Assembly (NCBI RefSeq): GCF_030295405.1
Contig: NZ_AP027080.1
Location: 3,952,001 to 4,016,000, forward strand
Length of the DNA: 64,000 nucleotides
Origin: Mesoterricola silvestris
Lineage (GTDB): Bacteria > Acidobacteriota > Holophagae > Holophagales > Holophagaceae
Reading direction: 5' to 3'
Part shown: positions 1-64,000 of the stretch, piece by piece
How the letters are laid out: every line of letters begins with the position of its first letter
Numbering within the stretch: the stretch's first letter is position 1
Notes under the pieces: generated by a model
What the model was told of the DNA's origin: nothing
The model's input: only the letters and a program-made list of their open reading frames with translations
The model's database searches: none
Position numbers and translations under genes: made by a program

Positions 1-888
1 GAACTCCTCGAGCAGTCGGGGACCTTCCGGACAGCGAAGGGGTTCACGGGACATGAGCAGACGGATGCATCGGGGCTGATATACATGCAGGCGCGGTTCT
101 ACCTGCCGCAATACGGACGGTTCGCGAGCCCCGATCCGGCCAGGGACCAGCATTTCGAGTTCACCCAGAGCTGGAACATCAACAGCTACGTGCAGAACAA
201 TCCGGTCATGAGCACAGACCCAACGGGGCTGCAGGAAGTGCCCAAAGATCCGCGGGAAGTCACCGAAGAGGCCTCAGTGATACCGACTAAGAGAGAAGAT
301 TCCGGTTTCGGTGATATGACCATGAGGAATAAGGAGAACCGGAAGGCGTCGAAAGCGGAGAAACCGGCGGGATGGATAACAATCCATTCTTCAACCAGAG
401 GAGAGGCAGGTATCACTGCCGGCCATTCGTATATTGAAATTACTACCGCGGAAGGAGAGCACCACACTTACGGGACATGGGGAAACACCTCTGGTGGTGG
501 GAACCTGGGGTTGAGAGAAGACTTTGAATTGAAGATGACACCGACCGGTGAAGCAACTAGAACCCAAGAGATGAACGGTGACCAATTGAGAGCGGTCTTG
601 GGACTTGTTCAGGCGGCCAAGGAAAAAGGAAGGGATGCCTGGTCGCTAGGTAACCCATGTAGCACTTTTGCTCATGCTGCGTGGGAGGCCGGAACTGGTG
701 AGGATCTAAAGTTCACCAAAGGTGGCGTGAGCAATCCGACGTCTCTAAAGGAGGGGATTATTGCTGCGAATGGTGGGGTCGCTCATGGTGGCCTTTCAAA
801 AATACCTGCCGATCAAAATCGAACCCATCGGGCGCCGATGTCGCCGTTTCTGAACTCCCTTGGACCAGCCTTATCGTCGGTCTTTTGA
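1..888 (+). CDS. RHS-family protein, C-terminal part with variable toxin-like tip (5' end outside window)
   Basis: The reading frame is open from base 1, so this is the 3' end of a longer gene; 295 codons are visible. The first ~75 codons hold the RHS-associated core signature, with GLIYMQARFY, YGRFASPDP and DPTGL motifs that end the conserved shell. After DPTGL the sequence changes to a divergent C-terminal domain of about 215 residues, as in polymorphic toxins. That tip has a GHSYIEI segment and, further on, NPCSTFAHAAW. A histidine followed by a cysteine in this order resembles permuted papain-like (NlpC/P60-type) folds, so a peptidase or amidase activity is possible; this is inference. 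Known RHS proteins are secreted or delivered to kill competitors, and the next small gene is the natural immunity candidate. The RHS assignment is firm; the tip function is not. Confidence 0.88.
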   Translation, partial: ELLEQSGTFRTAKGFTGHEQTDASGLIYMQARFYLPQYGRFASPDPARDQHFEFTQSWNINSYVQNNPVMSTDPTGLQEVPKDPREVTEEASVIPTKREDSGFGDMTMRNKENRKASKAEKPAGWITIHSSTRGEAGITAGHSYIEITTAEGEHHTYGTWGNTSGGGNLGLREDFELKMTPTGEATRTQEMNGDQLRAVLGLVQAAKEKGRDAWSLGNPCSTFAHAAWEAGTGEDLKFTKGGVSNPTSLKEGIIAANGGVAHGGLSKIPADQNRTHRAPMSPFLNSLGPALSSVF

Positions 889-902
889 TCTCTGGAGGTT
901 TC

Positions 903-1220
903 ATGCTTGTTTGGGCAAAATCGGCTCTATTGTCAATTCTGTCATTGGGAACAGTGCTGGAACAGCACGCCACAATCGACCTGAAAGTAGAGGTTCGGCG
1001 AGAACAGCCGATGGTTGTGAAGGTCACTGGCGGGTGTGGGCACAGTTCGATGGGAATTAAGAAGGTTGTCCAGAAACGCGAAGGCTCTTCTATCCGCGTA
1101 CTTGTTTACCTAAGGGTAGGTGAGCCGGAAGGAGATTTCTCCACTGAAATCACTGTGCCTGATGATGTGAGACAAATTTTGTTTGGGAAAAGAGGGCAGG
1201 TGATTTTCTCCCGACCTTAG
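903..1220 (+). CDS. Small hypothetical protein, candidate immunity protein for the RHS tip
   Basis: A 105-codon frame begins 14 bases after the RHS stop. The ATG at 903 is preceded by a good ribosome binding site (CTGGAGGT, 891-898); a TTG overlapping the RHS stop at 885 is an alternative but lacks such a site. The N-terminus is hydrophobic (VWAKSALLSILSLG), compatible with a signal peptide or membrane anchor, followed by a beta-rich looking segment with one GGCGH stretch. I recognise no family. Its place immediately behind a polymorphic toxin tip is what suggests immunity; an exported immunity protein would fit a toxin acting in the periplasm or on the cell wall. This is inference from position only. 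Confidence 0.6.
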   Translation: MLVWAKSALLSILSLGTVLEQHATIDLKVEVRREQPMVVKVTGGCGHSSMGIKKVVQKREGSSIRVLVYLRVGEPEGDFSTEITVPDDVRQILFGKRGQVIFSRP

Positions 1221-1508
1221 GATGGTCGCGCTGTTGCTCTGATGCTCTATTGCGCCGACCCACTCCGTCAGAGGCGCCGGCCGGCTCACCCCGGGAAAAG
1301 GCCGCGCCTGCGCACCGCGTTGCGGCGCTCCAGCACGCCCTATGCGTCGGGGCGCCCCTGAGGCCCAGCGCCCATTCGATCGTGTAGAGGTGACAGCGGC
1401 GGCCTCCAACGGCGGCAATGCCGAGAGCCCAACGGGTCCCTCCAATTCGTAGTGGCAGCAGTCGCGGCCGCCATCCGCGGGGTTCGTCAAAAGGGTCGGC
1501 ATGCCTAG
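1221..1508. other. Non-coding or decayed stretch downstream of the RHS locus
   Basis: No frame with convincing codon use or a ribosome binding site is visible. The sequence is GC-rich and probably consists of remnants of displaced RHS cassettes, because a toxin-tip fragment follows directly. Confidence 0.4.
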
Positions 1509-1682
1509 TATTTCGTGTCGCAAGCAGGTGTTGCTGTGGCAGGAATGGCTGTAGCCAAGGGACGCCATCATGTTCCCCATGCTATCTGGAAGAGCCTCAA
1601 GAACCTTTCACCTGCAGGCCGCAAGGTTTTTGAGAAGGCGACGGCTGGACCTGTCCCGGGTGGTCACAACTACTCGGAGTAG
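1509..1682 (+). pseudogene. Fragment of an orphan RHS toxin tip (xHH-type)
   Basis: Between an in-frame TAG at 1506 and a TAG at 1680 lies a 57-codon frame with no good start. It reads through a GVAVAGMAVA linker, typical of the end of an RHS shell, into KGRHHVPHAIW, a SPAGRKVFEKAT segment and GPVPGGHNYSE. The paired histidines followed by VP and the later GP...GHN resemble the HNH/ENDO VII-type nuclease tips named after xHH motifs (GHH, LHH and relatives). Orphan tips behind a complete RHS gene are known as reservoirs for recombination into the main gene. Here the tip is cut short, so it looks like a decayed cassette. The nuclease assignment is by motif resemblance only. Confidence 0.5.
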
Positions 1683-1989
1683 AACTTGCTCAGCCCCGTG
1701 ACGGTTTTCACGGCGCGACTGAAGAGGTTCCCCGTGAACTCGATCTCCAGTTCTGGATTCCGCTCACGGAACATCCGCCCAAGATCCTTTTCCAGGACGC
1801 GCCCAACTGGTTCCGTCCAGGCGATAAGGTCCACACCCTGAGAGACTACTCCGCAAAAAAAGGGGGGCATTGCTCGATGACCCTCACTTCCGCTACGCCG
1901 TCGCAGGTCATCTCCCTGGGGATCCCGGCAGCCCTACACGGCTTCCAGACCTTTTCCAGCGCCTGAAAGCTATCGCATCCAGGAGATGA
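1634..1989 (+). pseudogene. Decayed frameshifted gene behind the orphan tip, possible old immunity gene
   Basis: A start-less frame runs from 1634 with protein-like composition (LDLQFWIPLTEHPPK, NWFRPGDKVHTLRDY). It reaches a homopolymer run of seven A and six G near 1854-1866. Shifting frame there gives a sensible continuation (ALLDDPHFRYAVAG, RLPDLFQRLKAIASRR) ending at TGA 1987-1989. Both halves keep GC-rich third positions, which supports one ancestral gene broken by an indel in the run. I do not recognise the family. By position it could be the former immunity partner of the orphan tip at 1509-1682. An antisense frame at 1670-1870 also looks protein-like, so the strand is not certain. 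Confidence 0.4.
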
Positions 1990-2235
1990 CGGGACCGATC
2001 CGGCGCCTTGGCGGAATTCCTCCCACGGGCGGCCTTCTGCCTTTGCATGCCCGTGGAGTGCAGGAAGGCGGAATCATCGAATCCAGTATCCGAACCCCCC
2101 ACACCCTTCAGGACCGGAGCCCCCCTTGGAGACGCGACGGACCCCAGGGTTCTCGCCCGCGGCAATTCTCTTCCTTTCCAGGATATGCATAATTTACCTT
2201 GAACCCCGGAACCGAAGCCAACCTGAGGAGCACCC

Positions 2236-2568
2236 GTGGAAAAGAGCCTGATCGACGAGATCCTCCGTTTCCGCGACGCCAGGAACTGGAAGCAGTTCCA
2301 CAATCCCAAGGACCTCGCCATCTCCCTCTCCATCGAGGCCAGCGAGCTCCTGGAGTGCTTCCAGTGGGCCTCCTCCGCCGAGGCCCTCGCCTCGCGCCGG
2401 GAGCAGATCGCCGAGGAACTGGCGGACGTGATGATCTACGCCGCCCTCCTGGCCGAAGCCACGGGCCTGGACCTCGAGGCCATCACCCGGGCCAAGCTCG
2501 CGGTGAACGCCGAGAAGTACCCCGTGGAGAAAGCCTACGGCCGGAAAGACAAATATGATCGTCTTTAA
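2236..2568 (+). CDS. MazG-like nucleotide pyrophosphohydrolase
   Basis: A 110-residue single-domain all-alpha NTP pyrophosphatase of the MazG-like/dCTPase type. The two acidic metal-binding helices are visible as IEASELLECFQW (about residues 33-44) and EELADVMIYAALLAE (about 59-73), and the conserved NAEKYPVEKAYG tail follows. Such enzymes hydrolyse (d)NTPs to (d)NMP and pyrophosphate, cleaning or depleting nucleotide pools. The start is GTG at 2236, preceded by TGAGGAG at 2224-2230. The 3' end overlaps the nuclease-helicase gene by 14 bases, so the two are translationally coupled and probably act together. All catalytic acids appear present, so an active enzyme is expected. Confidence 0.9.
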   Translation: MEKSLIDEILRFRDARNWKQFHNPKDLAISLSIEASELLECFQWASSAEALASRREQIAEELADVMIYAALLAEATGLDLEAITRAKLAVNAEKYPVEKAYGRKDKYDRL

Positions 2569-4501
2569 GAGCAGCGTGGCGGAATTCCTCGATGCCGTCG
2601 AACGCAGTGCCCTCACGGGAATGATCGAAACGCGCTACCGCACCGCCCTGCACCGCGCACCCGCACCGGGGGAGCGCCAGGCCTGGCAGAATTCCATGAA
2701 CTTCGTCTGCCATCGCCTGCGCCGGTCGAAAATCCCCCAGGACTGCGGCGTTCTCATCGAGTACGTGATTCCGACCACCCTCAAGCGCATGGACCTGGTC
2801 CTGTCCGGCTTCAACCGCGAGAAGAACAAGCAGGTCCTCATCATCGAACTGAAACAGTGGATGGAAGCGCGCCTGTCCCGGAATCCCGATCTGGTCTGGA
2901 CCCGCATGGGCGGGGGGGATGTGGAGACGCCCCACCCCTGCTACCAGGCCTACTCCTACCTGCGCTTTCTCCAGGACCTGCACGAGGGGTTCGGCCGGAA
3001 CGAGATCCGCGGCCGGTCCTGCGCCTACCTCCACAACTACGAGCCCGCGGCCCGGGACGAGCCGCTTCTGGACAAGCGCTACCGGTCCCTCCAGACCGAT
3101 GCGCCGCTTTTCCTGGGCACCGACCACGAGAAGCTGGAAGGGTTCCTGGCGGACCATTTCCACGCCGGCGACGGGGGCGCCATCCTGGATCAACTGGAGA
3201 CGGGCCCCTTCCGGCCCAGCAAGCGGCTGATGGACGAGGTCGCCAATCTGTACGAAGGGAACCCCTCCTTCCTCATGCTCGACGAGCAGAAGGTGGCCTA
3301 CGAGAACATCGTGGCGGCCGTCCTGGAGAAGGGCACGAAGAAACGAACCATCATCGTCCAGGGCGGACCGGGCACCGGCAAATCCGTCATCTCCATGAAT
3401 GCGTTCGGCCATCTGCTCCGGTCGGGGCTCAATGTCAGGTTCGTCGCTCCCAACGCCGCCTTCCGCCAGGTCACCAAGACGTCCCTGGTGCGCAAGGGCA
3501 AACGCGGCGTCAAGGCCACCATCGACAATCTCTTCCTGGGTTCCGCCTCCTTCCTCCGGTGCAATGAGAACACCTTCGACGCCCTCATCGTGGACGAGGC
3601 TCACCGGCTCAAGGGAAAGGGCGCCTACCAGTACTTCGGCGAAAGCCAGGTGGAGGACATCCTCAAGGCCTCCCGGCTGAATGTGTTCTTCGTGGACGAC
3701 AACCAGCGGATCCGCAAGGACGACATCGGGACCGTGGACACCATCCGCAAGGCCGCGGCCAAATTCCAGTCGAAGGTGACCGAATTCAATCTGGTCTCCC
3801 AGTTCCGGTGCTCCGGGGCCGACGGATTCCTCCAGTGGCTGGATGACGTCCTGGGCATCCAGCCCACCGCCAATTTCGACGGCTGGGACCCGGACGCCTT
3901 CACGTTCGAAATCTGCCCAACGCCCGGGGACGTCCTCGCCCGGGTCCAGGCGAAGAACCGGGAAGGGAAAAGAGCCCGGATGCTGGCCGGCTATGCCTGG
4001 AAATGGAGTTCGGAAGGCAACGGCAACGGCGAAGTGGAGGACGTCCGGATCCCGGAGCACGGTTTCGCCATGCCCTGGAACGGCCGCACCATCTCCACCT
4101 CCTGGGCAATCCACCCCGACGGCGAGGGCCAGATCGGCTGTGTCCACACCAGCCAGGGCCTGGAATTCGACTACGTGGGCGTGCTGGTGGGCAGGGACCT
4201 CCAGTACGATCCCGACCGCGGCGATCTCCGGGCCAGTTGGAGCGACTACAAGGACTCGACCGGAAAGAAGGGCCTGAAGGAGGACCCGGCGACCCTCACC
4301 CGCTTCGTCGGCAATATCTACAAGATCCTGATGTCCCGGGGGATGAAGGGATGCTTCGTCTACATCCAGGACGAGGCGCTCGCCGGATACTTCCAGGACC
4401 GCCTGGGACGAACGCCCATGGCACCGGGGGCCATGGGCCACGAGGATTCCCTGCTCGCCACCAACGTGGGGTCCAGCCAGAACAGGCCGGGGACGATTTG
4501 A
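2555..4501 (+). CDS. DUF2075-type nuclease-helicase fusion
   Basis: A 648-residue protein. The N-terminal ~110 residues end in a PD-(D/E)xK-like pattern: MDLVLSG near residue 79 and IIELKQW near 97, with E-x-K spacing. A central linker leads to a superfamily 1-like ATPase with Walker A GGPGTGKS at about 270-277, Walker B/DEAH (LIVDEAH) near 346, a QFRCSG motif near 418 and a late HTSQGLEFDYVGV segment that resembles helicase motif V. This is the DUF2075 architecture, often annotated as DNA/RNA helicase. The gene overlaps the MazG-like gene by 14 bases. A nuclease, a helicase and a nucleotide pyrophosphatase in one operon within accessory DNA suggest anti-phage defence; that role is inference. 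No close third gene is present, since the next ORF lies 235 bases away and is of another type. Confidence 0.85.
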   Translation: MIVFKSSVAEFLDAVERSALTGMIETRYRTALHRAPAPGERQAWQNSMNFVCHRLRRSKIPQDCGVLIEYVIPTTLKRMDLVLSGFNREKNKQVLIIELKQWMEARLSRNPDLVWTRMGGGDVETPHPCYQAYSYLRFLQDLHEGFGRNEIRGRSCAYLHNYEPAARDEPLLDKRYRSLQTDAPLFLGTDHEKLEGFLADHFHAGDGGAILDQLETGPFRPSKRLMDEVANLYEGNPSFLMLDEQKVAYENIVAAVLEKGTKKRTIIVQGGPGTGKSVISMNAFGHLLRSGLNVRFVAPNAAFRQVTKTSLVRKGKRGVKATIDNLFLGSASFLRCNENTFDALIVDEAHRLKGKGAYQYFGESQVEDILKASRLNVFFVDDNQRIRKDDIGTVDTIRKAAAKFQSKVTEFNLVSQFRCSGADGFLQWLDDVLGIQPTANFDGWDPDAFTFEICPTPGDVLARVQAKNREGKRARMLAGYAWKWSSEGNGNGEVEDVRIPEHGFAMPWNGRTISTSWAIHPDGEGQIGCVHTSQGLEFDYVGVLVGRDLQYDPDRGDLRASWSDYKDSTGKKGLKEDPATLTRFVGNIYKILMSRGMKGCFVYIQDEALAGYFQDRLGRTPMAPGAMGHEDSLLATNVGSSQNRPGTI

Positions 4502-4736
4502 CGTAGGGCCACGCGCCGGCGGACCTTTCTGTCCTTGCGATCGCCCCTCGCCGTCAGCTACACCTCGTCCACAAGCCACTTCGACCCTGGCTCTGGATTC
4601 CCAACCGTGGAAGCAGGTCCGGATTCTCCCCAAGGCCAAGCCTGCGAAGAATGGGCTTCTTCCCGGGTCCCGCCTCGGTTTGCTTTGTCGGAGAAGAGGA
4701 AGACCGATAGGCTATTGGCAATCCCCGGGAGTATCC

Positions 4737-6308
4737 ATGCGTCTTCTTTGGCCCTTTTTCGCCGTGGCCTGTACCTTGGGCGCCAAGGAATCCATCCCCG
4801 TTGATACGGCTATTGTCAGCGTCAGGGTGCATCCCAATGAGGCCTGGATCACCCGCAGGGGCACCTTCCAGGTCTCCGGTGGTGGAGCGCACCGGGTTTC
4901 CATCCCGGGACTCCCCAAGGGCCTCAGGTTCGATGACCTTCGAATGGGTGTCCGAGGCCCGGCCGGGACCCGCCTTGGGGATCTCACCGTGCGGGAGGCG
5001 CCTCTGACCTACCAGGAGAGTCCCGAATGGAAGCGGCTGGATCATGAGCAGGACCAGCTCGCAGAAGGACTGGAGCGCCTCAAGGGGCGCCGGACGAATC
5101 TCGATAAAGCGGAGCAACTGTTCAAGGAAATGAAGGCCGCCCACCAAAAAGCCCTGCAGCATGCCATGGCGGCTGATGCCTTGAAGCCTCAGACCATCCA
5201 GGAATTCTCCGTCGCGCTTGAAGGGCGAAGGCTGGAACTGGCGCGCCAGGGGGCGAGTCTTGACGCGGAGAAGGCCACCCTGACCGAAAAGTCCGCCTTG
5301 AACCGGGAAGCCATGGCCAGGCTGAAGGAGAAGGGCGAGGCCAACCCCACCGTCGTTTCGGCGGAACTGGAAACCGCCAAGGCTGGATCCGTGGAGGTTT
5401 CGGTGGCATTCCGCTCCAAGGACGCGTCCTGGTCCCCCGCCTATGAGGCCCGCTTGAGCCCCGACAAGAGCAAGTTGGAGCTTGTGCTTTTCGCGGCGGT
5501 GAAGCAGGGAACCCATGAGACATGGAATGGCGTGGGCCTGGAATTGCTGAGCCAGGACCCTTCCGGCCGCCTCGACCTGCCCGCGGGCGTGTCCTTCCCC
5601 GCACTCAATTTCAAGGATGGAAACACCCCCAAAGCCTCCATGAGCGCACCGGAAAATCCGGCCAAAGCCTCGAGCCTCACCACCATCAAAGTGCCTGGGA
5701 ACGTGGTGGTCCCCAGCGGAGAGGAGCAGCGCTTCCGCATTTCCAGCCTGGACCTGGCCCCGACCTTCCGCTATCTCGCCATCCCCCGCCAGGGTCCCGA
5801 CGTATTCCTCATGGCCATGGTGATGCCGCCTCCAGGTTTTGCCCTGGTGGGAGGAAGCCCCGTGGACATGCTCCAGGGCACGGAGCGCCTGGGAACCCTG
5901 CAGCTTGAGCCCCAGGCCCCTGGCGAGCCTCTGAGGCTCAGCTATGGCCCCGTTCCAGGCCTGGTGGCCCGGTTCGAAAAGGTCGAACAGCACCATGGCG
6001 AAGTGGGGGACAAAACCAAGGAGCGGGAATGGGTGTTCAAGGAACGCCTGGAGGTGGGTAGCACCCTCGGCTTCCCCGTGGAGGTGGAGGTCATGGATCG
6101 GACCATTGCCGCAGGAACCGGCTCCGTGAAGGTGGATCAGGCGGAAAACACCACACCGGGGTGGGAGGCCGTCAGACCGGGAATCCGAAGCTGGGTGCTC
6201 CACCTCGAGGCGGGTGGCAAGGCCGAGGTCATTCAGCAGACCCGAATTCGCGGGCCCCTGGTGGGGCGCCTCGTCAATGTGGGCGAACTCGCCCTGGAGG
6301 GCAACTGA
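4737..6308 (+). CDS. Secreted DUF4139 (MuiA-like) protein
   Basis: A 523-residue exported protein. The ATG at 4737 is chosen because it gives a clean signal peptide (MRLLWPFFAVACTLG, cleavage near residue 17) and follows a GGGAG box; an upstream ATG at 4680 has neither. Residues ~25-105 match the N-terminal DUF4140 domain (AIVSVRVHPNEAWITRRG). A coiled-coil helical segment follows (~110-210), and then the DUF4139 beta domain starting around SVAFRSKDASWSPAYEARL. Family members are called mucoidy inhibitor MuiA-like, but their biochemistry is unknown. Its stop overlaps the start of the next gene, a paralogue, as TGATG, so the two are co-translated and may form a hetero-complex in the envelope. 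Confidence 0.85.
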   Translation: MRLLWPFFAVACTLGAKESIPVDTAIVSVRVHPNEAWITRRGTFQVSGGGAHRVSIPGLPKGLRFDDLRMGVRGPAGTRLGDLTVREAPLTYQESPEWKRLDHEQDQLAEGLERLKGRRTNLDKAEQLFKEMKAAHQKALQHAMAADALKPQTIQEFSVALEGRRLELARQGASLDAEKATLTEKSALNREAMARLKEKGEANPTVVSAELETAKAGSVEVSVAFRSKDASWSPAYEARLSPDKSKLELVLFAAVKQGTHETWNGVGLELLSQDPSGRLDLPAGVSFPALNFKDGNTPKASMSAPENPAKASSLTTIKVPGNVVVPSGEEQRFRISSLDLAPTFRYLAIPRQGPDVFLMAMVMPPPGFALVGGSPVDMLQGTERLGTLQLEPQAPGEPLRLSYGPVPGLVARFEKVEQHHGEVGDKTKEREWVFKERLEVGSTLGFPVEVEVMDRTIAAGTGSVKVDQAENTTPGWEAVRPGIRSWVLHLEAGGKAEVIQQTRIRGPLVGRLVNVGELALEGN

Positions 6309-8206
6309 TGCGCCCCGCCGTTCTCTCCCTTCTAGCTTTGTGCCTATCCGCCCAGGAACCCTCCCTGACCCCGGCCTTGAACCGTGTGCGGGTGCATCCC
6401 AGCCAGGCCTGGACAACCCGGGAGACCACCTGGACCTTCAAGGCCCCCGGTTCCCAGCGGGTCCGCCTGATAGGGCTACCCCCTGGCCTGTCCCTGGGGG
6501 ATGTCCGGGTGCAGGCCGATGGCATCCCCGGGCTTCGCCTGGGAAACGTCGTCGTCATTCAAGAGGAAGGGCACTATGAGCCTGACGCCACCGCCAGGGC
6601 CCTCAGCACGGAGGGTGATCGCCTGGAAAAGGCGCAGCTGGACCTCACGTTGAGGCTGGAAGCACTGGAAGAGGCCAGGACTTCGATCCAGGGCCTCAAG
6701 CCAGATGTCGGTCCCGGCCCTGTTGGGCCCCTACAGGAACCCAAGGTGAGCGTCGAGCTTGAGCGAGCCATTCAAAGCCGGGGCGATGAAATCCTGACTC
6801 AGGTGAATGCAATCAAGGCGGAGCAAAAGACCGCCCAGGCCCGCCAGGAAGCCATCCTTGCCGAACTGGCCCGCCTCGAAGCAGCTTCCAAGCGAGCTTC
6901 CAGCGTGGTGACGGTGGAATTGGAAGCCCCTTCGGCTGGAGAAGCAAGGGTTCAGATCCACAGCCACACCGGGGCAGCAAGGTGGAGGCCAGGATTCGAA
7001 GTCCGCCTTGGCGAGAAGGGATTGGAACTCCTGTGCTATGCCAGTGTGAGCCAGGCCAGCGGCGAGGACTGGCGGGGCGTCAATCTGGAAATCTCCAATG
7101 CCGAACCCGGAAGGGCCCTCAAGGTCCCTGCCCCACCACCGGCTGTCCAAGTCCTGTACGAAGCCCCTGGGGTCGTCCTGACAGGCAGGATCGAGGGCAA
7201 GGTCACGGATCGAATGGGCCGCGCAGTGCCCGGGGTAAGGGTGGAAGCCACCAATGCTCCCCTGAAGGCTTCGCGTGCCACCACCACGGATGCCAATGGG
7301 GTTTTCCGGATACCCCTCCTCCCTCCGGGGGAGTACACGCTCCGGGCCACAAAGACCGGTTATCCCACGGCGGCCTCATACGCCCGGGTCAATGCAGGGC
7401 AGGCCACGAGCTTGGGCCTTCAAATGGTTTCCATCGCAGGTGCCTCGGTTGTGGAGGTCGTCGCAGAGGTCCCCGGGGTGGACAGGACGGCGGCGATGAC
7501 CGCCTCCAGTTTTTCAACCGATTCCATCCAGGCACTGGAATCCACGCCAGACCATTACGAAGACTCGGGAGAATTGAGCCGGGCCTGGATTCTGGAAGGA
7601 AAGAGGGATTTGGCTTCCGATGCCGTCTCGCGCCGGATTCTATTGGCACGCGCCAGCGTGGACCCCAAACTCCTCTTGAAGGCCCTTCCACGAAGCAGCA
7701 CGGAAGTGTTCCTGATCGCGCCCCTCCCTGCTCCATCCGGATTCCCGTGGTTCCCAGGCACCCCTACGGCCGTTTTCCGGAACGGGGAGCAGCTGGGGCA
7801 GGTCAGCCTCCCCCGCCTCCAGGGCACAGAAGGAGCGCTCTTCAGCTTTGGCCCCGTTCCCGGCCTGAGAGTTCAGCGCCAACGCTTGGAGGCCACGGTG
7901 GCCTCGGCAAGGGGCGGGCGCGGGCGCCAGTGGACGCTTCGGGAAAGGGTCCTCCTGGTGAATGACCTGGACAAGGAGGTAGAGGTGGAGGTGCAGGAGC
8001 CCTCCATTCGCTCCGGGTCCGAAAAGGTGAAGGTGGAGGTTTTGCCGGAGGCCACCCCCGCCCTGGAAGCCGGCGACAAGATGACCTGGACCGTGAAGGT
8101 TCCAGCCCACGGTCAGGCCAAAATCGAGGAAGCCTGGCGCATCACAGGCCCCACTGCGGGGTCTGTGCCTGAGGTTGCACTGCTGGGACTGCCCACGAGT
8201 GATTAG
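6308..8206 (+). CDS. Secreted DUF4139 protein with inserted carboxypeptidase-regulatory-like domain
   Basis: A 632-residue paralogue of the preceding gene, starting at ATG 6308 inside its TGA. A signal peptide (MRPAVLSLLALCLSAQ), a DUF4140-like region (NRVRVHPSQAWTTRE), a coiled-coil segment and the start of DUF4139 (GAARWRPGFEVRL) follow in the same order. At about residues 290-370 there is an insertion with GRIEGKVTDRMGRAVPGV, TTTDANGVFRIPLLPPGEY and LRATKTGY. This is a CarboxypepD_reg-like beta-sandwich as found at the N-terminus of TonB-dependent receptors. It is followed by VEVVAEVPGVDRTAA, which resembles the linker before a receptor plug. The DUF4139 fold then resumes. The insert may bind carbohydrate or protein in the periplasm. 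Function unknown. Confidence 0.82.
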   Translation: MRPAVLSLLALCLSAQEPSLTPALNRVRVHPSQAWTTRETTWTFKAPGSQRVRLIGLPPGLSLGDVRVQADGIPGLRLGNVVVIQEEGHYEPDATARALSTEGDRLEKAQLDLTLRLEALEEARTSIQGLKPDVGPGPVGPLQEPKVSVELERAIQSRGDEILTQVNAIKAEQKTAQARQEAILAELARLEAASKRASSVVTVELEAPSAGEARVQIHSHTGAARWRPGFEVRLGEKGLELLCYASVSQASGEDWRGVNLEISNAEPGRALKVPAPPPAVQVLYEAPGVVLTGRIEGKVTDRMGRAVPGVRVEATNAPLKASRATTTDANGVFRIPLLPPGEYTLRATKTGYPTAASYARVNAGQATSLGLQMVSIAGASVVEVVAEVPGVDRTAAMTASSFSTDSIQALESTPDHYEDSGELSRAWILEGKRDLASDAVSRRILLARASVDPKLLLKALPRSSTEVFLIAPLPAPSGFPWFPGTPTAVFRNGEQLGQVSLPRLQGTEGALFSFGPVPGLRVQRQRLEATVASARGGRGRQWTLRERVLLVNDLDKEVEVEVQEPSIRSGSEKVKVEVLPEATPALEAGDKMTWTVKVPAHGQAKIEEAWRITGPTAGSVPEVALLGLPTSD

Positions 8207-8378
8207 GTCATCCGGGGGTGCGCTTGGGCCATGGGCAAGACTGCTGAAGCCCAACGACCGATGCCCGGATAGGAACGCAGACTCCCCTCCCGGACGGGGG
8301 TCGTCTGTCTCATCCTCCAACCCCCGCCACCGGTGAATCCCCTTGTCCATGCCCGTGCCGCTGTGCTGGAGTGGAACC

Positions 8379-9515
8379 ATGATCAACGCATGGCTGAAGT
8401 CCATAGCCGGTTTCCTGCTGGCGTGTATGGCGCTGGACGCGCAAATCGGGAAGCCGGTGCCGGTCCAGTACGACGCCCTCGGAACGGTGGAACCCTTTGA
8501 CCCGGGTTCCATCAAGCGCATCGCATGGGGCAACCCGGGTGAAGAATGGTCGGCCACCTTCAGCTTTCCGCAAGGCTGGGTCGCGAGTGAATTCTGGAAA
8601 GGTCCACCCCCGGCGGTGAATCTTGAGGTCAAGGCCCCGGACGGGGGCGCCCAGGTTATGGCTTTGCCATTCAGGCACTACGGCTATGCCTTTGAAGGTG
8701 TGAATGGCGAATTCATCGGAAAGGTGAAGTGGGAAATGCCACACATGACCTTTCCTGGGCTCCACGACTTGTATTACGCCGAGCAGGCCACCTTCGGCCC
8801 ATGGGAGGTCGGGCGCGTCATCTGGCGCGTGGGCGGGTGCAGTGGCAACCCGCCGATGCTCTTCCTGCTCATCGTGCGAAATCGGGAATCAGGGCGGTGG
8901 AGGGTGTGCCAGGACGAATTCCAGTACCCACCCGCGCCCGATGGCGGGGACCCCATGCGGGCACGGGTCCACGAGGATGGGTCACTCGGGGTGACCTTAT
9001 GGAACTACCATGGCCGGAACTCAGCCATTATTTCTGGCTGGACCTTCCACGCTCGCCCTGGCGGAGAGATCCGCTGCGAGGCCACGAAGCCGAGGTTCTG
9101 TCTCTTCACCCGAACGGGTTCCGTGGCCACCCTGGCGGACACCCCCCGCGAAGCCATCCACATAGGCTACCAGGAAGCCGCATGGCACCTGGAGTCATGG
9201 AATGCGAAGGGGGGCAAGGCGCGGGCCTTCGCCCCCAGCCCGCGCCAATTGCTCACAGAGGACGCCCGCTATGGCGCCCCCATTCTGCCTCAGCCCGGAA
9301 CCCGAAGATTTCTGTGGGCCGCGGAACTCTATGTGGTGCCATGGAAGGGTAAGCCTGCGTGGATGAAACTGCCGGAGGCCCAAGCCCTGCTTAAAACCGG
9401 CCGCTGGGATGTCGTGCTTTTCCCGCTGGGAGAGGGAAAGGCCCTCTGCCAAAGGCTGGTCGAGCACAGACGCGATCTTCCGCACAGCACCCAGGGAAAC
9501 GGGACCCGCCGGTGA
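8379..9515 (+). CDS. Secreted hypothetical protein
   Basis: A 378-residue protein starting at ATG 8379 with CTGGAG upstream at 8366-8371 and a signal peptide (INAWLKSIAGFLLACMALDAQ). The mature part is rich in Trp, aromatic and Gly residues with short beta-strand-like segments and contains a cysteine in RVGGCSGNPP. No family is recognised. It lies 172 bases behind the DUF4139 pair on the same strand. The last ~12 codons run into a region shared with the inverted repeat copy at 9547, so the native C-terminus may have been altered by rearrangement. Confidence 0.6.
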   Translation: MINAWLKSIAGFLLACMALDAQIGKPVPVQYDALGTVEPFDPGSIKRIAWGNPGEEWSATFSFPQGWVASEFWKGPPPAVNLEVKAPDGGAQVMALPFRHYGYAFEGVNGEFIGKVKWEMPHMTFPGLHDLYYAEQATFGPWEVGRVIWRVGGCSGNPPMLFLLIVRNRESGRWRVCQDEFQYPPAPDGGDPMRARVHEDGSLGVTLWNYHGRNSAIISGWTFHARPGGEIRCEATKPRFCLFTRTGSVATLADTPREAIHIGYQEAAWHLESWNAKGGKARAFAPSPRQLLTEDARYGAPILPQPGTRRFLWAAELYVVPWKGKPAWMKLPEAQALLKTGRWDVVLFPLGEGKALCQRLVEHRRDLPHSTQGNGTRR

Positions 9516-9546
9516 GCCCGTTGGAGGCGACCGGGGCGAGGAGGAC

Positions 9547-9620
9547 GTGAACTGCCCTTCGCGCACCGGCCCTGCAGGCCTAACAACACCCTTTCCGCAC
9601 TCTCGGGCTGCGCCTGGGGA
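9547..9620 (+). repeat. Left copy of ~74-bp inverted repeat
   Basis: This segment is the imperfect reverse complement of 10700-10773. The two share a TTCGCGCACCGGCCCTG block, a central ACCCTTTCC and a CTCGGGCTGCGCCTG block, with equal length. The copy abuts the truncated 3' end of the primase remnant. Confidence 0.7.
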
Positions 9621-10534
9621 CGGCATCTTCCTTTGAGGGGATGAAATAGAGCCCATCCTTCTGTTTTTGAAAGTGCCCACCAGCGTTACCCGGCAGGCCA
9701 GCGGCACCAAGCCCCTCTCCTCTCCCAAGAAGCGCCTTGCGTGCATCCGTGATCTTGTGACGCAGTTCCGACTCAGTCCACAAAGGCCGGCAGCGTCCAT
9801 TGTAGGAACCCAGGAGCAGCGCTAGAGCTTCCTCATCCGTCAGTTCGAACCTGGCCAAGAGGGACATTACATCCCGGAACGTCCTAGTCCCTCCCTCCGC
9901 ATTGCCACCCTCCCCGGCAATTGACCCGGGGAGGGATTCCAGGAAGGCCCTCGCATCTCCAATCCTATCCATAGGGCTCGGCACACTCTCCGATTCAGAA
10001 GGAAGATCCTCCGGGATTTCTAGAAATCCGTTAGCGAGCATTGAGACCTCCCGGCAGGAAGTAGAGGCGCGCCGTGTCCTTCAAAACGGGCTGATCCACC
10101 CCTCTCATGAACTGGCCGAGGCCAAGTCGCTGGATGAGCCATGCGGTGGTTGCATCCCATTTCTCCGGGAGGACTGGCCGAGGCAGTGGGATGACCAGGC
10201 GGAAATGTGGCCAATTCCTCGTGTTGGACCAGGTGTTGTAGATGAGGTGATCGATGCCCTCCGATGCCAGATGAAGATCCACTTCCTCTGGATGGACTGG
10301 GCTTTGGATCATCTCCTTCACTCTCTTGCTCCGGCCGGTGGCGGGATCTACTGTTGCGTTGAGGACGCTGTTGTCGAAGTCCAAGAACAAGAGGTGAAGT
10401 GCCTCCACGTTCGCAACACCTCGAGTTGTCCCCGGTTTGAATGTGGCTGGAGAGATGGCGGGCATCAGCCTCTTCGCCGCCTCGAGGGACTCGGCCTTGG
10501 GCGTGGGCCGGGAAGCCTCGATGAATTCGACCAA
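9580..10534 (-). pseudogene. Broken phage/plasmid-type primase (replication protein)
   Basis: Two overlapping frames on the minus strand together resemble a mobile-element primase. The upstream frame (10534 down to 10031, 167 codons) has LLFLDFDNSV and NWPHFRLVIPLPRPV, like the primase-polymerase-type replication proteins of phages and plasmids. The downstream frame (10041 down to 9580, 153 codons) has SLLARFELTDEEALALLL and PLWTESELRHKITDARKA, the PriCT-like C-terminal helix bundle. The frames meet at an overlapping taa/ATG around 10031-10041, consistent with a single indel. The 3' end is lost at the repeat copy at 9547-9620 and the 5' end is next to the IS element. It is a relic, probably from an integrated plasmid or phage. 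Confidence 0.6.
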
Positions 10535-10699
10535 CTTGGGCCAAGTAGTTGTGTCCAGAATTTTCTGTAAGTCCGCTCCAGTAGGGATTTCCTCAGTCTA
10601 GGGCGGGCAGCCGCAGGCGGACCCCGCCCGGCCCGGCGAAACCGATCAGATTCCTGCTGATGACCATCCGCTGTGGGGCATGTGGAGAACGCGCAGCGG

Positions 10700-10773
10700 T
10701 CTCCAGGCGCAGCCCGAGGGTGTGGAAAGGGTGCGGGCAGGCCCGCAGGGCCGGTGCGCGAAGCGCAGTCCAC
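10700..10773 (-). repeat. Right copy of ~74-bp inverted repeat
   Basis: The imperfect reverse complement of 9547-9620. It lies between the left IS terminus and the transposase gene, so the two copies bracket the primase relic. Confidence 0.7.
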
Positions 10774-10850
10774 AGGCTTTCCATGCCTGAGCACGCTCCA
10801 CAGAGCATGGGTCGGCGCCATCAGGGCATGGAGCGACCATAGGAACAAGA

Positions 10851-12014
10851 TCACGCCGGTCCCCCCATGTGCACCCATGCCTGGCCGGTCCAGGCCTCGT
10901 TCTGTTCCATGAGAAGCGCCCCGTAGACGCGTTCCCGGCTTTCCGCATTGGGCCAAACCCGCACCAGTCGGCTCTTTCGCTTCAGCTCCTGGTTGAATCG
11001 CTCGACCATATTGGTCGTCCGCAGCCGCTTATGATGGCCCTCGGGTAGCGCCAGGACGGCCTGGAGGCTGTCCAGGTGCTCCTCCACGTAGTCCACTGCC
11101 TTGGGCGATTTCTCCTCCCAGCGCGCCCTCAGCAGACCGAGCAACTCCTGCGACCGGACGTAGTCCACGGCGTGGAGCACGGCCCTCACGTCTTCCCGGA
11201 AGGCCTTCTGGTCCGCCGCCTTGACCTGCTCGATCGACCTGCGGAGGAAGTGCGCCTGGCACTCCTGCCAGCTCGATCCGGGAAACGCCTTCGTCGCGGC
11301 CTGGCAGAGGCCCTCGTGGGCGTCCGAGACCAGCAGGTCGACCCCATGCAGGCCACGACCCTTCAGGTCCTTGAACAGGCCCTCCCAGGCCACCTCGGTC
11401 TCTCCGCCCCAATCCAGCCAGCCCAGGACCTCTCGCTCCCCCTTCTCGTTGACCCCAGCAGCCCATAGGAAGGCCCGGCTGCGGACGCGGTGGCCTTCCC
11501 GGACTTTGTCGAACCGGGCGTCAACGAGGAGATACGGAAAGGCACCCAAGGGCCGGGTCCGAAACGCTTCCACGGCCGGCTCGATGTCCTTTAGGATCTG
11601 GGATACCAGGCTGGGACTGACCTCTGCCCCGAAGGCCTCCTCCGCCAGCCTGCTCACGTTCCGGTTGGACACCCCGGCCAGCACCATCTGGCCGCAAGCG
11701 GCCAGCAGGGCGCGCTCGGATCTCTGCCAGCGCTCGAATAGGGCCGGCCGGAAGGAGCCGTTCCGGGCCTGCGGTACAGATAGCTCCAGGGCGCCGGCCA
11801 CGGTCTGGAAGCCACGATCCTTGTAGCCATTGCGATAGCCGTTAGGCCGTTCCATGCCCCGGGCGTTCCAGGGCGCCTCGAAATGGGCGTCGGCCTGGCT
11901 GTTGATCAGGGCCTGGGCCACGGCTTCCACCAGCACTCGGAAGCCCTCGCCTCCTGGCTGCGAAAACAGTCCTTCCACAGTCCCCTCGGGGACCTCAAAC
12001 TTCAACTCGGCCAT
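10851..12014 (-). CDS. IS256-family (mutator-type) transposase
   Basis: A full-length 387-residue DDE transposase of the Transposase_mut family. The conserved blocks are present: YLLVDARFDKVRE with the first Asp (about residue 163), LLVSDAHEGL with the second (about 231), the C/H block WQECQAHFLRR, and TTNMVERFNQELKRKSR with the catalytic Glu (about 339). Reading frame and length match active family members, so the enzyme is probably functional. It catalyses copy-paste or excision of the element via the terminal repeats. The start is at the ATG ending at 12014, preceded by AGGAAGCC on the minus strand. Codon use is similar to its surroundings, suggesting arrival from a GC-rich donor. Confidence 0.93.
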   Translation of the reverse strand: MAELKFEVPEGTVEGLFSQPGGEGFRVLVEAVAQALINSQADAHFEAPWNARGMERPNGYRNGYKDRGFQTVAGALELSVPQARNGSFRPALFERWQRSERALLAACGQMVLAGVSNRNVSRLAEEAFGAEVSPSLVSQILKDIEPAVEAFRTRPLGAFPYLLVDARFDKVREGHRVRSRAFLWAAGVNEKGEREVLGWLDWGGETEVAWEGLFKDLKGRGLHGVDLLVSDAHEGLCQAATKAFPGSSWQECQAHFLRRSIEQVKAADQKAFREDVRAVLHAVDYVRSQELLGLLRARWEEKSPKAVDYVEEHLDSLQAVLALPEGHHKRLRTTNMVERFNQELKRKSRLVRVWPNAESRERVYGALLMEQNEAWTGQAWVHMGGPA

Positions 12015-12217
12015 TGGCTTCCTTTCGTAGGCTTGCTTGCTCGCAACTTCAAACCTACTGGAGCCAGTGGCCCCTTTGCTACCCGGACACCTGGAATGGC
12101 GCGGGGGCTAACTTACAGAAGCTTTTATACACAACCGAAACCTCGAGGGCTTTCGCAGCGGAAGCTACCGAGGTAGTGATCTGGCCGTTGGCCTGAGCGC
12201 GGTTCAATCCCTTAGGA

Positions 12218-12457
12218 TCAGTCATTGGACCCTCCAGGGAGAGAGAGAAAGTCCCTCAAGTCCTCGGCAAGGATCCAGCGGTATCGCGATCCTGTCCGAA
12301 GCGCCCGGAGGTGGCCTTTCCTAGGCCAACGGCGAACGGTGCTGATTGGAGCACCAGTCACCTCAGAGACGTCCTCTGGGGTGAGGCGGTGTTTGCCCTT
12401 CAACCCTCCAGCTTCGAGGAGCGATTGAAAGTCAGGTAGTGTGGCTAGGTCAGGCAT
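12218..12457 (-). CDS. Small HTH DNA-binding protein, excisionase/AlpA-like
   Basis: A 79-residue protein. The ATG at 12457 is selected because TGGAGG lies 5-10 bases upstream; a longer frame to 12583 lacks support. Residues ~22-70 form a winged-helix MerR/excisionase-like helix-turn-helix: RLTPEDVSEVTGAPISTVRRW, then KGHLRALRTGSRYRWILAEDL, the usual shape of domains that read a helix, turn, recognition helix and a short wing. Such small proteins control excision or transcription in integrated elements. It lies between the IS and the PIN/Xre module in the accessory block. No integrase is visible nearby, so its partner may have been lost. Confidence 0.65.
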   Translation of the reverse strand: MPDLATLPDFQSLLEAGGLKGKHRLTPEDVSEVTGAPISTVRRWPRKGHLRALRTGSRYRWILAEDLRDFLSLPGGSND

Positions 12458-12885
12458 GGCGCCTCCAGAAATGCCGAAGCACGTTGGAGCGCCGCTTAGC
12501 GCTGGTTTGTTGACTTGAATCGTCGCCTGACGAAGGTGGTGTTGCCCGGATCGTTCGTGCTCGGGTAGGTTGATGCGTCCCAAGGACGCCGAGGACCCGA
12601 GTGATCCCCTTGAACCATTCTACTCCTCGTGAGCGCGGTATCAAGGCAGAACACCATGCACCACAGGGATCCGTCGTGACCGCCCAAGACCTCTGAAACC
12701 ATCCAGGATCATTTGATCCCTATTAAAGGGATCGCAGATCACTTTCAGTAGAGAGAATGTCGATCCAAATTCAGGTGCAGCCCCTGGGGGGAATTTGCTC
12801 CACACCTTGCGACCAATCCACCTGCCCTCGGCACTGCCCGTCGGAACTTCCTCAATGACCCACCGTCGGAGGATCTCTTGAAGGT
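12458..12885. other. 428-base stretch without a recognisable gene
   Basis: Short frames exist on the minus strand but none has a start with a ribosome binding site or a recognisable motif. A short palindrome around ATCCCTATTAAAGGGAT (12717-12733) is the only structure I notice. Base composition is lower in GC than the chromosomal part of the window. Confidence 0.4.
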
Positions 12886-13398
12886 TCAGGACTGGAGGAG
12901 ATCCCTAAAGGAGTCGAAAGGCATTTTGAACCGCCGGCTTTCCAAAGTAACCTTGGCCTCATCTGCCTCTTTGACGCTAAGAAGGCCGGCCCGAATGCCC
13001 ATGAGCAGAAGATCGGCTGTGCCGATCAATCGCGCTTCCCCAATGCGAGCAACTGCCTCCCGGCGGAACCGACCCTTTTCATCCGAGGCTAGGGACCATC
13101 CACGGGCGCTTGCCACTGCAAGGCAGGCGGCTTCCCCCTTTCCCATACGATCAGCGAGGTCTGAGTAAGTTGCCAACTCCCCCAGGTCCGTCATCGAATC
13201 GACCCGTAGGCCGCCGCTGGCGATGGCCATATCAATGGCCACGCGCTGCTCGTCCTGAGTTAATTCCCTCAAGACGGCCTCCGGCACTATGAATTCCATT
13301 CCCTGCAGTCCCCCGCACAGGCCCAGCCTGGAAATATGGACGAGGTTAATCAGAACGTTGGTATCAGTGACAACGATCTTGACAGGGGAGGGCATCAT
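12886..13398 (-). CDS. PIN-domain protein, probable toxin or ribonuclease
   Basis: A 170-residue PIN-fold protein. The acidic metal site is visible: TDTNVLIN near residue 12, a Glu in LRELTQDE near 45, GKGEAACLAVA near 88 and SDEKGRF near 105. PIN proteins of this size are Mg-dependent ribonucleases, commonly the toxin of type II toxin-antitoxin pairs (VapC-like). The start codon overlaps the stop of the upstream Xre-ImmA/IrrE gene (13395-13398), so the two are translationally coupled and the partner is the expected antidote or regulator. The 170-residue length is somewhat above the ~130-residue VapC average, mainly because of extra C-terminal helices. Confidence 0.82.
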   Translation of the reverse strand: MMPSPVKIVVTDTNVLINLVHISRLGLCGGLQGMEFIVPEAVLRELTQDEQRVAIDMAIASGGLRVDSMTDLGELATYSDLADRMGKGEAACLAVASARGWSLASDEKGRFRREAVARIGEARLIGTADLLLMGIRAGLLSVKEADEAKVTLESRRFKMPFDSFRDLLQS

Positions 13399-14645
13399 CG
13401 TTCGGAAGCCTCGCAGGTTTCGACATCCCCGGCCTCTACAGAAAGAAGGTCAAGGGCATCAGCAGGGCAACCCATCAGGAGCGCCAACTCCCGCAGTTTC
13501 CCACGCGAGATTTCTTCCCTTCGATAGGCTTCCAGGGCTAACCCCAGGAATCGCTGTTTAAAGGCGTTTCGCAGCCCTTCATGATCTGGGGTAGGTAGGT
13601 CGAGGAATGAATGGATCGACTTAGCCTTTCCAGCCTGCTCCTGGGTTTTCAGGTTCTCGAATTCCCGTTCGGTGATGAACCGAAGGTTTCGAAGGCGAAA
13701 GAGAGCGGATTGGCAACTGACACCGAAGGCGTAGGCCAATTGCACCACATCATAAAGTTGAAGGGCCTGAGAGCCTGGGTCGTTTCGCCCCTCCACATTC
13801 AAACTGCCAGCCTCGTCGAACAAATCCGCTGAGGGCCGACTCGGCTGCCCCTTCCCTAAACCTTGGATGAAGGCCCGGACACCGCTCTCCGGCAGAAGGA
13901 AGTTCGCCGCAAAGGAATTGGCTCGCACCTCCGTGAGTTCATCCCGCTCGGAGGCCTTGCTGACTAGGCCGAATTTGTCCCGGTCTACCAGCACATGAGC
14001 ATATTCGTGGACAAATGAGAAACGACGGCGCAGGTGGTGGTGAAGGCGATTGGCCACCACAAAGAAACCAACCTTGCGGTCATTCAAAGTAAGCCCGGAG
14101 ACATCGTCCACAAGATCCACCAAGCCCGTCCGCACACCTTGGGATTCGAGCAATTCAGTGACCTCCGGCAACGAAGTGTTGCCCAGCCCCAATCGGCGCC
14201 TTTCGCTTTCCGCAAGTCGCTGTCCTTGCTGGATAGCGTCCCATCGTGAGCGAAGCGGCGGATATGAATAAGTGGTTACCTGGGCCTTTTCGTGATCCAG
14301 ACCAAGGAACTGCTCGAGGCGAGTCAATTCCCGCCCAAGAGCCATGCAGGTCCTGAGCTTTTCGAGAACCTCGGGTTGGGATGCGACCTCGGGTTGAGCT
14401 CGGAACAACGCCGCCAGCGCATCCTCCTCCTCGAAGGCTTCCGCCAGGAAGTCCCGAATCTCCCGCCCGAACAAATAGGCCAAACGATCAAGTTCCAAAC
14501 TGGTGACCGATCGATTCCCCGCCTCAATCTGCACATAGGACGGACGAGAAACCCCAAGTTGGGTCGCGGCCTCTTCCTGAGTCATCTGACTGGCTTCCCG
14601 CGCTGCGCGGATGCGGCGGCTGAGTTCCTGCTGGGTAATAGCCAT
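13395..14645 (-). CDS. Xre-type HTH fused to ImmA/IrrE metallopeptidase
   Basis: A 416-residue protein. Residues ~5-60 are an Xre/Cro HTH (RIRAAREASQMTQEEAATQLGVSRPSYVQIEAG). Residues ~140-250 are a COG2856 domain with the zinc motif H213-E-Y-A-H217 in FVHEYAHVLVD and a downstream glutamate-containing helix (ELTEVRANSFAANFLLP). ImmA/IrrE proteins cleave repressors or act as stress-responsive regulators. The C-terminal ~130 residues are helical with no family that I recognise. The gene overlaps the PIN gene by 4 bases, forming a two-gene module that is probably autoregulated through the HTH at the AT-rich region upstream (14646-14900). All peptidase residues are intact. Confidence 0.85.
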   Translation of the reverse strand: MAITQQELSRRIRAAREASQMTQEEAATQLGVSRPSYVQIEAGNRSVTSLELDRLAYLFGREIRDFLAEAFEEEDALAALFRAQPEVASQPEVLEKLRTCMALGRELTRLEQFLGLDHEKAQVTTYSYPPLRSRWDAIQQGQRLAESERRRLGLGNTSLPEVTELLESQGVRTGLVDLVDDVSGLTLNDRKVGFFVVANRLHHHLRRRFSFVHEYAHVLVDRDKFGLVSKASERDELTEVRANSFAANFLLPESGVRAFIQGLGKGQPSRPSADLFDEAGSLNVEGRNDPGSQALQLYDVVQLAYAFGVSCQSALFRLRNLRFITEREFENLKTQEQAGKAKSIHSFLDLPTPDHEGLRNAFKQRFLGLALEAYRREEISRGKLRELALLMGCPADALDLLSVEAGDVETCEASER

Positions 14646-14940
14646 CGTGGCCTCCTGTCGATGGAGGATTTCCTTACAATCGTCTGCTGATTTGGCGACC
14701 CATGATATTCACCGAAGTGAGGGGCCAGCGCCGCTGGGGGGAATTTCGGGAGGAAAGACCCTCCCCACAGGGATCTCACTTAGTTTGATTTCAAAACCAG
14801 AATTGTCAATACGCGGATTTGAAGGTTGATTTTGAATCATACCCCAAAAAAGTTCAATGATTTCATGTTTTCTCGTTCAAGGGGTAACCACCTTGGCGAG
14901 CGATCCTTAAGGCATGGGTGAAAGTATGGGTGGAACCAAC
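14646..14940. other. AT-rich intergenic region upstream of the Xre-ImmA/IrrE gene
   Basis: No gene is seen. The part 14780-14880 is distinctly AT-rich compared with the rest of the window, with near-repeats of TTGATTTTGAATCAT and TTCAATGATTTCATG. It is a plausible promoter-operator for the divergent minus-strand module, but no clear -10/-35 pair could be fixed. Confidence 0.35.
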
Positions 14941-14978
14941 GCCAAAAAAAAGAAGCCCTTGTTTTTCAAGGGCTTTTT
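14941..14978 (-). terminator. Rho-independent terminator of tRNA-Ser
   Basis: A perfect stem AGCCCTTG/CAAGGGCT (14954-14961 and 14967-14974) with a five-base loop is followed on the minus strand by a run of eight T. It lies just downstream of the tRNA. T-richness on the other side may make it bidirectional. Confidence 0.85.
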
Positions 14979-14986
14979 CGCATTCT

Positions 14987-15076
14987 TGGCGGAGAGAGAG
15001 GGATTCGAACCCCCGGTGAGCTCACACCCACACCTGATTTCGAGTCAGGCGCATTCGACCACTCTGCCATCTCTCC
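14987..15076 (-). tRNA. tRNA-Ser(CGA), CCA encoded
   Basis: The minus strand folds as a class II tRNA. The acceptor GGAGAGA pairs with TCTCTCC, the anticodon arm CCTGA-CTCGAAA-TCAGG gives anticodon CGA (reads UCG), and there is a long variable arm and a TTCGAATC T-loop. The discriminator is G, as usual for serine, and CCA is encoded (14987-14989). It forms the boundary between the accessory block (1-14.9 kb) and ordinary chromosome, a typical integration neighbourhood. Confidence 0.95.
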
Positions 15077-15179
15077 AGGCCAGCCAGTCTACCAGAACCC
15101 GGCCCGCGTTGTCCCGGGGGACCGGTTCCCCCATCATGGAAATGCGGGCTCCCTTCCCGGGGCCCCTCGGGGGGTGGCC

Positions 15180-16241
15180 ATGCGCTTGCATTGGATCGTG
15201 GCGGGGATCGTGGTGGCGGCGCCTTTGGGGGCGGAGGGGTTGACGCGGGCGGCGGCTTCGCGGTTCGCGGGGCAGGTGCTGAAATCGGTGGAGCGGGAGT
15301 ATCCCAACAAGCTGGACCACACCATGGCGGGGGTGAAGGACGTGAAGGGGCCGCGGGAGCTGCATCCGGCGTTCTACGGGTGCTTCGACTGGCATTCCTG
15401 CGTGCATGGGCACTGGATGCTGGTGCGGATCCTGAAGACCTTTCCGGATCTGCCGGAGGCGGGGGGGATCCGGCTGGCGCTGGACCGGGATCTGGCGCCG
15501 GAGAATATCGCGGCGGAGGTGGCGTACTTCGTGGATCCGGGGCACAGGGGGTTCGAGCGCACCTATGGGTGGGCTTGGCTTCTGAAGCTGGCGGCGGAAT
15601 TGCGGGGCTGGGATGCGCCGGAGGCGCGGGAGTGGGCGCGGCAGCTCCAGCCGCTCACGGACGCGGTGGTGGCGCAGTTCGAGGCCTTCCTGCCCAAGCT
15701 CAGCTATCCGAACCGGGTGGGGGTCCACCCCAATACGGCCTTCAGCCTGGACCTGGCGCTGGACTATGCGCGGGCGGCGAAGGACGCGAAGTTCGAGGCG
15801 CTGCTCACGGAGCGGGCCCGCACCTACTTCGGCAAGGACCGCAAGGGGCCCATGGCCTGGGAGCCGGGGGGCGAGGACTTCCTTTCGCCCTGCCTGGAGG
15901 AGGCGGCCCTCATGGCGAAGGTGCTTCCGGCCCGGGAGTTCAAGCCCTGGGTGGAGGGCTTCCTGCCGGGGCTCCTGAAGACCGGGCTCCTGGCGCCGGC
16001 GGTGGTGTCGGACCGCAGCGATCCCAGGATCGTCCACCTGGACGGGCTGAACCTCAGCCGGGCCCGGTGCCTCCATGCGCTGGCGGCGGGGCTGGGGCCC
16101 CGGGATCCCCGGGCCAAGGCCCTGGAGAAGGCGGCCCTGGAGCATGCGGAGGCCGCCCTGCCCCACGTGGTGTCCGGCAACTACGAAGGGGATCACTGGC
16201 TGGCGACCTTCGCGGTGCAGCTTCTGGGGGAGCGGCGCTAG
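15180..16241 (+). CDS. Secreted DUF2891-family protein
   Basis: A 353-residue protein resembling DUF2891. Characteristic stretches are HPAFYGCFDWHSCVHGHWMLV near residue 60, FERTYGWAWLLKLAAEL near 123 and SYPNRVGVHPNTAFSLDLALDYA near 175, suggesting an alpha/alpha-toroid of the glycosidase or lyase type, though no activity is established for the family. A hydrophobic N-terminus (MRLHWIVAGIVVAAPLGAEG) looks like a signal peptide. The start is the ATG at 15180; a GTG two codons upstream at 15174 is possible, and both share a GGGGGTGG box. It stands alone, divergent from the tRNA. Confidence 0.82.
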   Translation: MRLHWIVAGIVVAAPLGAEGLTRAAASRFAGQVLKSVEREYPNKLDHTMAGVKDVKGPRELHPAFYGCFDWHSCVHGHWMLVRILKTFPDLPEAGGIRLALDRDLAPENIAAEVAYFVDPGHRGFERTYGWAWLLKLAAELRGWDAPEAREWARQLQPLTDAVVAQFEAFLPKLSYPNRVGVHPNTAFSLDLALDYARAAKDAKFEALLTERARTYFGKDRKGPMAWEPGGEDFLSPCLEEAALMAKVLPAREFKPWVEGFLPGLLKTGLLAPAVVSDRSDPRIVHLDGLNLSRARCLHALAAGLGPRDPRAKALEKAALEHAEAALPHVVSGNYEGDHWLATFAVQLLGERR

Positions 16242-16256
16242 GTTGTTCTCGATAAG

Positions 16257-16507
16257 CTGACCCCAGCCTTGATCTGAAGTTCTTTATCCTGCTTCTTCCC
16301 CTGGATCCTGTTTATCCCCGTTCGAAATACGCTGGGAGTTGTCGCCGCCTATGGGTCATGGACGTCGAGTAACTTGCGCTGCGACCCACCTCTGCATCAG
16401 CCCTGCGGAAACCGGGATGAACGCCGATGGATGGGATGAACGGGGATCCTTTCAACCTGGAACAGCCCCTTCATCATGGTTTCAAGGCACCTGGGGTTCG
16501 CCGACAC
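16257..16507 (+). repeat. Dispersed intergenic repeat, family A, copy 1
   Basis: About 250 bases aligned without net gaps to 30102-30352. Shared blocks include TTCTTTATCCTGC, CCCCTGGATCCTGTTTATCC, GACGTCGAGTAAC, CATCAGCCCTGCGGAAAC and CCCCTTCATCA. The GGATGAACGCCGATG core is shared with the palindrome at 53523-53661. It contains no good ORF. Confidence 0.8.
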
Positions 16508-16510
16508 GCC

Positions 16511-16963
16511 CTAGCGCCTCCTCTGGAAGAATCCCTGCAGCTGCCCCCGGCATTCCTCCTCCAGCAGCCCGCCCTCGAAGGCGAGCCGGTGGTTGAGGTT
16601 CACCCTAGCCAGTTCGTCCTGCATGCGGCTCACCCCCACCTTGGGGTCCCCCGCCCCGAAGACCACCCGTTCCACCCGGGCCAGGGTGAGGGCGCCGAAG
16701 CACATGAGGCAGGGTTCCAGGGTGACGTACAGGGTGGCGCCGGGCATGCGGTAGTTGCGCAGCCATTCGCCGGCGCTGCGCAGGGCCATGATCTCCGCGT
16801 GGGCGGAGGGGTCGTGGGAGGAGATGGGGCAGTTGTGGCCGCGGGCCACGAGCTTGCCGTCGGACACCAGGATGGCGCCGATGGGGACCTCGTCCTTGCG
16901 GTCGGCCTTCTCGGCCTCCTCCATGGCCAGCTTCATGAAGTAGATGTCATCGCCTGAAAACAT
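16511..16963 (-). CDS. tadA: tRNA-specific adenosine deaminase
   Basis: A 150-residue cytidine-deaminase-fold enzyme that converts A34 to inosine in tRNA-Arg(ACG). Zinc ligands and catalytic residues are in place: H55-A-E57 (with Glu as proton shuttle) and P84-C85-L-M-C88. The N-terminal MKLAMEEAEKA and EVPIGAILV blocks and C-terminal NHRLAFEGGLLEEEC are typical of TadA. Length is normal. The start ATG is immediately adjacent to the stop of the upstream exported-protein gene, with zero gap, suggesting co-transcription in a three-gene unit with the FAD oxidoreductase gene. No functional link between these products is apparent. Confidence 0.95.
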   Translation of the reverse strand: MFSGDDIYFMKLAMEEAEKADRKDEVPIGAILVSDGKLVARGHNCPISSHDPSAHAEIMALRSAGEWLRNYRMPGATLYVTLEPCLMCFGALTLARVERVVFGAGDPKVGVSRMQDELARVNLNHRLAFEGGLLEEECRGQLQGFFQRRR

Positions 16964-19138
16964 TCAGCGGCTCCTGGAAACGTCCCTCCCCATCATGGCG
17001 CCAAAGGTCCTCTCCAGTTCAATCTGCTGTTCGTGGAGGCCCAGGGCGCGCAGGGCTTCGCGCAGGGGCTGGAAGACGGCGGTGTCCTCCTGGACGCGGC
17101 GTTCGTGGTACCAGGAGCGCTCCCAGGGGCGCAGGTCCCGGAGGGAGCGGTGGTCCAGCACGTCCCAGCTGGCCTGGAACCAGTCCCGCATCTGGTTGAA
17201 GTCCCCCTGGCGGCGCAGCTCCGCGGCCACGGCGCGCTGGACGTCGTAGGGGAGGGCGGTGCGCCAGTCCCCGTCGGGGAACCAGTAGGGGAGGCCCTGG
17301 GCCTGGGCCAGGATGGAGGGGTGGCCGGGGTGGAAGGGGGCCCAGGAGATCCAGGCCCGCCACAGGGCGGCGTCGGTGGGCCAGGCGCGGAGGAGGGACT
17401 CCAGCTGGGGCAGCACGGTCTCGGCGGCGCCGCCCCACAGGGCCGGGGAGGGCTTCCAGCCCTCCTTGGGGCGGAAGGGCAGGACCAGGTGGGCCCGCGC
17501 GGCGTCCTCGGCCAGGAGGGGCTCCAGCCGCCGGTCCGGCATGCGCGCCAGGACGGCGTGGAACCGGGCCGCGCGGAGGGAGATCCCGCCGGGCTCCCGG
17601 GCGATGGCCCTTCCCAGCCGCTCCAGGAGGGGGGTGGCCTGGCCCGCGAGGACCCCGGCCAGGGCCTGGGGACCGGGGCAGGTTTCGCCCGTGGCCCGCA
17701 GTTCCTTGCCCTGGAAGAGGGCCCAGCGGGGCTCCGGCGTCCAGCCGTAGTGGGCCCGCAGCTTCACGAAAGCGTCATGGGAGGCGATCTCCCAGCGCAG
17801 CTCCCCCGGGGACCAGGGGGCCAGCTCCGGCGCGTCCCGCAGGGCGGTCCAGGCCAGGAGCCAGGGTGGGCGGCCCAGGAGGGTGATGCGCAGGGGCGGC
17901 GCCACATGGGGCATGGGGGGGCGCCGGGCATGGTGCTGGACGGTATGCGCCAGCAGCCGGCGCCAGGCGGCGTTGGCGCTGGGGTCCTGGCCGCCGTGGC
18001 GGGGTGGGACCAGCGGGGCCGCCCGGACCCCGCCCCACTCCCCGGCAGCGTCCAGGGCCGCCCGGGCCTGGTCCCACGCCCCAAGACCCGCCAGGGCCGA
18101 GGCCTTGCGGGAAAGGAGGGCGGCCTGGAGGTCGCAGTGCTCCTCCCAGCCCCTGGGCGTGAGGGGCTCGGGGGGAGCCTGGGGGGTGAGGTCGGCCAGG
18201 AGCTTGAGTTCGCCTTGCAGGTCCCGCCGGCGCCTCAGGGGCTCCAGGAGGGTGTCGAGCACCTGGGGGGTCGGCCACACGGCGCCGGGCACGGGGTGGA
18301 AGTTGCCCGGGAGGGCGGCGGGCAGGTACCGGGCGCCGTCCAGGATCTCCATCCAGAGCTCCACGAGGCCGGCATTGTCCGGTTCGCCCGCGGCCCGCTC
18401 CCCAACCTCGGAGGCCAGGTCCTGGAAGAGCCCCCGCAGGGCCCCGGACTGGCCCAGGTCGAACAGGGCCAGGCGGTTGGCGAGCCAGTGGCCCTCCCGG
18501 TACCATCCGTCCACCCGGGAGAAGTTCGCCAGGGCCTGGCCCACCCCCGGGTACAGGTCACTGGCCTGGCCGTCGCCGCCGGCCCCGGCCAGGGTGATGC
18601 GGCCCCCCCCGGACGGCGTGCCGGGCTCGGGATGCCAGGCGGGGACCCGGATCCTGCCCTGCCGGTCCAGGCTGGCGAGGCGGGCCTTCAGGATGCGCAT
18701 CTCGAATTCCAGGACCTCCCTGCGGGCCTCCCCCTGCCCCGGGTTCTGCTTCAGGAAGGCGTCCCGCTCCTCCCAGCGGGCCCGGGCGCCGACGGCGTGG
18801 ATGGCGTCCAGGAGGGCGGTCCCCTGGGGCCGGCCCTTGCCCACGCCGGCCACCTCCCCGTTGGGGGCCAGCAGGGCCCATTGGGCGCTCCGGGAGGCCA
18901 GCAGGTCCTGGGCCGGGGCGGCGCCCAGCCCCTCGACTCCCCAGTCGGCGCTCGCGGCCAGCCGCTGATAGTCCGGGTCGGCCAGCAGGTCCACGGGAGG
19001 GGCGGTCCCGGGGGCGACGCAGAGGGTCCAGCGTTTGCGGGCGGCCTCCGCCTTGTGGTGGGCCTGGACGAAGTCCTCCCAGGGGCCCGCCAGGGCGATG
19101 GAACATGAAAAAACGAACAGGAGGGCCTTGGCAATCAT
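16964..19138 (-). CDS. Large exported hypothetical protein
   Basis: A 724-residue protein beginning with a signal peptide (MIAKALLFVFSCSIALAG). The mature chain is rich in Trp, Arg, Ala and Leu with repeated helical segments (for example LEPLRRRRDLQGELKLLADL and SALAGLGAWDQARAALDAAG), which look like degenerate TPR-like hairpins. No catalytic motif or named family is recognised. It lies 6 bases behind the FAD-dependent oxidoreductase gene and directly abuts tadA. In style it resembles the other large secreted proteins at 42.7-51.8 kb, which also have signal peptides and helical repeats. Confidence 0.65.
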   Translation of the reverse strand: MIAKALLFVFSCSIALAGPWEDFVQAHHKAEAARKRWTLCVAPGTAPPVDLLADPDYQRLAASADWGVEGLGAAPAQDLLASRSAQWALLAPNGEVAGVGKGRPQGTALLDAIHAVGARARWEERDAFLKQNPGQGEARREVLEFEMRILKARLASLDRQGRIRVPAWHPEPGTPSGGGRITLAGAGGDGQASDLYPGVGQALANFSRVDGWYREGHWLANRLALFDLGQSGALRGLFQDLASEVGERAAGEPDNAGLVELWMEILDGARYLPAALPGNFHPVPGAVWPTPQVLDTLLEPLRRRRDLQGELKLLADLTPQAPPEPLTPRGWEEHCDLQAALLSRKASALAGLGAWDQARAALDAAGEWGGVRAAPLVPPRHGGQDPSANAAWRRLLAHTVQHHARRPPMPHVAPPLRITLLGRPPWLLAWTALRDAPELAPWSPGELRWEIASHDAFVKLRAHYGWTPEPRWALFQGKELRATGETCPGPQALAGVLAGQATPLLERLGRAIAREPGGISLRAARFHAVLARMPDRRLEPLLAEDAARAHLVLPFRPKEGWKPSPALWGGAAETVLPQLESLLRAWPTDAALWRAWISWAPFHPGHPSILAQAQGLPYWFPDGDWRTALPYDVQRAVAAELRRQGDFNQMRDWFQASWDVLDHRSLRDLRPWERSWYHERRVQEDTAVFQPLREALRALGLHEQQIELERTFGAMMGRDVSRSR

Positions 19139-19144
19139 AAATGG

Positions 19145-20215
19145 TTAGTGCGGGAATAGCCTCCGGGGATCCAGGGAACCTGCGGATTCCTTTTCCAGGA
19201 TCCCCCGGGCGGCGGCGGCGCCCACCGCCAGGCCGGAGGTCATGCCGTGGCCGCCCAGGCCCGCCACCCAGAAAAGGTTGGGCTGGACGGGATCGGGCCC
19301 CAGCACGAAGCGGCGGTCGGGGGCGAAGGTGCGGATGCCGCACCAGAGGCGGGTCACGGGGGCGTCGCCCAGGGCCGGGACCAGTTCCTGGAGGGTCGCG
19401 GCCAGGCCCTCCAGCATCGTGGCGTCGTTGGCGGGCTGGACCCCCCGGGGCGGGGGCGCCACGGCCTGCTCCTCGCAGGCGCACAGGAGCAGGCCCCCGG
19501 ATTCCGGGCGCAGGTAGAGGGGGCGGTCCGCCCACCACGTGTAGGGCCGGTCCGGGGCCACGGCGGCGGTGCTCCACACCAGGTGGCGGCGCAGGGGGGT
19601 GAATGCGATGGGGAGGCCCCCGGCCATGCGCCCGATGTCGCCGGCCCAGCCCCCGGCGGCGTTCACCAGGACGCGGGCGCGCAGCTCCCCCTGGTCGGTG
19701 GTGACGCGAAAGCCCCCGTCCTCGGCGCGGATGCCCTCCACCTGGCACCCGTAGCGCACCCGGGCGCCGCCGGCCCGGGCCCCGTCGGCGCAGTGCTCCA
19801 GCAGGGCGGCGGTGTCGATGAGGCCGTCGGAGGGGATGTGCAGGTGTTCCCGGGCCTGGAGTCCGGGAAAGGGGGCGCCCTCCCCCCGGGCCACGGGCAG
19901 CGCGAAGGCTTCGGCCTCCCGGGCCAGGGCCTCCACCCCGCCCGGGTCGGCGCCCAGGAGGTAGCCGCCGGTGGGGGTGAGGAGCCCGGCCTCGGCCAGG
20001 CGCCCGCGGCCCTCCAGGGTGAGGGCGGTGTGCTCGGCCCGCCCCGTGAGCTGGCGCGCGATGCCGGCGTTGTGGCCGCTGGCGTAGAAGCCCGGCACCG
20101 CCTCCCGGTCCACCACGACGACCCCCTTCCGGCCGGCCCTGGCCAGGTGATAGGCCGTGGAAAGCCCGGCGACGCCGCCGCCGATGATGAGGATCTCCGC
20201 ATTTTCCAGGATCAT
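19145..20215 (-). CDS. FAD-dependent oxidoreductase (glycine/D-amino-acid oxidase type)
   Basis: A 356-residue flavoenzyme of the DAO/DadA superfamily. The N-terminal Rossmann motif ILIIGGGVAGLSTAYHLA (residues ~8-25) binds FAD, followed by the acidic residue at the end of beta2 (VVVVDRE). The middle has ARVLVNAAGGWAGDI, the typical second FAD-contact strand, and the C-terminal GLGGHGMTSGLAVG closes the FAD site. Substrates in the family include glycine, sarcosine and D-amino acids; the specific substrate cannot be read. It is the first gene of a minus-strand block (with an exported unknown and tadA) and is divergent from the copper operon, sharing a 99-base intergenic region. Confidence 0.88.
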   Translation of the reverse strand: MILENAEILIIGGGVAGLSTAYHLARAGRKGVVVVDREAVPGFYASGHNAGIARQLTGRAEHTALTLEGRGRLAEAGLLTPTGGYLLGADPGGVEALAREAEAFALPVARGEGAPFPGLQAREHLHIPSDGLIDTAALLEHCADGARAGGARVRYGCQVEGIRAEDGGFRVTTDQGELRARVLVNAAGGWAGDIGRMAGGLPIAFTPLRRHLVWSTAAVAPDRPYTWWADRPLYLRPESGGLLLCACEEQAVAPPPRGVQPANDATMLEGLAATLQELVPALGDAPVTRLWCGIRTFAPDRRFVLGPDPVQPNLFWVAGLGGHGMTSGLAVGAAAARGILEKESAGSLDPRRLFPH

Positions 20216-20242
20216 GTGCGCTCCGGGTTCCAGTGTGCCAGC

Positions 20243-20271
20243 TTGACGGGGACCGGATCAGGGCCTAAGCT
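20243..20271 (+). promoter_or_regulatory. Promoter of the copper operon
   Basis: A near-consensus -35 TTGACG (20243-20248) and a -10 TAAGCT (20266-20271) are separated by exactly 17 bases. They sit just upstream of the G/C-tract operator and copZ. Confidence 0.6.
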
Positions 20272-20276
20272 TTCGT

Positions 20277-20302
20277 TACCCCACCCCAGGGGGGGTGGGT
20301 CA
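20277..20302. promoter_or_regulatory. G/C-tract pseudo-palindrome, likely CsoR-type operator
   Basis: A run starting TACCCCACCCC and ending GGGTGGGTCA forms an imperfect palindrome directly downstream of the -10. CsoR/RcnR repressors bind sites with G/C tracts of this shape, and such a repressor gene is the second gene of this operon. Autoregulation is inferred. Confidence 0.6.
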
Positions 20303-20314
20303 AAAGGAGAAGCC

Positions 20315-20518
20315 ATGATCCAGTTGAAGATCGAAGGCATGACTTGCGGGCATTGCGTGATGAGCGTGAAGCAGGCGCTCGCCGCGGTACCGGGCGTGCA
20401 GGGGGCGGTGGACGTGGACCTGGCCTCGGGCCGGGCCCGGGTGGACGGGGCCCCGGATCCGGCGGCCCTCATCGCGGCGGTGGAGGAGGAAGGTTTCTCC
20501 GCCGCCGTGGCGCAGTGA
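20315..20518 (+). CDS. copZ: Heavy-metal-associated domain chaperone, CopZ-like
   Basis: A 67-residue ferredoxin-like HMA domain with the metal-binding GMTCGHC motif at residues ~8-14. It is expected to bind Cu(I) through the two cysteines and hand it to the CopA ATPase encoded two genes downstream. The middle carries the usual VPGVQGAVDVDL and the end EEEGFSAAV. AAAAGGAGAA-like sequence at 20302-20311 provides the ribosome binding site for ATG 20315. The gene is first in the copper operon and lies behind the promoter-operator at 20243-20302, so copper-inducible expression is expected. Confidence 0.92.
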   Translation: MIQLKIEGMTCGHCVMSVKQALAAVPGVQGAVDVDLASGRARVDGAPDPAALIAAVEEEGFSAAVAQ

Positions 20519-20525
20519 GGCGGCC

Positions 20526-20822
20526 ATGACGGAGCCCTGCTGCGGCCACGGGCTGCGCCTGGAAGGTTCGGTGCGGGAGGATGCCCGGAGGCGCCTCCTG
20601 TCCGTGAAGGGCCACGTGGAGGGCATCCTGCGCATGCTGGAGGACGAGACCGTCTACTGCGTGGACATCCTCAAGCAGGTGAAGGCGGTGGACGGGGCCC
20701 TCTCCAAGGTGGGCACCCTGATCCTCCAGAGCCACCTCAAGCACCACGTGGTCACGGCCCACGAGCGCGGCGACGAGGACCGCATCGTGGAGGAGCTCAT
20801 GGAAATCCTCAAGTACCGGTAG
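20526..20822 (+). CDS. CsoR/RcnR-family metal-sensing repressor
   Basis: A 98-residue all-helical repressor of the DUF156 family (CsoR/RcnR/FrmR). Tetrameric members bind G/C-tract operators and release DNA on metal or aldehyde binding. The metal residues read C45, H70 and H74. The spacing equals C35-H60-H64 of E. coli RcnR, whereas Cu(I) sensors of the CsoR type carry Cys at the last position. The N-terminus adds an unusual CCGH cluster at residues 5-8 that could supply further ligands. Context is clearly copper (copZ upstream 7 bases, copA downstream 8 bases), so a copper role with a modified ligand set is likely. It is probably the regulator of the operator at 20277. Confidence 0.88.
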   Translation: MTEPCCGHGLRLEGSVREDARRRLLSVKGHVEGILRMLEDETVYCVDILKQVKAVDGALSKVGTLILQSHLKHHVVTAHERGDEDRIVEELMEILKYR

Positions 20823-20830
20823 GAGCCGAC

Positions 20831-22900
20831 GTGGAGAGGCTGTTCAAGGTCGAGGGCATGACCTGCGCGAGCTGCGTGCGCAGGGTGGAGAAGGCGCTGG
20901 GCGCCGTGGAGGGCGTGTCCCTGGTGCAGGTGAACCTGGCCACGGAGGAGGTGCGCATGGTGTTCCCGGGCGCCCCCGCCAAGGATCCGGACATCGCCCG
21001 GGCCCTGGAGGCCCGGGGCTACCGCATGGCCCCGGAGGAGGCGCCGGAGGCGGACGGCTCCCGGGAGGCCCTGGCGCGGGTGGCGGTGGCCTGGGGCTGC
21101 ACCTTGCCCCTCATGGCCGGCATGTTCCACGCCTTCCACCTGCCCTGGCCCGCGCAGGCGGCGCTGGCGGCGGTGTCGGCCTTCGGGGCGGGCAGCGGGT
21201 TCTTCCGGCGCGCCCTGCGCCAGGCGCTGCGGCTGGAGACCAGCATGGACACCCTCATCGCCCTGGGCGCCTCCGTGACCTGGGCCTTCGCGCTGTGGGA
21301 GAGCCTGCAGGGGTCGGCCCATCCCCCCTTCGAGAGCGCCGCGGCCCTTTCGGCCTTCCTGCTCACGGGCAAGTTCCTGGAGGTCAAGGCCCGCCACCGC
21401 GCCACGGGGAGCCTGGAGGCGCTGGTGAAGCTGGCGCCGGCGGTGGCCTTCCGCCTGGGGGAGGACGGCTCCGAGGAGGAGGTGCCCACCCGCCTCGTGC
21501 GGCCCGGGGATCGCCTGCGGGTGCGGCCGGGCTCGGCCTGCCCCGTGGACGGCACCGTGCTTTCCGGTGCGGCGGAGGTGGAGGAGGCGCTGCTCACGGG
21601 CGAACCCCTGCCCGTGGCCAAGGGCCCCGGGGACGCGGTGATCGCCGGGGCCATGGTCCACGGCGGCGCCCTGGAGATCCAGGCCTCCTCCACGGGGCGC
21701 GACACCTGGCTGGCGCGCCTGGCCCGGCAGGTGGCCCAGGCCCAGGGTTCCCGGGCGCCGGCCCAGGAACTGGCGGACCGGGTGTCGGCGGTGTTCGTGC
21801 CGGCGGTGCTCATCCTGGCGGCCCTCACCCTGGCGGGGTGGTGGTGGCACACCGGCGCCCTGGCCCTGGCCTGGCGCCCCGCGGTGACCCTGCTGGTCAT
21901 CGCCTGCCCCTGCGCCCTGGGCCTGGCCACGCCGGTGGCCTCGGCCGCGGCCCTGGGCACCGCGGCCCGCAACGGCCTCCTGGTGCGCGACGCCTCGGCC
22001 ATGGAGGCCCTGGCCCGCACCACGGACCTGGCCCTGGACAAGACCGGCACCCTCACCCAGGGCCGGCCCACCCTCCAGCGCGTCCAGGGGGACCCGGACA
22101 CCCTGCGCCTCGCGGCGTCCCTGGAGCGGGATTCCGAACACCCCGTGGCCCGGGGCATCCGGGAGGCGGCGGCGGGCCTGGAACTGGGCGTGGCCGCCGA
22201 TTTCCGCGCCCACCCCGGCCAGGGGGTGGAGGGCGTGGTGGAGGGCCGCGCCCTGCGCCTGGGCAACCCGGCCTTCATCGGGCACGCCTTCGAGGCCGAC
22301 CCCGCGGGGGTCACCGTGGGCCTGGCGGAGGGGGGCACCCTCCTCGGGGTCCTGGTGCTGGCCGACGCCCTGCGCGCCGACGCCCCCGCCACCGTGGCGG
22401 AACTCAGCCGCCAGGGCCTCACCCTCCACCTGCTCAGCGGGGACCGCCCGGAACCCGCCGAGGCCCTGGGCCGCGCCCTGGGCATCCCCGACGCCCGGGG
22501 CGGATGCCGCCCCGGCGACAAGGCCCAGGCCATCCGGGATCTGCAGGCCCGGGGCGCGGTGGTGGCCTTCGTGGGCGACGGCGTGAACGACGGGCCCGCC
22601 CTGGCCCAGGCGGACGCGGGCATCAGCCTTCCCGGCCTGGAGGCCGCCCAGGCCGCCGCGCCGCTCAATCTCCTGCGCGACGGGCTGGTGCCCCTGCTCC
22701 AGGCCCGGCGCCTGAGCCTGCGCACCCGCGCGGTCATCCGCCAGAACCTGGCCTGGGCCTTCGGCTACAACCTCGTGCTGGTGCCCCTGGCGGCCTTCAA
22801 CCTGCTGGACCGCTTCGGGGGCCCCATGCTGGCCGGAGCCGCCATGGGACTGAGTTCCCTCACGGTCGTCCTCAATGCCTTGCGCCTGCGCAGGGCCTGA
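20831..22900 (+). CDS. copA: Cu(I)-exporting P1B-type ATPase
   Basis: A 689-residue inner-membrane pump that exports Cu(I) with ATP hydrolysis. One N-terminal HMA domain (GMTCASC at residues ~9-15) is followed by eight predicted membrane segments. Key motifs: LLTGEP in the actuator domain, C359-P-C361 in transmembrane helix 6, D403-KTGT phosphorylation site, SEHP in the nucleotide domain and GDGVNDGPALAQAD. The last helices carry FGYN and MGLSS, the extra signature of the Cu(I) subgroup. The start is GTG at 20831 with AGGAGCC upstream, 8 bases after the repressor gene. All catalytic residues are intact. Confidence 0.95.
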   Translation: MERLFKVEGMTCASCVRRVEKALGAVEGVSLVQVNLATEEVRMVFPGAPAKDPDIARALEARGYRMAPEEAPEADGSREALARVAVAWGCTLPLMAGMFHAFHLPWPAQAALAAVSAFGAGSGFFRRALRQALRLETSMDTLIALGASVTWAFALWESLQGSAHPPFESAAALSAFLLTGKFLEVKARHRATGSLEALVKLAPAVAFRLGEDGSEEEVPTRLVRPGDRLRVRPGSACPVDGTVLSGAAEVEEALLTGEPLPVAKGPGDAVIAGAMVHGGALEIQASSTGRDTWLARLARQVAQAQGSRAPAQELADRVSAVFVPAVLILAALTLAGWWWHTGALALAWRPAVTLLVIACPCALGLATPVASAAALGTAARNGLLVRDASAMEALARTTDLALDKTGTLTQGRPTLQRVQGDPDTLRLAASLERDSEHPVARGIREAAAGLELGVAADFRAHPGQGVEGVVEGRALRLGNPAFIGHAFEADPAGVTVGLAEGGTLLGVLVLADALRADAPATVAELSRQGLTLHLLSGDRPEPAEALGRALGIPDARGGCRPGDKAQAIRDLQARGAVVAFVGDGVNDGPALAQADAGISLPGLEAAQAAAPLNLLRDGLVPLLQARRLSLRTRAVIRQNLAWAFGYNLVLVPLAAFNLLDRFGGPMLAGAAMGLSSLTVVLNALRLRRA

Positions 22901-22927
22901 CTAGAATCGAACAGAAGGAGTACCGAA

Positions 22928-23161
22928 ATGCTGCCCATGCTGCTCACCCTCGCCGCCGTCGTGGCCCCCGCCCCCGCGGCGAAGCCCGCCACCAACACCA
23001 AGTGCCCCGTCATGGGCGACAAGATCGATGCGAAGAAGAGCCCCAAGGTAGTCGTGCGGGGGCAGGAATACTACATCTGCTGCAATTCCTGCAAGGCGAA
23101 GCTGGAGAAGGATCCGGACAAGTACCTCAACAAGGACGGCTCCCCCAAGAACGCGAAGTAG
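22928..23161 (+). CDS. Small exported metal-binding protein with YHS/TRASH-like cysteines
   Basis: A 77-residue protein with a short signal peptide (MLPMLLTLAAVVAPAPA) and a mature region containing TKCPVMGDKID, then YYICCNSCKAKLEKDPDKYL. The cysteine pattern, an isolated CPV motif followed by CCNSC and a DPDKYL tail, matches YHS/TRASH-type treble-clef metal binders often found beside copper pumps. AAGGAG at 22914-22919 drives the ATG at 22928. It is the last gene of the copper operon, 27 bases behind copA, so a periplasmic Cu-binding or relay role is likely. Confidence 0.8.
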   Translation: MLPMLLTLAAVVAPAPAAKPATNTKCPVMGDKIDAKKSPKVVVRGQEYYICCNSCKAKLEKDPDKYLNKDGSPKNAK

Positions 23162-23181
23162 CGGAAAGCCCGGCTACCTAG

Positions 23182-23410
23182 TCGTACGGGTCCCCTGCGT
23201 TCGTCCTGGTTCGCCATCGCCGGACAAGCCGGCGATGACGGGCCTGGGGATCGGACGAGGGGGCCTTGCTGCGCGCACGGGCTTCGTTGGGGGGTTGGGA
23301 GGTTGCAACGCCAGGGCGGTACGGGAGGGCCGGGCTCGGTGGGCGGCCGCAAGGGACGGGAGGAATCGCTTCGCGTGGGGCGGGGTGGCGCGGAGGGGCG
23401 CCGACGCTGA
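23182..23410 (+). repeat. Dispersed intergenic repeat, family B, copy 1
   Basis: A degenerate copy of the sequence at 58720-58951. Both start with TCGTACG, contain the perfect palindrome CATCGCCGG-ACAAG-CCGGCGATG (here 23215-23237), then CTTCGTTG, ATCGCTTCGCG and end with GCGCCGACGCTGA. No gene is present. Confidence 0.75.
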
Positions 23411-23443
23411 AGGGTGGCGAGCGGCTTGGGGAACCCTTGTCGG

Positions 23444-25507
23444 CTAGGCGCGGATGGGGAGCAGGAGGCTGAAGAGGCTGCCCCGCTCCAGGGGTTCGTA
23501 GCGGGCTTCGCCGTGGTGGTCCTCGGCGATGCGGCGGACGATGGCGAGGCCCAGGCCGGTGCCCTTCTGCTTGGTGGAGAAGTAGGGCTGAAAGAGGTTG
23601 GGGCGGTCGGCTTCGGGGACGCCGGGGCCGTCGTCGGCCACGTCCAGGCGGACCATGGGGCCCTGGGGGACCAGGGCCACGCGGATGCGGCCCCGGCCCT
23701 CCAGGGCGCCGATGGCGTTGTCCACCATGTTGATGAGGGCGCGCTTGACCATGTCGGCGTCCCACAGGACCTCCAGGGGGGCGGGGAGGTCCAGGTCGAA
23801 GGCGATGCCGGGGTAGGTGGGCTCGTAAAGGCGGATGGCCTGGCGCACCAGGTCGGGGGCGTCCAGGAGGGTGGGGTGGGGGACGGGGAGTTTGGCGAAC
23901 TGGCTGAAGCTGTCCACCAGGCGGGTGAGGCTGGCCACCTCGGCCAGGATGGTCTCGGCGCCTTCGGCCACCGCCTGGGGGTCCAGGCGGCCCTCGCGGC
24001 TGCGGCGCTGCAGGCGCTGGGTGGTGAGCTTGATGGGGGTGAGGGGGTTCTTCACCTCGTGGGCCATGCGCCGGGCCACCTCCTGCCACGCGGCGCGCTT
24101 CTCGGCCTGGGCCAGGGCGGAGAGGTCCTCCAGCACGGCCAGGACGCCGCCGCCGGTCAGCGGAATGACGATGGCGCGCACGGGGTGGCCGTCGCCCTCG
24201 CCGCCGATGCGGATCTCCTCCACGTGGGGCCGGCGCGCGGCCTGGACCATGGCCAGGAGCTCCGGAAGGCGCCCCAGGCTGGGCTGGCGGGACAGCTCGG
24301 CCCAGCCGTGCTCCAGCAGGTCCCAGTTCTCTACGCCCAGCCAGCGCCGGGCCACGGAATTGAAGGTGCGCAGCTCCAGGTCCCGCTGCCAGCTGAGGAT
24401 GCCCACGGGCAGGGCTTCCATGAGCTGGCCCAGGTAGGCCCGCTGGCCCTCGATGCGCTCGGCCTGGGCTTCGATGGCGGAGCGGGACTGGCGCAGGTCG
24501 CGGGTCATGGCGTTGAAGCTCTGGGACAGGAAGGCCAGTTCGTCCTCGCCCTGCTCGGGCAGGGACACGTCCAGGTCGCCGGTGCCGATGCGCTGGGCGG
24601 CCTTGGCCAGGGCCCGCACGGGCTCGGAGATGGTGCGGGCGATGGCCAGGCCCGTCCACACGGCGATGAAGAGGGTGAGCATGGTGAGGAAGAGCAGGGT
24701 GCGCTGGGGCAGGGTCTCCAGCACCTCGCGGCCGGCGTGGATCTGGAAGGATTCGCGGTAGCGCTTGTCCAGGCGGATCATGCCCTCCAGGGTGGCGCGG
24801 GTGAGGAAGACCCCGGCCACCACCCGGTCGCCGGCGGGCCCCCGGGGGCCGATGCCCACCTGCCATTCCCCCTCGGGCACGGCCACGGTCTGGATGCCTT
24901 CGCGCAGATCGGCCAGGGCCGGGGGCACCAGGCCGTGGGCCAGGGCCACGGTGGCCACCCCCTGGGGGGGGATGCGGGCCAGCAGGTCGAAGCCGGTGCT
25001 CTCCCGTTCCCGGGCGGGGTCGTGGAGGGCCTCGGGGGTGAGGCGGGCGATGGCGGTATTCAGGCGCAGGCGCACCTGCTCCCGGTAGGCCTCGTTCACG
25101 TGGTGGCCGTCCTGGATGACCTCCATGGTGTCGGGCATGAACCAGCGGTCCACGTTCTTGCGGATGAAGGTGCGGCCGATGGCGAAGAGCATGAGGCTGG
25201 GGGCGATGCCCACCGCCAGGAAGGCCAGCACCAGGCGCGTGCGGATGCGGGCCCCCAGGATGCCGCTGCGGCGCTCGAAGTACAGCTTGGCGATGCTGCG
25301 GATCACGATGAAGAGGAGGGTGCCGATGGCCAGCACGTTGGCCATGCCCACGGCCAGCAGGGACCAGCGGCTGGGGGCGTCCAGGCCCATCTCCACCTGC
25401 TTGGACAGGAGGCGGTAGGCCATGAAGATGACCCAGATGAGCACCGAGAGCCCCGACGCGACGTAGAGGCGGGTCAGTTCGGGGTGGCGCTTGGGCTTCT
25501 TCACCAT
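23444..25507 (-). CDS. NtrY-like membrane sensor histidine kinase
   Basis: A 687-residue two-component kinase. Several N-terminal membrane segments (SGLSVLIWVIFMAYRLL, VLAIGTLLFIVIRSI, LVLAFLAVGIAPSLMLFA) and a further one at ~275-295 frame an extracytoplasmic sensor region. HAMP (RTISEPVRALAKAAQRIGTGDLDV), a PAS-like domain with ALPVGILSW, the phospho-acceptor helix with AHEVKNPLTPIKLTTQRL, and the ATPase domain with N-box VDNAIGAL, DDGPGVP and STKQKGTGLGLAIV follow. This is the NtrY order. No response regulator gene is adjacent, so its NtrX-like partner must lie elsewhere. It is divergent from the methyltransferase gene 43 bases away. Confidence 0.88.
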   Translation of the reverse strand: MVKKPKRHPELTRLYVASGLSVLIWVIFMAYRLLSKQVEMGLDAPSRWSLLAVGMANVLAIGTLLFIVIRSIAKLYFERRSGILGARIRTRLVLAFLAVGIAPSLMLFAIGRTFIRKNVDRWFMPDTMEVIQDGHHVNEAYREQVRLRLNTAIARLTPEALHDPARERESTGFDLLARIPPQGVATVALAHGLVPPALADLREGIQTVAVPEGEWQVGIGPRGPAGDRVVAGVFLTRATLEGMIRLDKRYRESFQIHAGREVLETLPQRTLLFLTMLTLFIAVWTGLAIARTISEPVRALAKAAQRIGTGDLDVSLPEQGEDELAFLSQSFNAMTRDLRQSRSAIEAQAERIEGQRAYLGQLMEALPVGILSWQRDLELRTFNSVARRWLGVENWDLLEHGWAELSRQPSLGRLPELLAMVQAARRPHVEEIRIGGEGDGHPVRAIVIPLTGGGVLAVLEDLSALAQAEKRAAWQEVARRMAHEVKNPLTPIKLTTQRLQRRSREGRLDPQAVAEGAETILAEVASLTRLVDSFSQFAKLPVPHPTLLDAPDLVRQAIRLYEPTYPGIAFDLDLPAPLEVLWDADMVKRALINMVDNAIGALEGRGRIRVALVPQGPMVRLDVADDGPGVPEADRPNLFQPYFSTKQKGTGLGLAIVRRIAEDHHGEARYEPLERGSLFSLLLPIRA

Positions 25508-25550
25508 GCAAACAGGCTAACCTGGATGCTGGCATCGGGGGGCTTCGGGG

Positions 25551-26744
25551 ATGGGCAAGGCGGGGAGGGATTTCCTGGACGGTTTCCAGGAGGGCGCGAG
25601 GAGCGAGGTGGCGTGCCTGGGGTCCACGTACCCCGTGCTCACCCGGGAATTCTGGACGAGCCGCCAGCGCCAGGCCCACGCCCTCCACGAGGTGTCCTAC
25701 CGGGCCTGCTACAAGCCGCAGTTGCCGCGGCTCTTCATCGAAGGGCTCACGGAGCCCGGGGACCGGGTCTACGATCCCTTCAGCGGCCGCGGCACCACGG
25801 CGCTGGAGGCCGCGCTCCTGGGGCGGCGGGTGGCCGCCAACGACATCAATCCCCTGTCCCGCATCCTGCTGGAGCCCCGCCTGGCCCCCCCGGAGCCCGG
25901 GGCGGTGGAGGCGCGGCTGCGGGAGATCCCCCTGGATTGCCCGGAGGCCCCGGAGCTGGGGATGTTCTTCCACGGGGACACGGAGCGTGAGATCCGCAGC
26001 CTGCGGGCCTGGTTCCAGGAGCGGGAGCGGGGCGGCGCCTTCGACGCGCTGGACGGGTGGATCCGCATGGTGGCCACCAACCGCCTCACGGGGCACAGCC
26101 CAGGGTTCTTCTCGGTGTACACGCTCCCCCCCAACCAGGCCGTGGGCCCGGCCCAGCAAGTGGAGATCAACCGCAAGCGGGGCCAGGTCCCCGCGTACCG
26201 GGACACCCGCGCCCTGATCCTGCGAAAGACCCGCCAGTTGGTGGCCGGCCTCACCCCCGAGGAGCACCGGCGCCTGCGGGCCAGCGATCCCCGCCTCCTC
26301 ACGGGGCCCGCGGCGGCGCCGGGGCTGGAGGCGGGTTCGGTGCGCCTCACGGTCACGTCGCCCCCCTTCCTGGACGTGGTGCAGTACCAGGCCGACAACT
26401 GGCTCCGGTGCTGGTTCTGCGGACTGGACGCGGCGGAGGTGGGACGGGGCATCACCATGGCCCGCACCGTCGAGGCCTGGTCCCGGGCCATGGCCGAGGT
26501 CTTCGGGGAACTGCACCGCGTCACCGCCCCCGGGGGCCACGTGGCCTTCGAGGTGGGCGAGGTGCGCAAGGGCACGGTGCGCCTGGAGGAGGTGGTGCTG
26601 CCCCTGGGCGCGGCCGCGGGCTTCGCCATCGAAGGGGTGCTCATCAACCAGCAGGCCTTCACCAAGACCGCCAACATCTGGGGCGTCTCGAACAACACCC
26701 ATGGCACCAACAGCAACCGCATCGCGCTGTTCCGGAAGGCCTGA
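25551..26744 (+). CDS. Solitary DNA methyltransferase-like protein
   Basis: A 397-residue AdoMet-dependent methyltransferase. Motif I/X region reads VYDPFSGRGTTALEAALLGRRV near residues 78-100, with AANDINPLS as the AdoMet ribose contact. A catalytic-type motif TSPPFLDVVQYQADNW lies near 281-296, and EVGEVRKG follows. SPP(Y/F) motifs belong to amino-methyltransferases making N4-cytosine or N6-adenine in DNA. Motif I comes before motif IV, unlike the common beta-class order. No restriction endonuclease gene is next to it, so it may be an orphan regulatory methylase. RNA or other amino substrates cannot be excluded. Confidence 0.75.
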   Translation: MGKAGRDFLDGFQEGARSEVACLGSTYPVLTREFWTSRQRQAHALHEVSYRACYKPQLPRLFIEGLTEPGDRVYDPFSGRGTTALEAALLGRRVAANDINPLSRILLEPRLAPPEPGAVEARLREIPLDCPEAPELGMFFHGDTEREIRSLRAWFQERERGGAFDALDGWIRMVATNRLTGHSPGFFSVYTLPPNQAVGPAQQVEINRKRGQVPAYRDTRALILRKTRQLVAGLTPEEHRRLRASDPRLLTGPAAAPGLEAGSVRLTVTSPPFLDVVQYQADNWLRCWFCGLDAAEVGRGITMARTVEAWSRAMAEVFGELHRVTAPGGHVAFEVGEVRKGTVRLEEVVLPLGAAAGFAIEGVLINQQAFTKTANIWGVSNNTHGTNSNRIALFRKA

Positions 26745-26911
26745 CGGGAGCCGCCTGCCGGCTGACGACCTTGGGGTGAATTTGGCGTCGGCGCCCTTGG
26801 CCAGCACCGGGCCGTGGGTGGCATTGCCGCCAGGGCATCAGGCCCCTGCGTGATAAGACCCGCATTTCCAGTGCCCTGGGCGGGGGGCTTGCGCGGGGGC
26901 GGCAAGGGTCT

Positions 26912-27424
26912 ATGGTTGAATGCATGGGATCCCAACCAATTCCCCCCCTTCAACCGGACGCGCGCCGGGTCTTCGATGCCCTGCGGTGGATCTTCCGGGA
27001 ACTGCGCCTGGCCCAGGACCCCAAGGGGAAGGCCAGCGGCCTGAGCGCGGCCCAGGCCTTCGTGCTCCATGTGCTCAAGGACCAGGGGGCCCTCAGCATC
27101 GGCGCCCTGGCCCAGGCCACGGCCACGGACCCCAGTTCGGTGTCCGTGGTGGTGCGCAAGCTCCAGCAGAAGGGGCTGGTGGGCAAGGCCCCCAGCGCGG
27201 GGGACCGCCGGCGCATGGAGGTGGCCCTCACGGCCGCGGGGGCCCGGGCGGCGCGGTCGGCGCCCAGCCCGGTGCAGCAGGCCCTCCTGGAGCGCATGGG
27301 GCGGCTGGAGGCGGGGGATCTCCGCGCCCTGGCCGATCTCCTGGAACGGGTGGCGCCGCCCGTGGAGGACGGGCATCCGGCGCCCATGTTCTTCCACGAG
27401 GGCGCCGCGGGGGGGCGGAAATGA
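26912..27424 (+). CDS. MarR-family transcriptional regulator
   Basis: A 170-residue winged-helix protein. The MarR core is seen as SAAQAFVLHVLKDQGALSIGALAQATATDPSSVSVVVRKLQQKGLV and the wing with SAGDRRRMEVALTAAG. MarR proteins are dimeric repressors that respond to small phenolic or oxidant ligands. The stop codon overlaps the start of the ClC gene (27421-27424), so regulator and channel are translationally coupled. It probably controls its own operon. The start at ATG 26912 has a weak AAGGG box; an internal ATG at 26924 is possible. Confidence 0.88.
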   Translation: MVECMGSQPIPPLQPDARRVFDALRWIFRELRLAQDPKGKASGLSAAQAFVLHVLKDQGALSIGALAQATATDPSSVSVVVRKLQQKGLVGKAPSAGDRRRMEVALTAAGARAARSAPSPVQQALLERMGRLEAGDLRALADLLERVAPPVEDGHPAPMFFHEGAAGGRK

Positions 27425-29184
27425 GGGACGGCATCGCCGTGGCGCCGGACCTGGAGGGGGCGCGCCTGCCCCGGGCCACGGCCGTGGTGGACGCGCGGGT
27501 GGCCCTGGTGAGCGGCGTGGCCGTGGGGCTGGGGCTGGCGGCGGGGTTCCTGGCGGAGGGGCTGGTGCGGCTCATCGCCCTGGTGACCAACCTGGCCTTC
27601 TTCCACCGTCTCTCCACGGAATTCGCGTCCCCCGCGGGCAATCACCTGGGGTGGGCCCTGCTGCCCGTGCCGGTGGCGGGGGGGCTCCTGGTGGGCCTCA
27701 TGGCGCGCTACGGCTCCAAGGCCATCCGGGGCCACGGCATCCCGGAGGCCATGGAGCAGGTGCTGCTCAACGGCAGCCGCATCCCGGCGCGGGTGACCTT
27801 CCTGAAGCCGCTGTCGGCGGCCATCGCCATCGGCACGGGGGGCCCCTTCGGGGCGGAGGGCCCCATCATCGCCACGGGCGGGGCGCTGGGGTCCATGGTG
27901 GGCCAGCGGCTCCCCATGCCGGCCATGGAGCGCAAGACCCTGCTGGCGGCGGGGGCGGCCGCGGGCATGGCGGCGACCTTCGGATCCCCGGTGGCGGCGG
28001 TGCTGCTGGCGGTGGAGCTCCTGCTCTTCGAGCTGCGGCCCCGGTCGGTGATCCCGGTGGCCCTGGCGGCGGTGACGGCCACGGGGGTGCGCTTCGCCCT
28101 GCACGGCATCCGGCCCATCTTCCCCATGGTCCCCCTGGCCCCCCCCAACGGGCTGCAGCTCTGCGTCTACATCGCCGTGGGCGCCCTGGCGGGCCTAGCC
28201 TCGGTGGGGGTGACCCGGGCCCTCTACGTCATCGAGGACGGCTTCGAGCGGCTCCCCATCCACTGGATGTGGTGGCCGGCCCTGGGGGGCCTGGTGGTGG
28301 GCATCGCGGGCATGGTGGCGCCCCGGACCCTGGGGGTGGGCTACGACAACATCGAGGCGATCCTGGCCGGGAGCCTGGCCACGAAGGCCCTGCTGGCGCT
28401 GTGCCTGGCCAAGTTCATCTCCTGGGCCACGGCCCTGGGCAGCGGAACGTCGGGGGGCACGCTGGCGCCCCTCTTCACCATCGGCGGGGCCCTGGGGGCC
28501 CTGCTGGGGACCCTGGCCGCCGCGGTTCTGCCCCACGCGGGGGTGGATCCCCGCATGTGCGCGCTGGTGGGCATGGCGGCGATCTTCGCGGGGGCGGCGC
28601 GGTGCATGCTCACCTCCGCGGTGTTCGCCTTCGAGATCACCCTCCAGCCCATGGGCCTGATGCCGCTCCTGGGCGGGTGCGCCGCGGCCTACCTCCTTTC
28701 CGCCCTGGTGATGCGCCACGGCATCATGACCGAGCGACTGGCGCGCCGGGGCGTGCGGGTCCCCGCCGAATACCCCGCGGACCACCTGGACCAGCTCCTG
28801 GTGCGGGACCACGCCACCCGCCAGGTGGCCGCCTTCGGCGCCGGGGAGACGGTGGCCGCCGCGCGCCGCTGGCTCGCCGAAGGCCACCCCGGCGCCTCCC
28901 ACCAGGGCTTCCCCCTGGTGGACGCCGCGGGCCGCCCCGTGGGCCTGATCATGGGCCGCGACCTCCTGGACCCGGACCTGGACCCCGGGCAGCCCCTGGG
29001 CAAGCTGGTCAAGCGCCCCGTGGCCCTGGCAAGGGAGGACACCTCCCTGCGTGAGGCCGCGGACCACATGGTGCGCGAGGGCGTGGGGCGCCTGCCGGTG
29101 GTGGCCCCGGATGGGCACCTCGTGGGCATCCTCACCCGCAGCGATCTCCTGGATGCCCATGCCCAGCGGCTGGGAGACGAGTGA
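27421..29184 (+). CDS. ClC-family chloride channel or H+/Cl- antiporter with CBS pair
   Basis: A 587-residue membrane protein. ClC signatures are present: GHGIPEAM (replacing the GSGIPE loop, Ser to His), GGPFGAEGPII with the gating glutamate, LLFELRPRS with the position of the internal proton glutamate (both glutamates conserved), and GSGTSGGTLAPLF. Conservation of both glutamates favours a proton-coupled exchanger. The C-terminal ~150 residues form two CBS domains (FPLVDAAGRPVGLIMGRDLL and LPVVAPDGHLVGILTRSDLL), which often sense adenine nucleotides. The gene overlaps marR by an ATGA, so anion transport is probably under MarR control, for instance in acid or halide stress. Confidence 0.92.
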   Translation: MRDGIAVAPDLEGARLPRATAVVDARVALVSGVAVGLGLAAGFLAEGLVRLIALVTNLAFFHRLSTEFASPAGNHLGWALLPVPVAGGLLVGLMARYGSKAIRGHGIPEAMEQVLLNGSRIPARVTFLKPLSAAIAIGTGGPFGAEGPIIATGGALGSMVGQRLPMPAMERKTLLAAGAAAGMAATFGSPVAAVLLAVELLLFELRPRSVIPVALAAVTATGVRFALHGIRPIFPMVPLAPPNGLQLCVYIAVGALAGLASVGVTRALYVIEDGFERLPIHWMWWPALGGLVVGIAGMVAPRTLGVGYDNIEAILAGSLATKALLALCLAKFISWATALGSGTSGGTLAPLFTIGGALGALLGTLAAAVLPHAGVDPRMCALVGMAAIFAGAARCMLTSAVFAFEITLQPMGLMPLLGGCAAAYLLSALVMRHGIMTERLARRGVRVPAEYPADHLDQLLVRDHATRQVAAFGAGETVAAARRWLAEGHPGASHQGFPLVDAAGRPVGLIMGRDLLDPDLDPGQPLGKLVKRPVALAREDTSLREAADHMVREGVGRLPVVAPDGHLVGILTRSDLLDAHAQRLGDE

Positions 29185-29590
29185 GTGTCCCGGCCTTTTC
29201 CCCGTCGAGGTTGTGGATGAGCATCATCCCCACAGGAAAGGCGATGCCTGCCCTGCGGGCCCGGTCCGTGGCACTGAGCATGGGTCTCCTCCCCCTGGAG
29301 GCGATGCTGGTGCCTCCGTCCGCCGAATGAGTGCATTGAACGGTAGTCCGGTTTCCGCCCGGGAAGGGAGGCGAGTCTGCTTTGGATTCATCCTCGGTAC
29401 CCTCGGCTTCCCCGGCGCCTCGGCGATGGTCTTTTTGGCGGGATTGCCGGCGCAGGTAGTTCTTGCGCCGAGACATCAAATAGAAAAGCCACCGCCGAGG
29501 CGCCGGGGAGGCCGAGGATACCGAGGAAAGAAAGGGGTGAGCCTGCCGTTGGTGGCCCCCGGATGGCCGCCTCGCGCGCATACTCTCCGC
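29185..29590. other. 406-base intergenic region with a long hairpin
   Basis: No credible gene is seen. It contains the inverted repeat at 29392-29526, listed separately, which may be a structured RNA, a small transposon relic or a transcription barrier. Confidence 0.45.
29392..29526. repeat. Long imperfect inverted repeat (43-44-bp arms)
   Basis: Left arm 29392-29435 and right arm 29484-29526 are reverse complements with only a few mismatches (shared CCTCGGTA, CCCCGGCGCCTCGGCG and TTTT). The 48-base loop carries a second small stem, GCGCA/TGCGC. No neighbouring gene reads through it. Confidence 0.75.
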
Positions 29591-30064
29591 ATGCGAAGAG
29601 CCACGGAATCCGATATTCCCGAAATCGTCCGTATCACCAACCTGGCCTACGCCGTGGAGGCCTTCTGCATCCGGGGCCAGCGCATCCGCCCGGAGGAGGT
29701 GGCCGCCCTCATGGAGACCGGCCGTTTCCTCGTGGAACCCGGCGGTTCCGGCCTCAGGGCTTCGGTCTTCCTGCGCCCGGAGGGGATCCGCTGGTACCTG
29801 GGACTCCTGGCCGTGGCCCCCGACTGCCAGGGCCGGGGTCTGGGCCGGAAAATGGTGGAGGAGGCCGGCGAGCTCTGCCGGGCCGAGGGCGGCCGCTTCC
29901 TCGACATCACGGTGGTGAGCCTCCGGAAGGAACTGTTCCCGTTCTACGAGGGGCTGGGTTTCCATGCCCACGATGTGATGCCCTTCCGGGAACCGGAGAA
30001 GCTGCTGCTGCCACTTCATCTGGTGAAATGCACCAAGGCGCTGGTGCCTGCGGAGGAACTCTAG
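29591..30064 (+). CDS. GNAT-family acetyltransferase
   Basis: A 157-residue GCN5-related N-acetyltransferase. The N-terminal MRRATESDIPEIVRITNLAY is the usual first strand and helix, and acetyl-CoA motif A is LLAVAPDCQGRGLGRKMVEEA (residues ~75-96, Q/RxxGxG/A pattern QGRGLG). The late YEGLGFHAHD matches the conserved GF(Y)xxxG region. The substrate is unknown; it is only distantly similar in sequence to the rimI gene downstream. No strong ribosome binding site precedes the ATG at 29591. It stands alone, followed by family A repeat copy 2. Confidence 0.85.
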   Translation: MRRATESDIPEIVRITNLAYAVEAFCIRGQRIRPEEVAALMETGRFLVEPGGSGLRASVFLRPEGIRWYLGLLAVAPDCQGRGLGRKMVEEAGELCRAEGGRFLDITVVSLRKELFPFYEGLGFHAHDVMPFREPEKLLLPLHLVKCTKALVPAEEL

Positions 30065-30101
30065 GTTCTGTCGGCAAACCCTGGGTCATGAATCGCGGGG
30101 T

Positions 30102-30352
30102 CTGGCTCCAACTTGGACCTGACGTTCTTTATCCTGCCTTTTCCCCTGGATCCTGTTTATCCCCGTTCGAACTTCGCTGGGAGTTGTCGCCACCTTTGGG
30201 TCAAGGACGTCGAGTAACGTGCGCTTGGACCCACCTCTGCATCAGCCCTGCGGAAACGTGGATGAAGGCCGATGTATGGGATGAACAGGGATCCGCTCAA
30301 CCTGGAAGAGCCCCTTCATCACGGTTGCGAGGCACCTGAGGTCTGCCGACAC
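30102..30352 (+). repeat. Dispersed intergenic repeat, family A, copy 2
   Basis: It aligns end to end with 16257-16507 and has equal length in the best-conserved 229 bases (30124-30352). It is located between the GNAT gene and the 3' end of rimI, as the first copy lies between the DUF2891 gene and tadA; both end just before the 3' end of a minus-strand gene. Confidence 0.8.
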
Positions 30353-30365
30353 ACCATGACGAAGC

Positions 30366-30773
30366 CTACTTCTCCCGCCCGTAGAGCGCGGCATCCTCGC
30401 CGTCCCGGTAGTACCCCCGCCGCACCCCCCGGGCCACCCAGCCTTCGCGTTCGTAGAGGGCCCGGGCGGGGGCGTTGGAGACGCGCACTTCCAGGTGGAG
30501 GGAGGTGACGCCCATGCGCTCGAGTTCGGCCTGGCAGTGGGCCAGGAGGGCCCTTCCCTGGCCTCCCCGGCGGTAGGCGGGGTCCACGGCGATGCGCAGG
30601 AGTTCGGCTTCGCCGGCGGCCTCCACCACCCGCCAGCGGGCGAAGGCCTGGGCGGGGACGCACCACAGGTGCTCGGTGTCGTCCAGGGGGCCCCAGGCGT
30701 CGCCGAAGGCGAGCCGGTCCAGGTCCTCGATCCAGCCGGGCGCCTGGGAGCCGGGGCCCAGGTGGAGGATCAC
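30366..30773 (-). CDS. rimI: Ribosomal protein S18 alanine N-acetyltransferase
   Basis: A 135-residue GNAT enzyme. The acetyl-CoA motif LLRIAVDPAYRRGGQGRALLAH (residues ~60-81) and the C-terminal LEVRVSNAPARALYEREGWVARGVRRGYY are the standard RimI blocks. RimI acetylates the N-terminus of bS18 and is usually coupled to the t6A gene tsaB, exactly as here: its GTG start overlaps the tsaB stop as GTGA at 30770-30773. The start GTG at 30773 gives VILHLGPG as N-terminus, somewhat shorter than usual. Confidence 0.88.
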   Translation of the reverse strand: MILHLGPGSQAPGWIEDLDRLAFGDAWGPLDDTEHLWCVPAQAFARWRVVEAAGEAELLRIAVDPAYRRGGQGRALLAHCQAELERMGVTSLHLEVRVSNAPARALYEREGWVARGVRRGYYRDGEDAALYGREK

Positions 30774-31465
30774 CGGGCGAGGCCCCGGCGCAGGGCTTCG
30801 GAAAGGTGGGTGGAGGCCTGGGGGAAGTTCACCTCGGCGTCCGTCTCCCGCAGGTAGAAGGGCACCAGGGGGGATTCGGCGGGGCCCAGGGGGAGGTCCC
30901 GGCAGAGGCCGGCGAGGCCCGCGAGGGTGGCGGCCTCCTCGTGGGGGAGGTCCAGGGGGGGGTGGGGCAGGTGGGCCTGGGCCCGCTCCCGGAAGCCCGA
31001 GGGGGTCCACCAGGGGGCGCCCTGAATTCGCTCCGCCAGGGCCGGCAGGGGCAGTTTCTGGGCGGGGGTGAGGGGGCCGCCGTCCCAGAGCTGGGCGAAG
31101 GCCTCCTGGCGCTGGCCGTCCAGGAGGATCCACGCGGGGCCCCGGAGGCCGCCCTCCCGCAGGGCGCGGCCCCGCAGTTCGAAGGCGGAGAAGCCCCAGG
31201 TGGGCAGGCCCGTGAGGGCCAGGCCCTCGGCGGTGGCCACGCCGATGCGCAGGGAGGTGAAGCCGCCGGGGCCCACGCAGGCCACGACGCCCGAGAGGTC
31301 CGCGGGGGAGGCCTGGGCCTCGCCCAGGAGCTCCTCCAGGGTGGGCAGCAGGGTGCCGCTGTGGCTGCGGCCGATGCCAACGTCCAGGCCCCGGGTCCAG
31401 GTGTGGCGCCCCTTCGTGAGGGCCAGGTGGAGGCGTTCGGTGGTGGTGTCGATGCCGAGGATCAC
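30770..31465 (-). CDS. tsaB: tRNA threonylcarbamoyladenosine synthesis protein TsaB
   Basis: A 231-residue member of the ASKHA-type ATPase-like fold. It starts with MILGIDTTTERLHLAL, has VACVGPGGFTSLRIGVATAEGLAL (family motif GPGSFTGLRIG) and LLDGQRQEAFAQLW. TsaB is the scaffold that with TsaD and TsaE makes t6A37 in ANN-decoding tRNAs; the partners are not in the window. It is followed by rimI with a 4-base overlap and lies downstream of rpmB, separated by that gene's terminator. Confidence 0.93.
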   Translation of the reverse strand: MILGIDTTTERLHLALTKGRHTWTRGLDVGIGRSHSGTLLPTLEELLGEAQASPADLSGVVACVGPGGFTSLRIGVATAEGLALTGLPTWGFSAFELRGRALREGGLRGPAWILLDGQRQEAFAQLWDGGPLTPAQKLPLPALAERIQGAPWWTPSGFRERAQAHLPHPPLDLPHEEAATLAGLAGLCRDLPLGPAESPLVPFYLRETDAEVNFPQASTHLSEALRRGLAR

Positions 31466-31485
31466 GGCGGGGCTCCCCTGGAAAC

Positions 31486-31510
31486 GAAAAAGCCCCCGCT
31501 CGCGGGGGGC
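31486..31510 (-). terminator. Rho-independent terminator behind rpmB
   Basis: On the minus strand a GC stem GCCCCC/GGGGGC with a short CGCGAGC loop is followed by TTTTT. It lies 22 bases downstream of the rpmB stop and just before tsaB. Confidence 0.8.
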
Positions 31511-31531
31511 CGATTCGCCGGTGATGGAAAG

Positions 31532-31723
31532 CTAGACGTTCTTGGTGACGCGGCCGGCCTGGATGCAGGAGGTGCACACCCGCAGCCGCTTGGGGGCGCC
31601 GGCCACCAGGGCGCGGACGTTCTGGATGTTGGGGTTCCAGCGCCGCTTCGTGATGTTGTGGGCATGGGAAACGTTGTTCCCGAACTGGGGCTTCTTACCG
31701 CAAATTTCGCACTGACGGGACAT
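31532..31723 (-). CDS. rpmB: 50S ribosomal protein L28
   Basis: A 63-residue bL28 protein. [25 protein letters not shown] at the start and [19 protein letters not shown] near the end are conserved; the two CxxC motifs (C5/C8 and C51/C54) form the zinc-ribbon variant. GAGGTTCC provides the ribosome binding site upstream of ATG 31723. It is monocistronic with its own terminator and divergent from dprA. Confidence 0.96.
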
Positions 31724-31863
31724 GGGAACCTCGTGAACACAGAACGGCCAAGACCAGAGAAAATCCAGTCTAGCAAATCGCCATCCGAAGGCAAGCTCAA
31801 ATATCCGGGCCTTGCGCCGCGGCGCTCCCGCACCCACCTTCGGGCCACGACGGGGAGGAGGCC

Positions 31864-32703
31864 GTGGACGCTGCCGTTTGGGCCCTCGCATTCACGCTCC
31901 TGCCCTGGCCGGAGCGCCGGAAGGCCGAGGCCTGGGCCCGGGCCCAGGCGGAGGAGGTCCTCCCCCAGGACCGGGGGGAGGCCGAGGCCCTGGCGGAATC
32001 CCTTCCCACCCTGCGGGCGGAGGCCGCCGCCCGGGGGGCGCGGCTGGTGCTGCCGGGGGACCCGGAGGCGGACCGTTTCCAGGCCCCCCTGCCCTACCCG
32101 CTGGCCCTGTGGGTGCGGGGCACCCTGCCGCCGCCCCGGCCGGCCCTGGCCATGGTGGGCAGCCGCCACGGCAGCTTCGCCGGGCGGGAGCGCACCCGGC
32201 GCTGGGCCCGGGAGCTCACGGAAAGGGGGGTGGCGGTGATCTCCGGCCTGGCCCGGGGCATCGACGGGGCCGCCCACCTGGGGGCCCTGGAGGCGGGGGC
32301 CACCTGGGGGATCATGGGGTCGGGACTGGACCATCCCTACCCCCTGGAGCACCAGAAGCTCATGGACCGCATGGCCGCCACGGGGGGCGGGGTGATCACG
32401 CCCTTTCCCCCCCAGGCCCGTCCGCTGAAATGGCACTTCCCCCGGAGGAACGTCCTTTTGGCTGTTTGGACGCTTGGCGTGATCGTCATGGAAGCCCGCT
32501 ATGCCTCCGGCTCCCTGGTCACCGCCAAGCTGGCCCTGGACCACGGCAAGGAGCTGTGGGCCTGCCCGGGGGCCCCGGAGGACCCCCTGCATGAGGGGCC
32601 CAACCGGCTGATCCGGGAAGGGGCCGCCCGGGCCTGCCTGGGACCCCAGGACCTGATAGATGATTTATCGTTTTGGGGACAGGGCTTGACAAATCACCCA
32701 TGA
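31864..32703 (+). CDS. dprA: DNA-processing protein DprA/Smf
   Basis: A 279-residue Rossmann-fold protein that loads RecA on incoming single-stranded DNA during transformation. The core motifs are [58 protein letters not shown] and [29 protein letters not shown]. The winged-helix C-terminus found in many DprA proteins is not evident, so it is a short form. The start is GTG at 31864. topA follows after 31 bases on the same strand, a common dprA-topA arrangement. Confidence 0.92.
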
Positions 32704-32734
32704 AGGGTTCCAAATCGGCAACTTGGAGATTGCC

Positions 32735-35173
32735 TTGACCAAGCTCGTGATCGTGGAAAGCCCTTCCAAAGCGAAAACCATCACCAAATACCTCGGAAAG
32801 GGGTACACGGTGAAGGCCAGCGTCGGCCATATCCGGGATCTGCCCAAGAAGCTGGGGGTGGACATCGAGAACGGCTTCCAGGAGGAGTACGAGATCCCCT
32901 CCAGCAAGGCCAAGGTCGTGGCGGAACTCAAGACCGCGGCCAAGGGCGCCACGGAACTGTATCTGGCGACCGACCCTGACCGGGAGGGGGAGGCCATCTC
33001 CTGGCACCTCCTGGAATCCATCAAGCCGCCCAAGAGCATGCCGGTGCACCGGGTGCTCTTCAACGAGATCACCCCCTCGGGCATCCAGAAGGCCATGGCG
33101 GCCCCCACCGTCATCAATAAGAAGCTTGTGGACGCCCAGCGGGCCCGGCGCGTGCTGGACCGGCTCGTGGGCTACAAGGTCTCCCAGGTGCTCTGGGACA
33201 AGGTGCGCCGGGGCCTCAGCGCCGGCCGGGTGCAGAGCGTGGCGGTGCGCCTCATCGTGGACCGGGAGCGGGAGATCCAGGCCTTCAACCCCATCGAATA
33301 CTGGGTGCTCAAGGGCCGCTTCGCCGCCAAGACCCCGCCGGCCTTCTGGATGAAGCTGACCCGTCTGTCCGGTTCACCCGTGCAGCTGGGCAACAAGGAA
33401 ACCAAGCAGCGCATCGCCAGCGAGAAGCAGGCCCACGCGCTGCGGGACATGATCGTGGCCGCCGCCTGGAAGGTGACGTCCCTGGAAACCAAGGAGAAGA
33501 AGCGGAACCCCGCCGCCCCCTTCACCACGGCCAAGCTGCAGCAGGAGGCCGCCCAGAAGCTCCGCATGAGCGTCACCCGCACCATGCAGAACGCCCAGCG
33601 CCTCTACGAGGGCGTGGATTTCGGCGAGGGCCCGGTGGGCCTCATCACCTACATGAGGACGGACTCCCCCCGCCTGGCCCCCGAGGCCGTCACGGCGGTG
33701 CGGGAGCTCATCGCCGAGCGCTACGGCAAGGACTACGTGCCCGCCAAGGCCCGGGTGTACAAGGGCAAGGCCGCGGCCCAGGACGCCCATGAGGCCATCC
33801 GCCCCACGGACATCACCCGCACCCCCGAAAGCATGAAGAACCGCCTGGAGCCCGACCAGTTCCGGCTCTACGCCCTCATCTGGCGGCGCACGGTGGCCAG
33901 CCAGATGGAAGCGGCGGTCTTCGACGAGACGGTGGTGGAGGCGGAGACCAAGCTCCCCAGCGGCGAAGCCGCGGCCTTCGAAGCCAAGGGCGAGATCGAG
34001 CGCTTCCCGGGATGGCTGGTCGTCTACCGGGCCGCCCAGGAGGAACAGAAGGCCGAGGAAATCAATGAATCCACCGTAAGCGAGGACGGCGACGAGGAGG
34101 CCGTGGGCCTGCCGGCGCTGAAGGTGGGCATGCCCCTCAAGCTGGAGCAGCTGGACACGGACCAGCAGTTCACCAAGCCCCCCGCGCGGTTCTCGGAAGC
34201 CACCCTGGTCAAGGAACTGGAAGAGGACGGCATCGGCCGGCCCTCCACCTACGCCAGCATCATCGCCACCATCCAGGACCGGGACTACGTCAAGAAGCAC
34301 GAGGGGCGCTTCAAGCCCACGGAGCTGGGGTGCGTGGTGACCGACCTGCTGGTGCAGGGCTTCCAGGAGCTCATGGAGCCCACCTACACCTCCGGCCTGG
34401 AAGGCCAGCTGGACCGGGTGGAGGAGGGGGACCTCACCTTCCTGAAAGCGATGAAGGATTTCTACGGCCCCTTCGAGAAGCTCCTGGCCCGGGCGGGCAA
34501 GGACATGCTGAACCTCAAGGCGGGCATCCCCGCCGGGGTGGAATGCAAGAAGTGCAAGGCGCCCATGCTCAAGCGCATCGGCAAGAACGGCCTCTTCCTG
34601 GGCTGCTCCCGCTACCCGGAATGCGATCACACGGAAGAGCTGGAGAAGATGGAGGAGCCCGAGGACGCGCCGGAATGCCCGCTGTGCGGCTCCACCCCCA
34701 TGAACCTGCGCAAGGGCCAGTTCGGCCCCTTTTGGGCCTGCACCAACTACCCCGCCTGCAAGGGCATCCGCAAGGCCGACCCCAAGGGGATCCCGGTCCC
34801 CCCCGACCAGACCCTGGACGAGAAGTGCCCCACCTGCGGCAAGAACTTCGTGAAGCGCCACGGCCGCTACGGCGAGTTCGTGTGCTGCGTGGACTACCCC
34901 ACCTGCAAGACCGTCAAGAAGGAGATCCTGGGGGTCCCCTGCCCCAAGTGCGGCGGCGACCTGAGCCCCCGCAAGACCCGCTTCGGCAAGATCTTCTACG
35001 GGTGCACCCGCTACCCCAAGTGCGATTTCACCGCCTGGGACAAGCCCGTGCCCCGGGCCTGCCCCTCCTGCAAGAACCCCTACATGACCGAGAAGACGAG
35101 GAAGCCCCGGGGCAAGGACCCCATCACCGTCATGCTGTGCCCGGCCTGCGCCTACGAAGAGCCCCTCGGCTAG
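32735..35173 (+). CDS. topA: DNA topoisomerase I (type IA)
   Basis: An 812-residue enzyme that relaxes negative supercoils. The TOPRIM domain has KLVIVESPSKAKTI and TDPDREGEAISWHL; the active-site tyrosine is Y306 in LITYMRTDS. The C-terminus carries five four-cysteine zinc ribbons (first CKKC...CSRYPEC, last CPSC...CPAC), more than the three of E. coli. The start is TTG at 32735, chosen because TTGGAG sits 7 bases upstream and gives the canonical MTKLVIVES; a TTG at 32723 is less likely. A TTGACA box at 32686 may be the -35 of its own promoter, though the -10 is poor. Confidence 0.95.
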   Translation: MTKLVIVESPSKAKTITKYLGKGYTVKASVGHIRDLPKKLGVDIENGFQEEYEIPSSKAKVVAELKTAAKGATELYLATDPDREGEAISWHLLESIKPPKSMPVHRVLFNEITPSGIQKAMAAPTVINKKLVDAQRARRVLDRLVGYKVSQVLWDKVRRGLSAGRVQSVAVRLIVDREREIQAFNPIEYWVLKGRFAAKTPPAFWMKLTRLSGSPVQLGNKETKQRIASEKQAHALRDMIVAAAWKVTSLETKEKKRNPAAPFTTAKLQQEAAQKLRMSVTRTMQNAQRLYEGVDFGEGPVGLITYMRTDSPRLAPEAVTAVRELIAERYGKDYVPAKARVYKGKAAAQDAHEAIRPTDITRTPESMKNRLEPDQFRLYALIWRRTVASQMEAAVFDETVVEAETKLPSGEAAAFEAKGEIERFPGWLVVYRAAQEEQKAEEINESTVSEDGDEEAVGLPALKVGMPLKLEQLDTDQQFTKPPARFSEATLVKELEEDGIGRPSTYASIIATIQDRDYVKKHEGRFKPTELGCVVTDLLVQGFQELMEPTYTSGLEGQLDRVEEGDLTFLKAMKDFYGPFEKLLARAGKDMLNLKAGIPAGVECKKCKAPMLKRIGKNGLFLGCSRYPECDHTEELEKMEEPEDAPECPLCGSTPMNLRKGQFGPFWACTNYPACKGIRKADPKGIPVPPDQTLDEKCPTCGKNFVKRHGRYGEFVCCVDYPTCKTVKKEILGVPCPKCGGDLSPRKTRFGKIFYGCTRYPKCDFTAWDKPVPRACPSCKNPYMTEKTRKPRGKDPITVMLCPACAYEEPLG

Positions 35174-35212
35174 GAATTCCTGTAAGCTTGTGAACATCTC
35201 GAAGGAAGCGGC

Positions 35213-35611
35213 ATGGAATTCGTGGAATGGACTGAAAAATACACCGTCGGCAACCCGCTGATCGACGCGTACCATCACATCTTCTTCCAGATGGTGACCG
35301 AATTCCGCAGGGCCATGGCCGAGGAGCAGCCCCCGCCCATGGAGGACCGCATCGAGTTCCTGGTGGACTACACCCTCATGCACTTCGATTCCGAGGAGCG
35401 CTGGATGGCCAAGGTGGGCTATCCGGACCTGGAGGCCCACAAGGAGGTCCACCAGAACTTCCGGGAGCGCATGAAGGAGCTGCAGCGCCGGTACAAGCAC
35501 GAACCGGGCTCGGTAACGGCGGAGGAGGTGCTCTACCTCGTCCAGGACTGGTTCGGCCATCACATCCTGGGCACGGACATGGAATTCAAGGGGTACGGCA
35601 ACCCCGGTTGA
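35213..35611 (+). CDS. Bacteriohemerythrin
   Basis: A 132-residue four-helix oxygen-binding protein with a di-iron centre. The seven ligands are visible: H21 (in IDAYHH), H57 and E61 (HFDSEE), H76 and H80 (HKEVH), H117 and D122 (HHILGTD). The glutamine usual before the first histidine is replaced by tyrosine. Such single-domain proteins store or sense O2 in microaerophiles and are often linked to chemotaxis or respiration. The ATG at 35213 follows GAAGGAAGC. It is 39 bases behind topA. Confidence 0.93.
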   Translation: MEFVEWTEKYTVGNPLIDAYHHIFFQMVTEFRRAMAEEQPPPMEDRIEFLVDYTLMHFDSEERWMAKVGYPDLEAHKEVHQNFRERMKELQRRYKHEPGSVTAEEVLYLVQDWFGHHILGTDMEFKGYGNPG

Positions 35612-35786
35612 ATTCCCCAAGGAACCCCTTGCCAGGGATCCCGCGCCGACGGATATTGGGACGCATTCTCGACCTGCGGCCCCGCAAGGCCAAAGGCAGG
35701 CCCTGAACCTGGGCAACCGGCTGTCGTCGGTGCCGGGCGGTAGCCCTGGATCCCCTTAGGCCCGACCCATGGGAAGGGAGCACGCC

Positions 35787-36329
35787 ATGTTCATCCGAGC
35801 CGCCATCCTCGCCGCCTTCGGCCTGGCCACCGCCGCGTCCGCGGGCGATTTCGGGCCCCTCATGAATGCCGCCCGGTCCACCTGGCCGGACCGGACGCGC
35901 CTTTCCGTCGTGGCGAACTACCGCCGGAGCGCGGGCGAGATCCAGGCCCTGGCGGAGGCCGCCGGCGAAGGCTGCACCATCGTCGTGCTGGACGTGGGGG
36001 ACGGGGCGACCGACTACGCGCGGGTCCTCTACAACGAGACCCGCCGGATCCGGCCGGATTACCTGGTCCTCCTCCGGGACGATCCCTGCTATCCCGAGGG
36101 CGTCATGGACTCCACGGTGATCGTGCGCCGCCTGGTCCAGGCGGGCATCCCCTGCCTGGGCACGACCCCCGCCGCCATCCGCCAGGGCGCGACCTTCGCC
36201 GTGGGGCCGGAGACCGGCAACGAGATCCTCGTCAATCCCGAGGCCCGGGGCACCATCAACGTCACCCTGCCTCAGGGGCGGTCGGCCTCCCTCCGCGCGG
36301 CCCGGATCGTGATGATGGCCATGAAGTAA
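35787..36329 (+). CDS. Exported protein resembling ABC substrate-binding proteins
   Basis: A 180-residue protein with a signal peptide (MFIRAAILAAFGLATAASA). The body has a Rossmann-like pattern (RLSVVANYRRSAGEIQALAEA, PDYLVLLRDD, AGIPCLGTTPAAIRQGATFAVGPE) that resembles the second lobe of COG2984-type periplasmic substrate-binding proteins. At 180 residues it would be only one lobe of a normal ~320-residue member. ATG 35787 is preferred over 35769 because it starts the signal peptide and has GGGAG upstream. Ligand unknown; no transporter genes are adjacent. Confidence 0.6.
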   Translation: MFIRAAILAAFGLATAASAGDFGPLMNAARSTWPDRTRLSVVANYRRSAGEIQALAEAAGEGCTIVVLDVGDGATDYARVLYNETRRIRPDYLVLLRDDPCYPEGVMDSTVIVRRLVQAGIPCLGTTPAAIRQGATFAVGPETGNEILVNPEARGTINVTLPQGRSASLRAARIVMMAMK

Positions 36330-36399
36330 GTGCCTTCGGACACGTTCCCCGGGCGGGATCCCAAGTAGAATTCCAGGTGCCATCCACTTGGGGTCCACC

Positions 36400-38454
36400 A
36401 TGAAGATCATCGGCATCGCCGCAATCCTGGCCGCGTCCTGCGCGCTGCCCACCCTGCGCGCCGCGGCCCCCGCCGTGGCCCAGGCCTCCCTGGAGGCCGA
36501 GCTCACCGCGAAGTACGGCCCCTCCCAGGCCCAGCGCGTCAAGCGCGGCCTCGCCCAGGCCGCGCGGCTCTGGCGCGCGGAGGACGGGGACCAGGCCGCC
36601 TTCGAGGCCTTCGCCCGGGAGCAGTTCGCCGGGGACCCCAAGGCCCTGGACGCGCTCTTCGGGCGGCTGGAGATGGTCATCGAGAGCCTCGAGGGCCACA
36701 TGCTGGAGATCGGGCGCGATTTCCGGTGGCACGCCGAACTGGACCTGGGGCCCATGCTGCCCGTGGACGACATCCTGGCCGGCTACGACCCCGGGGCGCA
36801 CTTCCAGGCCGACGCCTTCGCCAACAAGCTGGCCTTCGTGGTGCTGCTCAACTTCCCCGTGACCACCCTGGACCAGCGCCTGAAGGAGGGCGCCTCCTGG
36901 AGCAACCGCCAGTGGGCAGAGGCCCGGCTCGTGGACCGGTTCTCCTCGCGGATCCCCGCGGAGGTTAACCTGGCCATGGCCGAGGCCTCGGGCGCCGCGG
37001 AGCGCTACATCGCGGGCTACAACATCTGGATGCACCACGTGGTGGACGCCCAAGGCCGGCGGGTCTTCCCCGCCGGCAAGCGTCTCCTGTCCCACTGGAA
37101 CCTGCGGGACGAGATCAAGAGCCAGTACGCCCAGGGCGCCGAAGGCCTCCAGCGCCAGCGGCAGATCCAGAAGGTCATGGAGCGCATCGTCACCCAGACC
37201 ATCCCCGCGGTGGTGGTGGACAACCCCAACGTGGACTGGGATCCCTTCGCCAACACCGTCAAGCCCGCGGCCGTGAAGGATTCGGACAAGCCCGCCCCGG
37301 CCCTGAAGGTCAGCGCCGACCCCGAGCCCGACACCCGCTACGCGGTCCTCCTGCGCACCTTCCAGGCCGCGCGCAAGGCCGATCCCTACTGCCCCGCGGC
37401 GCCCACCCACATCGCCCGCAGCTTCGAGGAGGGCCGGCAGCTCCCCGAGGCCCGGGCCATCGGGATGCTCCAGGAGGTGTGCGCCTCGCCCCAGGTGGCC
37501 CAGGTGGCCCGCCTCATCGAGAAGCGCCTGGGCCGCAAGCTCGAGCCCTTCGACATCTGGTACAACGGTTTCCGCGCCGGCGCGGGCCTGGACGAGGCCA
37601 AGCTCGACGCCATCACCCGCAAGCGCTTCCCCACCGCCGAGGCCTACAAGAAGGAGATGCCCACGCTCCTCAGGGGGCTGGGCTTCACCCCCGAGAAGGC
37701 GGCGTACCTCGCCGGCAACATCGAGGTGGACCCCGCCCGGGGCTCCGGCCACGCCATGGGCGCGGCGCGCCGCGCGGACCACCCCCACCTGCGCACCCGC
37801 GTGGGCAAGGACGGCATGGACTACAAGGGCTTCAACATCGCCATCCACGAGAACGGCCACAACGTGGAGCAGACCTTCTCCCTGAACGGCGTGGAGCACC
37901 CGCTCATGGCCGGGGTGCCCGCCACGTCCTTCACGGAGGCCCTGGCCTTCGTGTTCCAGGCCCGGGACCTGGAGCTGCTGGGCCAGCCCGCTCCCACCGC
38001 CCAGGACAAGGCCCTGGGCGTCCTCAACGACTTCTGGGGCACCTTCGAGATCGCGGGCGTGGGCATGGTGGACACCGCCGTGTGGCACTGGATGTACGAC
38101 CACCCCCAGGCCACCCCCGCCCAGCTGCGGGAGGCCACCCTCGCCATAAGCCGCGACGTGTGGAACCGCTACTACGCCCCCGTCTTCGGCCAGAAGGACT
38201 GCGTGCTCCTGGGCGTCTACAGCCACATGGTGAGCAGCTTCCTGTACCTGCCCGACTACCCCATCGGCCACATGATCGCCTTCCAGATCCAGCGCCAGGT
38301 GGACAAGACCGGCGACCTGGGCGGGGAGTTCGAGCGCATGGCGCGCCAGGGCCGGCTCACCCCCGATCTGTGGATGATGCGCGCCACCGGCAGCCCGGTG
38401 GGTCCCGGCGCCCTCCTGGAGGCCACGGCCAGGGCCCTCGAAAGCTTGAAATAG
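36400..38454 (+). CDS. Exported zinc metallopeptidase with HENGH motif
   Basis: A 684-residue secreted protein (signal peptide MKIIGIAAILAASCALPTLRA). A gluzincin active site is seen as FNIAIHENGHNVEQTF (about residues 476-491), with HENGH providing two zinc histidines, and a glutamate-rich downstream segment FTEALAFVFQARDLELL supplying the likely third ligand. The overall helical nature and length fit the M3-like group of oligopeptidases or a related family. Unlike typical cytosolic M3 enzymes it is exported. It stands alone and is followed by a terminator-like hairpin (38457-38491). Confidence 0.75.
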   Translation: MKIIGIAAILAASCALPTLRAAAPAVAQASLEAELTAKYGPSQAQRVKRGLAQAARLWRAEDGDQAAFEAFAREQFAGDPKALDALFGRLEMVIESLEGHMLEIGRDFRWHAELDLGPMLPVDDILAGYDPGAHFQADAFANKLAFVVLLNFPVTTLDQRLKEGASWSNRQWAEARLVDRFSSRIPAEVNLAMAEASGAAERYIAGYNIWMHHVVDAQGRRVFPAGKRLLSHWNLRDEIKSQYAQGAEGLQRQRQIQKVMERIVTQTIPAVVVDNPNVDWDPFANTVKPAAVKDSDKPAPALKVSADPEPDTRYAVLLRTFQAARKADPYCPAAPTHIARSFEEGRQLPEARAIGMLQEVCASPQVAQVARLIEKRLGRKLEPFDIWYNGFRAGAGLDEAKLDAITRKRFPTAEAYKKEMPTLLRGLGFTPEKAAYLAGNIEVDPARGSGHAMGAARRADHPHLRTRVGKDGMDYKGFNIAIHENGHNVEQTFSLNGVEHPLMAGVPATSFTEALAFVFQARDLELLGQPAPTAQDKALGVLNDFWGTFEIAGVGMVDTAVWHWMYDHPQATPAQLREATLAISRDVWNRYYAPVFGQKDCVLLGVYSHMVSSFLYLPDYPIGHMIAFQIQRQVDKTGDLGGEFERMARQGRLTPDLWMMRATGSPVGPGALLEATARALESLK

Positions 38455-38456
38455 GC

Positions 38457-38491
38457 AAACCCGCAGGATAATCGGGCCCGCCGGGTTTTTT
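38457..38491 (+). terminator. Possible Rho-independent terminator
   Basis: AAACCCG (38457-38463) pairs with CGGGTTT (38482-38488) around an 18-base loop and is followed by further T. It would separate the metallopeptidase gene from the envelope operon. Confidence 0.55.
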
Positions 38492-38555
38492 CCGGGTATG
38501 GTTGATCCACGCTCTCGGGATTTCCATTCCTCGATTCCTTCCACCCGGCCGGTCC

Positions 38556-40364
38556 ATGCTCCCAACCTTCAACCGACGCCGCGCGGCCCTGGCCGCCCTC
38601 GCCGCAGCCACGGTCCTGGGGGCCGGGGCCTACCTCAAGATCCGCCGGGACCTGAACAGAGCCCTGGCCGCCCCGGGCCGGCTCGAAGCCCCCCTCCAGC
38701 TCCTGCCCGTGCGCGCCGAAGGCCCCCTCGCGGAGCGCTGGGGGGGCGGCGAGGTGGAAGGCGTGGCGGCCACGGAGACCACCCTGGCCACCGCCGGGGC
38801 CGCGGGCCTCCGGGACGAGGGCGGGGAGATCGCCTCGGCCCTTCCCACCCTGCGCGTGGCCTGCGTCGCCCTGTGGCGGGGGCGCCTCGTGGCGGGGCTG
38901 GAGGCCGGGGGACTCTACCTGCGGGACGGCGCCGGGTGGCAGGAACTGGTGGCGGGCTTCGGGCCGCTGCACGTGCGGGCCCTGGCGGAGACGCCCGGGG
39001 GCGAGCTGCTCATCGGGGCCCGGGAGGGCCTCTTCCGGGCCGCCTGGGGGGCCCGCACCCTGCGCAAGCTGGACGGACATTCCGTGCGGGCCGTGGCCCT
39101 GGGCCCCGGGGGCCTGATGCTGGCGGGGGGCGAGGAGGGCCTGCGCCGCGTCGAACCGGCCCGGGCCACCCTCCTGCCCACGCCGGATCCCTGGATCGAG
39201 TGGGTGGGCTGCCCGGGCCAGGACGTGGCCGTGGTCACCCCCCTGGGCCTGGCCCGGGGGCCCCTGGGCGGCGCCCTCGCGGCCGTGCCCGGGGGGGAGG
39301 ACGCCACCTCGGCGGCGGTGGCGGGGGAGGAGGTGCTCGCCGCGGGCGGGGGGCGGCTGCTGCGCTTCGGCCCGGGGCGCACCCGGGAGGACTTCCTGCC
39401 CGCGCTGCCCCGCAAGGTGCTGGCCGCCTCGGGCCTGGTGTTCGCGGACACGGACGCCGGGCTCTACCGCCGCACCCGGGAGGGGTGGGTCCTGGCCCGG
39501 CCGCGGCCCGCGGCCCTGCCGCCGGGCTCCGCCCACGTGGGGGCCCTGGCCTGGCTCGGGCCCCGGCTGGTGGCGGGGATCTTCAACGGGGGGCTGGCGG
39601 TGGGCGAGGCCCGGGGGGCGGAGTTCGCCTGGACCGCGGTGCCCGGGTCCCGCTCCTGGGGCGTCAACGCCCTGCTTCCCGTGGGCGGCGCCCTGCAGGT
39701 GGCGAGCCTGAGGGGCTCGGCCCGCTACGACGGCAGGACCCTCTCGGAGGCCGGCCCCGAAGGCGCCGCCTTCTCCCTGGCGGCCACCCGGGACGGGGTG
39801 GCGGTGGGCCTGGGCCAGGGGGTGCTCCTGCCCGGATCCCGGCTCCTGTCGGCCTTCCACGGCCTTCCCGGGAACCAGGCCCTGGCGCTGGCCTCGGGGG
39901 ACGCCCTGTTCGTGGGCACCCCCACGGGACTGGGCGCGGTGGTGGGGAACCGCGTGGCCTGGCGCGTCACGGCCGGGGAAGGCCGGCTCCCCCACCCCTG
40001 GATCACCGCCCTGGCCCTGCACCGGGGGGACCTCTTCATCGGCACCTACGGCGGCGGCGTGGCCCGGCGCACCGCGCCCGCGGACCAGCCCCGGGCCCTG
40101 GGCACCTTCCAGGCCTTCCCCGAGACCGCGGCCCTCAAGGTGAACACCGGCTGCCTCGCCGAGGCCGCGGGCCGGCTCTACCTGGGCACCGACGGCGGGG
40201 GCCTCTGGCGCCTCGCCCCGGACGGAGCCCGCTTCGAACGCCTGCGGATCCACCTGCCCTCCCCCCGCGTCACCGCGATCCTCGAAGGCGCCGGCGCCCT
40301 CTTCGTGGGCACCGACGAGGGGCTCGCGCGCATTCCCCTGCCCATCCCAGACGAAGGAACCTGA
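38556..40364 (+). CDS. Membrane-anchored beta-propeller-like protein (first gene of envelope operon)
   Basis: A 602-residue protein with a charged start and one hydrophobic segment (RRAALAALAAATVLGAGAYL), predicted as anchor or uncleaved signal. The rest consists of repeated short strands in the pattern of propeller blades: GGLYLRDGAGWQELV, REGLFRAAWGARTLRKLDG, AGLYRRTREGWVLA, FNGGLAVGEA, PTGLGAVVGN, GGGVARRTAP, GGGLWRLAPDGARFERL and DEGLARIPLP. The repeated (G)GLYR...W signatures resemble the two-component-regulator-type propeller repeats of sensor proteins. No kinase domain follows. ATG 38556 is chosen for the anchor; a TTG or ATG farther upstream is weaker. Its stop is one base before the next gene. 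Confidence 0.7.
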   Translation: MLPTFNRRRAALAALAAATVLGAGAYLKIRRDLNRALAAPGRLEAPLQLLPVRAEGPLAERWGGGEVEGVAATETTLATAGAAGLRDEGGEIASALPTLRVACVALWRGRLVAGLEAGGLYLRDGAGWQELVAGFGPLHVRALAETPGGELLIGAREGLFRAAWGARTLRKLDGHSVRAVALGPGGLMLAGGEEGLRRVEPARATLLPTPDPWIEWVGCPGQDVAVVTPLGLARGPLGGALAAVPGGEDATSAAVAGEEVLAAGGGRLLRFGPGRTREDFLPALPRKVLAASGLVFADTDAGLYRRTREGWVLARPRPAALPPGSAHVGALAWLGPRLVAGIFNGGLAVGEARGAEFAWTAVPGSRSWGVNALLPVGGALQVASLRGSARYDGRTLSEAGPEGAAFSLAATRDGVAVGLGQGVLLPGSRLLSAFHGLPGNQALALASGDALFVGTPTGLGAVVGNRVAWRVTAGEGRLPHPWITALALHRGDLFIGTYGGGVARRTAPADQPRALGTFQAFPETAALKVNTGCLAEAAGRLYLGTDGGGLWRLAPDGARFERLRIHLPSPRVTAILEGAGALFVGTDEGLARIPLPIPDEGT

Positions 40365-40365
40365 C

Positions 40366-42696
40366 ATGCTCAGCCGATTCCGGGCCCTGCTCCTCCCCGT
40401 CCTCGCCATCCTGCCCCTGCGGGCCCAGGCGGGCCTCCTGGTGCCCACCAGCTCCGGCCGGCCCGATCCCAAGGTCCTCTCCCTGCGGGAGATGACCGTG
40501 GACATGGCCATCGCCCGGGGCTACGCCCGGGTCAACGTGCGCCAGGTCTTCGAGAACCACACCGCCGCCGTGCAGGAGGGCACGTACCGCTTCGCCCTGC
40601 CGGCCTCGGCGGCGGTGGGGGACTTCGCGGTGTGGGACGGCCTGGTGCGCATCCCCGGGGTCATCCTGGAAAAGAAGCGGGCCCGGTCCATCTACCAGGA
40701 GCTCACCCGCCAGCGCATCGATCCGGGCCTCCTGCAGCAGGGGGAGGAGGAGGACCGGGAGGCCGGCGAAGGCGCCCCGGCTTCGCGTCCCTCCGGGGCC
40801 TCGCTCTTTTCGGTGACGGTGGCCCCCATCCCGCCCATGGCCACCAAGCGCCTGGAGATCCAGTTCCAGCAGGAGGTCCCCCTCATCGGCGGCAGGGGCG
40901 AATTCCGCCTGGTGCTGCGTCCCCCCGACGCCGAGCCCACGGTGGCGGAGACCTTCACCGTCCGGGTCAAGCTGGAGGACGGCGCCTTCGAGGCCATGCC
41001 CTCCGGACTGCCCCTCACGGCCACGGCCGAAGGCGCCGGCTTCACGGGCACCCACGTGCGCCTGGACAAGGACCTGGCCCTGCGCTTCCGGCCCCGGGCC
41101 TCAGAGCCCCTGCGCCTCACCGCCTTCCGCAACCCCGAGGGCGCCCTGCCCGAGGGCCTCGCCCTGGCCCCCTGGGAGCGGCCCTCCGAGATCCCGCCCG
41201 AGAAGGACGGCTTCTTCCTCCTGGAGGCCCTGCCCGGAGGCGGCGCGGCCCCGGCGGAAACGCCCGCCGCGGCCCCCGGGGGCCAGTCCCTGGCCATCCT
41301 CTTCGACACCTCCCTGGGCCACCGCTGGGGCGGCCTGGAGCTGGCCTACGGCCACCTGGTGCGGGTCCTGCGGAGCCTGGGCCGGGAGGACCGCTTCGCC
41401 CTCATCCCCTTCGACCACACCCCGGGCGCCGGCGCGCTGCAGCCCGTCACCCCCCAGGCCATCGAAGCCCAGCTCACCCAGCTGCGCAACCGCCCCCTGG
41501 GCCCCGGGGCCGACCTGGCCCTGGCCCTGGCCGCGGCCCGCAAGGCCCTGGGCGACCACGGCCGGATCCTCCTGCTCACCAGCGGCCAGGGGCTGCTCCG
41601 CTCCAAGGCCCTCAAGGCCGCGGCGGGGCCCGTGCCGCTCTTCACCGCGGTGACCGTGGGCGAGGCCGGCGAGGCCCTGGCCGCGGCCTCGGCCCAGGTG
41701 CTCTCCCCCACGGCCACGGAGATCGAGGGGGATCTCTTCTTCCGCCAGGTGCTGGGCCCCGGCACCGCCGCCAAGGCCCGGCGCGCCGCGGGCGACGTGC
41801 CCTTCACCGCCGCCGGCGGGGAGCCGAAGCTGCGCGACATCTACCCCGTCCTGGTGCAGCCCCTGGCGGCCGGAAGCCTCTCGGGGTGGATCGGGCGCTA
41901 CGGCGCCCCCGCCGAGAAGGTGCGCTTCGAATGGGCCTCGCCCCTCTTCCCCGGCGGCAGGGCGTCCCTGGACGCGGCCCTGCCCGCCAAGGCCCTGGAG
42001 GCGCGGGACCTGCCCCGGCGCTGGGCCCGGGCGCGGGTGGACGATCTGCTGCGGCGCATCGAGGCCGAGGGGGAGCGCCGGGAGTGGGTGGACGAGATCA
42101 TCGCCCTGAGCAAGCGCTACAAGTTCATCACCCCCTACACGGCCTTCCTGGCCGCGCCCCGGTCCCTGCTGCGGCCCCGGCGCATCCAGCCCGGCGATCC
42201 CGTGCTGCGGGTGGAATGCGATCCCGGGACCCAATCGGCCACGGCCCTCTTCCCCTTCGGGCTGAGGCTGGACCTGGTGCGCCGGCCCGGGGGCAACGTG
42301 TGGGAGGGCCGCTTCCTGGTGCCCGAGGGCCTCAAGGACGGCCGCCACCCGGTGCGCATCCTCATGCGCGACGCCAGCGGGGCGCGGATCTCGGAAACCA
42401 AGCACTTCGTCCTGGACGGCAAGGCCCCCGACATCCACCCGGCCCTGCCGGCCTCGTGCCGGCCCGGCGAGGCGGTGCGCATCGCCGCCGCCGCGGACGA
42501 CGACGTGGTGTTCCTCAGCGCCCGGGTGGGGGACGCCCCGCCCATCCCGCTGCGGTGGGATCCCGCCGAACGCCGCTGCGTGGGCCTGACGACCGTGCCC
42601 TACGGCGTCCAGGGCCCCGTGGAGGTGGTGTTCGAGGCGGTGGACGCAGCCAAGAACCGGGGCTTCGCCCGGGCGACTCTGGAGGTGAGGCCGTGA
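40366..42696 (+). CDS. VIT domain-vWA domain exported protein
   Basis: A 776-residue protein with a signal peptide (MLSRFRALLLPVLAILPLRAQA). Residues ~40-170 are a VIT domain (LREMTVDMAIARGYARVNVRQVFENHT, EGTYRFALPASAAVGDFAVWDG, EKKRARSIYQELTRQ). Residues ~305-480 form a von Willebrand A-like domain (SLAILFDTSLGHRWGGLELAYGHL, DRFALIPFDH, ILLLTSGQG). The MIDAS motif reads DTSLG instead of DxSxS, so metal binding may be weakened. The C-terminal part resembles the inter-alpha-trypsin-inhibitor tail. VIT-vWA proteins mediate extracellular or periplasmic protein contacts. Located 1 base behind the propeller gene; its TGA overlaps the GTG of the giant gene. Confidence 0.85.
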   Translation: MLSRFRALLLPVLAILPLRAQAGLLVPTSSGRPDPKVLSLREMTVDMAIARGYARVNVRQVFENHTAAVQEGTYRFALPASAAVGDFAVWDGLVRIPGVILEKKRARSIYQELTRQRIDPGLLQQGEEEDREAGEGAPASRPSGASLFSVTVAPIPPMATKRLEIQFQQEVPLIGGRGEFRLVLRPPDAEPTVAETFTVRVKLEDGAFEAMPSGLPLTATAEGAGFTGTHVRLDKDLALRFRPRASEPLRLTAFRNPEGALPEGLALAPWERPSEIPPEKDGFFLLEALPGGGAAPAETPAAAPGGQSLAILFDTSLGHRWGGLELAYGHLVRVLRSLGREDRFALIPFDHTPGAGALQPVTPQAIEAQLTQLRNRPLGPGADLALALAAARKALGDHGRILLLTSGQGLLRSKALKAAAGPVPLFTAVTVGEAGEALAAASAQVLSPTATEIEGDLFFRQVLGPGTAAKARRAAGDVPFTAAGGEPKLRDIYPVLVQPLAAGSLSGWIGRYGAPAEKVRFEWASPLFPGGRASLDAALPAKALEARDLPRRWARARVDDLLRRIEAEGERREWVDEIIALSKRYKFITPYTAFLAAPRSLLRPRRIQPGDPVLRVECDPGTQSATALFPFGLRLDLVRRPGGNVWEGRFLVPEGLKDGRHPVRILMRDASGARISETKHFVLDGKAPDIHPALPASCRPGEAVRIAAAADDDVVFLSARVGDAPPIPLRWDPAERRCVGLTTVPYGVQGPVEVVFEAVDAAKNRGFARATLEVRP

Positions 42697-45600
42697 GGAG
42701 CAAGCGCGCGTTCGCCTGGATCCTTCCCCTGGCGGCGGTCGGGTTCGCCGCCTCCGTGATCCCCTGGGAGAGCATGACGGAGGGCGACTGGATCTACGCC
42801 CTGGCCACCCGGTTCGCCACGGTGGACGGCCACCGGGTCCACTACCCCACCCCCACCGCCGAACTGGCCCGCCTCCTGGAGGGCCGCGGCGATCCCGGGG
42901 CCCTGCGCCACCTGGCCGAGGCCCGCCTGTCCCTGGGCGACCGCAAGGGCGCCCTGGAGGCCATGGAGCGCTGGGCCCAGGCCTCGGGCCCCGCGGCCTG
43001 GGCGGAGACGGCCCGCTGGGAGGCGGCCCATTCGGAGCCCGCCGCGGCCTTCAAGGCCGCCGAACGGGCCCTGCCGGGCCTGGATCCGGAGGAGCTGCGC
43101 GCGCTCTGCGACGAGCGGGTGGAATGGGCCCAGGCCCACCCGGACCTGGCCGACGCCATCGCCCTGCGCAGGGCCAAGGCCGAACGCTTCCCCGACGACG
43201 CGGAGGCCCTGGAGGCCTGGCTGCGGGCCCTGGAGAAGGCCGGGCGGCTGGACGAGGCCGACCAGGGGCTGGCGGCCTCCCACGCCCTGCCCCCGGAGCG
43301 GCGGCTCCTGGTGCGCTCGGACCTCAAGGCCGACCACGGCGACGCCCGCGGCGCCTTCCTGATCCTGGACGGCGCGGTGACGCAGCCCTGGAGCTCCACC
43401 TTCGAACGGGCCTACGCACGGCGGGTGGACCAGGCCGCGGGCACCGCCCCCGGCGCCTGGCGGGCCACCCTGGAGACCCGCTTCGACGCGGGCGCCCTGG
43501 CGCGGCTCCACGCCTACCTCAACGGCAAGCGCCAGGCGGGCCTGGCCACCGAGCTCCTGCGCCAGGTGGAACGGCGCCACGAAAAGGGCCTGGACCGGAA
43601 CGGCGAACTGCTCCTGTCGCGCCTCTACGCCAGCGTGGACGCGGTGCCGGAGGCCTTCCGCGCCGGCCTGGCCGCGGCCCACCTGGGCACCCCCGACCAG
43701 CAGACCGGGGACCTGGCCCTCCTGGCCCACCTGGCCCTGCGGGCCGGGGGCCGGCCCCTGGCCTGGGGCGCCTACAACGACGAGGCCTACCGCTGGGTGG
43801 CCGCGGTGGACCGCACCCCGGGGCTCTGGACCGGGGGGGTGTCCTTCCTGCTCACCGGGGTCCCCTGGAAGGAGACCCTGGACAACCTGGAATTCCAGGC
43901 CCTGCCGGATCGCACCTTCGCCACGGCCCGCGCCCTGGCCGACGCCCTGGCCCAGCGCGCCCCCAAGGATCCGGCCCTGCCCGCCCTGCGGGTGGCCATC
44001 ATGGCCCGCCACGTGGAGCGGGGCGAAGGGGCCAAGGCCCTCGCCCTCCTGCCGCTGGTGGAGGGCGGGCCCGCGGCCCAGGCCGACGAGGCCCGGAACC
44101 AGGCCCTCCTGGCCGCGCGCCAGGTGGAGGTGCCCCTGGCCGAGGAACTGCGGCTCATGAAGGCCCGTATGCGCTACGCCGCCCCGGACCGCTCCCGGCC
44201 CACCCTCCAGGGCCGGGAGGAGGGCGGCTACCAGCCCGAGGAGCCCGACGCCTCCCGGGCCTGGGCCCGCCTGGAATCCGGCAAGCCCCGGGCCCGCGGG
44301 TACTACCGGCTCCTGGACGACTTCTCGGCCCGCCTGGACCAGCGGGACGGCTCCCACCGGGCCTCCGTGGACCTCATCCTCGCCGAGCTGGACCGCCTGC
44401 CCGACGCCGAGGAGCTGTGGATGAACCTGGCCTCGCGCCTGGAGAGCTGGAACCTGGACGACGGCCTGGGGCCGCGCTACCAGGAGGCCCTCAAACGCTT
44501 CCAGGACCCCGGCATCTGGGACAAGGCCGCGCGGTGGTACGCGCGGCGCAACTACCACGCCGAGCTGCGGACCCTGGCCGCGGACGTCACGGCCCGGTTC
44601 CGGGGCTCGGAGCTGTTCCGCCGATCCAACACCCACGTGACGGTGCAGGTGCCCGACCAGCCCCCGGTGGGCGGCGGCGTGCGCATGGTCCTGTGGGCGG
44701 ACTGGGTCCGCCTCAAGGCCCTGGAGCGCTTCCCCCACAGCCCCCTGGTGTTCCGGGAGGCCGGGCGCCTCGTGACCCCCGCCCAGTGGCAGAAGGACTT
44801 CGATCCCGCCGCCGAGAGCAAGCGCACCTTCACCAAGGTCATCGTTCCCGAAGGGCTCCTGGAGGAGCGGCGCTGGGCCATCCTCTTCGCGGATCCCGCC
44901 CAGCGGGAGGCCTGGTTCGCCTCGGCCATGAAGCAGGGGACCCTGGAGACCCGCCTGGCGGCCCTGGAGGGCCGCAGGGACCGGACGCCGGTGGAGGACC
45001 TGCTGCTCTTCGAGGGCTGGGCCCGCCTCTCCCGCTTCGAGCGGGCCGTGGCGCCCGGCGAGAGCCTCTGCCGCAGCTACCCCGGCGACGGGGATTTCGC
45101 CCAGCGGCTGCTCTCCCTGCACCGCTCCCTCAACGGCCTCGAGGCCTCCCACGGGGCCCCGGCCCGGGCCCTGGTGGAGCGCGCCGCGCCCGCCCTGGAG
45201 AACCCCAACCCCCTGTGGACCGAACTGGGCGAGATGGAGGAGGACCGCGGCCGGGGCGCCGAGGCCATGGTCATCTGGCGCAACCTCCTGGCCCGGTCCC
45301 CCCGGGACCCGGCCCGCATTTCCGAACTGGCCACGCTGCTCTGGGACTACAACCACGACCGGGAGGCCCTGGACGTGGTGGAGGCCGGCCGCAAGGCCCT
45401 GGGCCGGCCCCGCTTCTACGCCTTCGAGACCGGCGTCCTGCGGGAGAACCTCAAGGACCTGGACGGGGCGGTGCGGGAGTACCTGGACGCCACCCGGCCC
45501 GAGGAGGAGGGCTACGATTCGTCCTTCGAGAACGACCAGCGTTCCCTGCGCCGCCTGGCGCAGCTCCTGGCCCGGCCCCGGGTGTACGCCCTGGTGGAGA

Positions 45601-48600
45601 AGCGCATCCGCGCCCTGGCCCCCGGCAACGCCGAGGACGAGCGCACCCTGGCGGCCTTCTTCCCCCTGGGCTCCATCACGCCCCCCGATCCCGGGCTCAC
45701 CTGGGACGCCGACACCTGGATCGACGCCATGGACCAGCCCAACGATCCCGTGGGCCGGGAGAAGCGCCAGGCCGCCAAGGAGGCTCGACGGCCCGCGGAA
45801 CACGACGCCATCGCCCGCATCGAAGCCCTGATGCTGGACAAGCTCAACGAAATGATCCCCCGGGCCACCGCCGCCGGCTTCCTGGACTTCGCCGGGCAGC
45901 AGGGCGTCTGGCGCATCGGGGAGCGCTGGCCCAAGGCCCGGGCCAAGGCCTTCGAAGGCGCGCTCATGGCGCGCCGGGCGGAGCTCGCCCCCGAGGAGGA
46001 GGAGCGCATCCGCCTGGAAATGGACCGGGCCCGGTTCCTGGCCGACAACGGCCGGGGCCAGGAGGCCGACGCCGTGTGGGCGGCCCTGGAGCCGCGCATC
46101 GGCAAGCTGCCCGAGGGCAGCGTCAAGCTCCGGGCCGAAAGCCAGAGGGCGGGCTATCTGGAGCGCACCAAGGGCGCCGCCGTCGCCGCCGCGGACTGGC
46201 GGCGCATCACGGCCCGCTACCCCTGGAGCCTGGGCCTCCTGGACGACCGCCTGGCCTTCCTGGACCGGGCCAAGCTCCCCGTGGAGGCCCTGGACCTCCT
46301 GGAGCAGACCGTGCCCCGGGCCGCCGCCGGACACCGGGAGAACCTCCTCCAGCGCCTCACCCAGGCCTCCCTGGCGGCCTCCGATCTCAAGCGCGCCCGC
46401 AGGGCCGTGGAGCAGATCCTGGCCTCCCCCGCCCTGGAGGACCCGCGCCGCCTGGCCGCGGTGCACCTCCTGGCCCGGCTTTCCTTCCGGGAGGATCCCG
46501 CCTGGGACCCCTTCCCCGTGGCCAAGGCCCAGACCCCCCTGCTCAAGCCCGAAGGGGTCGCCGACCTCTACCACGAACTGGCCCGGGCCGCCGATCTGGA
46601 GAACGCTCCGGCCCGCGGCGTGGCCCTCTGGATCGAGGCCCTCAACCGCCGCACCGAAAGGGCGTGGCTGGTGGCCGCGTCCCGTTCCACCCAGCGGGGC
46701 GGCAAGGGGCCCGAATTCCTGGCCTTCTTCGAGAAGCAGCACGAACGCAGCCCCCGGGACATGCGCTGGGCCGTGGCCGTGCGCGACATCAAGCGCTTCT
46801 TCCACGACGTGGACGGCGCGGTGGCCGCGGCCAAGGCCGCGGTGACCGTGCGCCCCGAGCAGGAGATCCTGTGGCGGGACGCCGCGGACATCCTGGAGCG
46901 CGCCGACCGCCTCCACGAGGCCGCGGACTACCTGGAGGGCTGGAACCGGCCCCGGCCCGCCAGCGAGGACGTGGCCAAGTGGCGCTCCGAGCTGTACGCC
47001 CGGGCCGGCGACCCCGCCCGGGCCCTGGCCGTGGAGCAGGACACCCTCAAGGCCCTGGCCCGGGAGGGCTCGGCCGACCCGCAGGAGACGCGCCAGCGCC
47101 GGGCCCGCGCGGCCCAGCGCCTCTTCCACAGGGGCCTGCCGGCCATGGCCGTGCGGCTTTACTCGGCCAAGGGCGACATCGGCCCCCTGGCCGCGGACGG
47201 CGAGGTGCCCCTGGAGACCCGGGTGCAGATCGGCCTCCTCACCGGCCAGATCACCCGGGTGCTGGCCGTGATCAAGGACAACCCCCAGCTCCTGCCCCAG
47301 GCCGCGGCGGCCTTCGCGGGCCACGCCAAGCCCGAGCAGAAGGAGGAGGTGCAGGCCTGGCTCCAGCGGCTCCTCCAGCCCAAGGAAAGCCCCGCCCCCG
47401 ATTCCCGGGCCCTGGACGCCTGGTGGCCCTTCATCGCGAACTCGGGCCTGGAGACGGGCCTGCGCGAGGGCCTCGCCCAGCGGCTCCTGGCCTCCCGGGG
47501 CGGCCCCTGGTTCGTGGATCCGCCCTACCCCTTCGTGCACCAGGTGGGCGAGAACCTCGTGGGCGAGACGCCGGCCACCGCCGGCCGCCCCGCCATGAAG
47601 ACCTTCCGGGAACCGGATCTCGCGGCCCTCTGGGTCCGGGACCTGGCCCGCCGGGACCGGGCCGAGGAGCTCCTCGCCTTCGTGGAGCCCCGGTGGCAGG
47701 AACTCCTGGGCCAGGTGCGGGGCGCGGCGAACGTGGGTTCCACCTCCAGCCGCCAGGCCTGGACCTGGTGGCTGGACGACCGGACCGTGCTGGAGACCTG
47801 GGCCCGCGCGGCCGCGGCCCAGCCCGGGAAAGTGAAGGACCTTTCGGACGTGATGGCCGACCGGCGCCTCTGGGACCGCTTCTGGGTCCTGGGGGCCCGG
47901 GGCTGGTCCGCGGACACGCTGGTGGCCATCCTTCCCGAGGCGCCCCGCACCGCGTGGTTCCGCTTCTGGGCCCCGGCCCCCTCCTCCGACCCCGTGCTCC
48001 AGGCCCGCAGGGGCGTGGTGGAGCGCGTGGACGCGGCCATGGCGCGCCTGGTTCAGGGCGCCGCCGGCGCCGCGGACGATCCGCTCATCGACAAGCTGCG
48101 GGGCCCCCGCACCGTGGGGGACGTGCTCGGCAAGGATCCCCGCTGGATCTGGCCGGAATTCATCCCCCGCCGGGACGGCCGGGGCGACCTGGCCGAGAAG
48201 GGCGATGACCGCGTGGCCGGCCAGGGCGTGGACCAGGGCCGGGTGCCCGGCGCCCTCTGGGGCGAACGCCCCGGGGAGGCCTGGTACGTGCTGGAGGCCC
48301 TGGCCCGCTACCGCAAGGGCGACCCCACGGCCCCCTACCTGCCCCTGGAATCCCCCCAGCGGGGCGCCGAGACGGCGCGGGCCCTGCTGGCCATGCGCCT
48401 GGCCCGGGCCCTGGGGGACCTCCCCCTGGCCCTGCGTGTGGCCGAAGGGCGGCCCGGTCCCGTCAAGGACCGCGCCTGGGTGGAGGGCAAGCTGAGCCTC
48501 CTGGCCGCCGCCGACCGCAAGCAGGAGGCCGCGGACGCCTTCCGCGCCTACGTGAAGGCCATCCAGTCCGGCCTCACCGACGCCGATTTCCAGGACCTCA

Positions 48601-50270
48601 CGGTGCTCAGCACCCGCCTGGGCCTGCCCGGCCCCCTGGAATGCCTGGACGCCTCCCGCCCCGTGGGCCCGGTCTTCCTGGCCTACCTCCAGGACCAGCG
48701 CACCGAGGCCGCCCGCGCCTTCCACACGGCGAACCCCGTGGACTTCCGCACGGCGCTCCACCGGCGCTGGGCGGGCCGGGAGGCCCAGCTCACCCGCGCC
48801 CAGGCCCAGTACTGGCTCCGCGAACTGTGGGCCACGGGCACGGCCCCGCTGCCCCCCGTGGTGCTGGCGAAGATCGGCCCCGTGTGGCCCTCGGCCTGGG
48901 CCCACCTGGGGCGGATCGTCACCCCGGAGCGCCCCGGCGCCATCGCCGCCCTGGAGAAGGCCCTGGACCCGGCCAACCATGCCCCCGCGCTCCTGGCGGA
49001 ACTGGTGCGGCCGGACGCCGACGATGCCAGCCGCCTCCTGGCGGTGCGCATCCACCTGTCCCGCAACGAACTGGAACCCGCCCTCGCCCAGGTGGACGCC
49101 ATGCTGGCGGAAACCGGCCGCATCGGGAACCTGGTTTTCGATATGACCCCGGCCCCGGAGGACACCGAAGGCGGGGAGGCCACCAACGAAGCGCCCGCCC
49201 AGAGGCCGGACCCCATGGGCCGCCTGGAAGGCTGGCTCGTCCCCTTCAAGGCCGTGGGCCGGCAGAAGCCCGTGGAGGAACGGTACCTCAAATTCCTGGC
49301 CGGCCAGCGCCGGGAGGGCGAAGTGCCGCCCGCGTCCTGGAGGCTGGCCTTCCGGCTGACCCCGGCCGCCGAGGCGCCGGCCCTGGCCCGGGAATTCGAG
49401 GAGGCCTGGTTCCGGGGCGAAGTGGCCCCCTGGTCCCTGGGCGAAATCCTGGAGACCGCGGCCCCCGTGGTGCCCCTGGAGGCCCGGCGCTGGCTTTCGC
49501 GCATGATCGATTCCCACACCTACTTCCAGGCCCGCCAGCGGGCCGGGATCCTCGAGAAGCTCAAGCTCAGGGCCGAAGCCGCCGCGAGCCTCCTTGCCTC
49601 CCGGCGAACCGACGCCTGGACCGCCCGGGAGGACGCCATGGCCTTCGATGTGTGGCGCAGGCTCACATCGCCGGGGGCGAAGGCCCCCGAATACTGGACG
49701 GGCGCGGCCGCCGTGTGGACGGGCCCGGTGTCCCTGGGCGACCGGCTCAAGGCCCACGGCCACGACGTCCTGGCGGCCCGGGCGGCCCTGCGCAGCCTCG
49801 CCCCCGGGGACGAGAACGCCCTGGCCCGGGTCCAGCGGGTCCTGGAAAACGACCGCCCCTGGGCCCGGGACCTGGACGGGGACCGCGCCCTGCTCCGCCT
49901 GCGCGCGTCCCGGAGCCTGCTGCCCCGCTCCGCCGCGGCCGCCCAGCACGCCCTGGGCCCCGTGGATCCCGAGGCCCTGGCCCGGATCCTGGCGGCGCGC
50001 CATTTCAAGGCCGCCGACATCAACGCGGCCCTGGGCGACGTGGCCCGCATCTCGGCCCGCGCGGGCCGCGAGGCCCTCACCCGCCGGACCCTGGCGGTCC
50101 TGGCGGACCGCAATGCCGCCGGCCTCAAGGCCCTCCAGGCCGAACTGGCCCCGGCGGCGGGCCGGGCCGAGGCCTTCCGCATGGAAGGGGGCCGGCCCGC
50201 CCCCATCCGCCCCCGGGACCTCACCTGGGCCCTGCTCACGAACGTGCTGAACAAGGAGGGCCGCCCATGA
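42693..50270 (+). CDS. Giant exported helical-repeat (TPR-like) protein, 2525 residues
   Basis: A single intact frame of 7578 bases. GTG 42693 overlaps the vWA stop (GTGA). The N-terminus RSKRAFAWILPLAAVGFAASVIPW is a signal or anchor. Nearly the entire chain is Ala-Leu-Arg-Glu-rich helices, with tetratricopeptide-like hairpins clearest at the start (ALRHLAEARLSLGDRKGALEAMERW, DEADQGLAASHALPPERR) and in several later stretches (DEREALD-type EAL and REYLDAT segments, REDAADILERADRLHEAADYLEGW-like around 46900). No catalytic motif is recognised. Such length and composition fit a periplasmic scaffold. Codon use is uniformly GC-rich and typical of the window, so it is native and selected. Its stop overlaps the next ATG (ATGA). 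Confidence 0.85.
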   Translation: MRSKRAFAWILPLAAVGFAASVIPWESMTEGDWIYALATRFATVDGHRVHYPTPTAELARLLEGRGDPGALRHLAEARLSLGDRKGALEAMERWAQASGPAAWAETARWEAAHSEPAAAFKAAERALPGLDPEELRALCDERVEWAQAHPDLADAIALRRAKAERFPDDAEALEAWLRALEKAGRLDEADQGLAASHALPPERRLLVRSDLKADHGDARGAFLILDGAVTQPWSSTFERAYARRVDQAAGTAPGAWRATLETRFDAGALARLHAYLNGKRQAGLATELLRQVERRHEKGLDRNGELLLSRLYASVDAVPEAFRAGLAAAHLGTPDQQTGDLALLAHLALRAGGRPLAWGAYNDEAYRWVAAVDRTPGLWTGGVSFLLTGVPWKETLDNLEFQALPDRTFATARALADALAQRAPKDPALPALRVAIMARHVERGEGAKALALLPLVEGGPAAQADEARNQALLAARQVEVPLAEELRLMKARMRYAAPDRSRPTLQGREEGGYQPEEPDASRAWARLESGKPRARGYYRLLDDFSARLDQRDGSHRASVDLILAELDRLPDAEELWMNLASRLESWNLDDGLGPRYQEALKRFQDPGIWDKAARWYARRNYHAELRTLAADVTARFRGSELFRRSNTHVTVQVPDQPPVGGGVRMVLWADWVRLKALERFPHSPLVFREAGRLVTPAQWQKDFDPAAESKRTFTKVIVPEGLLEERRWAILFADPAQREAWFASAMKQGTLETRLAALEGRRDRTPVEDLLLFEGWARLSRFERAVAPGESLCRSYPGDGDFAQRLLSLHRSLNGLEASHGAPARALVERAAPALENPNPLWTELGEMEEDRGRGAEAMVIWRNLLARSPRDPARISELATLLWDYNHDREALDVVEAGRKALGRPRFYAFETGVLRENLKDLDGAVREYLDATRPEEEGYDSSFENDQRSLRRLAQLLARPRVYALVEKRIRALAPGNAEDERTLAAFFPLGSITPPDPGLTWDADTWIDAMDQPNDPVGREKRQAAKEARRPAEHDAIARIEALMLDKLNEMIPRATAAGFLDFAGQQGVWRIGERWPKARAKAFEGALMARRAELAPEEEERIRLEMDRARFLADNGRGQEADAVWAALEPRIGKLPEGSVKLRAESQRAGYLERTKGAAVAAADWRRITARYPWSLGLLDDRLAFLDRAKLPVEALDLLEQTVPRAAAGHRENLLQRLTQASLAASDLKRARRAVEQILASPALEDPRRLAAVHLLARLSFREDPAWDPFPVAKAQTPLLKPEGVADLYHELARAADLENAPARGVALWIEALNRRTERAWLVAASRSTQRGGKGPEFLAFFEKQHERSPRDMRWAVAVRDIKRFFHDVDGAVAAAKAAVTVRPEQEILWRDAADILERADRLHEAADYLEGWNRPRPASEDVAKWRSELYARAGDPARALAVEQDTLKALAREGSADPQETRQRRARAAQRLFHRGLPAMAVRLYSAKGDIGPLAADGEVPLETRVQIGLLTGQITRVLAVIKDNPQLLPQAAAAFAGHAKPEQKEEVQAWLQRLLQPKESPAPDSRALDAWWPFIANSGLETGLREGLAQRLLASRGGPWFVDPPYPFVHQVGENLVGETPATAGRPAMKTFREPDLAALWVRDLARRDRAEELLAFVEPRWQELLGQVRGAANVGSTSSRQAWTWWLDDRTVLETWARAAAAQPGKVKDLSDVMADRRLWDRFWVLGARGWSADTLVAILPEAPRTAWFRFWAPAPSSDPVLQARRGVVERVDAAMARLVQGAAGAADDPLIDKLRGPRTVGDVLGKDPRWIWPEFIPRRDGRGDLAEKGDDRVAGQGVDQGRVPGALWGERPGEAWYVLEALARYRKGDPTAPYLPLESPQRGAETARALLAMRLARALGDLPLALRVAEGRPGPVKDRAWVEGKLSLLAAADRKQEAADAFRAYVKAIQSGLTDADFQDLTVLSTRLGLPGPLECLDASRPVGPVFLAYLQDQRTEAARAFHTANPVDFRTALHRRWAGREAQLTRAQAQYWLRELWATGTAPLPPVVLAKIGPVWPSAWAHLGRIVTPERPGAIAALEKALDPANHAPALLAELVRPDADDASRLLAVRIHLSRNELEPALAQVDAMLAETGRIGNLVFDMTPAPEDTEGGEATNEAPAQRPDPMGRLEGWLVPFKAVGRQKPVEERYLKFLAGQRREGEVPPASWRLAFRLTPAAEAPALAREFEEAWFRGEVAPWSLGEILETAAPVVPLEARRWLSRMIDSHTYFQARQRAGILEKLKLRAEAAASLLASRRTDAWTAREDAMAFDVWRRLTSPGAKAPEYWTGAAAVWTGPVSLGDRLKAHGHDVLAARAALRSLAPGDENALARVQRVLENDRPWARDLDGDRALLRLRASRSLLPRSAAAAQHALGPVDPEALARILAARHFKAADINAALGDVARISARAGREALTRRTLAVLADRNAAGLKALQAELAPAAGRAEAFRMEGGRPAPIRPRDLTWALLTNVLNKEGRP

Positions 50271-51781
50271 ATCCGCGCGCGCTGCCGATGCTCCTGGCCG
50301 CGAGCCTCCTCGCGGCCGAGGCCCCCCTGCCCCTCCCCGACGCGCCGCTGCGCCTGGTCATCCCCGATGCCCAGGCCTTCGACGCGGCGCTCACGGGCCA
50401 CTTCCGGCGCTTCCTCACCGGGGATCCCCGCGACGGCGAGCCCGTGACCGCGGCCTGGCGCCGCAGCCGCGTGGGCTCCAAGCTCGAGGACCAGTGGCAG
50501 CGGCTCTCCCCGGACCTGCCCTGGACCTGGAAGCAGATCCTCCAGCTCAAGCCCCGGTCCCTGGGCCTGGCCCTGCTGGAGGTGGGCCACCTGGAGGCGG
50601 TGCTGGTGGTGGACACGCCCCTGGCGCAGCTGCCCCTGGCCCTGCCCAAGGGCACCCCGAAGAACCACGGCGGCGTGGCCTACGCCCTGGTGACCCGGGG
50701 CGCCGCCGACGGCTCCGGGGACAAGGACCGGCGCATGGGCCTGGCCTGGGCGCGCATGGGTCCGCGCCTGCTCCTGGCCACCAGCGAGCGCGCCCTGCTC
50801 CTGGCCATCACCCAGGCCCAGGCGGGCCGCGGCCTCGAACCGCCCCTGCCGGGCCTCGTGGCCATGGAGCTGGACCTGGACGCCCTGCGCAAGGACCGGT
50901 ACTTCCGCCGGGAATTCCTGTGGCCCGAGGGCCCCGAGCGGGGCCGGGTGAAGGTGGCCCTGCGCAGCGAGGGCGGGCGCCTTGTGGAGGTGCGCCGGGG
51001 CGGCGGCGACGCGCGGCCCGGGGTCTTCACCTTCCAGGCCGCGGGGGGCGCCCAGGGCTGGGAGCCCGACGGCTCCGGCTTCTGGACCGCCTTCCGCCGG
51101 GGCCTGCTGGAGCCCCTGCCCCAGCTCCAGGACCGGCCCGTGCCGGCCCTGGCGCCCCTGCCGGAGGCCGCCGGCGCCGGCGACCCCTACGCGGTGGACC
51201 TCACGAAACCGGTCGCCGTCCCCGGCGGCGCCCAGGGGGAGGAGGGCGATCTCCTGCCCTGGAAGGCGCTCCTGGCCAAGGTCCCCGTCCCCAGCTGGGG
51301 GTTCTGGGTGACCCCCGACGGGGTGCGGCGCCTGGCCTTCCCGTGGCCGGAGGCCCGGGACGCCGAGTTCCTGGAGCTGTGCCGCGCCACCGGGGAACGC
51401 CGCGCCGGGCGCGCCACGGTGGCCAAGGTGGGCCCGGCCTCCGAGATCCGCGTGGGCCCGGGCCTGCCGGCCCTGGCCCTGCGCCGCGCCGGCGCCGTGC
51501 TGTGGGCCGCCCCCAGCGCCCGGGACCTGCAGGACGTGCCCGTCCCCAGGGCCGACGCCGCCCTGGTGCGGTGGGCCCGGGTGGACCTGGACGCGGTGCG
51601 GGCCGAGAAGGCCCGCTGGGCCAAGGCCGAAGGCCCGGCCCGGCCCGAGCAGGTGCGGCCCCTCTCGGACCAGGTGCTGGGCCTGCTGGGGTGGATCCCC
51701 GGCACCCGGAGCCTCGCGGTGGAGCGGCGGCGCACCGGGGACGGATGGGAGGAGCGGGTGACCTTCGGCGGGGCCCCTTGA
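50267..51781 (+). CDS. Secreted hypothetical protein of the envelope operon
   Basis: A 504-residue protein with a signal peptide (MNPRALPMLLAASLLAAEA). The mature part has alternating strands and helices: LRLVIPDAQAFDAALTGHFRRFL, LGLALLEVGHLEAVLVVDT, LAWARMGPRLLLATSERALLLAI, PSWGFWVTPDGVRRLAFPW and ALVRWARVDLDAVRAEKARW. The layout, with a repeated topology of strand-rich units comparing values with thresholds, resembles DUF3352-like exported proteins, but I do not recognise it with certainty. Coupled on both sides by 4-base overlaps (ATGA at 50267, TTGA at 51778), so it is probably made in equal amounts with its neighbours. Confidence 0.7.
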   Translation: MNPRALPMLLAASLLAAEAPLPLPDAPLRLVIPDAQAFDAALTGHFRRFLTGDPRDGEPVTAAWRRSRVGSKLEDQWQRLSPDLPWTWKQILQLKPRSLGLALLEVGHLEAVLVVDTPLAQLPLALPKGTPKNHGGVAYALVTRGAADGSGDKDRRMGLAWARMGPRLLLATSERALLLAITQAQAGRGLEPPLPGLVAMELDLDALRKDRYFRREFLWPEGPERGRVKVALRSEGGRLVEVRRGGGDARPGVFTFQAAGGAQGWEPDGSGFWTAFRRGLLEPLPQLQDRPVPALAPLPEAAGAGDPYAVDLTKPVAVPGGAQGEEGDLLPWKALLAKVPVPSWGFWVTPDGVRRLAFPWPEARDAEFLELCRATGERRAGRATVAKVGPASEIRVGPGLPALALRRAGAVLWAAPSARDLQDVPVPRADAALVRWARVDLDAVRAEKARWAKAEGPARPEQVRPLSDQVLGLLGWIPGTRSLAVERRRTGDGWEERVTFGGAP

Positions 51782-53454
51782 GGGGGCTCCTCCTGGCGCT
51801 GGCCCTGACCCTCGGGGCCCGCCCCCCGGAACTGGCCACCTGGCGCCTGGAGGGCTCCCGCGTGGAGGCCGAACCCCCTTCGGGCGACGCGCCCCTTCCC
51901 GTGGGCTCCCTGCAGAAGCCCTTCGTGGTCCGGGCCTGGGCCCGGAGCCACGCGGGCCCCTCCCCGCGGTTCCGCTGCCGGGGCTGCTGGCTCAAGGCCG
52001 GCCACGGGGAGCTGGGCCTGGCCCGGGCCGTGGCGGTGTCCTGCAACGCCTACTTCCTGGAACTGGCCCGGCAGACGCCCCTGGCGGACCTGAAGGCGGC
52101 CCTGGCCGCCGAAGGGTTCGCCCCGGCGCCCCTGTCCCCGGAGGACGCCGTGGGCCTCGCGGGCAACCTCGCCATCCGCCCCTCGGCGCTCCTGGAGGCC
52201 TACCGGCGCCTGACCCTCACCCCCTGGCCGGAGGGCGAAACCCTGCGCCAGGAGGTGCTGCAAGGCCTGAGGGAGGCCGCCCTCACCGGCACCGCGGCGG
52301 GCCTCGGGCACCGCGGCTTCTGGGCCAAGACGGGCACGGTGCCCGCCCCGGACGGGGACCCCCTTTCCACCTGCGGCCTCGCCCTGGCCGTGGACGACAC
52401 CGGCTGGGCCGTGCTGGGCCGCCTGCGCCCGGGCACCGGCAGGGAGGCCGCCACGGCCCTGGCCCCGGACCTGGACCGCTGGCGGCCCTGGGCGCCCCGC
52501 CGCGGCCCGCGGCGCGCCGGGGCCGTGCCCTCGGGCCTCGCGGCCGCGGTGCGGGTGCGGCTCTTCGAGCTGCTGGGACCCCGGCGCTTCCAGGTGCGCA
52601 ACCTGGGACCGGACCCCGTCCCCCTGGGCCCGGGCCACCTGGGCCCCGGCGCCTCGGCGCCCCTGGCCCCGGGGATCCCCGTGGGCCCCGGCCTCCTGGA
52701 GCTCTCCGCCCCGGGCATCCGCCGGCGCATCCAGGGCGAAGTCGCCCTGCGCTCCGGCGTCCCCGTGGCCACCCTCGCCCCCCGGGACTACGTGGCCGGC
52801 GTGGTGGACGCCGAACTCCCCGGCGGCAGCCCCGCCCTGCGCGTGGAACTGGGCGCGGCGGTGCTGCGCTTCCTGGCCCGGGGCCCCCGCCACCCGGGCG
52901 CCGACGTGTGCGATTCCACCCACTGCGCCTACTTCGTGGGCCGCGGCCCCCGCCTGGACTGGACCGACCCCGCCCGCGCCGCGGCGCTGCCCGGGGAGCC
53001 CCGGGGCCTGGACGAAGCCGCCTGGTCCGCCATCCAGGAGGCGGCGCGCTTCCCCGGCCCCGACCAGTGGACCGCCCACTGCGGCGGCCAGCCCCTTTCC
53101 CCCCGCTTCGTGTGGGGCTCCGGCGGCGCCGCGGCCCCCCCCTGCCCCCGCCACCCCACCCCCGCCGCCCCCTGGACCCGCACTTGGACCGCAGCCCAGG
53201 TGGCCAAGGCCTTCGGGTCCCCCGTGGAGCGCATGGAGACCGGCGAGGAGGACGGCACCTGGGTCCTGAGGCTGTGGCAGGGCGGCGGCGTCCGGACCCT
53301 GCGCTTCGACCCGGCCCACCGCCTCCTGGCCGGGGCCCTGGGCTGGGACGCCCTCCCCAGCCCCGCCGACGCCGTGGAGGCCGTGCCCGGGGGCTTCCGG
53401 GCCCGGGGCCGGGGCCAGGGTCACCGGGTGGGGCTGTGCCTGGCGGAGCCCTGA
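51778..53454 (+). CDS. Fusion of PBP-like transpeptidase domain and SpoIID-like domain
   Basis: A 558-residue protein starting at TTG 51778, overlapping the previous stop. After a short hydrophobic segment (RGLLLALALTLGA) comes a penicillin-binding fold: S44-L-Q-K47 (SxxK), S88-C-N90 (SxN) and K184-T-G-T (KTG) in the normal order. Spacing is compressed relative to classical class B PBPs but complete. Residues ~310-480 match SpoIID/LytB: IQGEVALRSGVPVATLAPRDYVAGVVDAELP with the catalytic-type glutamate, and DVCDSTHCAYFVGR, followed by WTAHCGGQPLSPRFVWG. SpoIID enzymes cleave denuded glycans in peptidoglycan, while PBPs crosslink or trim peptides. One protein would therefore handle both sides of wall remodelling. 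The organism shows no sporulation genes here. Last gene of the operon. Confidence 0.8.
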   Translation: MRGLLLALALTLGARPPELATWRLEGSRVEAEPPSGDAPLPVGSLQKPFVVRAWARSHAGPSPRFRCRGCWLKAGHGELGLARAVAVSCNAYFLELARQTPLADLKAALAAEGFAPAPLSPEDAVGLAGNLAIRPSALLEAYRRLTLTPWPEGETLRQEVLQGLREAALTGTAAGLGHRGFWAKTGTVPAPDGDPLSTCGLALAVDDTGWAVLGRLRPGTGREAATALAPDLDRWRPWAPRRGPRRAGAVPSGLAAAVRVRLFELLGPRRFQVRNLGPDPVPLGPGHLGPGASAPLAPGIPVGPGLLELSAPGIRRRIQGEVALRSGVPVATLAPRDYVAGVVDAELPGGSPALRVELGAAVLRFLARGPRHPGADVCDSTHCAYFVGRGPRLDWTDPARAAALPGEPRGLDEAAWSAIQEAARFPGPDQWTAHCGGQPLSPRFVWGSGGAAAPPCPRHPTPAAPWTRTWTAAQVAKAFGSPVERMETGEEDGTWVLRLWQGGGVRTLRFDPAHRLLAGALGWDALPSPADAVEAVPGGFRARGRGQGHRVGLCLAEP

Positions 53455-53764
53455 TCCTGGGATCGATCCCTGGCACTCGGCTCGATCAGAACCGATTCTC
53501 TTTCCAATTGCACCTATCCCTTTTCATCCCATTCATCGGCGTTCATCCCTGTTACGCAGGGCCAGCGATGGCCTGGGTCGGCGCACGCATTACCCGCATG
53601 CGCCGACGCATCCCAGCTTTGGCCCTGCGGAACAGGGATGAACGCCGATGAATGGGATGAAGGAGATGAAGACGAACCATCCCTGCGACGAACGCGGGGT
53701 AGGTATCGCTCCTAGCGCTTGGCCCACTCCATGAGCGCGAGTTGCGCCGCCGATCACTTCTTAA
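53455..53764. other. 310-base intergenic region with a long palindrome
   Basis: No gene is seen. The palindrome at 53523-53661 fills most of it and lies between convergent genes. Confidence 0.5.
53523..53661. repeat. 139-bp near-perfect palindrome
   Basis: Arms 53523-53564 and 53620-53661 are reverse complements over 42 bases with about one to three mismatches (TTCATCCCATTCATCGGCG at the outer end). The centre has a second inverted repeat (CTGGG...GGCGCACGCAT paired with ATGCGCCGACGCATCCCAG). The right arm contains the CCCTGCGGAA...GGATGAACGCCGATG core of repeat family A. Confidence 0.85.
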
Positions 53765-54436
53765 TCAGCGCCCGCCGCGCCACTCCTTCCCGCAGGCCTC
53801 CACGATGAGCTGGCGGTTCGCGGGCTGGCTGATCCACCAATTGGCGAAGGCCCGGCCCAGGCGCTGCCCGGCTTCCACGTCGCTGGGCCAGTGGACCCCG
53901 GCCATGACCCGGTCGTCGCCCAGTTGCCGGCCCCGCTCCAGGAGGGCGGGCCCGTGGGCCGGCACGAACTGGGCCAGGATCCGGGCGTAGAGCACGCCCA
54001 CCGCCGCGTGGGAACTGGGGTAGGAGGGGGTGGCCTCCAGGGGCACGGCGGGGGTGATGGCCGGGAAGGTCTGGTAGGGCCGGGGCCGGTCGAAGGTGCC
54101 CTTGAGGGATTCCAGGATGGGCAGGAGCTCACCGCGGGCCTGGGCCATGAGGGCCTCCGTGAGGGGGTGGGCGGAGATGTCGAAGGTCTCGTCCAGGAGG
54201 CTGGCGAAGCACCCGATGCCGGGGTGGGCGTCGGCCAGGGCCCGGCTCACGTCGGCCTGGGTGCGGGAATGCTGGAGCCACATGGTGACGCCCAGGTCCT
54301 GCAGGGCGTCCGGGGTGCCCGGCTGGGGATAGAGGCCGACGACGGACACCCAGTCCGGGGTGGCGGCGGGAAGGGGCGCGAGGGCCGCGCAGGCCAGGGC
54401 CAGGGTGAGGAAGGGTACCAGGTGCGAGCGTTGCAT
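53765..54436 (-). CDS. Class A nonspecific acid phosphatase (PAP2 superfamily)
   Basis: A 223-residue exported enzyme (signal MQRSHLVPFLTLALACAALAPLPA). The three PAP2 motifs are present: LKGTFDRPRPY (K-x6-RP), PSYPSSHAAVG (PSGH-like with the catalytic His, here PSSH) and GDDRVMAGVHWPSDVEAG (SR-x5-H-x3-D like, with the nucleophilic His). It hydrolyses phosphate monoesters in the periplasm. A GGAGG box precedes ATG 54436. The variants Ser-to-Gly and Ser-to-Asp in motifs 2 and 3 are small departures from PhoN. Located after the palindrome, convergent to the envelope operon. Confidence 0.88.
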   Translation of the reverse strand: MQRSHLVPFLTLALACAALAPLPAATPDWVSVVGLYPQPGTPDALQDLGVTMWLQHSRTQADVSRALADAHPGIGCFASLLDETFDISAHPLTEALMAQARGELLPILESLKGTFDRPRPYQTFPAITPAVPLEATPSYPSSHAAVGVLYARILAQFVPAHGPALLERGRQLGDDRVMAGVHWPSDVEAGQRLGRAFANWWISQPANRQLIVEACGKEWRGGR

Positions 54437-54560
54437 GCTGTCCTCCGCAAAGAGGGGGAGAGTCTGCCACCCCCGGGCGCGGAAGTGAACATAATTATTG
54501 TTATTATTAATACTTATAATTATATCGTAAGGGACCGGGCAGAAAATCCTGGCCCGAAAA

Positions 54561-55031
54561 ATGCAAGACCGGGACATGTTTACCCATCCCCTTCAAGCAA
54601 CGGCCCCTTCGGCCTTCCCCGCGGCGGCGGCCTCGAAGCCCACGTCCGGATTCGCGTCGGTGCTCGCCGCGGCCACGGCGGCGCCGGATCCCTCCGACGA
54701 GGAGAAGGCCCTCCAGGAACTCTTCCACATCCTCGCCTGCCTTTCCTGCGGCGTCGTGGACTACCCGGCCGAGACCAAGGCCGGCTCCAGCACCCCCGGC
54801 CCCTACCGCCGGGAGGTTGAAGCGCTCAAGGAAGTGCTGCGCCGGATCATGACCGGGAACGCCGGCCAGCCGGGCAAAAAGGGCTCGGGGGACGATCCGG
54901 CGGACCTGTCCCTCCAGGAGCTCTACGAGTCGCTCCCGCCGGAGGTGCGGAACCTGCTCATGCGCGCGTTCCCCAAGCTCCAGGACATGCTGAGGGCGGC
55001 CTCCGGCGAGGGGACCTCCAGTTCGTCGTAG
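54561..55031 (+). CDS. Hypothetical protein overlapping the molybdoenzyme anchor gene
   Basis: A 156-residue frame with no recognised family. N-terminal Ala/Pro-rich linker, a helical mid-section (EEKALQELFHILACLSCGVVDYP) and a C-terminal helix (LQELYESLPPEVRNLLMRAF). Its 3' end overlaps the 3' end of the minus-strand FeS/anchor gene by 109 bases (54923-55031), tail to tail. Composition looks protein-like and the start ATG has a moderate context; still, an antisense shadow cannot be excluded. An AT-rich stretch with ATAATTATTGTTATTATT lies just upstream (54490-54508). Confidence 0.5.
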   Translation: MQDRDMFTHPLQATAPSAFPAAAASKPTSGFASVLAAATAAPDPSDEEKALQELFHILACLSCGVVDYPAETKAGSSTPGPYRREVEALKEVLRRIMTGNAGQPGKKGSGDDPADLSLQELYESLPPEVRNLLMRAFPKLQDMLRAASGEGTSSSS

Positions 55032-56233
55032 TACTCGCACCGGTCCGCCAGGTCCCCCAGCACCACGCCCAGGGCCGCCCAGGGCGCGGGAGCCAGGGCC
55101 GGCACCACGAAGCCCGCGGCCACCCGCGCCGCGCCCAGCAGGGGCCGCAGGCCGCGCCCCTTGCGGGCGAAGTGGGCCTTGCGCCACCCGTAGAGGAGGA
55201 GCTTGAAGGCGCCGGCGCCCACGGCCAGGGGCGCGGAGCCCCCGAGCACCGCCGCCAGGTAGATGCCGTTGAGCAGGGCGTGGGCGCTGTGCAGGTTGAG
55301 GGGCGGCACCTTCATGGCCACCCGGTACACCCGGTCCACGGCGAAAAGGGCCGCGAAGCCCGCCGCGGCCGCGGCCCAGGCCGGGACCCGGCCCAGGAAG
55401 GCGGCGGCGCACAGCGCCAGGAAGAGCGACGCCAGGGCGATCTCCCGGCTCAGCCAGGAGCCCCGCAGGTTGAGCAGGGCGCGCCAGGCCCGCCCCGGGC
55501 GGCCCAGGTGCAGGGCGCTGAGGGCCATGGAGGCCGCGCCCGCGGCCAGGAAGGGCCAGGGGTGGGGGAAGGGGCCGCCCGCGGCCATGCGGGCCGTGAG
55601 CACGGCCAGGATCGTCGTGAAGGCCACGAGGGTCCATTCGCCCCGCAGGGTGATGCGGGGTTCGGGCACCCGCAGGAGGCCCTCCAGGAGCCCCGCCGGC
55701 GGGGGCGGGGCCGCGAAGCGCGGGGCGGCGGGGTCGCCGTCGATGCGGATGCCGGGGCCCAGCTCCCAGCCCGGGAGCCCCAGGGGCGCGGGCCCGGCCT
55801 GGGCGCGGGGTTCCAGCTCCAGGGCCTCCACGGGGCACCGGGCCACGCAGGCCGGCTCCTCCCGGTCCGGGCAGAAGGTGCACTTCTCCACGGTGCCGGT
55901 GGTCTCGCTGAAGCGGGGGGCCCCGTGGGGGCAGGCCCAGGTGCAGTAGCGGCACCCCATGCACGCCTCCTGGCGCAGGGTCACGGCGCCGGTGGCGGGG
56001 TCCTTGGCGTAGGCGTCCGCGGGGCAGTTGGCGAGGCACGCGGGTTCGTCGCAGTGGTGGCAGGCCAGGGACAGGTGGAAGACCGGCAGGTCCGGGCGGC
56101 GGTGGGGGTTGAAGGTGTGCACGGTGCGCCAGGGCCGGGTCTGTTGGGCGCGGTTCTCCATCCAGCAGCCCAGGACGCAGGCTTCGCATCCGGTGCAGCG
56201 GTCCGCGTGGAAGAGGAAGCGCCGGGCCGTCAC
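54923..56233 (-). CDS. Fused FeS subunit-DmsC-type membrane anchor of a molybdoenzyme
   Basis: A 436-residue fusion. Residues ~1-170 are a four-cluster ferredoxin subunit (CTGCEACVLGC, CHHCDEPACLANC, CMGCRYCTWAC and CTFC...CVARC), passing electrons. The C-terminal ~230 residues form about eight hydrophobic helices of DmsC type (ITLRGEWTLVAFTTILAVLTARMA, ALSALHLGRPGRAWRALLNL, SWLSREIALASLFLALCAAAFLG) that take electrons from menaquinol. GTG 56233 overlaps the stop of the catalytic subunit (GTGA). With that gene it forms a two-gene oxidoreductase of DmsABC style. The electron acceptor could be DMSO, thiosulfate, polysulfide or another oxo-compound. Confidence 0.88.
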   Translation of the reverse strand: MTARRFLFHADRCTGCEACVLGCWMENRAQQTRPWRTVHTFNPHRRPDLPVFHLSLACHHCDEPACLANCPADAYAKDPATGAVTLRQEACMGCRYCTWACPHGAPRFSETTGTVEKCTFCPDREEPACVARCPVEALELEPRAQAGPAPLGLPGWELGPGIRIDGDPAAPRFAAPPPPAGLLEGLLRVPEPRITLRGEWTLVAFTTILAVLTARMAAGGPFPHPWPFLAAGAASMALSALHLGRPGRAWRALLNLRGSWLSREIALASLFLALCAAAFLGRVPAWAAAAAGFAALFAVDRVYRVAMKVPPLNLHSAHALLNGIYLAAVLGGSAPLAVGAGAFKLLLYGWRKAHFARKGRGLRPLLGAARVAAGFVVPALAPAPWAALGVVLGDLADRCEYYDELEVPSPEAALSMSWSLGNARMSRFRTSGGSDS

Positions 56234-58242
56234 GGGGCCTTCTCCACGTCCACGAGGTTGTCGTGGAAGGCCGCGCCGTGGGCCATGTCCGTCTCCCGGC
56301 CCAGGGACAGGAGGTTCACGGAGCCCCCATGCTCGGCCCCGTAGCCGTTGTGGGCCACCACCACCCCCGGCAGGAGGCTCAGATCGAGGTTGGCGGGCAG
56401 GAACAGCTCGCCCCGCCCGTTGAAGACCCGCACCCGGTCCCCCTGGCGGATGCCCCGGGCCGCGGCGTCCCCGGGCCCCAGGTGGAGCCGGGGCCCCGGG
56501 TCCCGCAGGCAGGACAGGGTGACGAACTGGCTGTGGATGGCGTTCTTGTGATTGGGGGTGAGGAGCGTGAGGGGGTAGGCGCCGGGGCTGGATTCCAGGG
56601 GGGCGGAATAGCCCGGCAGCGGGTCCACCTTCCACCGGCGCGCGGCCTCCTCGGAGCGCAGCTCGATGCGCCCGGAGGGCGTGGGGAAGGCCAGGTCCGC
56701 GAAGGCCACCTCCTCGCACCCGGGGGCCAGGACGGGCCCCTCCCGCAGGGCGTCCAGGGTCAGGCCCGGGAAGCGCCCCAGCTTCGCCTCCAGCCAGGCC
56801 TCCTCCGCGCCGGGGGCCACCAGGCCCGCGGTGTCGAGCCCCATGCGCCGGGCCAGGTGCCAGAGGATCTCGCTTTCGGGCTTCACCTCCTCGGGCGGCT
56901 CCACCAGCTTCGGGCGGATCTGGAGGTAGGGGTGCCAGTAGGCCCCGATGACATCGGTCTGCTCGAAGAGGCTCTTGGAGGGCAGCACCAGGTCCGCCTC
57001 CCGGGCGGTGTCCGTGAGGCGCTCGTCCACCACCACCCGGAACTCCAGGGCGCGGAAGGCTTCGCGCACCCGCGCCGTGTCGGGGTTCTGGCCCACGGGG
57101 TTGCCCCGCTCCACCCAGGCGGCGCGCAGGGGCGGATCGGCCTGGGCCGCCATGTCACTGCCCAGGCGGGCCGTGGACAGCGACACCCGCACCACCCCGT
57201 CGGGCACCTCGGGCGGGAAGAAATCCAGGGGGTCCTTCACGGCGCTGAACACATCGGACTGCAGGTTCGCGTACACCCAGCCCGCCCCGGGCCGGCCCAG
57301 GTTCCCGGTGATGGCCAGCAGGGCCAGCAGGGCGCGCATGGTCTGGCCGGAATTCGTGTAGCGCTGCATGCCGAAGCCCGCGCAGAGGGTCACCGGCTTG
57401 ACGGTGCCCAGGTCCCGGGCCAGGGCTTCCACCTCCCGGGCGGGAACCCCGGTGACCGCCTCGCAGCGCTGGGGGGTCCAGGCCTCCACGGCCCGGGCGT
57501 AGTCCTCGAAGCCCAGCACGTGGGCGTCGATGAAGGGCCGGTCCACCAGCCCCTCCCGGATGAGCACGTGGGCCAGGGCCAGGGCCAGGGCGGCGTCGGT
57601 GCCGGGCCGGGGCTGCACCAGGAGTTCGGCGCGTTCGGCGGTGCCGGTGCGCCGGGGATCGATCACCACGAGCCGGCCCCCCGCGGCCAGGGCCTGGTCC
57701 ACGAAGCGCATCTGGTGCACGTTGGTCTCGGCGGCGTTCTTGCCCCACATGAGGATGAGGGCCGCGTTGGCCAGGTCCCAGGGGGCGTTGTGGCGGTTGT
57801 CACCCAGGGTGAGCCGCGTGGCTTCCAGGCCCGCGGGCCAGCACAGGTCGCCGTACGTGGTGGTGCACCCGCCGAAGCGGCGCCAGAAGGCCATGGAATT
57901 GCCGTTGAGCAGGCCCTTGGTGCCGCTGCCGGCGTAGTGCATCACCGCCCGGGGGCCGAAGCGCTCCCGGATATCCAGGAAGCGCGAGGCCATGAGGTCC
58001 AGGGCCGCGTCCCAGGCCAGGGGGGAGAAGGCGCCGTCCTTGCCGCGGACCAGGGGCGTGAGCAGCCGGGAGCCGGGCTCCACCCGCTCCAGGTAGCTGA
58101 GCCCCTTGAGGCAGGGCCCTTCGGGTGTCGCTCGGTTGCCCGGATGGGCATCCAGGGCGGTGATCCTTCCTTTTTTCACGGTGACCCGGAGGCTGCAGGT
58201 GCTGTAGCAGTTGCGGGGACATGCTGACGTGAAGACGGGCAT
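56230..58242 (-). CDS. Molybdopterin-dependent oxidoreductase, catalytic subunit
   Basis: A 670-residue member of the DMSO reductase superfamily. The N-terminal [4Fe-4S] motif is ACPRNCYSTC followed by GPCLKG; DIRERFGPRAV and YGDLCWPAG carry residues near the molybdenum (a cysteine in the latter may be the Mo ligand). Downstream are ALILMWGKNAAETN, VVIDPRRTGTAERAEL and, at the end, the dinucleotide-binding LTPNHKNAIHSQF and HNGYGAEHGGSVN. There is no twin-arginine signal and the N-terminus starts with MPVFTSACPRN, so the enzyme appears to be cytoplasmic-facing or uses a partner for export. It is coupled to the FeS/anchor gene. Confidence 0.9.
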   Translation of the reverse strand: MPVFTSACPRNCYSTCSLRVTVKKGRITALDAHPGNRATPEGPCLKGLSYLERVEPGSRLLTPLVRGKDGAFSPLAWDAALDLMASRFLDIRERFGPRAVMHYAGSGTKGLLNGNSMAFWRRFGGCTTTYGDLCWPAGLEATRLTLGDNRHNAPWDLANAALILMWGKNAAETNVHQMRFVDQALAAGGRLVVIDPRRTGTAERAELLVQPRPGTDAALALALAHVLIREGLVDRPFIDAHVLGFEDYARAVEAWTPQRCEAVTGVPAREVEALARDLGTVKPVTLCAGFGMQRYTNSGQTMRALLALLAITGNLGRPGAGWVYANLQSDVFSAVKDPLDFFPPEVPDGVVRVSLSTARLGSDMAAQADPPLRAAWVERGNPVGQNPDTARVREAFRALEFRVVVDERLTDTAREADLVLPSKSLFEQTDVIGAYWHPYLQIRPKLVEPPEEVKPESEILWHLARRMGLDTAGLVAPGAEEAWLEAKLGRFPGLTLDALREGPVLAPGCEEVAFADLAFPTPSGRIELRSEEAARRWKVDPLPGYSAPLESSPGAYPLTLLTPNHKNAIHSQFVTLSCLRDPGPRLHLGPGDAAARGIRQGDRVRVFNGRGELFLPANLDLSLLPGVVVAHNGYGAEHGGSVNLLSLGRETDMAHGAAFHDNLVDVEKAP

Positions 58243-58294
58243 CCAGGCTCGCTTGGGGTTTCCCTTGGCCGGGCAATTCCGGCAAACTAGGGGG

Positions 58295-58717
58295 ATGACG
58301 AAATCGTACTACGCCGGCCAGGAAGTTGATGCCCCTTGTGGGAGATGCAAAGGGGAAACGCGGCACATGATCCTGTCCATCACCGATGGCGTGCCGGAAA
58401 AGCTCATCTGCTCCACCTGCAAATCCGTGCACAAGTTCCGCGCCGAACGCCCCGCGCCCGCTCCCCGCCCCGCCCGGGCCACGGTGGCCACCCGCACCGC
58501 CTCCCCCCGCAGCGCCGCCTCGCCCTCCCGCTTCCACGAACTGATGCTCGAGGAGCACGCCGGCACCCGCTCCCTCCCCTACGCCGTCTCCCAGAAGTGG
58601 GAGGAGGGCATGTGGATGGACCACCCCAGCTTCGGGCTGGGCCGGGTGCAAAAGCGCACCGGGCGGAAGGTGGACGTGCTGTTCCGGGACGGGCTCAAGA
58701 CGCTGGTGAGCGCCTAG
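58295..58717 (+). CDS. Zinc-ribbon protein with Tudor-like C-terminus
   Basis: A 140-residue protein. The N-terminus has CGRCKGETRHMILSI and ICSTCKSVHKF, a four-cysteine zinc ribbon (APCGRC...LICSTC). A Pro/Arg/Ala linker follows and the C-terminal ~30 residues (WMDHPSFGLGRVQKRTGRKVDVLFRDG) resemble the small Tudor-like fold at the end of UvrD/PcrA helicases. It could bind nucleic acid or a polymerase. The ATG at 58295 follows TAGGGGG. Divergent from the molybdoenzyme gene, 52 bases away; family B repeat copy 2 follows. Confidence 0.65.
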   Translation: MTKSYYAGQEVDAPCGRCKGETRHMILSITDGVPEKLICSTCKSVHKFRAERPAPAPRPARATVATRTASPRSAASPSRFHELMLEEHAGTRSLPYAVSQKWEEGMWMDHPSFGLGRVQKRTGRKVDVLFRDGLKTLVSA

Positions 58718-58719
58718 AA

Positions 58720-58951
58720 TCGTACGTGTCCCAGACGTTCGCCCCGTTTCGTCATCGCCGGACAAGCCGGCGATGACGGGGATGGCGGGAGGGACGTTGG
58801 GGCTGTGCTACGCCCATTTTCTTCGTTGAGCGTTTGGGAATACGGAATGGAAGGGCTCTCCTGGGGGGCCCTGGCGAGGAGCGCGGCTATCCATGGGTTG
58901 ATGGATTCGCTTCGCGAAAGCCCTCTCGGTGCCGGTGGGCGCCGACGCTGA
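58720..58951 (+). repeat. Dispersed intergenic repeat, family B, copy 2
   Basis: A degenerate copy of 23182-23410 with the perfect palindrome CATCGCCGG-ACAAG-CCGGCGATG at 58753-58775 and the same GCGCCGACGCTGA end. It follows the 3' end of a + strand gene, as copy 1 follows the copper operon. The rest of the 439-base gap up to 59156 contains no gene. Confidence 0.75.
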
Positions 58952-59082
58952 GCGGTTGCCACATTGACTATTCAGCATTGGGGCGCGTCAACGTGCTCCT
59001 CGAAACACGCGAAGCGTGCCCCCCGGGTGGGTCGGGGCCAATGGGTGACGGCACAGGCCCATGGATGAGGTGAGAGCATTCC

Positions 59083-59109
59083 GTTGCTGCGGGCTTGGCC
59101 CGCAGCAAC
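59083..59109. repeat. Perfect 11-bp hairpin downstream of apt
   Basis: GTTGCTGCGGG pairs perfectly with CCCGCAGCAAC around CTTGG. No T-run follows on either strand, so it is an RNA stability element or an intergenic repeat rather than a classical terminator. Confidence 0.6.
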
Positions 59110-59156
59110 GAACCGGGGCAATGGTCCGGGACACGTACGAAAACGCAGTCGGGCTC

Positions 59157-59669
59157 TTAGTACCGAAGCACGCTGAACACGGGCAGGCCCTTCAGTTTTT
59201 CGCGGCCCGCCAAACCAACCATTTCGATGAAGAGGGTGAGCGCCACGGGATGGGCGCCGGTGCGTTCCACGATGTTGCGGGCGGCCAGGGCGGTGGCGCC
59301 GGTGGAGAGGATATCGTCCACGATGAGCACCCGGTCGCCGGGATGGAAGGCGTCCTGGTGGATCTCCATGCCGTCGTGGCCGCAGGTGGATTCGTAGGTC
59401 TCCCGGAAGGTGGGGCGGGGGAGTTTGCCGGGGCGGCGGGCGGGCACGAAGCCCAGGCCGAGCTTGTGGGCCAGGGCAGAACCGAAGATGAACCCGCGGG
59501 ATTCCAGGCCCAGCACGTGGGTGGGCTGCAGGGAGAGCACCGGCTCGGCCATGGCGTCGATGGCCCGGGCGAAGGCGGCGGCGTCGTTGAAGAGGGGCGT
59601 GATATCCCGGTACAGGACGCCGGGCAGCGGGAAATCAGGGACATCCTGGACGGAAGATTTGAAGTTCAT
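59157..59669 (-). CDS. apt: Adenine phosphoribosyltransferase
   Basis: A 170-residue purine salvage enzyme converting adenine and PRPP to AMP. The PRPP loop VLIVDDILSTGATALAA (residues ~118-134) and the substrate region GLESRGFIFGSALAHKLGLGFVPARRPGKLP are intact, along with FRDITPLF-type IPDFPLPGVLYRDITPLFND at the start. ATG 59669 is chosen; the frame extends upstream to 59720 but lacks conserved residues. It is the last gene of the surE-acyP-apt operon, 10 bases behind acyP. Confidence 0.95.
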   Translation of the reverse strand: MNFKSSVQDVPDFPLPGVLYRDITPLFNDAAAFARAIDAMAEPVLSLQPTHVLGLESRGFIFGSALAHKLGLGFVPARRPGKLPRPTFRETYESTCGHDGMEIHQDAFHPGDRVLIVDDILSTGATALAARNIVERTGAHPVALTLFIEMVGLAGREKLKGLPVFSVLRY

Positions 59670-59679
59670 GGTGCCTCGC

Positions 59680-59952
59680 TTAACGTCGGACCTCGAAAGG
59701 GTGGGGAAGTGATTGTCCACCCTCCACCACCCACCAGTCCAGCGTAGAAACGCGCGCGGAGGGGGGACCCGCCTCCAGGCGGTCCCTCAGGGCCTCCAGG
59801 CGGGACAGGTCACCCCCCGCCTCGCCGGTCACGGTTCCGTCGGGCTCGTTGCGTACCCAGCCCGCCAGGCCCAGCTCCCGGGCGGCGTCCAGGACGAACC
59901 ACCGGTAGCCCACCCCCTGGACGCGGCCATGGGCGTGGAAGCCGGCCTTCAC
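59680..59952 (-). CDS. acyP: Acylphosphatase
   Basis: A 90-residue enzyme hydrolysing acyl phosphates. The active-site pattern AHGRVQGVGYRWFVLDAARELGLAGWVRNEPDGTV (residues ~5-40) holds the catalytic Arg (VQGVGYR) and Asn (VRN). The C-terminal LPHPFEVRR is slightly divergent. GTG 59952 overlaps the surE stop as GTGA. It is placed between surE and apt; no shared substrate is evident. Confidence 0.93.
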   Translation of the reverse strand: MKAGFHAHGRVQGVGYRWFVLDAARELGLAGWVRNEPDGTVTGEAGGDLSRLEALRDRLEAGPPSARVSTLDWWVVEGGQSLPHPFEVRR

Positions 59953-60707
59953 GGGGCGCCGTGGTTGAAGGTGCGGTCGAAGTCCTTCCTGCGGCCCATG
60001 ACCTCGGGGCAGGCCAGGTCCAGCCGCAGGGGCGTGACGCTCACGTAGCCCGACAGGGCCGCCTCGGCGTCGCTGCCGGGCCCCTGGGCGTAGGTGGGGC
60101 CCATCTCCCCGCCGATCCAGAAGTAGGGGGTCCGGCGCGGGTCGGCGCGCTCCTCGACCAGGTCGTGGTACTTGCGGGTGTCCTGGCCGCAGAGGCGGAA
60201 GCCCCGGGGCTCGCCCTTGGGGAGGTTCACGTTCCAGATGCGGTTGGCGGGGAGCTCCATGGCCTCCCACCGCTCCAGGAACAGCCCCGCCCACCGTTCG
60301 GCCTGGGCCAGGTCCCCCTGGGGATCGATGGAGAAGGCCACGGACCGCGCCCCCTGCTGGCAGCCCTCGAAGGCCGCCCCCACGGTGCCGGAGTAGAAGA
60401 CGTCCTCCCCCAGGTTGAAGCCGTGGTTGATGCCCGAGAGCACCCAGTCCGGCTCGCGCTTGAGCACGGCGCGGATGCCCACCAGCACGCAGTCCACGGG
60501 CGTCCCGGTGCAGGCGTAGCGGTCCCCCCCCAGGTCGTGGAGCCGCAGGATATCGTTCAGGCTCATGGCGCTGGACACCGCGGACCGGTTCCGGTCCGGA
60601 GCCACCGCCACGACCCGCCCGAACCGCGAGGCCACCCGGTGCAGGGCCGCCAGTCCCGGAGCCCAGCATCCATCGTCATTGGTTATGAGAATCAAGCGCT
60701 CTTCCAT
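59949..60707 (-). CDS. surE: 5'/3'-nucleotidase SurE
   Basis: A 252-residue metal-dependent nucleotidase for survival in stationary phase. [18 protein letters not shown] carries the DD metal ligands; later [40 protein letters not shown] and VSVTPLRLD are the standard blocks. It is the first gene of an operon with acyP and apt, all concerned with small phosphorylated molecules. Its ATG at 60707 is followed by the tRNA-Pro promoter on the opposite strand. Confidence 0.95.
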
Positions 60708-60736
60708 GCCCCCAGTGTAGCCCGGGAGAACACCGC

Positions 60737-60765
60737 TTGACCCGGGCGCGTAATCGTACTAGAAT
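60737..60765 (+). promoter_or_regulatory. Promoter of tRNA-Pro
   Basis: -35 TTGACC (60737-60742) and -10 TAGAAT (60760-60765) have a 17-base spacer and end ten bases before the tRNA. This is the clearest sigma70-type promoter in the window. Confidence 0.8.
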
Positions 60766-60775
60766 CGTTAGTTCA

Positions 60776-60852
<77 letters not shown>

Positions 60853-60861
60853 AAAGCAAAT

Positions 60862-60895
60862 GAGGGCGGACCCCCAAGTCCGCCCTCGACTTTTA
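60862..60895 (+). terminator. Rho-independent terminator of tRNA-Pro
   Basis: GAGGGCGGA/TCCGCCCTC (60862-60870 and 60879-60887) with an 8-base loop is followed by ACTTTTAT. It also lies at the 3' end of the convergent surface-protein gene and may serve both. Confidence 0.85.
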
Positions 60896-60903
60896 TGCCC
60901 GTT

Positions 60904-63900
60904 TCAAGGATTGCCGGAGAAGATCACCTGGAGGTGGTGATTGGCCTGGCAGCTGCGGAGGGTGTAGTCCGTCATGGGACCCAGGGACCTCCCGTCCAGG
61001 AGGACGTCCACCACCCCCTGCCCCGCACCGGGCAGGAAGTGGAAGACCTGGTCCTGGCCGTAGGGGACGGTCTGGGGGGAGGCGGGCAGGATCTGGCCGT
61101 TCCCGGTGGCCACGGCGTCGAGGGTGAAGGTCTCCGGGGAGAAGGTGGCGGTCACCCGGTGATCCGCGGCCAGGTTCGACACCGGATAGGTGTCCACCGC
61201 CCCCAGGGAGACCCCGTCCAGCTGGACATCCTCCACCTTGAAGCCGCGCCCGGGCGTCACGTAGACGGTGACGCACTCCCCGGGGTTGGCGAAGGTCACC
61301 GCGGGCCCCACGGAGCCTTCCGGGCCCGAGACGCCCAGGACCGTGAAGCGTCCCCCGTCGTCGAAAACGGCGGAAACCACGTGGTTGGAGGTGAGGCGGG
61401 AGAAGGTGTACGAGGGGATCGGACCCAGGGCGACCCCATCCACCAGGACGTTCCCGACCCGCTTGCCCGCGCCGGGGATGAAGGTGAAGGTGGCGTCGGT
61501 TCCGTAGGCGAAGACCTGCGTCCCGGCCGGGGACACCGTCCCGGGGCCCGAGGAGGTGGAATGGACCGACAGGAGGTCCGTATCGAACTGCGCCGTCACC
61601 GCGAGGTTCGCGGCCACGGAGCCATCCGTGCGGCTGGCGGTAAGCAGGCCGTCGCTCCACTGGGTGAAGTGGTAGCCGGTGTCCGGGAGAGCGGTGACCG
61701 GGGTGCCGCTGCCGCCCAGGGCCACGGTCTGGGGCGTGGTGCCCGTGAGGGTGCCGTGGGTGCCCGCGGTGTAGGCCAGGGTGAAGGTGTCGGGAGCGAA
61801 GGTTGCGGTGACCGACAGGGCGGCCGCCACGGAACCATCGGTACGGCTGGCGGTGAGCAGGCCGTCGCTCCACTGGGTGAAGTGATAGCTGGCATCCGGG
61901 ACGGCGGTGACCGGGGTGCCGGTGCCGCCCAGGGCCACGGTCTGGGGCGTGGTGCCCGTGAGGGTGCCATGGGCGCCGGCGGTGTAGGCCAGCATGAAGG
62001 TATTCGGGGCGAAGGCGGCGGTGACCGAAAGATTGGCGGCCACAGAGCCATCCGTGCGGCTGGCGGTGAGCAGGCCGTCGCTCCACTGGGTGAAGTGGTA
62101 GCCGGCATCCGGGACGGCGGTGACCAGGGTGCCGGTGCCGCCCAGGGTCACGGACTGGGGCGTGGTGCCCGTGAGGGTGCCGTGGGCGCCGGCGGTGTAG
62201 GCCAGGGTGAAGGTGTTCGCGGCGAAGGTTGCGGTGACGGACAGGTTGGCGGCCACAGAGCCATCCGTGCGGCTGGCGGTGAGCAGGCCGTCGCTCCACT
62301 GGGTGAAGTGGTAGCCGGCGTCCGGGACGGCGGTGACCGGGGTGCCGGTGCCGCCCAGGGCCACGGTCTGGGGCGTGGTGCCCGTGAGGGTGCCGTGGGC
62401 GCCGGCGGTGTAGGCCAGGGTGAAGGTGTTCGCGGCAAAGGATGCGGTGACGGACAGGTTGGCGGCCACGGAGCCATCCGTGCGGGTGGCGGTGAGCAGG
62501 CCGTCGCTCCACTGGGTGAAGTGGTAGCCGGCATCCGGGACGGCGGTGACCGGGGTGCCGGTTCCACCCAGGGCCACGGTCTGGGGCGTGGTTCCCGTGA
62601 GGGTGCCGTGGGCGCCGGCGGTGTAGGCCAGGGTGAAGGTGTTCGCGGCGAAGGTTGCGGTGACCGAAAGGCTGGCCGCCACGGAACCATCCGTGCGGCT
62701 GGCGGTGAGCAGGCCGTCGCTCCACTGGGTGAAGTGGTAGCCGGCATCCGGGACGGCGGTGACCGGGGTGCCGGTGCCGCCCAGGGTCACGGTCTGGGGC
62801 GTGGTTCCCGTGAGGGTGCCGTGGGCGCCGGCGGTGTAGGCCAGGGTGAAGGTGTTCGCGGCGAAGGATGCGGTGACGGACAGGTTGGCGGCCACGGAGC
62901 CATCCGTGCGGGTGGCGGTGAGCAGGCCGTCGCTCCACTGGATGAACTGATAGCCGGCATCCGGGACGGCGGTGACCGGGGTGCCGCTGCCGCCCAGGGT
63001 CACGGTCTGGGGCGTGGTGCCCGCGAGGGTGCCGTGGGCGCCCGCGGTGTAGGCGAGGGTATAGGCATCGGGGGCGAAGGTGGCGAGGATCGTGTGGTTC
63101 GCGGCGACGGCCGGGAAGGTGTAGGTGGCGGGGGTCCCCGCGGAGGATCCGTCCACGGTGACGTCCGCCAGGTGGTAGCCCGCCACGGGGGTGAAGGTGA
63201 AGGTGGCGTCCGCGCCCTGGGCCACGGCCTGGCTCCCGCTGGGCGCGATGCTCCCGCCGCCGGCGGCGCTGGCGTCGAGGGTGAAATAGGTGCCCGCGGC
63301 CAGGAGGGTCACGTCCTCGGCGGTGGTGAGCAGGGGATCGAAGACGCTCACGGGGGTGCCGCTGGTGGTGGTGGCGGAAACCTCGTCCTGGTAGGTCTGG
63401 GCCCCCAGGCCCGCGGCGATGGCCGCGCGGAACGTGATCGTCACGGTCGCCCCGGGGGCGATGGAGAACCCGGCCCAGGCGGGAGCCTGGTCCCCCGGCA
63501 CCGGGGAGGTGGCGGGCACGGCCCCGGCGACGCCGGTGGTGGACAGGTAGGTGAATCCGGAGGGGAGGGTGTCCAGCACCTGCACGCCCGTGGCCGTGGA
63601 AGCCCCGGTGTTCTCCACCGTGATGACGTAGGTGGCGGTGTCGCTTCCGGTGAGGATCACCGTGGGGGTCGTGGTGCGGAGGCCCAGGCGCAGGCCCCCC
63701 ACGCCGGTGGTAAAGGAGGAGGTGGCCGTGGCGGCCGAGGTGGCCGCGAGGCCCGCGGTGTCGGTGGCATTGCCCACGGCGGCGGGGAAGATCGTCACCT
63801 GGGCCGAGCTGGCGGCTTCCGCAGCCAGGGTGCCCAGGTTCCAGGTCACGGTTCCGGGAACGGCGCTGTACGTGCCCCCGGTGGAGGCCACGTACAGCGC

Positions 63901-64000
63901 CCCCGCCGGCAGCGTGTCCACCAGGGTGGCCGAGGCGGCGTCGGAGGTCCCGGAATTGGCGTAGCGCAGGGTGTAGGTGAGGCTTCCGATCACGGGGTCG
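60904..64000 (-). CDS. Repeat-rich surface protein with DUF11-like domains and 71-residue repeats (5' end outside window)
   Basis: About 1030 codons are visible; the frame is open to the window edge. The upstream part has two DUF11-like beta domains (LTYTLRYANSGTSDAASATLVDTLPAG; ATYVITVENTGASTATGVQVLDTLPSG). Then, after a bacterial-repeat domain (GSIAPSGSQAVAQGADATFTFTPVAGYHLADVTVDG), come seven nearly identical repeats of 71 residues from ~63065 down to ~61580, each with YTAGAHGTL, TPQTV, GTPVTAVPDAGYHFTQWSDG and DGSVAANLSVTA. These resemble Listeria InlB B-type and related MBG-like repeats in adhesins. Three further repeats with VTATFSPE and DVLLDG end the protein. It is probably a large cell-surface or exported adhesin. 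Confidence 0.85.
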   Translation of the reverse strand, partial: DPVIGSLTYTLRYANSGTSDAASATLVDTLPAGALYVASTGGTYSAVPGTVTWNLGTLAAEAASSAQVTIFPAAVGNATDTAGLAATSAATATSSFTTGVGGLRLGLRTTTPTVILTGSDTATYVITVENTGASTATGVQVLDTLPSGFTYLSTTGVAGAVPATSPVPGDQAPAWAGFSIAPGATVTITFRAAIAAGLGAQTYQDEVSATTTSGTPVSVFDPLLTTAEDVTLLAAGTYFTLDASAAGGGSIAPSGSQAVAQGADATFTFTPVAGYHLADVTVDGSSAGTPATYTFPAVAANHTILATFAPDAYTLAYTAGAHGTLAGTTPQTVTLGGSGTPVTAVPDAGYQFIQWSDGLLTATRTDGSVAANLSVTASFAANTFTLAYTAGAHGTLTGTTPQTVTLGGTGTPVTAVPDAGYHFTQWSDGLLTASRTDGSVAASLSVTATFAANTFTLAYTAGAHGTLTGTTPQTVALGGTGTPVTAVPDAGYHFTQWSDGLLTATRTDGSVAANLSVTASFAANTFTLAYTAGAHGTLTGTTPQTVALGGTGTPVTAVPDAGYHFTQWSDGLLTASRTDGSVAANLSVTATFAANTFTLAYTAGAHGTLTGTTPQSVTLGGTGTLVTAVPDAGYHFTQWSDGLLTASRTDGSVAANLSVTAAFAPNTFMLAYTAGAHGTLTGTTPQTVALGGTGTPVTAVPDASYHFTQWSDGLLTASRTDGSVAAALSVTATFAPDTFTLAYTAGTHGTLTGTTPQTVALGGSGTPVTALPDTGYHFTQWSDGLLTASRTDGSVAANLAVTAQFDTDLLSVHSTSSGPGTVSPAGTQVFAYGTDATFTFIPGAGKRVGNVLVDGVALGPIPSYTFSRLTSNHVVSAVFDDGGRFTVLGVSGPEGSVGPAVTFANPGECVTVYVTPGRGFKVEDVQLDGVSLGAVDTYPVSNLAADHRVTATFSPETFTLDAVATGNGQILPASPQTVPYGQDQVFHFLPGAGQGVVDVLLDGRSLGPMTDYTLRSCQANHHLQVIFSGNP
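61580..63065 (-). repeat. Seven tandem 213-bp repeats inside the surface-protein gene
   Basis: Each unit encodes 71 residues and differs from the next at only a few positions (for example SVTASF/SVTATF/SVTAAF and TATR/TASR). Near-identity at DNA level implies recent duplication or gene conversion. Such arrays are prone to copy-number change. Confidence 0.9.

Follow-up and report, generated by a model that had tools for sequence, protein, structure and literature searches.

A mobile operon pairing a MazG-like pyrophosphohydrolase with a predicted nuclease-helicase in Mesoterricola silvestris, a candidate anti-phage module

Among the known nuclease-helicase defence systems, Gabija consists of a TOPRIM nuclease (GajA) and a UvrD helicase (GajB), and sensitivity to nucleotides has been reported for it. 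Nhi (nuclease-helicase immunity) of Staphylococcus, as well as Hna, was described as a single protein, and a dCTPase-type partner is not mentioned for either (PMC10732053, PMC12904381). In Hachiman, the sensor helicase HamB senses the state of the DNA, while the nuclease HamA is the effector (PMC12278908). As for MazG, this NTP pyrophosphohydrolase was predicted, and not validated, as a defence domain by DefensePredictor, the main text of which mentions no helicase or DUF2075/PF09848 partner of MazG (PMC13092281). Here, we analyzed a stretch of 64,000 nucleotides from Mesoterricola silvestris (the window), in which a MazG-like gene overlaps a gene for a predicted nuclease-helicase, with the following features.

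2225-2230, + strand: Shine-Dalgarno-like GAGGAG, 5 nt ahead of the GTG start (direct sequence reading)
2236-2568, + strand: MazG-like (DCTPP1/dCTPase-type) all-alpha NTP pyrophosphohydrolase, 110 aa, GTG start (PF12643, E=1.6e-19)
2555-2568, + strand: 14-nt overlap of the MazG-like and nuclease-helicase genes (ORF coordinates)
2555-4501, + strand: nuclease-helicase, 648 aa (PF09848, E=2.2e-79; AlphaFold2 model, pLDDT 83.8)
2666-3034, + strand: putative N-terminal PD-(D/E)xK-like nuclease region, RecB/Cas4-type by its QxxxY (from conserved residues and strand order in the model)
2759-2761, 2792-2794, 2846-2854 and 2945-2959, + strand: nuclease motif residues E69, D80, E98-x-K100 and Q131xxxY135, respectively
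3341-4372, + strand: SF1 helicase domain of Schlafen group 3 (PF09848, aa 263-606; structural neighbours UvrD, RecD2 and SLFN11/14)
3362-3385, + strand: Walker A, GGPGTGKS, aa 270-277 (sequence)
3593-3604, + strand: DEAH box, aa 347-350 (sequence)

In sequence searches of the PDB, the MazG-like protein matches an archaeal pyrophosphatase (4qgp, E=7.7e-21) and mammalian DCTPP1 (dCTP pyrophosphatase 1, E=8.5e-15). Its model (pLDDT 90.7) adopts an all-alpha fold, which aligns with 4qgp (Z 12.0, rmsd 1.8, 97 aligned) and mouse dCTPase 6sqw (Z 11.0, rmsd 2.5, 100 aligned), while other MazG proteins trail these two in the structural search (Z <=9.4). The metal ligands E34, E37, E61 and D64 form an ExxE...ExxD motif, which is retained almost throughout the partner MazG proteins of homologous pairs (E34 and D64 in 74/74, E37 and E61 in 73/74). 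Because the protein is of the dCTPase/DCTPP1 type, it more probably hydrolyses cytosine nucleotides than causes the general nucleotide depletion suggested in the earlier note, and specificity for dCTP would be expected from its homologues. MazG and DCTPP1 enzymes are known for their role in house-cleaning. DCTPP1/mouse dCTPase and archaeal AF1178 (4qgp), which resemble the window MazG in fold (Z 11-12) and share its conserved catalytic residues, are stand-alone house-cleaning enzymes, whereas the window gene lies in an operon with a nuclease.

The helicase passes the cut-off of PF09848 (267.8 bits against 24) over the full length of the profile (1-354); this family, SLFN-g3_helicase, was formerly DUF2075 and is now named 'Schlafen group 3, DNA/RNA helicase domain'. 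Both the Walker A motif and the DEAH box, which the earlier note had ascribed to a DUF2075-like protein, are present, and residues G270-K276 (Walker A), D347-H350 (DEAH) and a late arginine, R595, are conserved across homologues. Human SLFN11 and SLFN14 of Schlafen group 3 carry the same PF09848 helicase domain and are both structural neighbours of the window protein. However, human Schlafens possess an RNase-type Schlafen core, whereas the N-terminus of the prokaryotic proteins studied here is PD-(D/E)xK-like or GIY-YIG. The ExK of the N-terminal PD-(D/E)xK-like region proved to be real: E69, D80, E98 and K100 are invariant (108/108), as are Q131 and Y135 (109/109), among relatives with this N-terminus. 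The arrangement E...D...ExK is a PD-(D/E)xK pattern, here with the QxxxY of RecB/Cas4/Dna2-type nucleases, and the region, within the first 230 aa, follows the order alpha-beta-beta-beta-alpha-beta in the model. We treat the fold as predicted because a PDB sequence search with the nuclease region returned a chance match only. The structural neighbours of the model align mainly over aa 232-625, and that no solved nuclease is listed for aa 1-230 says nothing on the fold. The N-terminus is a predicted PD-(D/E)xK-like nuclease of RecB/Cas4 type, and both genes retain their catalytic residues.

Like Nhi and Hna, the window protein combines a nuclease, here a predicted one, and a helicase in one polypeptide, and the PADLOC Nhi profile matches the ATPase core of its helicase (E=5.6e-10, aa 243-418); however, this match covers the helicase core only (profile 185-329 of 470) and not the full length of Nhi. 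The pair has the two-gene nuclease/SF1 helicase logic in common with Gabija, but neither protein matches the GajA or GajB profiles, a single protein holds both the nuclease and the helicase, and the other gene of the pair encodes a pyrophosphohydrolase. Similarly, it resembles Hachiman in its logic of helicase plus nuclease effector and differs in having no HamA or HamB match, another helicase family and an extra MazG enzyme. The end of the helicase also matches the PADLOC candidate PDC-S41 (E=9e-13). No named system with both parts was found in PADLOC-2023, which gave partial helicase matches only, and a literature search returned no paper on DUF2075 or COG3410 with MazG and none naming such a system, while a mention in a 2015 nucleotide-centric conflict paper is possible. 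The pair is best classed as a candidate, previously unnamed variant among the nuclease-helicase defence systems such as Nhi, Hna, Hachiman and Gabija.

Both reading frames and the overlap described in the earlier note were recovered, and the two genes are likely translationally coupled. A scan of the region for sigma-70 promoters and terminators gave nothing above chance. The association that the earlier note had proposed is borne out by a co-occurrence count, in which a same-family MazG adjoins 74 of the 116 homologous helicases from a one-genome-per-species scan and phylum samples. MazG lies upstream in 68 pairs and downstream in 6; of the upstream genes, 64/68 are within 100 nt of the helicase and 23 overlap it by exactly 4 nt. 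When Bacillota, Bacteroidota and Pseudomonadota were sampled evenly, so that bias is light, 20/24 helicases are paired. The genome_contigs set over-represents close relatives and Paenibacillus, in which many helicases are solo. The partner is missing for 39/116 helicases, mainly in Paenibacillus and Planococcaceae clades, and 3 further loci carry split or partial MazG genes. Since no close MazG of this type was found elsewhere in the solo-helicase genomes checked, MazG is not always needed. The pairing state switches 16 times on the helicase tree, against at least 25 times in shuffles. Searching from the MazG side in Bacteroidota, we found that 10/15 adjoin an SLFN-g3 nuclease-helicase (five of these of the GIY-YIG type) and 2 more adjoin an HNH endonuclease, one with a cytosine-methyltransferase-like gene nearby. 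Moreover, MazG and helicase distances are correlated (r=0.38 with n=67, higher than in any of 2000 permutations), also after thinning (r=0.23, reached by 3/5000 permutations), while with GIY-YIG types pooled the trees do not match significantly (r=0.09). Congruence of the two trees is modest but real outside that pooling, and the pair is a conserved operon, more than chance neighbours.

Within this operon, helicase and MazG are constant, and the nuclease is either of the PD-(D/E)xK or of the GIY-YIG type. Some helicases with either kind of nuclease also carry a C-terminal Peptidase_S24 (LexA/UmuD-like) domain, the Ser-Lys dyad of which is kept in 14/15 proteins with long tails, and which is possibly a self-cleavage switch. 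Such tails were seen on the SLFN-g3 nuclease-helicases of loci L099, L101, L084, L135, L067, L050, L074, L136, L005, L007, L008 and L131-L133, and no S24 tail was found on the window nuclease-helicase. Genes resembling those of modification-dependent restriction enzymes sometimes lie between or beside MazG and helicase, as with EVE-HNH in the closest relative; others of this kind are an HNH gene (L122), a gene whose product ends in a PD-(D/E)xK-like motif (L129) and DUF3578 on a Priestia plasmid. In Nocardiopsis, a plasmid-borne MazG gene overlaps one for an HNH endonuclease. As well, some solo helicases of Paenibacillus (e.g., L032, L033 and L057) have, 37-40 nt upstream and in the place of MazG, a gene for a ~280-aa, apparently membrane-spanning protein, possibly a partner replacement. 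A gene for an HD_4 (SpoT/Mesh1-like) hydrolase recurs near 13 loci.

The one-genome-per-species scan yielded 80 loci in Bacillota, Bacteroidota, Pseudomonadota, Omnitrophota, candidate phyla and archaea, and the pair is also present in Acidobacteriota. It occurs in about 2-4% of genomes per phylum (9/348, 12/296 and 5/299 genomes in the phylum samples). Within the same family, about 20 genomes were compared, of which one other (G027) has the pair; the same-genus genome is without it. G027, the nearest relative, carries a pair 75% identical to that of the window within an 11-kb integrative element at a tRNA-Glu (L112, G027:C1:2633500-2653400, 5614-16739), which is bounded by two attachment-like 78-nt copies (92%) of the tRNA-Glu 3' end. 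Besides the MazG/nuclease-helicase pair, this element holds a tyrosine integrase (PF00589, E=3.9e-22), a RepA-like ATPase (AAA_25) and the EVE-HNH gene, and its third-position G+C is below that of the flanking genes. The pair or its helicase was further found on plasmids of Priestia, Hymenobacter, Halalkalicoccus, Methanosphaera, Marivirga and Ligilactobacillus. An IMG/VR scan for a phage-borne origin gave no confirmed relative, and four phage records have a related helicase. The pair is thus an accessory, horizontally mobile operon. According to the earlier note, finding the pair widely conserved at one chromosomal position would refute its candidate defence module; this objection fails because of the patchy distribution in the family and the phylum samples, the G027 element and plasmid carriage. 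A fixed-locus housekeeping operon is ruled out by the distribution over the family genomes and phylum samples.

The surroundings of the pair in the window also contain mobile and accessory genes, two of which are located as follows.

10851-12014: IS256/Mutator transposase (Pfam)
12886-14645: toxin-antitoxin-like pair, PIN-like (PDC-S70) and XRE/M78 (RmrA-like)

These, as well as RHS sequence, are indeed present in the block as the earlier note had described; only the term RHS 'remnants' is unsupported, because the RHS gene (L111 10381-15888) is long and begins upstream of the window, in which its C-terminal end extends to position 888. A small ORF follows it at 885-1220 and could be an RHS immunity gene, and a Pfam search of the RHS end and of this ORF gave no match. 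At 4680-8206, two related genes that share about 31% identity stand in tandem; the genome has more copies elsewhere, and the best same-genus homologue is only 34% identical. Possibly broken ORFs with no family assigned (9580-10534) are flanked by a 78-nt inverted repeat, 86% complementary (9547-9624/10696-10773), and a HTH_17/MerR-like (excisionase-like) gene and the PIN-like and XRE-M78 genes, all within 12218-14645, adjoin tRNA-Ser (14987-15076). The tRNA-Ser-side genes, these ORFs and the IS256 transposase are likely the remains of another integrative element. An empty-site comparison with the same-genus genome G097 aligned no more than the flank on the far side of tRNA-Ser and hence did not locate the precise insertion boundary in the window, and no att-like direct repeat was found in window 1-16000. 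Outside the window, about 7-12 kb upstream of the pair, a UvrD-like helicase gene, an AAA_5 (McrB-like) gene with a PADLOC REase_II match and a 549-aa gene stand in a row (L111 4934-10063, G000), as a second candidate restriction/defence operon.

The earlier note had also placed both families in phage-defence settings, and the neighbours of the relatives are in fact rich in restriction and defence genes. Genes <=3 kb from the relatives matched 129 PADLOC families (147 proteins), and those at a distance of 6-10 kb matched 66 families (150 proteins), an excess of near matches that is only suggestive, as the comparison counts families matched rather than proteins and leaves out the three longest near genes. 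The near matches include type IV restriction enzymes, methyltransferases and parts of Avs, Lamassu, Wadjet and Druantia. The plasmid neighbourhoods are clearer on defence than these counts: DUF3578, restriction endonuclease, ABC-three-component, N6-methylase and HsdS-like genes in Priestia, restriction endonuclease and methyltransferase in Hymenobacter, and HsdS and HsdM in Ligilactobacillus. Two tandem DUF2075 genes lie in a restriction-modification cluster of the Hymenobacter canadensis plasmid NZ_CP114769 (L168, 6001-9987). Both the mobile, patchy distribution and the defence-gene neighbourhood looked for in an anti-phage system were found.

We consider it rather probable that these two genes form a compact and mobile anti-phage (anti-foreign-DNA) module, in which the nuclease-helicase and the dCTPase-type hydrolase act jointly. 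It is from the operon, its intact active-site residues, the pairing, the nuclease swapping, the mobility and the defence-rich neighbourhoods that we infer an anti-phage role, and the substrates and trigger are proposed on the same footing. The nuclease-helicase, with its Dna2-like order of a PD-(D/E)xK-like nuclease followed by an SF1 Schlafen-type helicase, would engage abnormal or foreign DNA, for example ends, forks or single strands, unwind it and cut it. The co-produced dCTPase-type enzyme would meanwhile remove dCTP or modified dCTP, the loss of which may hamper phage DNA synthesis or base modification while the nuclease acts. It is plausible that the DNA of the phage and the precursors of that DNA are attacked together in this way, and the recurrence of modification-dependent restriction genes beside the pair would favour its modified-cytosine version. 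The abortive-infection logic of the earlier note, with death of the infected cell, may also apply.

The main rival to defence, though an unlikely one in our view, is SOS-linked DNA repair with nucleotide sanitation, in which the nuclease-helicase would process damaged ends or forks, the pyrophosphohydrolase would clear damaged or non-canonical dNTPs, and the module would spread as a fitness gene rather than for immunity. House-cleaning is the known role of MazG and DCTPP1, the nearest folds of the helicase are UvrD, RecD2 and SLFN11, and LexA-like S24 tails with a Ser-Lys dyad on a subset, an SRAP gene adjoining one MazG and RadC neighbours in three loci all point in this direction. However, repair genes are usually more lineage-conserved than an operon in about 2-4% of genomes per phylum, and neither carriage on plasmids and integrative elements with restriction genes nor the swapping of nuclease type fits repair well. 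Sensing of DNA damage, moreover, also triggers known defence systems, as in AbpAB (PMC10732053) and Hachiman (PMC12278908).

A serious alternative mechanism, which we nevertheless regard as improbable, is that MazG is a regulator, lowering a local NTP/dNTP that restrains the nuclease-helicase or hydrolysing an inducing nucleotide, so that cleavage would start once a phage disturbs the pool. That the dCTPase active site is conserved in its entirety suggests bulk catalysis instead, while the tight coupling through gene overlap and the existence of MazG-free helicases, as expected for a replaceable regulator, would agree with gating; a precedent is Ppl, which NTPs keep inactive until the nucleotide pool is depleted (PMC12904381). 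That MazG restrains or detoxifies the nuclease-helicase, in a toxin-antitoxin-like or element-maintenance pair, seems very improbable: a small upstream gene does overlap a larger nuclease gene on plasmids and integrative elements, but solo helicases, which need no antitoxin, are common, MazG is a conserved enzyme rather than a disordered binder, and it lies downstream in 6 pairs.

On the reading of the pair as an anti-phage module, it may also, as we propose more tentatively, belong to a widespread unnamed immune system. In such a system, a DCTPP1-family cytosine-nucleotide hydrolase would be the standard partner of interchangeable nuclease-Schlafen-helicases of the PD-(D/E)xK or GIY-YIG type, some of them equipped with a LexA-like autopeptidase switch, control of the dCTP/modified-dCTP pool would be coupled to DNA cleavage, and the Schlafen group 3 helicase would gain a prokaryotic setting. 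If this is true, a common operon annotated just as 'nucleotide pyrophosphohydrolase' and 'DUF2075' would be a defence against DNA and its precursors together. DUF2075/Schlafen group 3 helicases would thereby have a bacterial role, and the antiviral animal Schlafens would be linked to a prokaryotic defence setting. Finally, the swapping of partners and the optional S24 switch would provide a tractable model for the triggering of nuclease-helicase immunity.
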